Shown here one piece after another: positions 1-25,805 of a stretch of 25,805 nt of DNA. The DNA is from a virus. A program made the translations under genes and the position numbers. The stretch is from the IMG/VR virus record IMGVR_UViG_3300046003_004574, positions 1 to 25,805 of that record; one strand, written 5' to 3'. Every line of letters begins with the position of its first letter. Position 1 is the stretch's first letter. The notes below the pieces were generated by a model. It saw only the letters and a list, made by a program, of their open reading frames with translations. It searched no databases and was not told where the DNA came from.

Positions 1-1
1 C

Positions 2-229
2 ATAACTAAACAACTGAGCGGTATAAGCGCTCGCCTGAACGAATTACTTGAGGATATAGAACGAATAACGGATTATATCGATAATACTGAATTGTATAAC
101 GAGATAGACAATAATGTCAAATCTCAGTTGGAAAACGCGTTAACGCACCTAGATATCGCTATTGACGATATAAATGACGGAATGTATGAGGATGCGCCCG
201 TGGACGAAGAAGATTTGGATTGGGATTAA
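2..229 (+). CDS. Acidic hypothetical protein, C-terminal part only
   Basis: An open frame enters from the left edge and ends at TAA 227-229, giving 75 residues with no start in the window. The visible part looks helical, with leucine and isoleucine at heptad-like spacing over the first 55 residues. It ends in a strongly acidic tail (EDAPVDEEDLDWD). Its codons (CGC, CTG, AAC, GCG, ACG) are more G+C-rich than those of all later genes. I recognise no family. Acidic tails of this kind occur in DNA mimics and small regulators, but nothing here shows such a role. Confidence 0.6.
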   Translation: MTKQLSGISARLNELLEDIERITDYIDNTELYNEIDNNVKSQLENALTHLDIAIDDINDGMYEDAPVDEEDLDWD

Positions 230-435
230 AAAAGAATGATTTTGACACCTTACAGTTCGGTTCCGTTCGGTAATGGATTTTAACCGTATAGCCACGCGTC
301 GTTGCTGTCCATCGACGGAACGGGAGGAACACGTGAAAAGATTGCGATGATAAGAGATCGAAAACAGATTTCCACCAACCCCCTCGTATATACTAATATA
401 CACAAATTCCAATTAACCCCTTTGCAACACAGTTC
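230..435. other. Intergenic stretch of higher G+C, no clear gene
   Basis: About 206 bases without a convincing gene. Hand counts of lines 241-300 and 301-360 give 47-50% G+C, against about one third in the next genes. GTTCCGT at 260-266 can pair with ACGGAAC at 315-321 across a long loop, and GTATAT 386-391 can pair with ATATAC 396-401 around ACTA. Neither is a strong hairpin. A 25-codon reading frame (273-350, starting MDFNRIATRR) is possible but unsupported. The stretch may hold a leader or a small RNA. It also marks a composition boundary. Confidence 0.4.
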
Positions 436-681
436 ATGAGGGTTAAAAAAAGAGATTTTAAAAAGATTTTACCAAATAAAAAAGTATATATGATAAAAAC
501 TAGAATAATTATAATGGGACAAGGTCATACAGATTATGATTTTGAAACAGAGATAGTAAAACCTAGAATAGGAGAGTTAATCTCCATAGGAGGTAATCAT
601 TATCAAGTACAGTTTATACAATACATCTTCGATGATGAGAAACAATTCAAACACTTACTTGTAACGGCAATAAAAGGATAG
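436..681 (+). CDS. Small hypothetical protein
   Basis: Up to 81 residues, family not recognised. Two starts are possible. ATG 436 gives a very basic N-terminus (MRVKKRDFKK), while ATG 490 begins MIKTRIIIMGQG, where the hydrophobic beta-like core starts. The later start may be the real one. The core (RIGELISIGGNHYQVQ, then QYIFDD) reads as a small beta-barrel-like fold, with a glycine turn between strands. It lies 6 bases ahead of the next small gene, so the two are probably co-transcribed as an accessory pair. No function can be assigned. Confidence 0.5.
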   Translation: MRVKKRDFKKILPNKKVYMIKTRIIIMGQGHTDYDFETEIVKPRIGELISIGGNHYQVQFIQYIFDDEKQFKHLLVTAIKG

Positions 682-687
682 AAAGAT

Positions 688-912
688 ATGACAATAAAAG
701 AATTAATTGAAAAGTTATCTCAGATAGAAGACCAAGAAGCCTTAGTAATGACAAAAGTGTTTGAAGAAGGGTTTAATGACATTTCAGATAATTTTAGAGT
801 AGTCAGTATGGCTTTAAATGTTTACCCAGAATGGTTTAAAGGTGACCACGAAATGGTAAGTGAAAACCATAATTATAAAGATAAAGAAATTGTAAGGGCA
901 ATAGTATTATAA
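688..912 (+). CDS. Small phage protein of a widespread unknown type
   Basis: 74 residues. The N-terminus (MTIKELIEKLSQIEDQEALVM) is a helix followed by a strand. Next come a GFNDI-like turn, a second strand (ALNVYP) and WFKGDHE. From memory, this order resembles small phage and plasmid proteins that begin with a variant of TVGELIE and carry a GGYDDI turn, for which no function is known. A purine-rich AAAGGATAGAAAGAT precedes the ATG, partly inside the end of the previous gene. The gene is followed by the strong hairpin at 933-956. Confidence 0.6.
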   Translation: MTIKELIEKLSQIEDQEALVMTKVFEEGFNDISDNFRVVSMALNVYPEWFKGDHEMVSENHNYKDKEIVRAIVL

Positions 913-932
913 TAAAAAATTCCATAAAGTAT

Positions 933-956
933 TTGGGAGGCCGCTTGGCTTCCCAA
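933..956 (+). terminator. Strong hairpin, possible terminator
   Basis: TTGGGAGGCC (933-942) pairs with GGCTTCCCAA (947-956), giving ten base pairs with one G-T pair around a GCTT loop. It lies 20 bases after the stop of the upstream gene. The following bases (CTTCTGTTTCG) are pyrimidine-rich but not a clean T run, so termination would be imperfect. The 3' arm also carries the TTGGCTT element of the promoter-like sequence that follows. Stop of one unit and start of the next may therefore be built into the same bases. Confidence 0.45.
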
Positions 957-973
957 CTTCTGTTTCGTATATT
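943..973 (+). promoter_or_regulatory. Promoter-like GCTTGGCTT-N16-TATATT, copy 1
   Basis: GCTTGGCTT 943-951, a 16-base spacer, then TATATT 968-973, 28 bases ahead of the lipoprotein ATG. The same 9-mer, exact spacer length and TATATT recur at 2827-2857 ahead of the glutaredoxin gene. The layout resembles a bacterial two-element promoter. It also roughly fits the Bacteroidota pattern, with TTG near -33 and TAnnTT near -7. It is probably read by host RNA polymerase early or mid infection. That timing is inference. Confidence 0.5.
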
Positions 974-1001
974 CTATCATAATAATAAAAACAAAAAGGT
1001 T

Positions 1002-1658
1002 ATGAAAAAAATGATTTTAGTATTTCTTTTAGGAATTAGTTTCATCTCATGCTCACCAGAAGAATTAGGAGATAATTGCCCATGTGTAGATGGAAATTGT
1101 GACGCTCAATTTGTAATCGATACGCAACAAAACCCAGGTTCATACCAGGACACACAGGGTGTATGGCACATTAAACACTCAGGTTTAAATTATTTTAGAA
1201 TTAAAGGTCAAACAGATCAATTAGATTCAGAGTATGTAGTAAATGGAGTTCCATTAATTGAAACAGGTTATGACTCAAATTACTTCTACATACCAAATCA
1301 AATAACTTGGACGTATCCGGTTTACTCATATTTAGGACTTTTCTCCAATAATAATTTAGCAACAGCAATCCCAATAGGTTACCAGACATATACTTTACCA
1401 CAGATTGTAAATGATAATTCAGTATCTAATTTAGCTGGGTATGAGATTTCACGTTATTTTAATTTTAATCATCCAGCTGCTAAAACGATGCTTCAAACTT
1501 ATTCTAAATATACTTATTCACCTACACAACAAATGCCTTTTTTTACTGATATGATAGGGGATGAAGCAAGAATTTTTATTAGAGTAGTTTTTAACTCGGA
1601 CTATGTAGGTAATAGTGAAGAGAAAGTTTATGAAATTAAAGTTAAATTTGAAAATTAA
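1002..1658 (+). CDS. Phage-encoded lipoprotein, probably surface-exposed
   Basis: 218 residues. ATG 1002 is chosen because it opens a textbook lipoprotein signal: MKK, a hydrophobic stretch (ILVFLLGISFIS) and Cys17. A longer frame from TTG 933 would run through the hairpin and promoter and is rejected. After the cysteine comes SPEEL, an acidic patch resembling the lipoprotein export signals that send Bacteroidota lipoproteins to the outer cell surface. Next is a Cys-rich stretch (CPCVDGNCDAQF), then an all-beta body rich in Tyr, Asn and Pro. No enzyme motif is seen. It has its own promoter-like element and is followed 5 bases later by a nuclease-like gene. A likely but unproven role is altering the host surface to exclude other phages. 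Confidence 0.7.
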   Translation: MKKMILVFLLGISFISCSPEELGDNCPCVDGNCDAQFVIDTQQNPGSYQDTQGVWHIKHSGLNYFRIKGQTDQLDSEYVVNGVPLIETGYDSNYFYIPNQITWTYPVYSYLGLFSNNNLATAIPIGYQTYTLPQIVNDNSVSNLAGYEISRYFNFNHPAAKTMLQTYSKYTYSPTQQMPFFTDMIGDEARIFIRVVFNSDYVGNSEEKVYEIKVKFEN

Positions 1659-1663
1659 AGATT

Positions 1664-2284
1664 ATGTTTCAAGAAAAAATTTCATTTGAGCAAGCACTTT
1701 TATTAGAAAAAGAAAATAAAATTGTTATTTATAATCCGAACGTTGTAGAGTCAATTTATTCTAACGTTAAAGAATGGCAAGATAATTGGAATACATTAAG
1801 GAAAACATTTCGTAAGGTACCTGTTCAAAGATTATCATCATTCGCTAATTTCGAGTATTTGATTGAGCATAAATTTATTGAAAATAGTGAACCTGTTACA
1901 GTGAATTGGGTATATATGTATGGGCAAGATATTAGTACTAGGGTAAAGCTAAATGAATCAAATTCTAAAGGAAGGTATGTTTACGTCTTAACCAATGTTG
2001 CTTATCCTGATATTTGTAAAATAGGGAAAGCTGTTACGCCTTCTGAAAGAGTTAAACAAATAAATGGAGCAGGTATAGTTTCGGAATGGGTTTTAAAGTA
2101 TGCTTTACCGGTTACAGATGATTTTTTAGTTGAAAATTTAGTTCATCAGATGTTAGAAAATTTAAGATTAAGTTCACATCAAGGTTCATCTAGAGAATTT
2201 TTTTCTATAAGTTTAGAAGAAGCAATTTCAACTATAGAAAGAATAGGTGAAAATTTCGCCACAGCAAAACCAATTTATTATTAA
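1664..2284 (+). CDS. T5orf172-type GIY-YIG domain protein
   Basis: 206 residues. Residues 1-100 are an unrecognised, mostly helical region. Residues 103-190 match the T5orf172/Mug113 branch of the GIY-YIG nuclease fold. It shows YVYVLTN (105-111) with a tyrosine pair, CKIGKA (118-123) with the lysine, Arg129 in the helix after it (TPSERVKQ), then an ENLVHQML helix (157-164) and SREFF (176-180). Members of this branch are common in phages as nuclease-like accessory proteins. Whether this one cuts DNA is unknown. The gene follows the lipoprotein by 5 bases, so it is probably in the same transcript. Homing, host-DNA attack or a regulatory role are all possible. Confidence 0.7.
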   Translation: MFQEKISFEQALLLEKENKIVIYNPNVVESIYSNVKEWQDNWNTLRKTFRKVPVQRLSSFANFEYLIEHKFIENSEPVTVNWVYMYGQDISTRVKLNESNSKGRYVYVLTNVAYPDICKIGKAVTPSERVKQINGAGIVSEWVLKYALPVTDDFLVENLVHQMLENLRLSSHQGSSREFFSISLEEAISTIERIGENFATAKPIYY

Positions 2285-2300
2285 TTAAAAATTTATTATT

Positions 2301-2504
2301 ATGTTAGAATTTATTTTAGATCAGCTTTTAGTATTAGGTCAAATATATATTATTTTAGGCTTATTAGTTACTTTTACATTTTTGTGTATTAATTATATAG
2401 TTAAAGATAAAGAGAATGAATTCACATTCAGTGAGTCTTTTGGTTTAATTTTTTTCTATCCTGTTATTTTATATTACGCTTTTAATAAAAAAGATAATGA
2501 ATAG
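2301..2504 (+). CDS. Small two-helix membrane protein
   Basis: 67 residues with two hydrophobic segments, about residues 8-34 (ending FTFLCINYIV) and 47-61 (FGLIFFYPVILYYAF). They are separated by a short charged loop (KDKENEFTFSE). The C-terminal tail is charged (NKKDNE). No signal peptide cleavage site is apparent, so it should sit in the inner membrane. The last 8 bases overlap the start of the next gene, which suggests translational coupling. No family is recognised. Small membrane proteins beside a phage lipoprotein often act on superinfection or the cell envelope, but that is only context. Confidence 0.55.
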   Translation: MLEFILDQLLVLGQIYIILGLLVTFTFLCINYIVKDKENEFTFSESFGLIFFYPVILYYAFNKKDNE

Positions 2505-2799
2505 TAATTTTGAAAATTTAATAAAAACTCAAATTAATGGGATTCTTGAAGCATTTACTTCTGATTTAGAAAAGGTCCTTGAAGGTAAAGATTTCTTCTC
2601 ACAAGAGGAAAGAAAGAAAATTTATGAAGATTTTTTAAACGTTTTAGAATTTATTTCTTCTTACGAGGATGAAGTAGATCCCAAAATAAAGGACAAAATC
2701 AACCATATTAAACGTTTATTAAATACTTCAAGCGATATATGTGAGGGTGAAGAGCACCCACTTAATATCACATCATTATCAGATGTTCAAGAAAATTAA
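2497..2799 (+). CDS. Hypothetical acidic helical protein
   Basis: 100 residues, rich in Glu, Asp, Lys and Leu. It reads as three or four amphipathic helices (NLIKTQINGILEAFTSDLEK, QEERKKIYEDFLNVLEF, KIKDKINHIKRLL), followed by an uncharacterised tail. It is soluble, with no cofactor or metal motif. The start overlaps the end of the membrane-protein gene by 8 bases, so the two may be made together and could interact. It closes the accessory block. The next gene comes after a 111-base gap holding a promoter-like element. Confidence 0.5.
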   Translation: MNSNFENLIKTQINGILEAFTSDLEKVLEGKDFFSQEERKKIYEDFLNVLEFISSYEDEVDPKIKDKINHIKRLLNTSSDICEGEEHPLNITSLSDVQEN

Positions 2800-2826
2800 A
2801 CCTCCTTTGAAGACTTCACACAAAAG

Positions 2827-2857
2827 GCTTGGCTTGCAGCTTTTAATTTATTATATT
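2827..2857 (+). promoter_or_regulatory. Promoter-like GCTTGGCTT-N16-TATATT, copy 2
   Basis: GCTTGGCTT 2827-2835, a 16-base spacer and TATATT 2852-2857 repeat exactly the arrangement seen at 943-973. AAAAGGCT and AGCTTTT around the first element can form a weak bulged hairpin (2822-2844), less stable than that of copy 1. The following leader, about 2858-2910, is almost entirely purine. The element would drive the glutaredoxin, HD-protein, coiled-coil and sigma-factor genes, so it could set the timing of the late programme. Confidence 0.5.
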
Positions 2858-2902
2858 AGGAGTATGGAGGAAGAAAAAACTAAAATATGAAAAGATAGAA
2901 AG

Positions 2903-2918
2903 ATGAGAAAATGAGAAA
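2903..2918 (+). repeat. Tandem 8-base repeat at the glutaredoxin start
   Basis: ATGAGAAA occurs twice in a row (2903-2910 and 2911-2918). The first copy opens a three-codon frame, ATG AGA AAA TGA, whose stop overlaps the ATG of the next gene as ATGA. The second copy is the proposed glutaredoxin start. The arrangement looks like an upstream mini-ORF created by slippage, and it could couple or dampen translation. It is a direct observation; any regulatory effect is inference. Confidence 0.5.
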
Positions 2919-3219
2919 ATGGGAAATGGTAGTATTTGGTATCGAGGGATGCGGATACTGTGATGAACTGAAACGTGGATTAGGGGTAATGAATATCCCT
3001 TTCACTTATATCAATATCTCAGCTAATGAGGAACTGGGAGATAGGATAGAGGAGATATATAAATGTCCTGTCTACCCTATGGTTACTCTCAGACAAGATA
3101 AAATACCTCAGCAAATAGCTTGGCTACCCGGGACTTCTTTATTACATTCCACGTCAATTCGAGTTTTCGATACAATCAATCAATTATTAATTAATATTAA
3201 AGAAACATATGACAATTAA
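2911..3219 (+). CDS. Glutaredoxin-like thiol protein
   Basis: 102 residues with a thioredoxin fold. A strand (MVVFG) leads into the redox motif C14-G-Y-C17, then a helix, a second strand (FTYINI), and CPVYPMVTL, whose Pro56 is in the place of the conserved cis-proline. Phage glutaredoxins, such as T4 NrdC, reduce ribonucleotide reductase, and that is the likely role here. No reductase gene lies in the window. The start at 2911 is uncertain; Met6 (2926) would also leave a full fold. The 3' end overlaps the HD-protein gene by 11 bases, which points to coupled expression. Confidence 0.75.
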   Translation: MRKWEMVVFGIEGCGYCDELKRGLGVMNIPFTYINISANEELGDRIEEIYKCPVYPMVTLRQDKIPQQIAWLPGTSLLHSTSIRVFDTINQLLINIKETYDN

Positions 3220-3976
3220 ATTATCAGCAGATCAAATATCAGTTAATTGGGATATATTCATGTATAACATAGATACTTATATCTCAGAACCAAGACGTTC
3301 TAAACTTAAAAAATTTTATCTTAAATATCAAGAACGTATTATGATGATGCCTGCATCACATAAGAAAGAATACCATTCAGCTTTCCCAGGAGGTTATATT
3401 GACCACGTTAATAGAGTAGTTAGATGTTCTATAAAACAGTATAATTTATGGGAAGAAGAAGGAGCAGATATAAGCACCTTCTCTATTGAAGAATTAATAT
3501 TTTCAGCTATCAACCATGATTTAGGTAAAATGGGAGATGAAAATTATGAAGCTTATATACCACAAACAGACACGTGGAGAAAGGATAAATTAGGTGAAGA
3601 TTACACGTTCAATGATAAATTAGCATTTGCGTCGGTACCAGATAGAGGATTGTTTTTACTCCAAGATTTTGGTGTTAAATATTCATTTAATGAAATGGTT
3701 GCTATTCAAACTCATGATGGTTTATATGATGAGGCTAATAAAAAATATTTAATGGGTTATATGCCTGAGTTGAAACCAAGAACATCTTTACCTTATATTT
3801 TACATCAAGCTGACATGATGGCCGCTCGTATTGAGTGGGAAACTGATTATTTACCTAAATTTAAAGAAGATAAAAAAGTAGAATTAAAAACACAATCTAC
3901 TAATAAATTTTCTATTAAACAACCTAAATTATCTAATCCTGATGCTCCTTTTGCTAACCTTTTAAATAAAATATAA
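3209..3976 (+). CDS. HD-domain phosphohydrolase
   Basis: 255 residues. The metal-binding pattern of the HD superfamily is visible in order: HSAFPGGYIDHVNRV (His56, His66), INHDLGKMGD (His103-Asp104), QTHDGLYDE (His169-Asp170) and LHQADMMAARIEWE (His199, Asp202). The FPGG-plus-H spacing recalls the HD domain of YhaM-type exonucleases and dNTP or nucleotide phosphohydrolases. No nucleic-acid-binding domain is attached. The substrate could be a nucleotide, a cyclic or signalling nucleotide, or RNA ends. Beside a glutaredoxin, nucleotide metabolism is the simplest guess. The C-terminus (about 220-255) is a Lys- and Asn-rich tail. It overlaps both neighbours by a few bases. Confidence 0.7.
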   Translation: MTIKLSADQISVNWDIFMYNIDTYISEPRRSKLKKFYLKYQERIMMMPASHKKEYHSAFPGGYIDHVNRVVRCSIKQYNLWEEEGADISTFSIEELIFSAINHDLGKMGDENYEAYIPQTDTWRKDKLGEDYTFNDKLAFASVPDRGLFLLQDFGVKYSFNEMVAIQTHDGLYDEANKKYLMGYMPELKPRTSLPYILHQADMMAARIEWETDYLPKFKEDKKVELKTQSTNKFSIKQPKLSNPDAPFANLLNKI

Positions 3977-4251
3977 TGGACTTTATCATTAATTTACTTG
4001 TTATTTTTCTAGTATTATTAGTATATGTTATATGGAACTTACTTACTAAAGTAGAAAAATTAGAAAAAATTGTAGAAACTCAAGAAAAATATATTATTGA
4101 GTTTTATGATTTAGTTAAACAATCTGAATCAAAAATTAAAGAAATAGACTCTCAACAGTTATTCCAGTCGGATGATGAAGTAGGTTTTTTCTTTACTAAC
4201 CTAAAAAATATACAAGAGACTTTATCTGAATATATTAAATTTGTAAAATAA
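3976..4251 (+). CDS. Membrane-anchored coiled-coil protein
   Basis: 91 residues. One N-terminal membrane helix (residues 4-23, INLLVIFLVLLVYVIW) is followed by a charged heptad-like segment (LTKVEKLEKIVETQEKYI) and a second helical stretch to the end. The topology suggests a short N-terminal anchor with a cytoplasmic helical tail. No family is recognised. The start codon overlaps the stop of the HD gene (TAATG), and only one base separates it from the sigma-factor gene, so it is part of the same operon. Confidence 0.55.
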   Translation: MDFIINLLVIFLVLLVYVIWNLLTKVEKLEKIVETQEKYIIEFYDLVKQSESKIKEIDSQQLFQSDDEVGFFFTNLKNIQETLSEYIKFVK

Positions 4252-4252
4252 C

Positions 4253-5053
4253 ATGGAGATTCTAAATTCAGAAATTAAGATACTTCATGTTCCTCAAGAA
4301 GAAACAGAAGTACAATATACCAAAAAAGGAACAATAAGAAAAAGAAAGCCTAAAACTAAAAAAATGTATTTCACTCAGGACACTGAGGATGCAATTGTTG
4401 AGTATTTAGCTTCTACCGACACACATATAAGGAATAAGATTTATAATGAACGTATTAAATATGCCTTTCATAAATTAACAGAAAATATAATTCATACCTT
4501 TAAATTTTATTATACCGAAGTAGAAACAATAGCTGAGCTTCAACATGAAGTTACAGCCTTTCTCCTTGAAAAACTGCATCTCTATAATCAATCAAAAGGT
4601 AAAGCTTATTCTTATTTTGGTACTATTGCAAAACGTTATTTAATTCTTTATAATAATAAAAATTATGAAAAATTAAAAGGTAAAACTGATGTAGAGGCTA
4701 TAGATGAAGATAAAACTACTGTAATAAATATCTTAAACTCATCAGCTCCTACTGATGATCCCTTAGTAAGTGAAAGTTATTTCATAGAGCAATTTATTAA
4801 ATATATGGATTTGTATTTATATAAAATATTCTCTGATAAAGAAGATGCTAAAACTGCTGATGCTATAATGGAGTTATTTAAACAAAGAGAAGGTTTAGAT
4901 ATTTTTAATAAAAAAGCACTTTACATTTATATTAGAGAAATGACAGATCAAGACACTCCTCAAATTACTAAAGTGATTAAAGTTTTAAAGAAAGTATATC
5001 TTAGATTATTAAATCAATATCTAGATTATGGGTATGTTGGGTTAAATTATTAA
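4253..5053 (+). CDS. 55: T4 gp55-like late sigma factor
   Basis: 266 residues. A basic N-terminus (KKGTIRKRKPKTKK, 24-37) precedes a sigma-region-2-like helical block at about 42-140. In it are AIVEYL, RIKYAFHKLTENII, ELQHEVTAFLLEKLHLYN and KGKAYSYFGTIAKRYLI. This is the same order as T4 gp55, where a D/E-rich helix is followed by the GLHNFDETKYKNPHAYI stretch. T4 gp55 directs RNA polymerase to late promoters, with gp33 and the sliding clamp. This protein is about 80 residues longer, the extra part being a helical C-terminus (150-266). No region-4 helix-turn-helix is evident, as expected for the family. The first late-type motif lies immediately behind it. A general sigma-70-like phage factor is the main alternative. 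Confidence 0.75.
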   Translation: MEILNSEIKILHVPQEETEVQYTKKGTIRKRKPKTKKMYFTQDTEDAIVEYLASTDTHIRNKIYNERIKYAFHKLTENIIHTFKFYYTEVETIAELQHEVTAFLLEKLHLYNQSKGKAYSYFGTIAKRYLILYNNKNYEKLKGKTDVEAIDEDKTTVINILNSSAPTDDPLVSESYFIEQFIKYMDLYLYKIFSDKEDAKTADAIMELFKQREGLDIFNKKALYIYIREMTDQDTPQITKVIKVLKKVYLRLLNQYLDYGYVGLNY

Positions 5054-5071
5054 GAAATTTTTATTTAATTT

Positions 5072-5084
5072 ATATTTATAATAA
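5072..5084 (+). promoter_or_regulatory. Late-promoter-like ATATTTATAWTW, copy 1
   Basis: ATATTTATAATAA at 5072-5084, nine bases before the ATG of the first structural gene and 18 bases after the sigma-factor stop. The same core opens four other gene blocks. Read as TATAATAA it differs from T4 TATAAATA at two positions. The reverse complement of its core is TATAAATA itself. Confidence 0.55.
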
Positions 5085-5093
5085 AAACATATC

Positions 5094-5471
5094 ATGGATT
5101 TTAACACCATAACACTCTTTGGTAAAAAGACTTTTGCTGATTTACTAAAAGAGATACATACTAATTCCTCTAATAAGGAAAAAGAAATTAGAGCACTTAT
5201 AGACAATTTAAAACCGTTCATCACATCTGCTGGTGATGCGGTTATTATTGTCCCTTTAATTAAGGACTACTTAGATGTATCAGTAAAAAATGATGATCTT
5301 TTAATTAAAATGGCAGGTATTGTACAACGTGCTATGAATTCCAATACGGGAGGAGATGATTTACTATTAACAGATTCTGATAAAGAAATGTTATTCCAAT
5401 CAATGAATGAATTAGATACTAAAGCTAAAGAAGAATTACCTAAAATAGAGAATGAGCAATTTATATCCTAG
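5094..5471 (+). CDS. Putative virion or assembly protein, unknown
   Basis: 125 residues, soluble and mostly helical. It begins MDFNTITLFGKKTFADLLKE and ends with an acidic helical stretch (LDTKAKEELPKIENE). A GDAVIIVPLIKDYLDVSVKN segment in the middle could be strand-helix. I know no named family for it. It is the first gene of the structural block, has its own late-type motif, and overlaps the spike/hub gene by 20 bases. A tail-assembly or small baseplate role is therefore plausible. Confidence 0.5.
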   Translation: MDFNTITLFGKKTFADLLKEIHTNSSNKEKEIRALIDNLKPFITSAGDAVIIVPLIKDYLDVSVKNDDLLIKMAGIVQRAMNSNTGGDDLLLTDSDKEMLFQSMNELDTKAKEELPKIENEQFIS

Positions 5472-6378
5472 TTTACAACAAAGTATATCTAGTAATTCTA
5501 GTAAAAAAGGCAGTAGTAATCAAAATACTTTTTTCTTTGCTAGAGTTAATGACATTCTATTATCCACTGAAACTAAAACTGAAAATTTTTTTAATGATGC
5601 TGGTGGTTGGGCAGGGTTAGGTTCTATTAAATTTACTCAATTAGGTACTACTACCGATAATGATAAGCCTTCAAAATTAATAGCAAAACCATTATTTACT
5701 AATGTTTTGCAATATCCTATTTTAGAAGAAATTGTTTTAGTATTACAAGCACCTTCTGATGGATTAAATACTGATCCTCAATCTAAAACTTATTATTATT
5801 TAACAACTATTGGTTTATGGAATAGCATTCATCATAATGCTTTTCCTGATATACCTAATTTTAATAAGAAGATAAAAAATAAAAATGATAGTTCTACTCA
5901 ACAGATAGAAGAAGGTAGTTCTGTATCTGACAATCCTGATACTGGAGTTTTAAACTTTGGTAATTCTTTTAAAGAAAAAGCAGGAATTAGAAATTTATTA
6001 CCTGAGGAAGGAGACATTATAGTTGAAGGAAGATGGGGTCAATCTATTAGATTTTCATCTACAACCACTAAAAAATTACCATCTAATTCATGGAGTTCTC
6101 AAGGAGAATTAGGAGCGCCTATTACTATTATACGTAATGGGCAATCTAAGGAGAAAAACACTTCAGCGCCATGGGTCCCTCTTTATGAAGATATTAATAA
6201 TGATGGTTCATCTATTTACATGTCATCAGGTCAAGATATACCTTTAGAACTTGCTTCTAAAAATTTAAAATCTTTTAATGTAACTGTAGGAGCAGCATTT
6301 AATTCAGCACTACAAATACCTGATCCTTATATTCCATCAACAAACATTTCACCTAAACAAGCAGACAACCTTAAATAA
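5452..6378 (+). CDS. Baseplate hub/spike protein, gp5 OB-fold type
   Basis: 308 residues. The segment ILLSTETKTENFFNDAGG, then LGSIKF, then QYPILEEIVLVLQAP (about 88-101) and YYYLTTIGLWNSIHHNAFPD reads like the OB-fold part of gp5-like hub proteins. GDIIVEGRWGQSIRFSS (about 188-204) is a strand-rich motif I associate with such proteins in marine T4-like phages. No lysozyme domain is present, unlike T4 gp5. The next gene supplies a separate beta-helix, so the hub and the spike tip look split into two proteins. The homology is from pattern memory and needs a profile search; 'virion protein' is the safe reading. Confidence 0.55.
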   Translation: MSNLYPSLQQSISSNSSKKGSSNQNTFFFARVNDILLSTETKTENFFNDAGGWAGLGSIKFTQLGTTTDNDKPSKLIAKPLFTNVLQYPILEEIVLVLQAPSDGLNTDPQSKTYYYLTTIGLWNSIHHNAFPDIPNFNKKIKNKNDSSTQQIEEGSSVSDNPDTGVLNFGNSFKEKAGIRNLLPEEGDIIVEGRWGQSIRFSSTTTKKLPSNSWSSQGELGAPITIIRNGQSKEKNTSAPWVPLYEDINNDGSSIYMSSGQDIPLELASKNLKSFNVTVGAAFNSALQIPDPYIPSTNISPKQADNLK

Positions 6379-6797
6379 TGGCAGATTATAAACCCGACTT
6401 TCCTTATTTAGGAGAACAGATTATTATTAATTCCGGTAGAGTTATTTTAAACTCTAAGGATGATTCTGTATTTTTATTTGGTAAAAAAGCAATTGGTTTC
6501 TCTTCAGCTGGTACTATTAATTTTGATGCTGATGAAGCTATTATAATGAATACTCCTAAACTTTATTTAGGTTTAGATGCTAAAGAACCATTAGTAAAAG
6601 GAACTCAATTAACTATAATGTTAGATGATATATTGGATGCTTTAAAAGTATTAAGCTCACAATTAAAAAATACCCAAGATAGTAATGGAGTTTTTATAAC
6701 TAATATAATAACAGCCAGTGATAGTTTAGAAAAATCTGTAGGTAGGATTAAAGGTAGAGTAAAGGATATAACATCAAAACAAAATTTTACTTTATAA
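6378..6797 (+). CDS. Tail-spike beta-helix protein (gp5 C-terminal type)
   Basis: 139 residues. Residues 11-65 are short repeats of alternating hydrophobic and small residues (QIIINSGRVILNS, VFLFGKKAIGFSSAGTINFD, AIIMNTPKLYLG). This is the pattern of the intertwined triple-stranded beta-helix at the end of T4 gp5. Residues 75-139 form helices that could trimerise or attach the spike (MLDDILDALKVLSSQLK). The start codon overlaps the stop of the OB-fold gene (TAATGG), which fits partners made in a fixed ratio. It would form the membrane-piercing needle under the baseplate. No C-terminal iron-binding tip motif is seen. Confidence 0.6.
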   Translation: MADYKPDFPYLGEQIIINSGRVILNSKDDSVFLFGKKAIGFSSAGTINFDADEAIIMNTPKLYLGLDAKEPLVKGTQLTIMLDDILDALKVLSSQLKNTQDSNGVFITNIITASDSLEKSVGRIKGRVKDITSKQNFTL

Positions 6798-8257
6798 TGG
6801 CTATACCACAAGGATTATCTAATATTTTAACTAAAATTGCTCCTCAACGTGTAAATGATATGGTTGAGAAGATATTAGACATTTTAAATAAAGTTAATGA
6901 GGCTGTTAGAAAAATTAATGAAATAGATTTCTGTAACCCTTTAGGTTATATTTTAACAAAAGCTTTACCTCCAGGAGGAGTTTTAGAAAATAAAATGTTA
7001 AAATATGGTAAAGATATAACTGCTTTTATAAATAAACAAGAGGAAAAATTAGACCCTTTCAAACGTAAAGACGAAACTGAAGAACAATACAAAACTCGTT
7101 TATTATCATATCAAGAATCAATTGAGGAAATAAGACAATCTCTAGAAGATATTATACCTCCTCCTGATTTGGTAGATATATTTCCAGGTGGGGAAGGTTT
7201 AGTACAAACTATTAATACTTTAAATTTAGTATTAACTAATACTAGTGATACATTAGATGCTAGAACTGATCCTAAACAACTTATTATAACTAGAATTTCT
7301 TTAATAAAATCTTTCTCTGATAAATTAAAACCTTTTATGAGTCCTATTAATATAGCTACTTTAGCTATAGGGGATCAAGCTGAAGAATTAAATAAAAAAT
7401 TAAGAGATTTTATCAAACCTGAAAGGTTTGCCTCTAGTGTTGCATTTATAATCAAACAAGTAAAATCTATAGATAAAGCAATTGTACAAATTCAAAAAAC
7501 TATTCAGTTAATAAATACAATTTTAAAATTACTAAATACTTTAATAAAAGTTTTTAAATTTGTAACTAAGATTTTAAAAGCTTCTCCAATCCCTGTAGCT
7601 ACAGGTGGTGGTGGAAGTCCTGTAATATCTCAAACTGATGGAGCTTTAACTTCTAAAGCTGATAGAGTTAGAACATTCCAAACTAATATAGATGATTATA
7701 GTAAAGTAATTAGAATGATTACTAATTTCTTAAGCGGTAGTGTACTTTTACAAATTCAAAGAATTAGAAAAGAAATTATAAGGTTATTAACCGGATTAGA
7801 AATTTTATATAAAAATTTATTAGCTTGTCCTTATACAAATGATCCTTTATTAGAGCAAAGTCTACAAGATGCTATTTCATCTTTACAAAATAATTTAGTT
7901 ACTCTAGACAATTTATTTCCAACTGCTAAAACAGATAATTTATTACCTTCATTATATGATGGATATCAAATTGATATTATTAAAGAGGAAATTGTTGATG
8001 CTGGAATAAAATTATTAAGAAGAAGAGTAATAGTTAGCGATCAAAGAGGAATCACAGTATATGAAGGTACTCCAACTTTTGCTACTGATGATCAAATCTT
8101 AATTAAAGAAGGTCAATATTATATAGATAAACAAGGTAATATTGGTACAAGTGATGAAGGAAATTCTTTTCCTACTAATCAAGGAGTAATAAATGAAATG
8201 AATGAATTAGGTTTAAATCCTAATGATGTTAATGTTAACCCTAATGACTTAAATTAA
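6797..8257 (+). CDS. Helical baseplate-hub or tail-tip protein
   Basis: 486 residues. Most of it is helical. Residues 205-270 form a long hydrophobic-amphipathic helical run (KTIQLINTILKLLNTLIKVF, then VTKILKASPIPVATGGGG), ending in a glycine turn. The C-terminal part (about 392-445) is a compact beta segment (GYQIDIIKEEIVDAGIKLLR, then RVIVSDQRGITVYEG, then a LIKEGQYYIDKQGN strand pair). It is too short for a T4-like tape measure, but the hydrophobic run recalls tape-measure or hub proteins. It lies between the spike and the gp25 gene, in the usual hub position. The tail is Asn-rich (LNPNDVNVNPNDLN). Confidence 0.5.
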   Translation: MAIPQGLSNILTKIAPQRVNDMVEKILDILNKVNEAVRKINEIDFCNPLGYILTKALPPGGVLENKMLKYGKDITAFINKQEEKLDPFKRKDETEEQYKTRLLSYQESIEEIRQSLEDIIPPPDLVDIFPGGEGLVQTINTLNLVLTNTSDTLDARTDPKQLIITRISLIKSFSDKLKPFMSPINIATLAIGDQAEELNKKLRDFIKPERFASSVAFIIKQVKSIDKAIVQIQKTIQLINTILKLLNTLIKVFKFVTKILKASPIPVATGGGGSPVISQTDGALTSKADRVRTFQTNIDDYSKVIRMITNFLSGSVLLQIQRIRKEIIRLLTGLEILYKNLLACPYTNDPLLEQSLQDAISSLQNNLVTLDNLFPTAKTDNLLPSLYDGYQIDIIKEEIVDAGIKLLRRRVIVSDQRGITVYEGTPTFATDDQILIKEGQYYIDKQGNIGTSDEGNSFPTNQGVINEMNELGLNPNDVNVNPNDLN

Positions 8258-8276
8258 AAATAAGTTGTATTATTAA

Positions 8277-8289
8277 ATATTTATAATTA
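8277..8289 (+). promoter_or_regulatory. Late-promoter-like ATATTTATAWTW, copy 2
   Basis: ATATTTATAATTA, whose last base is the A of ATG 8289. If this is a promoter, the transcript would begin inside the reading frame. Then either translation starts at the internal ATG 8331 or the motif serves mainly the downstream wedge genes. This copy is the best test of what the motif does. Confidence 0.5.
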
Positions 8290-8765
8290 TGAAGTTAGAT
8301 GCTTTAAGAAAATTAATTAGAGAAGAAATGCGAACTGTAATCCAAGAGGAGCTTAAAGGCATCCTTACGGAGGCTGTAGTTATAGCAAGTGCGCCTGAAC
8401 AGAAAACTAAATTTACTTCTCAACCTCATGTTAAAACTGAATCTACATACAAACCTAGATTCTCAGAAATACTAGCTGAAAAGAAAGCTCCTACATCTAC
8501 AGGTAATCCTATTTTTGATCTTTTAAATGAAACTGCGGAGTCAGGAGAATGGAGATCTATAAATGGAGGTTACACTGCTCAAGATGCTGTAGGATTTGCT
8601 GGTGGTATGCCTGGTATGGGTGGTATTAATACTCCCGTAGTAGCTACGGTAGATCAAATGATATCAAACCAAGGACCTGTTAGAGATATAAATGATGTAA
8701 GAATAGATGCCGTACCTGATTTTACGGGATTAATGGGTAAATTAAAAGAAAACGGTAAATTATAA
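8289..8765 (+). CDS. Virion protein with basic amphipathic N-terminus
   Basis: 158 residues. It opens with a helix of alternating basic, acidic and hydrophobic residues (MKLDALRKLIREEMRTVIQE), then a linker rich in Ala, Ser, Thr and Pro, then a glycine- and methionine-rich patch (GFAGGMPGMGG). Proteins with an LRKLIREE-type start are, from memory, frequent among structural genes of marine T4-like phages. In T4 such N-terminal helices can target proteins to the prohead. The start is uncertain: ATG 8289 gives this helix, and ATG 8331 (Met15) would remove most of it. The stop overlaps the gp25 start (TAATGG). Confidence 0.5.
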   Translation: MKLDALRKLIREEMRTVIQEELKGILTEAVVIASAPEQKTKFTSQPHVKTESTYKPRFSEILAEKKAPTSTGNPIFDLLNETAESGEWRSINGGYTAQDAVGFAGGMPGMGGINTPVVATVDQMISNQGPVRDINDVRIDAVPDFTGLMGKLKENGKL

Positions 8766-9175
8766 TGGCTTATAATATAATTAATATTAATCCTTTAGAC
8801 TTACAACCTAGTAAAGGTGTAGGCATAAAAGTACCTTTTGATGGTCCAACCGGATTAAATATTACTTACACAACTAAAGAAGCTACTAAATCTAACATTT
8901 TAAATTTTCTTTTAACTGGTAAAAGAGAAAGAATAATGAACCCTAATTTAGGGGCAGGAATTAGAGAACAATTATTTGAACAAATAACTTCCAACACTAT
9001 TGAAAATATAGAGGATATAATAACATTTGGTTTAAATGATTATTTTCCTCAAATAAAATTAAATAATTTAACAGTTAATTCCTCACCTGATCAAAACCTA
9101 ATTCAAATTTATTTTAGTTATTCTATAAAAAATACTAATATACAAGATGAAATTGTAATAAATTTTAATAATTAA
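8765..9175 (+). CDS. 25: gp25-like baseplate wedge protein
   Basis: 136 residues, the usual size of the gp25/GPW family. The central motif GKRERIMNPNLGAGIREQLFE (residues 52-72, with R-E-R and M-N-P) corresponds to the family's EPR-like core and the 'NP.fG..l...LFE' strand-helix. It is followed by a helix with ENIEDII and a C-terminal strand pair (LIQIYFSYSI). In T4, gp25 joins the gp6-gp7-gp53 core bundle of the wedge and connects to the sheath. It lies two bases ahead of the gp6-like gene, the order conserved in contractile tails. The T4 protein was once called a lysozyme; no catalytic motif is seen here. Confidence 0.85.
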   Translation: MAYNIININPLDLQPSKGVGIKVPFDGPTGLNITYTTKEATKSNILNFLLTGKRERIMNPNLGAGIREQLFEQITSNTIENIEDIITFGLNDYFPQIKLNNLTVNSSPDQNLIQIYFSYSIKNTNIQDEIVINFNN

Positions 9176-9177
9176 TA

Positions 9178-11058
9178 ATGGCTAATTCAAAACCTATACA
9201 ATACTTAAATAAAGATTTTGATAGTTTAAAAGCACAATTGATAAATTTTGCTCAAACTTACTATCCTAATACTTATAATGATTTTAATGAAACATCACCT
9301 GGTATGATGTTAATTGAAATGGCTTCTTATATAGGAGATGTATTATCCTTTTATACTGATAATCAAATTCAAGAAAATTTTCTTCAATTTGCTAAACAGA
9401 GAAAAAATTTATTAGCCCAAGCTTACACTTATGGTTACCAGCCTAAAGTAACTAAAGCAGCATCAGTTAATTTATCAGTTTACCAAGTAGTACCTGCTGT
9501 ATTATCAGGTAGTCAGTTCACTCCAGATTTAAATTATGCTTTAATTTTACAAGAAGGAGGTAAAATTTCTTCTAATTTAGACTCTAATATACAATTTTAT
9601 ATAAATGAGAAATTAGACTTTTCAAAATCTGTACCTGGTTCTGAAACTGAAATATCAGTTTATTCTACTGATGTTAATCAAAACCCTCAATTTTATTTAT
9701 TAAAGAAAACAGTTAAGGCTTCAGCAGGAACTTTAACATCTACTAATATATCATTTAGCAATCCTGAGCGTTACCCTACTGTAGATATTAATGATTCTAA
9801 CATTATTGAAATAGTTGATGTAGTAGATTCTAACAATAATAAATGGTATGAAGTGCCTTATTTAGCTCAAGATACTATTTTTGTACCTACAGTTAATACA
9901 GCTCAAAATGATCCAAGTTTATCTCAATATAATGATACTGTACCTTATTTATTAAAATTAATAAAAGTACCTAGAAGATTTATAAAAAGATTTAAAGCTG
10001 ACAACCAACTTCAATTACAATTTGGTCCTGGTATTTCATCAGGAGCTGATGAAGAAATTATACCTAATTCTGATAATATAGGTTTAGGATTACCTTATGG
10101 TGTAGATAAAATGACTACAGCGTTTGACCCTTCAAATTTCTTATATACTCAAACTTATGGTTTAGCTCCTTCTAATACTACTTTAACAGTAACTTACTTA
10201 AAAGGAGGAGGAGCAACATCAAATGCCCCTACTAATACTTTAACTATAAACTCAGGAATAACAACTTCATTTAATGGTAATAATTTAGATAATAATTTAT
10301 CAAATACCGTTTTAGCCTCTTTAGCTTTTAATAACGAAGAATCAGCTAATGGAGGAGGAGATGGAGATACTAATGAACAAATAAGACAAAATGCTTTAGC
10401 ATCTTTCCCAACTCAGTTAAGAACAGTTACTAAAGATGATTATATTGTTAGAACTTTATCTTTACCTTCAAAATATGGTGTTGTTTCTAAAGCTTATGTA
10501 AATCAAGATATTAGTATTCAAAATAACTTTACAACAGATTTATTAGCAACTCAAAATTTAAATTCAATTTCATTATATATCTTATCTAGAGATAGTAATA
10601 ATAATTTAGCTGTTCCAAATAATGCTTTAAAACAAAATTTAAAGACTTACCTTTCTCAATATAGAATGGTAACTGATGCAGTTAATATTAAAAATGCTTT
10701 TATTATTAATATAGGTGTGAACTTTGAAATTATAGTTAGACCTAATTATAATAATAGGTTAATACTAAACAACTGTTTAACTACACTTCAAAATTACTTT
10801 AACATAGATAAATGGCAAATAAATCAACCAATAATCTTACCAGAGATTTATAGTAATTTAGATCAAGTTGAAGGAGTTCAAACTGTACAAAAAGTAGAAA
10901 TTGTTAATAAAGTAGGAAGTAATAATAATTACTCCCAATACTCATATGATATTAAAGGAGCTACTATTAATAATATAGTTTATCCTTCTTTAGATCCAAG
11001 TATTTTTGAAGTTAAATTTCCTACAACGGATATACAAGGCAGGGTAGTTACTTTTTAA
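9178..11058 (+). CDS. 6: gp6/baseplate-J-like wedge protein
   Basis: 626 residues, close to T4 gp6. The N-terminal helical region includes IQYLNKDFDSLKAQLINFAQ and the 'DFNETSPGMMLIEMASYIGDVLSFYTDNQ' helix (36-63), the classic entry of gp6/J proteins. At about 390-440 lies the family's 'GGGDGDTNEQIRQNALASF...LRTVTKDDYI' motif, in which the glycine loop precedes a helix and the T-x-x-D-Y turn. The C-terminus has INIGVNFEI and QPIILPEIYSNLDQVEGVQT, as in baseplate-J endings. It makes the iris ring of the baseplate wedge. It is followed by a 41-base gap holding another late-type motif. Confidence 0.85.
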   Translation: MANSKPIQYLNKDFDSLKAQLINFAQTYYPNTYNDFNETSPGMMLIEMASYIGDVLSFYTDNQIQENFLQFAKQRKNLLAQAYTYGYQPKVTKAASVNLSVYQVVPAVLSGSQFTPDLNYALILQEGGKISSNLDSNIQFYINEKLDFSKSVPGSETEISVYSTDVNQNPQFYLLKKTVKASAGTLTSTNISFSNPERYPTVDINDSNIIEIVDVVDSNNNKWYEVPYLAQDTIFVPTVNTAQNDPSLSQYNDTVPYLLKLIKVPRRFIKRFKADNQLQLQFGPGISSGADEEIIPNSDNIGLGLPYGVDKMTTAFDPSNFLYTQTYGLAPSNTTLTVTYLKGGGATSNAPTNTLTINSGITTSFNGNNLDNNLSNTVLASLAFNNEESANGGGDGDTNEQIRQNALASFPTQLRTVTKDDYIVRTLSLPSKYGVVSKAYVNQDISIQNNFTTDLLATQNLNSISLYILSRDSNNNLAVPNNALKQNLKTYLSQYRMVTDAVNIKNAFIINIGVNFEIIVRPNYNNRLILNNCLTTLQNYFNIDKWQINQPIILPEIYSNLDQVEGVQTVQKVEIVNKVGSNNNYSQYSYDIKGATINNIVYPSLDPSIFEVKFPTTDIQGRVVTF

Positions 11059-11075
11059 AGAAATTTATCTAATGT

Positions 11076-11088
11076 ATATTTATATTAT
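11076..11088 (+). promoter_or_regulatory. Late-promoter-like ATATTTATAWTW, copy 3
   Basis: ATATTTATATTAT, 11 bases before ATG 11100 and 17 bases after the gp6-like stop. It matches the core of the other four copies; only the final base differs. It would start a unit running through the very large baseplate gene. Confidence 0.55.
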
Positions 11089-11099
11089 ATATTAGATTT

Positions 11100-12131
11100 A
11101 TGGCTATTTACAAAATTTTTCCTGAGAAAGATACTTTTATTTCATACTATCGTCCTACCCAAAATTTTGGAAGAGACGAAGTATTAGAAATTTCTAATGA
11201 AACTGAATTAACTTCATTACATGCTGACAGAACTAGAGCTTTAATACAATTCCCTACATCACAAATATCAGATGTAATTAGTAATAAAGTTACTGGAAGT
11301 TTTGTATCTTATCTAAAATTATTTTTAGCTAACGCTTATATCCCTTCAGATTTTACTATAATGGCGTACCCTATCTCAAGAAGTTGGGAAATGGGATTAG
11401 GTAGATCAGGAGATGATCCTATAACTACTTTAGGATGTACTTGGAATAATGCAGCACAATCTTCAAGTTGGACAACTGCAGGAGGAGATTATTTATCAAA
11501 TATCCCTTCTTCTCAATCTTTTAATTATATTACGGACAAAGACATTAACATGAATGTTAGTAATATGGTTCTAGGTTGGAACTCAGGATCTTTTTCTAAC
11601 TATGGGATTTTATTAAAACAAAGTAGCAGTATAGAGGGAAGCGATGAACCATCTATTACTAAATTCTTTTCAATGGATACTCATACTATATATCCTCCTC
11701 AATTAGAATTTAGATGGAATGATAGTTCATATAGTACTACATTAACCCAAATTACTACTTCAGATTTTATTTCTACTATTTCTAATAATAAAACTGAATT
11801 TGAAGAAAATACAATATATAAATTTAGAATAAAAGCTAGAGATAGATTCCCTGTTAGACAATTCTCAACATCATCTGTATACTTAAATACTAAAGCTTTA
11901 CCTTCAAGTTCATACTGGGCTTTAAAAGATGTTAAAACAGAAGAGATGGTAGTGGATTTTGATAATAATTATACTAAAATAAGTTGTGATAATACTAGTA
12001 ATTATTTTAAACTTTATATGAATGGTTTAGAACCTGAGCGTTACTATCAAATTCTTTACAAAGTAGTATTAAATGATAATGAAACTGTAATTATAGATGA
12101 TAATTCTAATTACTTTAAAATAGTTAGATAA
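11100..12131 (+). CDS. Beta-rich virion protein with DNRLRE-like domain
   Basis: 343 residues. Residues 1-200 fit a DNRLRE-like jelly-roll. It opens DTFISYYRPTQNFGRDEVLE (the 'D-t-fi....ptqNfG..' entry) and continues RALIQFPTSQISD and LKLFLANAYIPSDFTIMAYP. It ends with a D-[IV]-x-x-x-V-x-x-W-like helix (MNVSNMVLGWNSG) and GILLKQS. Such domains are found in bacterial surface proteins and phage virion proteins, where they bind or stack. Residues 215-343 form a second beta domain (YKFRIKARDRFPVRQF, then SNYFKLYMNGLEPERYY). It is probably an accessory part of the baseplate or of a fibre attachment site. Enzyme motifs are absent. Confidence 0.55.
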   Translation: MAIYKIFPEKDTFISYYRPTQNFGRDEVLEISNETELTSLHADRTRALIQFPTSQISDVISNKVTGSFVSYLKLFLANAYIPSDFTIMAYPISRSWEMGLGRSGDDPITTLGCTWNNAAQSSSWTTAGGDYLSNIPSSQSFNYITDKDINMNVSNMVLGWNSGSFSNYGILLKQSSSIEGSDEPSITKFFSMDTHTIYPPQLEFRWNDSSYSTTLTQITTSDFISTISNNKTEFEENTIYKFRIKARDRFPVRQFSTSSVYLNTKALPSSSYWALKDVKTEEMVVDFDNNYTKISCDNTSNYFKLYMNGLEPERYYQILYKVVLNDNETVIIDDNSNYFKIVR

Positions 12132-12466
12132 TGGCTGAACAAGTTCAATTAAATAAAACAGTTTATGGTAAAATTACTTACCCTAATATAATTAATACTC
12201 AATTCACTCAATTGGTAGGTGCTAACCCTGCTGAGGGACCTGCTCCAATAACTGTAGAAGAATTTTTTCAAGCGTATAATGATTTATTTTTTGAAATACC
12301 TATTGACGGAGAATTTAATTCTCATTTAGAATTAATAAAAAGAAGTACAGAGTATGTTGGTGTTAACCAAACAACAGATGAAATTGATGCTTTACTAACT
12401 GAAATAAATCAATTAAGGTTAGAAAATCTTCAATTACAACAACAATTAGATGAATTAAATTCATAA
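12131..12466 (+). CDS. Small virion protein with C-terminal coiled coil
   Basis: 111 residues. The front is a mixed segment (TVYGKITYPNIINTQFTQL, then VEEFFQAYNDLFFEIP). The end is a clear leucine-zipper-like coil (ALLTEINQLRLENLQLQQQLDELN), with leucines or isoleucine at about seven-residue spacing. It probably multimerises, perhaps as a trimer pinning the DNRLRE-like protein to the large baseplate protein. It overlaps the upstream gene (TAATGG) and stands nine bases before the giant gene. No family is known to me. Confidence 0.55.
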   Translation: MAEQVQLNKTVYGKITYPNIINTQFTQLVGANPAEGPAPITVEEFFQAYNDLFFEIPIDGEFNSHLELIKRSTEYVGVNQTTDEIDALLTEINQLRLENLQLQQQLDELNS

Positions 12467-12474
12467 TAAAATAA

Positions 12475-15400
12475 ATGGAAATAACTAATATATCAAGTCT
12501 AGATAGAACATCTTTTATAAATCAAGATTATAAACCACAAGACGAAATTTTATTAAATGCTTTAGAAGTAAATAATGAATTTGGTAATCCTGATGATAAG
12601 ATAGAAATTCATGTTATATCACCTAATGGTGATGTAATTGAATCTGTTTATGATTTTAGAAATTATAAAATAAATATTACTACTCAAAATAGTTCTCTAT
12701 ATAACCAAATTGAATTAGACCCTAAAGCAGATTTAGAGTCATTTGGTTATTTCTCAGGGCAATATGATGTTAATTATAACTTTTATAGACAATTATTCTT
12801 AAGTTCTCCATCTAATAATTTTTACATCTCAGAAATATCATCTGATAGAACTGAAATAAAAATTTCAAATAATAATATATCATATAATGATTTAGGTCAA
12901 AATTATTTAAATTATATAGCTACTAGAAATTCAAGAAACTTTTACTCTGATTTTATTTTAAATTTTGGGGAAAATGATACTTACATAGCAGTTAATGTAG
13001 CTTTAGATAATGTAAATACAAATGTGCCTAGTTTATATATTAAATTATATGAACCCTTACCTACTAACTTAAATGTTAAAAATACTTTATGGTTAGTTGA
13101 ATCCATATCTGAGCCTTATTCTTTTAGAGTAAATACAGATTTTATAGCTGAAGAAATAGATACTACTATTCCTTTAAGAGGGCCTAATGTTAATATTGAA
13201 TTAAATGATAAAGTTAATTTAACAACTCCTTATTTAAATTTATCTAATTTATTAGATAATTCATTAACTTCTTCTTACCAACAATTACAATCATGGTTAG
13301 AAGAAAAAAGTATAGAAATAACTGTTGATTACACTAACTTTAATAATTTTGTCCATTTCTCATCAGCTGAAGATAGGTTAAATAATTTTAAATATAAATT
13401 AACCCAAATTCAATCTTTACAAGCAGATATTGATAACTTAAATAATTTAAACCCTTTAACAGGTTCAGCTTATATTAATAGTAATAAAGAAATCCTTCAA
13501 AATAAATTAAACACTATAATTAAAAAATTTGATGGGTATGAATATTATTTATATTATGAATCAGGCTCAAAAACATGGCCTAAGACAAATTCATCAAAAC
13601 CTTATATTAATGCTCCAACAACATCTTCATTAGCATTAACATGGTTAGGTAGTAATATAGAATCCTCAACTTATTATGGAGGACAAATATTATCAGCATC
13701 ACTTTATGATAATTTAAATAAAAATTACATATGGAACAATTTACCAGAATATATAAAAGCTGATTCTCAAAATGCTAACCTAGAGCTATTTACATCAATG
13801 TTAGGTCAGCATTATGACTATATTTGGACTTATATTAAAGATATAACTGACATTCAAGTTGCTGATAATAGAATTGATTTTGGTATTTCTAAAGACTTAG
13901 TAGCTGATACTTTAAGAAATTTTGGTATTAAATTATATACTAACTCTAGAAATCAAGATGATATTTATTCTTCATTATTGGGTATAAATGCTGAAGGTAG
14001 TTTTTTACCTTCAACAGGATCTTACTTAATTAATAATTATGTAACTGCATCTCAATATACTATCCCTGATAATGATATCGTAAAAGAAACATATAAAAGG
14101 TTATATCACAATTTACCTTATTTACTTAAGACTCGTGGTACAAGAACAGGATTAAACGCTTTAATCAACTGTTTTGGTATCCCTGAAACTATTTTAAAAG
14201 TAAAAGAATATGGTGGGAGTAAAAAAGATGAGAATTTAATTGAACAAGTTACTCCTAAATTTAATTATAGTTTAAAATTAAATAATACTGCTAGTTTAGC
14301 TATACCATTCCAACCATCTTATAAACAATATTTAGATACAGGTTTTGATAATGTTTATCCTGATACTTTTGAATTTAGATTTAAATTTGATAATACATCT
14401 TCATTAACTCAATCCCTTTTACAATCTCAAGATAATAGATTAAGTGTAGGTATAACTCCAAGTACTAGTTCATATGCTTCTTTATTTTTTAAAGTATCAG
14501 GAAGTGGAACTAATTTTATAACTTCTTCTCAAATTACTTTACCTTTCTATAATAAGGATTGGTGGAATTTAAATATTACAAAACAATCAAGTAGTCTTAG
14601 TTTATTTCCTTCTTCTAGTATAAATCAACTTGTTAGTGATTTTCAAGCACGAGTAATAGCAGATGGTGGAACTTTTGAATCTACTGTGTGTTTATTAAGT
14701 GATTTAAATTCATTAGTAACTCCAAATTTAACTCAAAATCAATATTATACTATAACTGTTGGAAATAAAGATTCAAATGGTATTCAATATTTAACTTCTA
14801 GTTCACTTTTTATAACTGGAGAATTAACATCAAGTAATGCAGTATTCAATTCTCCCAATACTTTCTATTTAGGTGGAACAACTGATTACCCATTTTCAGG
14901 CTCAATTCAAGAATTTAGATATTGGATTGATTCAATTCCTATATCAGATTTTAAAGATCATATCCTAAACCCAAGATCTATTAGCTTTAACGGGGTAACA
15001 AGTTCTTATAATAATCTAATATTCAGATTACCTTTAGGTTCTGAATTAGATAATACTATAACTGCTTCATTATTTTCAGTTCATCCTGCAGTAACAGCTT
15101 CATTTACAAGTGCTTCTATAACTTCTTCTAAAGCTGTTTTAAATAATTATATTTCATCTTCATATAAAACTAACAATGAAACATTTTTAGTGAATACTCC
15201 TAATGTAGGTAACATAACTGAAATTGATGAAAAAGTAAGAATAGTATCACAAAGTTTAATTACAGGAAGTGTTTTAACTCCTTATATTTCCATTCAAAAA
15301 CCTTTAAATCCTTCATATACAAATGATTTATCAATTGTAGATATTTCTTTATCACCTCAAGATTCTATTAATAGTGATATAATAGCTCAATTAGGTTCAT

Positions 15401-18102
15401 TTAATATAGATGAATACATTGGTGACCCAAGACTAGCATCATCAGGCTCGTACCCTGCTTTAAATGAGTTAAGGGATTTTTATTTCCAGAAATATTCTAA
15501 ATCTCAAAATGTATTTGATTTAATAAAACTTTTATCTTACTTTGATAATTCATTATTCAAAATGATAAAAGATTTTGTTCCTGCTAAAGCTAATTTATCA
15601 ACAGGTATAGTAATTCAACCTCATATTTTAGAAAGAAATAAAACAGCAAGACAAGAACCTACATTAGAATTTGTTCAATTTAGCGGGTCTATAGAAACAG
15701 CTTTTATAACTGGTTCTAATGGATTAGACACTGATTTAGACACTACTAATACTATAACAACCCAATATTTATCAGGAAGTATAAATGTAGTTAATACTGA
15801 TAGAAGAGAATTATTTACAGGTGAATTAGGTGGAACAGAAATTATAGTTCATTCACAATCTTTAGAAAATATAGTTTATGAATATAATTCTATTTCTATA
15901 TCTTCTTCTCAAGATATAATAAATAATTTTTCAAGATTACCTATTAATCCTGTTTTAAATAATGTTATAGGAGCAAGAACTTCTAATCGTTATTTAGATA
16001 TAGATTATTCTTATAACCCTATAATACCTGTTAATTTTAATTTCTTAACATCTAGTTTATTTTTAAATTTAAGAACAAATGCTTTCCCTTTCTTAAATTC
16101 TACTGTACAAGATAGTAATTATACTTTACATAGACATATAACTCCTAGATACTTAGGTAGCAAGAATATATCTTCTACATACAACGTATACACTCCAGGG
16201 GATCTATCATATGGTTCAGAAGCTGCTATTGATTATAATAATACAAAATTTGCTTATTTTAATGAATTAACATCTCAATCTTTAACATTCCCTAGTAGAA
16301 CTAATATTAATATTAAATATCTAATTGATAGTTCTTCTAATGTAATAGAATTAACAGAGGCTAATAAGAATGTATTTGATGTTCAAAATATCTTTAATAA
16401 AACTAAAGCTAATATAGCATTAGAGAACATTAATCAACCTTCAAAACAAAAACGTATAAATGGATTAAAACCTATATATGCTGGAGGATTTAGATATGAA
16501 CCTATCTTACAAAATTATTCATTAATAAATAGCACACAAACCTCATTATCTTTTAATCTAGAGCAAGAAATAGCAACTATTAACCCTGCATCAGGCTCAG
16601 AAATTACTGCTTCATTTAGTGGATTAAGCATAGAAGGTTTTTCATTACAAAATGATATAACAATTTCTCCTTCATTAAATCAATCTAATTCTACTTTAAG
16701 TGCTATATTAGACTCAGGGATAAATGTTAGTGTAACTAGAACTCAAGCTTCTAATGAAACTATATATCAAAAAATAACAGGTCAAATCCAAGTTAATGTA
16801 AGTGTATCACCTGATGGAGGGCAAACATTTTCATTATGGAGTAAAAATAGTAGTGGTCCATACACTTTCCCTCTACCTTTCCCTTTAACCATTACCCAGG
16901 CCTTAACTCAAACTGATGGCACTGTTGTAAATATGTGGGATAATGTTAGATATATAACCTTACCCGCTGGTTATATTGCTACTACTTACAATGGTGGTGG
17001 TTGGGTAATAAATACAATTGGTCCTAAATCCTATGCTGAAATTCAAAATTATAGTGCTAATAATGGTATTGATTATATAGAAGTTAAATCTAATGATACT
17101 GCGGCTACTTTAAATTTAGTTAATCAATTAAACTCATTTGGTACTAACCCAACTTTTAATACAGGCTCAGGTGGTCCTTATAATATTGAAGGAGATGATG
17201 GTTTATCTATAATTGCTACTTTTCAAATTGATGGTTTTATAGAATTAGTGCCTGGGGTAGGAGTAGTAAATGGATCTTCTGTATCTTTACCTTTAAAATC
17301 TTTAAATGGTTTAGAAGGAGTTATCAGAACTACTTTTAATTTTGCTAAAACTTCTACTAGCCCTAATATAAGATTTACCCAAATACCATCAATTAATTTA
17401 GGTATAGGAGGATTAGGAGGTTCTTATATTTTAACAGACGCCCCTAACTTAATATATACTACTACAATTATAGACAATGGATACAACTCAGGTTCAGGAA
17501 ATGATGATAACTGGTATTTTGAAAGAGGAGGAAATGATGTTAATAAATTAACTCAATTAACTGCTTCATATGATTTATCTACTTTATATTCAAAATATAT
17601 TTCTTCACCTATAGGAGAAGTAAATTATTTCACTCAAACATTACCTACATCTTCTATAAATGTTGGGTACCAAGAAATAAATGAAATTTTTAACCCTAAA
17701 CCTGGGGATTTAATTAGATTTTATAACCATGAAGCTGATAAATACCCATTTGCATCTGATTTTGAAAAAGAAATTATTAAAATAATACCACCTCAAGGTC
17801 CTATAGGTTCAGGCTCTTTCGGTACAGGCTCTTATGCTAATCGTTTAGTAATAGAGGTATTAGGAGATGATATACCTAATATATCATGTATAAATAAAAA
17901 CTCACTTCCTGGAGAAATAGGAAAAATTTTAAATTTTATTATAATGAGTAAAATACCTGACGAAACTAATATAATAATAATAGGTGAAAAAAATAACGGA
18001 CAAACCTCAGGAGGAATTGTATTACCCGAAAACATAAATAATAATTTAAAAGAAGAAGCAGGTAATATAGTTAAGAATTTAAAATCACAAAACTTAATTT
18101 AA
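12475..18102 (+). CDS. Giant baseplate/tail protein with LamG-like region
   Basis: 1875 residues, uninterrupted. Residues about 1-400 are beta-rich (NGDVIESVYDFRNYKINITT). About 430-580 includes helices ELFTSMLGQHYDYIWTYIKD and LYHNLPYLLKTRGTRTGLNA, plus LINCFGIPETILKVKEYGG, a pattern I associate with tail-protein-I-like segments of baseplates. About 620-820 is a LamG/concanavalin-like region (DTFEFRFKF, WWNLNITK, FSGSIQEFRYWID), a fold used for sugar binding. About 1028-1060 is FKMIKDFVPAKANLSTGIVI. The rest is Ser-, Thr- and Asn-rich beta sequence with a glycine-rich patch near 1560-1610. It may replace T4 wedge parts such as gp7/gp10 and bind host glycans. GGC codons, rare here, fall almost only in CAGGCTC. 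Confidence 0.6.
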   Translation: MEITNISSLDRTSFINQDYKPQDEILLNALEVNNEFGNPDDKIEIHVISPNGDVIESVYDFRNYKINITTQNSSLYNQIELDPKADLESFGYFSGQYDVNYNFYRQLFLSSPSNNFYISEISSDRTEIKISNNNISYNDLGQNYLNYIATRNSRNFYSDFILNFGENDTYIAVNVALDNVNTNVPSLYIKLYEPLPTNLNVKNTLWLVESISEPYSFRVNTDFIAEEIDTTIPLRGPNVNIELNDKVNLTTPYLNLSNLLDNSLTSSYQQLQSWLEEKSIEITVDYTNFNNFVHFSSAEDRLNNFKYKLTQIQSLQADIDNLNNLNPLTGSAYINSNKEILQNKLNTIIKKFDGYEYYLYYESGSKTWPKTNSSKPYINAPTTSSLALTWLGSNIESSTYYGGQILSASLYDNLNKNYIWNNLPEYIKADSQNANLELFTSMLGQHYDYIWTYIKDITDIQVADNRIDFGISKDLVADTLRNFGIKLYTNSRNQDDIYSSLLGINAEGSFLPSTGSYLINNYVTASQYTIPDNDIVKETYKRLYHNLPYLLKTRGTRTGLNALINCFGIPETILKVKEYGGSKKDENLIEQVTPKFNYSLKLNNTASLAIPFQPSYKQYLDTGFDNVYPDTFEFRFKFDNTSSLTQSLLQSQDNRLSVGITPSTSSYASLFFKVSGSGTNFITSSQITLPFYNKDWWNLNITKQSSSLSLFPSSSINQLVSDFQARVIADGGTFESTVCLLSDLNSLVTPNLTQNQYYTITVGNKDSNGIQYLTSSSLFITGELTSSNAVFNSPNTFYLGGTTDYPFSGSIQEFRYWIDSIPISDFKDHILNPRSISFNGVTSSYNNLIFRLPLGSELDNTITASLFSVHPAVTASFTSASITSSKAVLNNYISSSYKTNNETFLVNTPNVGNITEIDEKVRIVSQSLITGSVLTPYISIQKPLNPSYTNDLSIVDISLSPQDSINSDIIAQLGSFNIDEYIGDPRLASSGSYPALNELRDFYFQKYSKSQNVFDLIKLLSYFDNSLFKMIKDFVPAKANLSTGIVIQPHILERNKTARQEPTLEFVQFSGSIETAFITGSNGLDTDLDTTNTITTQYLSGSINVVNTDRRELFTGELGGTEIIVHSQSLENIVYEYNSISISSSQDIINNFSRLPINPVLNNVIGARTSNRYLDIDYSYNPIIPVNFNFLTSSLFLNLRTNAFPFLNSTVQDSNYTLHRHITPRYLGSKNISSTYNVYTPGDLSYGSEAAIDYNNTKFAYFNELTSQSLTFPSRTNINIKYLIDSSSNVIELTEANKNVFDVQNIFNKTKANIALENINQPSKQKRINGLKPIYAGGFRYEPILQNYSLINSTQTSLSFNLEQEIATINPASGSEITASFSGLSIEGFSLQNDITISPSLNQSNSTLSAILDSGINVSVTRTQASNETIYQKITGQIQVNVSVSPDGGQTFSLWSKNSSGPYTFPLPFPLTITQALTQTDGTVVNMWDNVRYITLPAGYIATTYNGGGWVINTIGPKSYAEIQNYSANNGIDYIEVKSNDTAATLNLVNQLNSFGTNPTFNTGSGGPYNIEGDDGLSIIATFQIDGFIELVPGVGVVNGSSVSLPLKSLNGLEGVIRTTFNFAKTSTSPNIRFTQIPSINLGIGGLGGSYILTDAPNLIYTTTIIDNGYNSGSGNDDNWYFERGGNDVNKLTQLTASYDLSTLYSKYISSPIGEVNYFTQTLPTSSINVGYQEINEIFNPKPGDLIRFYNHEADKYPFASDFEKEIIKIIPPQGPIGSGSFGTGSYANRLVIEVLGDDIPNISCINKNSLPGEIGKILNFIIMSKIPDETNIIIIGEKNNGQTSGGIVLPENINNNLKEEAGNIVKNLKSQNLI

Positions 18103-18118
18103 AAAATAAAAAATACAT

Positions 18119-18131
18119 ATATTTATAATTA
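18119..18131 (+). promoter_or_regulatory. Late-promoter-like ATATTTATAWTW, copy 4
   Basis: ATATTTATAATTA in the 47-base gap between the giant baseplate gene and the first fibre-locus gene, 18 bases before ATG 18150. It would open the tail-fibre unit. The surrounding leader is nearly all A and T, so the core must be judged against the other copies and not by composition alone. Confidence 0.55.
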
Positions 18132-18149
18132 GTAATTACAAAAATAAAA

Positions 18150-18809
18150 ATGGGATACTTAAATAATACAACAGTAACAGTTGATGCCATCCTTACTAAA
18201 AAAGGAAGAGAACTCTTAGCAAAAAATGATGGTTCATTTAGAATCACACAATTCGCTTTATCAGATGATGAAATAGATTACACTTTATATAATCCAAACC
18301 ATCCATCAGGTTCAGCATTTTACGGTGAAGCTATTGAAGCTATGCCTATAATAGAGGCATTTCCTGATGAAACTCAAATTATGAAGTATAAGTTAATAAC
18401 TTTACCTAGAGGAACAGCTAAATTACCTGTGTTGGATATAGGATATTCATCTATTACTTTAAAACAAGGAGCTACATTAGCTATTACACCTCAAACTTTA
18501 AACTATTTAGGAGCTTCAACAGCGTTTGAATCTTCAGGATACACTGCTACAATCGGAGATTCTAGATTATTATCAACTTTTAATGGAGTAGGTATTAATA
18601 CTACTGAAGTTCAAGCTTTAAATTCATCAACAACTATAGGTACTAATGTTTCTAGAACTGTAATTGGTTCAACTATAAACTTAACAGCTACTACTGTTAA
18701 TACTTTATTTGGTACAAGAACATCTTTAAGTACTATTTTAACTTTAACAGGTAGAGATTCAGGTGCAAGAATAACAGTACCTGTAATAATAACAAAAGTA
18801 ACTAGCTAA
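18150..18809 (+). CDS. Virion protein with conserved N-terminal module
   Basis: 219 residues. The first 100 read NNTTVTVDAILTKKGRELLA, then FRITQFALSDDEIDYTLYN, then GEAIEAMPIIEAFPDETQIM, LPRGT and a C-terminal LPVLDIGY strand. I recall this module as well conserved among large marine phages, where it is annotated as structural. Residues 105-219 are Thr- and Ser-rich beta sequence ending in a repeated Ig-like strand pattern (TILTLTGRDSGARITVPVII). It probably joins the fibres to the baseplate or decorates them. It heads a five-gene run of fibre-type proteins. The exact location in the virion is not shown by the sequence. Confidence 0.6.
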   Translation: MGYLNNTTVTVDAILTKKGRELLAKNDGSFRITQFALSDDEIDYTLYNPNHPSGSAFYGEAIEAMPIIEAFPDETQIMKYKLITLPRGTAKLPVLDIGYSSITLKQGATLAITPQTLNYLGASTAFESSGYTATIGDSRLLSTFNGVGINTTEVQALNSSTTIGTNVSRTVIGSTINLTATTVNTLFGTRTSLSTILTLTGRDSGARITVPVIITKVTS

Positions 18810-18821
18810 TAAAAAACTAAT

Positions 18822-19865
18822 ATGAGCTTTATATCATTTAACGCTGAAGATTTTGTAGTAAGTGCTGATTCTATAACTTCTATATTATGGAGTAATAATC
18901 AAACTACTCTATCTAATTTTTTCACATCACCAACTTCTATAAATAATAATGCTTATTTACAAGTATATGCTGAAAATCCTACCACTAACCCTACAGCCTT
19001 GCCTCAATTTTCAATTGCTTATGGACAAGTAAATGGTTCAGGCTCAGCTCCTATTAATTCATCTGTTGTAGGTTTATCTCCAACAAGAATTACTTATGGT
19101 CAATATAGAACCTTAATTAATGGAGATGAAAATACTAATTTAAATTTTGGAGCAGGTAATACTAATTCTCCTGATTTTTATGTTCTTAACATAGGTAGGG
19201 CTAATTATAAAGAAAAATTATTCCTTGGTACTTTCAATTTAACCTTATCAGGTTCTGATGGTACTAATCAGTCTTTAATCCAATTAACTAATAATAGTAC
19301 TCAAGTAACTACTTTAAATTATTGTGATGCGGGTAGAGTATTTGACATAGTAAGTGGCTCTAATGGGGCTTCAACAACATCTATAGTATCCGGAAGTTCA
19401 GCAGCAGGATATACAATTTCAGGTTCTTATGGTAAATTTTTACCTGATGTTGGATTAATATTATTAAATGCTAGAGCTTTATCTTTATCTGCTAGTTTTG
19501 GAGGTATAGGTTTAACTCCTGGTACTTCTAATAACTCAACTACTTTAGGTAATACTAATTTAGGATTATTTAATGCTATTAATAATGGAAAATATTTTTC
19601 ATTAAATAGTGAAGAAACTATAACTTCTGATTATATATTTGTTAGAATCAAAAATAATGATTTTAACTATACTACTAACCCATCTATGATTAGTGGTAGC
19701 GGGGAATTTTATTATCCTTCATTAGTTAATAACCCAGAAACTTTTATTACTACAGTTGGATTATATAATGATAATAATGAATTATTAGCTGTAGCTAAAT
19801 TATCAAAACCCTTATCAAAGAATTTTACAAAAGAAGCTCTTGTTAGAGTTAAATTAGATTTTTAA
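18822..19865 (+). CDS. Fibre-locus protein with TVGLYN C-terminal domain
   Basis: 347 residues of Ser-, Asn-, Thr- and Gly-rich beta sequence. The N-terminus (MSFISFNAEDFVVSADSITS) is followed by an assortment of strands with one Cys. Residues 268-347 form a distinct domain: SDYIFVRIKNNDFNYTTNPS, a variable loop, then TTVGLYNDNNELLAVAKLSK and VRVKLDF. The same domain makes up nearly all of the small protein at 22901-23185, so the locus carries two copies. Its place at the end suggests a cap, trimerisation or attachment unit. Host binding by the middle part is plausible but unproven. The stop is followed after three bases by the SprB-like fibre gene. Confidence 0.6.
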   Translation: MSFISFNAEDFVVSADSITSILWSNNQTTLSNFFTSPTSINNNAYLQVYAENPTTNPTALPQFSIAYGQVNGSGSAPINSSVVGLSPTRITYGQYRTLINGDENTNLNFGAGNTNSPDFYVLNIGRANYKEKLFLGTFNLTLSGSDGTNQSLIQLTNNSTQVTTLNYCDAGRVFDIVSGSNGASTTSIVSGSSAAGYTISGSYGKFLPDVGLILLNARALSLSASFGGIGLTPGTSNNSTTLGNTNLGLFNAINNGKYFSLNSEETITSDYIFVRIKNNDFNYTTNPSMISGSGEFYYPSLVNNPETFITTVGLYNDNNELLAVAKLSKPLSKNFTKEALVRVKLDF

Positions 19866-19868
19866 TGA

Positions 19869-21905
19869 ATGAGTTTTTCATATAAAACATTAAGTTCAAA
19901 TGATATTACTTTAACCTCCTATATAGCTAATAAGCAATGGGAGGTTAATAGTTTATCTTTATCGGAAAATGGTATTAAAATTTATGTAGGAGAGAACATA
20001 CCAATCACTTCTATTTCACCTTTTAATCCTACTAATGATACTGAAACTACAAATGAGGAATATAGAAGACTAATATTTTCTTCTATACAACACCTTTTCT
20101 ATAAAAACTATATATCAGGTTCCAACACAGGCTCATTTTTTAGATCATCTCCATATATTAATTATGAACAATCTACTTTATCATCAGGTTCTTCATTATT
20201 AACTACTTTAAGATATTTACCTCAAAAAACAGGCAGTAGTAATCCTAATTTTTCATCTTATGATGAAGGTATAATCTATGATGGAGGTGGTTTATATGAT
20301 GATACTTCGTATGACGGGGATAGAGGTAGTAAAATAGCAGTTATATCAATTGACCAAAACATATTTGGCTCCGGGTTATCCCCTAATTCTGTATTTATGT
20401 CAAGTTCTACTTATTATTTAAGGGATGATGGTGAAGGAAATTTCTTTGATTATTATAATGAAGAAAATTATCTTAACCCTATTTCTTCATCTTTAATAGG
20501 TAATGTTTTTTATTCTTTTGGTTTAATAGTTATAACTAATGAAAATTATTTATGTTCTTTAAATTTACCACCAACAGCTGTAAATGATTATTTTTCTAGC
20601 TTAAATTTAGATACACCAAAAATATTTGATATATTAGGAAACGATTATTCAGATTGTGGTAATATACTTTTTGATAGTTTTACTACCCATTCTATAGAAG
20701 GATATACATTCCCAACTTTCACTTATGATAATGGATTTATAACTATATTAAACGAACAACCCAATTATATACCAGGAGAATATAAAATAGGATATACCAT
20801 ATTAAATAATAATTTAGTATCTAGTAATACTGCTTCTATAAATTTAAATATTACTTCCCAACCATTACAAATAGAAAATTTAATTACATCCTCAGTTTGT
20901 TTTGGAAATGTATCAATGGTTCCTGTTACTTTTTCTATAAATTATGGAGTACCTTATTACAGTTACTCTTTAGATAATGGTGCAACTTATACAGGAGTAA
21001 ATTCCTTATCTAGTACTACTATAAGTGGTAGTATAACGGCATCTAGTAATAACATAATTTATATTAAAGATTATTTAAACGAAATAATAACAGCATCATT
21101 CTCAACATTATACCCAGAAATAACAGCTTATACTCAAATTACTAAACCACCATGTTCTACTACATCTCAAAATGGTATAATTTATGTTTCAAGTAATACG
21201 GCAATTTCAGCTAGTATTGGTTCAACAAGATTAAAATTACCTAATTCTTTTAGTGGTATAGGAACAGGGTCTATTGTATTAGGATTAACTTCTAGTTTTG
21301 GATGTACTACTAGTTCTATAATACAAGTAGGAGTATATCCTGCTTTAACTGCTAGTGTTACTCAATCTAATGTATCATGTTATGGAGGTAATAATGGGTA
21401 TTTGGAAGTTAATTTTACTAATGTGATAGATAATTCATTAGTATTTTTAACTGATCCTACATCTTCATTAATATATAATGGAATACCTATAAATAATTTT
21501 CCTAATAATTCTGTTACAGCCTCTAATTTAGGTACTGGTAGTTATAGTTTACAACTAATTGTTAGTGACGCGATGACACAATGTCAAAATTATACTAGTT
21601 CTTTTAATATAACAAGTTCATCTCCAATATTATTTAATGTTACAGCTTCATACATAAATTCATGTTCAAATCAAGTAATATTTAATGCAACTGGAGGAAA
21701 TGGTACTTACACATATTACGCTGTTAATACTGGTTCAAATATACAATACTCATCAACAACTTCTCCATTAAACTTAGGTTCAACTAATGGTGGGACATTT
21801 TCAACATTTGTTATAGATAATAACAATTGTGTTTCTACTTCTTCTTTATTAAATGTGTATGGAAGAATTTATATTTATAGCGGATCAAGTTGCGAAACAA
21901 TTTAA
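19869..21905 (+). CDS. Tail-fibre protein with SprB-like repeats
   Basis: 678 residues. Residues 1-230 are a virion-attachment-like region (MSFSYKTLSSNDITLTSYIA; GSKIAVISIDQNIFGSGLSP). About 233-328 is a cadherin/Ig-like domain (PPTAVNDYF, then KIFDILGNDYSD). About 335-663 holds roughly four SprB-like modules, clearest at 492-582: NVSCYGGNNGYLEV, then ASNLGTGSYSLQLIVSDAMT with a closing cysteine. Others begin at SSVCFGN (341), PPCSTTSQNG (427) and NSCSNQVIFNATGGNGTY (597). SprB repeats are known from gliding and cell-surface adhesins of Bacteroidota. A phage fibre carrying them suggests capture from, or mimicry of, host surface proteins. The paired cysteines could be structural. It ends one base before the next gene. 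Confidence 0.7.
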   Translation: MSFSYKTLSSNDITLTSYIANKQWEVNSLSLSENGIKIYVGENIPITSISPFNPTNDTETTNEEYRRLIFSSIQHLFYKNYISGSNTGSFFRSSPYINYEQSTLSSGSSLLTTLRYLPQKTGSSNPNFSSYDEGIIYDGGGLYDDTSYDGDRGSKIAVISIDQNIFGSGLSPNSVFMSSSTYYLRDDGEGNFFDYYNEENYLNPISSSLIGNVFYSFGLIVITNENYLCSLNLPPTAVNDYFSSLNLDTPKIFDILGNDYSDCGNILFDSFTTHSIEGYTFPTFTYDNGFITILNEQPNYIPGEYKIGYTILNNNLVSSNTASINLNITSQPLQIENLITSSVCFGNVSMVPVTFSINYGVPYYSYSLDNGATYTGVNSLSSTTISGSITASSNNIIYIKDYLNEIITASFSTLYPEITAYTQITKPPCSTTSQNGIIYVSSNTAISASIGSTRLKLPNSFSGIGTGSIVLGLTSSFGCTTSSIIQVGVYPALTASVTQSNVSCYGGNNGYLEVNFTNVIDNSLVFLTDPTSSLIYNGIPINNFPNNSVTASNLGTGSYSLQLIVSDAMTQCQNYTSSFNITSSSPILFNVTASYINSCSNQVIFNATGGNGTYTYYAVNTGSNIQYSSTTSPLNLGSTNGGTFSTFVIDNNNCVSTSSLLNVYGRIYIYSGSSCETI

Positions 21906-21906
21906 A

Positions 21907-22899
21907 ATGACTAATACAGGATACTTAACTAGTTCAGGAATACAACAAGTTTTTACTACAGGACCTTTATCAGGTTCTGTAGTGACTTCAAGTTATTCAG
22001 TAGGTTCAACATTTTTTGGCCCTACAGTAGATTTTAAACAATCTTTTATATCAGGTACGGTAGATGATATTTACCCATGTAGTAATACTCCTCAAATATT
22101 TTACAGATATTATCTAGACCCATTATGTGCTGCTTGTATAACTCCTATTCTAATATCAGGTACTACTGAATGTATTAATGAATATAATTTTAATTATATT
22201 ATTGATAGAGGTGAAGTCAATTCAACAGAAACTCCATATACTGTAGTATATTTTAGTACTACATCTGATTTTAGTTTTAATACAGGTTCTTATGTTCAAA
22301 ATAATTTACTTAATAGTAGAAGTCTTTCTATTAATGTTAGTTCAAGTTTAACATCACCAATCCCTGGTAGAACCACTCCTGTTTATTTTAAAGCTTTTAA
22401 TAGTTGTAGTGCGGTCTTATCATCATCTTTTAGTAATACTCTAATAGTATCTTGTAGTAACTCTACTCCTACTAGTTCATACTCAAATTTTATTTTAGAT
22501 ATAGAAAATTCTTTCTTTGGAGCTTCATCCATTCAGTACAGTTATAATGGATCAAATTATAATATTTCATTCAATCAATCTTCTAGTATAACATTTGCAA
22601 CTGAAACTTTATCAATACCTGTCAAAATTCTAGGATTAAGAGAATCATCTGATAATATGATGTTCATAGATAAATTAGAAGGAACTATAGAAGGAATAGT
22701 AGCAACCGTTATAACAGACAGACGTTCAAATATAACAAATACAACATCTCTTACAGAATACCCAGGAACAGCTGTTGTTAATATTGATAATAATAATACA
22801 ACAGTAGATTTAACAATTGATATAGATAGAAATACTTTTACTGATAGTGGAAGAATAAGAGTTGATATAACTAGTGCAACTCCTTTAGAACCTGAATAA
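21907..22899 (+). CDS. Fibre-locus protein, Cys-containing beta type
   Basis: 330 residues from ATG 21907, chosen because it directly follows the upstream stop, as at most junctions here. A longer frame from ATG 21853 would overlap the upstream gene by 53 bases. The first 190 residues are fibronectin- or PKD-like strands with several cysteines (CSNTPQIFYRYYLDPLCAAC, then CINEYNFNYIIDRGEV). They repeat a pattern of a Cys, a strand, T-P-Y-TVVYFSTTSDFSF and a closing Cys-Ser. The last 130 residues are a charged beta region (SIPVKILGLRESSDNMMFID; DRNTFTDSGRIRVDIT). It is probably the distal part of a fibre made with its neighbours. The N-terminal GYLTSSGIQQVFTTGPLSGS is reminiscent of an adhesin strand. 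Confidence 0.55.
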   Translation: MTNTGYLTSSGIQQVFTTGPLSGSVVTSSYSVGSTFFGPTVDFKQSFISGTVDDIYPCSNTPQIFYRYYLDPLCAACITPILISGTTECINEYNFNYIIDRGEVNSTETPYTVVYFSTTSDFSFNTGSYVQNNLLNSRSLSINVSSSLTSPIPGRTTPVYFKAFNSCSAVLSSSFSNTLIVSCSNSTPTSSYSNFILDIENSFFGASSIQYSYNGSNYNISFNQSSSITFATETLSIPVKILGLRESSDNMMFIDKLEGTIEGIVATVITDRRSNITNTTSLTEYPGTAVVNIDNNNTTVDLTIDIDRNTFTDSGRIRVDITSATPLEPE

Positions 22900-22900
22900 T

Positions 22901-23185
22901 ATGGAATCTACAATAAAATTTAAAAGTGAATATATAATTTATGAAAACGAAGTCCGTTGTAAAATAGGAGAAAATGATTTTAATATGTCTACTAATCCTA
23001 CCATAACAACTGATAATTCGGGTTCATTAAGGGATTTTGCTACTAGTTCATTCTTTGCTCCCTATGTTACAACTGTAGGTCTATATAATGAAAGAAATGA
23101 ATTATTAGTAGTAGCTAAATTAGCTAAACCCCTATCCCTATCTTCAGTAGCAGATACAACAATAGTAGTAAAATACGATATTTAA
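22901..23185 (+). CDS. Stand-alone copy of the TVGLYN fibre domain
   Basis: 94 residues. Nearly the whole protein matches the C-terminal domain of the protein at 18822-19865. SEYI...EVRCKIGENDFNMSTNPT corresponds to SDYIFVRIKNNDFNYTTNPS, TTVGLYNERNELLVVAKLAK to TTVGLYNDNNELLAVAKLSK, and VVKYDI to VRVKLDF. It starts one base after the preceding stop. It may be a domain once fused to the upstream fibre protein and now separate, or a dedicated cap subunit. A Cys in CKIGEN is unique to this copy. Confidence 0.65.
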   Translation: MESTIKFKSEYIIYENEVRCKIGENDFNMSTNPTITTDNSGSLRDFATSSFFAPYVTTVGLYNERNELLVVAKLAKPLSLSSVADTTIVVKYDI

Positions 23186-23196
23186 AAATAAAAATT

Positions 23197-23643
23197 ATGT
23201 GGTTATATAAAGGAAAAGAAATAAAAGAATTATCAGACATACCCGAAAATACTTTCGGGTTTATCTATGTTGTAACACACACCCCTACAGGAAGAAAATA
23301 CTTAGGTAAAAAACAATTAATGTCAGTTCAGAAAAAAGCTTTAGGTAAAAAGGAATTAGCCTTAATTACTGATGGTAGAGCTAGTAAGAAAAAAACTGTA
23401 ATTAAAGAATCTGATTGGAAAACCTATCATGGCTCACATGTTGAAATAAAACAATTAATAAAAGACAAAAAACATTTGGAATTTACAAGAGAGATACTTA
23501 CATTTGTTCCTACTAAGAAACTTCTTACTTACTATGAAACTAAATATCTTTTTATAAATGAAGTTCTAGAAAAGCAGAATGAGTACATAAATGATAATAT
23601 TCTTGGAAAATTTTATAAAAAAGATTTTGCCTCCCAAAAATAA
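23197..23643 (+). CDS. GIY-YIG-like nuclease, probable
   Basis: 148 residues. FGFIYVVTHTPTGRKYLGKK (21-40) has the paired strand pattern of the GIY-YIG fold (F/Y-I-Y...YLGKK). It is followed by ESDWKTYHGSHVEIKQLIKD with its W-x-x-Y-x-G-S motif, FTREILTF, and LLTYYETKYLF, where the glutamate would be catalytic. ENDNILGKFY-like residues (YINDNILGKFY) close the domain. This set matches, from memory, phage homing-like or Seg-type endonucleases. Its place between fibre genes and the primase suggests a mobile or host-DNA-cutting role. A second GIY-YIG relative of a different branch lies at 1664-2284. The gap to the upstream gene is 11 bases of A and T. Confidence 0.6.
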   Translation: MWLYKGKEIKELSDIPENTFGFIYVVTHTPTGRKYLGKKQLMSVQKKALGKKELALITDGRASKKKTVIKESDWKTYHGSHVEIKQLIKDKKHLEFTREILTFVPTKKLLTYYETKYLFINEVLEKQNEYINDNILGKFYKKDFASQK

Positions 23644-23672
23644 TTCATTATATTAAATAAAAAATAATCCTT

Positions 23673-23828
23673 ATGAAACGCTACGGTCTTTTCGCTAAAA
23701 ATTCAAATGAAGCTATCAATAATATACCTTCAAAAAATTTAGAAGAAGCAAAACAATTTTTTGTTTCTCAAAAACAATTAAATGTAGAAAAGTTTGATCA
23801 ACTATTTGAAGTTAGAGCAATAAATTAA
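23673..23828 (+). CDS. 51-residue conserved-looking small protein
   Basis: A short frame from ATG 23673 to TAA 23828, in the same orientation as its neighbours and filling the gap between the GIY-YIG-like gene and the primase. The protein begins MKRYGLFAKNSNEAINNIPS and ends with helices KNLEEAKQFFVSQK and FDQLFEVRAIN. Codon use fits the flanking genes, and the reading is free of stops. It reads as two helices after a beta start. Small proteins of this kind recur next to T4-like replication genes, but I cannot name a function. Confidence 0.6.
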   Translation: MKRYGLFAKNSNEAINNIPSKNLEEAKQFFVSQKQLNVEKFDQLFEVRAIN

Positions 23829-23845
23829 TTAAATTAAAATAGGTT

Positions 23846-24781
23846 ATGGTAAATGGAATTTTATTAGGTTTAGTACAATCTGTACTAGGAAAAGGGCATG
23901 TTACATCAAAAGGTAATTATGCCTTCCACTGTCCTGTTTGTAATCATAGAAAACCTAAATTAGAAGTTAATTTAATTCCAACTACCAAAAATGAAAATCC
24001 TTGGCACTGTTGGGCTTGTGATATTAAAGGTAAATCTTTATCTTCTTTATTCAAAATAATAAAAGTTGATGGAGGTAAATATGGTGAATTAAATTCTATA
24101 TTAGGTACTACTTATAAAACTGATAGAGTAGAAAATACAGAAAAAGTTGAATTACCTAAAGAATATAAACCTTTATTTAATTTAAGTAAAAATGATATTA
24201 CAGCTAGACACGCCTTAGCCTATATTAAACGTAGAGGAATAACACCTTCAGATATATTAAAATATCAGATAGGATACTGTGAAACCGGCCAATACTCAAA
24301 TAAAATTATTATACCCAACTATACAGCCGAAGGTAAGTTAAATTACTTTATAGCTCGTTCTTTTGAACAAGATCCTGCTAGAAAATATGATGCTCCATCT
24401 GCTGACAAAAATTCAATAATAGGTTTTGAAAATCTAATCAATTGGAATTTACCTATTATATTATGTGAAGGTGCTTTTGATGCTATTTCTATTAGAAGAA
24501 ATGCTATACCACTGTATGGTAAAACTTTATCAAAAGCCCTAACTAAAAAATTATTAGAAAATAATGTTAAAAATATTTATTTAGCGTTAGACAGTGATGC
24601 TTTAAAAAGTACACTAAAAATTGCCGGAGATCTACTCCAATCAGGAAAAGAATTACATGTTATAAAACTGGATGGTAAAGATCCAAGCGACATGGGGTTT
24701 GCTCATTTTACTACTTTAGTACAACAAGCTGAACAGTTTACTTTTTCTGATTTATTTTCACTTAAATTAGAAGTAAACTAA
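23846..24781 (+). CDS. DnaG-type primase (zinc finger plus Toprim)
   Basis: 311 residues. The N-terminal zinc ribbon is FHCPVC (Cys29, Cys32) and WHCWAC (Cys55, Cys58). A short linker follows. The Toprim catalytic core has IILCEGAFDAIS (Glu208), LALDSDA (Asp249, Asp251) and DGKDPSD (Asp279, Asp282). There is no helicase or helicase-binding domain, as in the separate T4 primase gp61 (about 340 residues). It would make RNA primers for lagging-strand synthesis. The stop overlaps the start of the RecB-like nuclease gene, suggesting that replication and recombination genes are expressed together. A primase for a defence or satellite element is unlikely given the context. Confidence 0.85.
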   Translation: MVNGILLGLVQSVLGKGHVTSKGNYAFHCPVCNHRKPKLEVNLIPTTKNENPWHCWACDIKGKSLSSLFKIIKVDGGKYGELNSILGTTYKTDRVENTEKVELPKEYKPLFNLSKNDITARHALAYIKRRGITPSDILKYQIGYCETGQYSNKIIIPNYTAEGKLNYFIARSFEQDPARKYDAPSADKNSIIGFENLINWNLPIILCEGAFDAISIRRNAIPLYGKTLSKALTKKLLENNVKNIYLALDSDALKSTLKIAGDLLQSGKELHVIKLDGKDPSDMGFAHFTTLVQQAEQFTFSDLFSLKLEVN

Positions 24782-25545
24782 TGAAAAAATCTTATGACAG
24801 AATTCTCCAAATTTCAAAAGACCACAAACAGATAACTCTACCTGACTCAAGGTTTTATCAAAGAAATGGAGAGTATTATCCATCAGTAACACATGTTTTA
24901 TCTTGTTATCCTAAAGGTCCTCATTTTGAAGATTGGTTAAAAAAAGTAGGTTACGCCTCAGAATATATTGTTAAGAAAGCAGCAGAAGAAGGAACACAAG
25001 TTCATAATTTATGTGAAGATTATTTAAATGAGAAAGAATGTTCATTCTTAAATCAATATGGTAATCCTGCTTATCCACCTCATGTTTGGTCAATGTTTTT
25101 AAATTTTGTTGACTTTTGGGAAACTCATAAACCAATTTTAATTGAAACTGAAGTACATTTATTTTCAGATATATTAAAAGTAGCTGGTACTTGTGATTTA
25201 ATTATTGAATTAAAAGATGAATTATGGGTATTGGATTTAAAAACATCTAATCATTTACAAACAACATATGATTTACAAACAGCAGTTTATAGTCAATGTT
25301 ATGAAGAATGTTTTGGTAAAAAAATAGATAGAAGAGGTATTTTATGGTTAAAATCTAAATCTAGAGGTGAAGATAAAACAGGTAAACGTTTAAAAGGTAA
25401 ACATTGGGAAGTAGTTGAATCTGATAGAACTCAAGATGAGAACCTAAATATATTCAAAAATGTTAAAGCTTTATTTGATTTAGAGAACCCATCACCTAAA
25501 CCTCATATATTAACATTAAGAACTACAGTTAAAAGGGAAGTATAA
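24781..25545 (+). CDS. RecB-type PD-(D/E)XK nuclease
   Basis: 254 residues. The conserved residues of the Cas4/RecB-like family are visible: E70-G-T-x-x-H75 in the early helix, Glu122 and Glu124, D139 in GTCDLIIEL, D152-L-K154 (WVLDLKTS), then DLQTAVYSQCY with Gln166 and Tyr170 (the QxxxY motif). The opening PSVTHVLSCYPKG fits the 'psvT.iL' entry of phage exonucleases. It probably degrades or trims DNA ends during recombination or packaging. No four-cysteine iron-sulphur set is present, which argues against true Cas4. The start overlaps the primase stop by one base. Confidence 0.8.
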   Translation: MKKSYDRILQISKDHKQITLPDSRFYQRNGEYYPSVTHVLSCYPKGPHFEDWLKKVGYASEYIVKKAAEEGTQVHNLCEDYLNEKECSFLNQYGNPAYPPHVWSMFLNFVDFWETHKPILIETEVHLFSDILKVAGTCDLIIELKDELWVLDLKTSNHLQTTYDLQTAVYSQCYEECFGKKIDRRGILWLKSKSRGEDKTGKRLKGKHWEVVESDRTQDENLNIFKNVKALFDLENPSPKPHILTLRTTVKREV

Positions 25546-25558
25546 ATATTTATATTAA
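25541..25558 (+). promoter_or_regulatory. Late-promoter-like motif within a palindrome
   Basis: ATATTTATATTAA (25546-25558) sits ten bases before ATG 25569. With the preceding bases, 25541-25554 is the perfect 14-base palindrome TATAAATATTTATA. It contains the exact T4 late consensus TATAAATA at 25541-25548 on the + strand and again on the - strand. It overlaps the end of the nuclease gene (stop TAA 25543-25545). Two-way late transcription is conceivable here. Confidence 0.5.
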
Positions 25559-25568
25559 TAATGTACTT

Positions 25569-25805
25569 ATGATCAAATTATCAACACTTTTAAAAGAAAT
25601 TACAGGTAAACCTAAAGCTATATTTTTAGCGGGCCCTGCTGGTAGTGGTAAATCTACTATGACTAAACAACTATTACCTTCATCATATCAGGTCATCAAT
25701 TCAGATGACACTTATGAGGAACTTTTAAAAGCAAGTGGTATAGGTTTAAAACAAAAAGATTTTACTCCTGATCAATTATCTCAAGCAGCTAAGTTACAAG
25801 CACAA
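25569..25805 (+). CDS. P-loop kinase, N-terminal part
   Basis: 79 residues to the window edge; the gene continues to the right. MIKLSTLLKEITGKPKA is a short charged amphipathic lead, then the strand AIFLAGPAGSGKST carries a Walker A motif (GPAGSGKS, Lys28). Next come a helix (MTKQLLP) and YQVINSDDTYEELL, like the zeta-toxin and polynucleotide-kinase families, in which an Asp-Asp after the second strand helps bind substrate. ATG 25569 is preferred because it follows the late-type motif and gives this lead. ATG 25561 opens only a three-codon frame. The lead resembles phage prohead-targeting starts. The nature of the substrate cannot be read here. Confidence 0.65.
   Translation, partial: MIKLSTLLKEITGKPKAIFLAGPAGSGKSTMTKQLLPSSYQVINSDDTYEELLKASGIGLKQKDFTPDQLSQAAKLQAQ

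Follow-up and report, generated by a model that had tools for sequence, protein, structure and literature searches.

A ten-residue lead resembling T4 capsid targeting sequences on a P-loop kinase and on unrelated proteins of related phages

The last gene in a 25,805-nucleotide stretch of viral DNA (the window), which is an entire IMG/VR record (contig G000) whose own sequence stops at 25805, encodes a P-loop kinase that begins with a ten-residue amphipathic lead. Judged from sequence comparison, this kinase is probably made late, packaged into the phage head and probably injected, together with a set of enzymes from the same gene cluster. Since unrelated proteins of related phages, about a dozen in all, have the same tag, these viruses probably carry an enzyme kit inside the particle.

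The kinase gene and its upstream region

The kinase is encoded by an ORF that starts at position 25569 on the + strand (MIKLSTLLKEITGKPKAIFLAGPAGSGKS), takes up the last 237 bases of the window and runs off its end. The record thus holds the 5' 79 codons of the gene (25569..25805, + strand), which full-length homologues place in the zeta toxin/AAA_33/polynucleotide-kinase fold group. A first-pass annotation of this DNA had described a P-loop protein beginning MIKLSTLLKEI, which is confirmed by the translation and its Walker A motif, GPAGSGKS, at residues 22-29 (25632..25655, + strand). The gene starts at 25569 and not at 25546, the first position of the annotated span, as the 12 in-frame codons after the preceding stop contain no ATG, GTG or TTG. 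Pfam also bears out the replication genes claimed upstream, namely a Toprim-type DNA primase (23846..24781, + strand; Toprim_2, 2.5e-6) and a PD-(D/E)XK nuclease (24781..25545, + strand; PDDEXK_1, 2.1e-5). In the cultured Flavobacterium phage immuto the primase homologue, found in the same place, is annotated as DNA primase and the gene next to it as exonuclease.

A scan of viral contigs confirmed 134 relatives of the kinase, the best 80 of which (L001-L080) were used below. One of them, L001:6001-6753, is a full-length protein of 250 amino acids that is identical to the window ORF over its 79 amino acids. No cellular relative was confirmed among 78 candidate stretches in one scan of genome contigs; since that scan used two peptide patterns only, distant cellular relatives may nevertheless exist.

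The first-pass annotation had also noted a late-type motif before the gene. Upstream of the ORF lies a palindrome, TATAAATATTTATA, at 25541-25554, whose overlapping halves are TATAAATA (25541..25548, + strand), the motif of that annotation, and sense TATTTATA (25547..25554, + strand), the first base of which is 22 nt before the kinase ATG. TATAAATA occurs 14 times on both strands of the window compared to 13.66 expected, a number reached in 48 of 100 shuffles, and it is found within 45 nt upstream of just five of the 73 complete kinase orthologues. We therefore rejected TATAAATA on the + strand as evidence for a late promoter and replaced it by sense TATTTATA/ATATTTAT or ATATGTAT/TATGTATA. The class of motif that had been proposed thus stands, sense TATTTATA being enriched before structural genes, but its letters do not.

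The replacement motifs were derived from upstream regions of 60-70 nt in the window and five related contigs. Two strand-specific motifs emerge. Sense ATATTTAT/TATTTATA precedes sheath, tube, portal and other structural-type genes, as recognised by sequence and gene order. TATTTATA is present in 22 of 45 upstream regions of contig G003 (0.8 expected) and in four of seven in the window (0.1 expected; the truncated kinase gene is outside this count), where five of its nine sense copies precede one of the 29 gene starts by at most 45 nt. The other motif, CGTATATT, is mostly found before small genes elsewhere in the genome. It often reads TTTCGTATATTTAA, is strand-specific and lies 24-57 nt upstream of many small genes (G001 823-9453 and 163064-172254; G009 46463-56647), and is a candidate for an early promoter, different from the motif of the structural genes.

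The motif upstream of the kinase is of the TATTTATA kind or, in the clade of G001, a TATGTATA-type variant. One or the other lies within 45 nt upstream of 61 of the 73 complete kinases, compared to 1.9% of random ATGs, and the remaining 12 have neither. Late-type expression of the kinase may thus be retained, with the copy of TATTTATA as a candidate late promoter element that differs from the motif first proposed.

The ten-residue lead and its probable T4 counterparts

The lead of the window kinase, MIKLSTLLKE (25569..25598, + strand), is a predicted capsid targeting sequence (CTS) that would be cut after Glu10. This prediction draws on its conservation, its reuse on other proteins, its likeness to T4 gp24, the residue map of the T4 internal protein IPIII and the low model confidence of the segment. 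The 80 loci (the best 80 of the 134 relatives) contain 46 distinct leads, in which Leu4 and Leu/Ile7 are invariant (46/46 each) and Leu8 and Glu10 are each kept in 45 of 46. Residue 2 is also near-invariant, and residues 3, 5, 6 and 9 vary; the exception is L061, in which the motif lies one residue earlier. The resulting pattern, M-I-x-L-x-x-L-L-x-E, is amphipathic and ends in the motif of the T4 prohead protease gp21, [LI]xE. It is followed by a variable linker (residues 11-14, of which 12-14 differ freely) and by the kinase domain from about residue 15. Synonymous divergence is 0.46 in the lead and 0.43 in the P-loop (57 distinct DNA sequences from 67 of the 80 loci, the 13 with truncated, shifted or longer leads being left out). 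This equality indicates that selection acts on the peptide and not on the nucleotide sequence. The [LI]xE motif is frequent by itself, since interior windows of 20 residues from these proteins have it in the tested positions in 15-23% of cases.

For T4, a review (PMC9026906) states that the ten N-terminal residues of IPIII are enough to target it to the head, that its residues 4 and 7 serve targeting and residues 8 and 10 processing, and that gp21 cleaves after L/I-X-E. The kinase lead keeps the same four positions. Leaders of the T4 type measure 10-19 residues and precede the functional domain. The kinase lead shares with the T4 CTSs (IPI-III and Alt) and with the gp24 propeptide its N-terminal place, its length of about ten residues, the hydrophobic residues 4, 7 and 8, Glu10 and the [LI]xE motif, but the letters of the T4 internal proteins (MKTYQEFIAE) are unlike those of the kinase lead. 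The start of T4 gp24, MAKINELLRE, can be set beside MIKLSTLLKE, and gp24 is described as losing an N-terminal propeptide to gp21 (PMC5694885). In a scan of 256 T4 ORFs with the lead profile, gp24 was the top annotated protein with 8.1 bits, the next reaching 2.5. One higher-scoring ORF that starts upstream of the annotated gp55.5 start was set aside, and gp67 was outside the ORFs kept. Other gp21 substrates rank low (alt 64, ipIII 115, gp22 145 and gp21 itself 232 of 256; gp68 is low too), so the likeness to T4 rests on gp24 and on the residue map.

A different explanation sees in the lead nothing more than the first helix that belongs to the kinase fold itself, on an ordinary nucleotide or polynucleotide kinase of the early or middle class, encoded beside replication genes. 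The genes upstream of the kinase are indeed of the replication type, the AlphaFold model predicts a helix at residues 4-11 (H4-11), and the structures of zeta toxin and AvrRxo1 align from model residue 9, so that they too have some sequence there. Against this, residues 1-10 have a pLDDT of about 49 compared to 90 for the domain, and residue 1 of T4 polynucleotide kinase (PNK) aligns with model residue 14, which makes the lead an N-terminal extension. Moreover, a lead of identical type is found on about 12 unrelated bodies, and the motif upstream of the kinase is of the structural-gene kind and not the CGTATATT of the small-gene region. We thus regard a native helix as quite improbable, and return to the lead as a putative head-targeting tag.

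Reuse of the lead, the gene cluster and the prohead protease

Across L001-L080 the lead profile scores at least 12 bits at 15 of 793 non-kinase N-termini and at none of 13,843 interior windows. At a threshold of 8 bits it finds 26 N-termini; nine interior windows reach this score, which corresponds to 0.52 expected. These 26 N-termini belong to 14 body families that have no detectable mutual similarity past the lead, two of which are doubtful (L061_9959 and L044_2, the latter a piece of an ORF cut by the edge of its contig). The bodies include HAD nucleotidases, one of which matches PF06941 (3.7e-6), and a protein with a weak match to Kinase-PolyVal (0.0014). The label ADP-ribosyltransferase (ART)-like for the lead protein at L063 9099 is weak, because Pfam gives only Tox-ART-HYD1 with an E-value of 0.087 and the scan of viral contigs returned its own contig alone.

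In five contigs the strict register (hydrophobic residues 4, 7 and 8, and Glu10) is found in 17 of 795 genes, compared to 1.7 expected from interior windows, and 15 of the 17 lie inside the kinase cluster. A looser test, for [LI]xE ending at residues 6-20, is positive for 59 of 100 cluster genes and 159 of 593 others (odds ratio 3.9), in pooled statistics that take in orthologous and hence not independent genomes. A loose amphipathic regular expression is enriched about three-fold or more at the N-termini of all five contigs; it also matches proteins that one would not expect to be packaged, namely the terminase large subunit and a nuclease-like protein at G001 145758. Several unrelated small proteins carry a third style of lead, [M]xNFDLKK[FY]L[AV]EN[KR]L (G001 39620 and 140091; G002 33699 and 105938; G003 34247 and 83964; G009 836; L125 5807 and 20633).

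In G001, G002, G003 and G009 the kinase opens a run of roughly 15-25 genes, many of them with leads, that ends at the terminase. Then follow the portal, core genes, gp21 (Peptidase_S77), the scaffold and the major capsid protein (phrog_138, 8.6e-69), with terminase, portal and scaffold assigned by order and resemblance. The cluster is thus located between primase/nuclease and terminase-gp20-gp21-gp23. As in the T4 system, a protease of the gp21 family is encoded: PF03420 (Peptidase_S77) is detected over the family cut-off in seven of 13 related contigs. It was not found in the other six, which are fragments, and the window fragment ends before the gp21 region.

The capsid proteins of immuto and G001 are 56.8% identical, and the order annotated in immuto is the same: primase, exonuclease, NMN adenylyltransferase, deoxyribonucleotidase, small genes, terminase, gp20, prohead protease and major capsid protein. 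Its leads include MISIYNILKEV and MRLLELLREAK, and KNV73_gp093, gp092, gp087, gp084, gp083, gp082 and gp080 are examples of its products that bear one. The kinase is absent from its place in the immuto cluster, where another gene is found.

The virion-targeting-like N-terminus of the first-pass annotation is therefore supported by the length and residue register of the T4 CTSs, the reuse of the lead on unrelated proteins, a gp21-type protease in related contigs and a cluster that leads into the head genes, from all of which packaging is inferred. The kinase would be transcribed from the late-type promoter suggested by its upstream motif, along with the structural genes. Its amphipathic lead would dock it on the prohead core, as the T4 CTS parallel and the reuse of the lead suggest. 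The gp21-type prohead protease would then cut after Glu10 at the [LI]xE motif and free a kinase that starts at the folded domain, and the enzyme would leave the head with the DNA and act at the start of the next infection. Co-packaged partners from the cluster may include the HAD nucleotidase, a cytidylyl/adenylyltransferase with a metallopeptidase-like part, and others.

The lead might also dock elsewhere, on a tail or baseplate component, a membrane or a phage-made compartment, so that the proteins bearing it would be localised, or associated with the virion, and yet not be cargo of the head. The amphipathic nature of the helix would suit such a role, and leads of related style are found on proteins encoded among baseplate-like genes, at G001 19208 and in the window. 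The window protein (8289..8765, + strand), an ORF of 158 amino acids, has its own TATTTATA at 8278, no Pfam match and a longer lead (MKLDALRKLIREEM; long basic amphipathic, MKLDALRKLIREEMRTVIQEELKGILTEAV); given its place, it is possibly but not necessarily a head protein. However, the register and the terminal Glu match the head CTSs and gp24 of T4, and a second motif, RMQxLAG, which is found both at the N-terminal end of small proteins and at the C-terminal end of the one in the gp22 position, points at the prohead core. Docking elsewhere is consequently very unlikely in our view.

The RMQxLAG motif is present in eight proteins of six gene sets, at the extreme C-terminus in two (scaffold position), near the N-terminus in six and inside none. 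In the longer form RMQxLAG[IVL]I[TN]E it is C-terminal in the proteins encoded at G001 56256-57491 and G002 13987-15225, and on the N-termini of unrelated small proteins at G001 144902 and 148412, G002 26280, 102806 and 110728, and G003 17578; further places are L125 13676 and 27627. Immuto shows the same pattern, with RMQKLAGIITE near an N-terminus and a C-terminal RWQKLAGIIK in the protein whose gene precedes that of the capsid. RMQxLAG is possibly a second signal for core binding or core targeting.

Returning to head packaging, capsid targeting sequences and injected enzymes are already known, and the review cited above proposes that CTSs let T4-like phages load various proteins (PMC9026906). 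What differs here is that the lead recurs on some 12 further protein families, many of them apparently enzymes. The use of one tag by many enzyme families within a group of uncultured phages, in a cluster headed by a kinase, is new as far as the literature searched goes: this literature, which takes in few subscription journals, contained no report of such a lead on any kinase or from phages of this group. A wider reading, to which we would give somewhat less than an even chance, is that a large group of T4-related aquatic phages has a modular arsenal of head-delivered enzymes. An interchangeable ten-residue tag would be found on at least 12 unrelated families (P-loop kinase, HAD nucleotidase, nucleotidylyltransferase, protein-kinase-like, ART-like and several of unknown fold), the protease would remove the tags and split polyproteins of the kinase-HAD type, and a Pnkp-like or nucleotide-salvage kit would be active at DNA entry.

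Injected proteins are known for few phages, and finding them normally takes purified virions. If the lead is a head-targeting tag, sequence alone would suffice to predict which proteins an uncultured phage injects. In that case one could say where and when the cluster genes of unknown function act, T4 capsid targeting, studied with a handful of proteins, would be a general delivery system, and anti-defence or take-over activities would be predicted for the cargo. Immuto and Flavobacterium sp. LMO8 are a cultured phage-host pair in which the central claim is directly testable.

Other cultured phages encode kinase relatives in which [LI]xE-type sites precede the P-loop. Those of phage Melnitz (MKTFAELQE-GVYDPNIFKAIFLAGG) and Pelagibacter phage HTVC008M (MIPFILKE-GLYDPGIFKAFFLAGG) have a Glu site before the domain in other letters; in HTVC008M the next gene is annotated as cytidyltransferase and a deoxyribonucleotidase is found four genes later. 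CDS 53 of Agrobacterium phage Atu_ph07 (AUZ94865.1, 778 amino acids) also contains a relative of the kinase domain (BFVD match, 4.2e-12). It likewise has a lead-like start, MKWNDLNE-A, and five consecutive neighbours begin M[KR]W[EQ]QL[NT]E. It differs in that Atu_ph07 is a jumbo phage, the lead has other letters and the kinase is fused behind another domain, ART-like by a YRGM motif seen by eye. CDS 53 falls in the cluster of CDS 31-76, and virions were found to contain the products of 29 of these 46 CDS (PMC6102473). The CDS numbering was checked by the tail sheath (132) and the head completion protein (125), which have the same numbers in that paper. A row of Atu_ph07 proteins at MF403008 39484-46418 (L126) starts M[KR]W[ENQ][QD]L[NT]E, followed by YRGM-like motifs, and by eye looks like a family of injected ADP-ribosyltransferases.

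T4 Alt, P1 DarB/DdrB and the N4 virion RNA polymerase are described as proteins whose diverse enzymatic domains are thought to enter with the DNA (PMC5512222). The lead-bearing proteins resemble these polyvalent or injected proteins in the diversity of their enzymatic domains and in the one Kinase-PolyVal match, but here they are mostly separate small proteins with a lead each and not one giant polypeptide. The kinase fold was also found inside two larger phage proteins in BFVD, the 1134-residue "anti-CBASS Acb1" A0A6J5LTH6 and the 629-residue "cytidyltransferase-like" A0A6J5LF86, which on the basis of these models are possibly larger packaged multi-enzyme proteins.

Fold, substrate and HAD fusions of the kinase

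The window ORF is a P-loop kinase whose full-length relatives of about 250 amino acids are modelled with a zeta/polynucleotide-kinase fold. Its best Pfam family is that of the Zeta/PezT toxins: full-length L001 matches Zeta_toxin (PF06414) with 4.3e-13 (49.6 bits, above the Pfam cut-off of 22.3), followed by AAA_33 with 4.2e-12. A profile search of solved structures returned zeta only (1gvn, 3.3e-5). In contrast to these toxins, the kinase sits in a phage genome, and no antitoxin gene was identified beside it in gene lists inspected by eye only.

The AlphaFold model, made with 21 aligned homologues, has a mean pLDDT of 90.5. The nearest solved folds, compared with VIA-align and Foldseek, are C. 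thermocellum polynucleotide kinase (Z 15.2), phosphoseryl-tRNA kinase (14.1), zeta toxin (13.4), AvrRxo1 (13.3) and T4 PNK (12.8). Because several kinase families are thus bunched together, between Z 15.2 and 11, we did not assign a substrate from the fold; it is probably a nucleotide or the 5' end of a nucleic acid.

Nine of the 73 complete kinases (L069-L072 and L074-L078) are kinase-HAD fusions of 411 amino acids; L071 and L072 (DGVI) were missed by the HAD regular expression and added by reading the sequences. The nine are about 90% identical and so probably go back to one event, and kinase and HAD are separate genes in the clade of the window. In all nine, the sequence LAE, with A or G as its next residue, stands seven residues ahead of the HAD. 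In a model of one of them, all 14 residues with a pLDDT under 50 are residues 1-11 and 254-256, beside Glu10 and Glu253. These stretches fit a release of both enzymes by the prohead protease, although flexible linkers are expected at fusion points anyway.

The HAD pairing and the likeness to PNK favour the healing of nucleic-acid ends, and a Pnkp-like pair of kinase and HAD phosphatase is our preferred, if weakly supported, guess on function. T4 PseT and the C. thermocellum Pnkp kinase have the same P-loop kinase fold, and the kinase-then-HAD order of the nine fused homologues is the domain order of T4 PseT, which the T4 record calls a 5'-kinase and 3'-phosphatase. A packaged kinase could then act with its HAD partner to mend RNA or DNA ends that host defence nucleases have cut at the onset of infection. 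This is possible but doubtful. The sequence families and the solved-structure profile search prefer zeta, and the profile match to T4 PseT (hhalign, E-value 9.8e-6 over 33 columns) scarcely exceeds the P-loop. Moreover, the phage kinase differs from PseT and Pnkp by its extra 13-residue lead, its HAD partner matches 5'-3' deoxyribonucleotidases, and no ligase was identified adjoining the kinase.

The neighbouring nucleotidylyltransferase favours, on the other hand, a nucleotide or coenzyme role. AvrRxo1, which is among the close structures, phosphorylates NAD. The gene next to the kinase matches a PHROG of nicotinamide-nucleotide adenylyltransferases (1.8e-6), and its counterpart in immuto is annotated as NMN adenylyltransferase NadR. 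Packaged kinase, nucleotidylyltransferase and nucleotidase might thus form a nucleotide or coenzyme kit, for example for NAD repair against NAD-depleting defences, and phage NAD reconstitution has been described (PMC12774641). We consider such a kit unlikely, as the best structure-sequence match of the transferase is a phosphopantetheine adenylyltransferase (6.4e-6) and its best PHROG is a generic cytidyltransferase.

Finally, the HAD nucleotidase is fused to the nucleotidylyltransferase/peptidase protein in L037, L048, L061 and L066, and to the kinase elsewhere. That it is joined now to one, now to the other suggests that all three act together. Among the five listed fusions on the transferase side, three have [LI]xE 8-9 residues before the HAD, and L066 and L080 do not.
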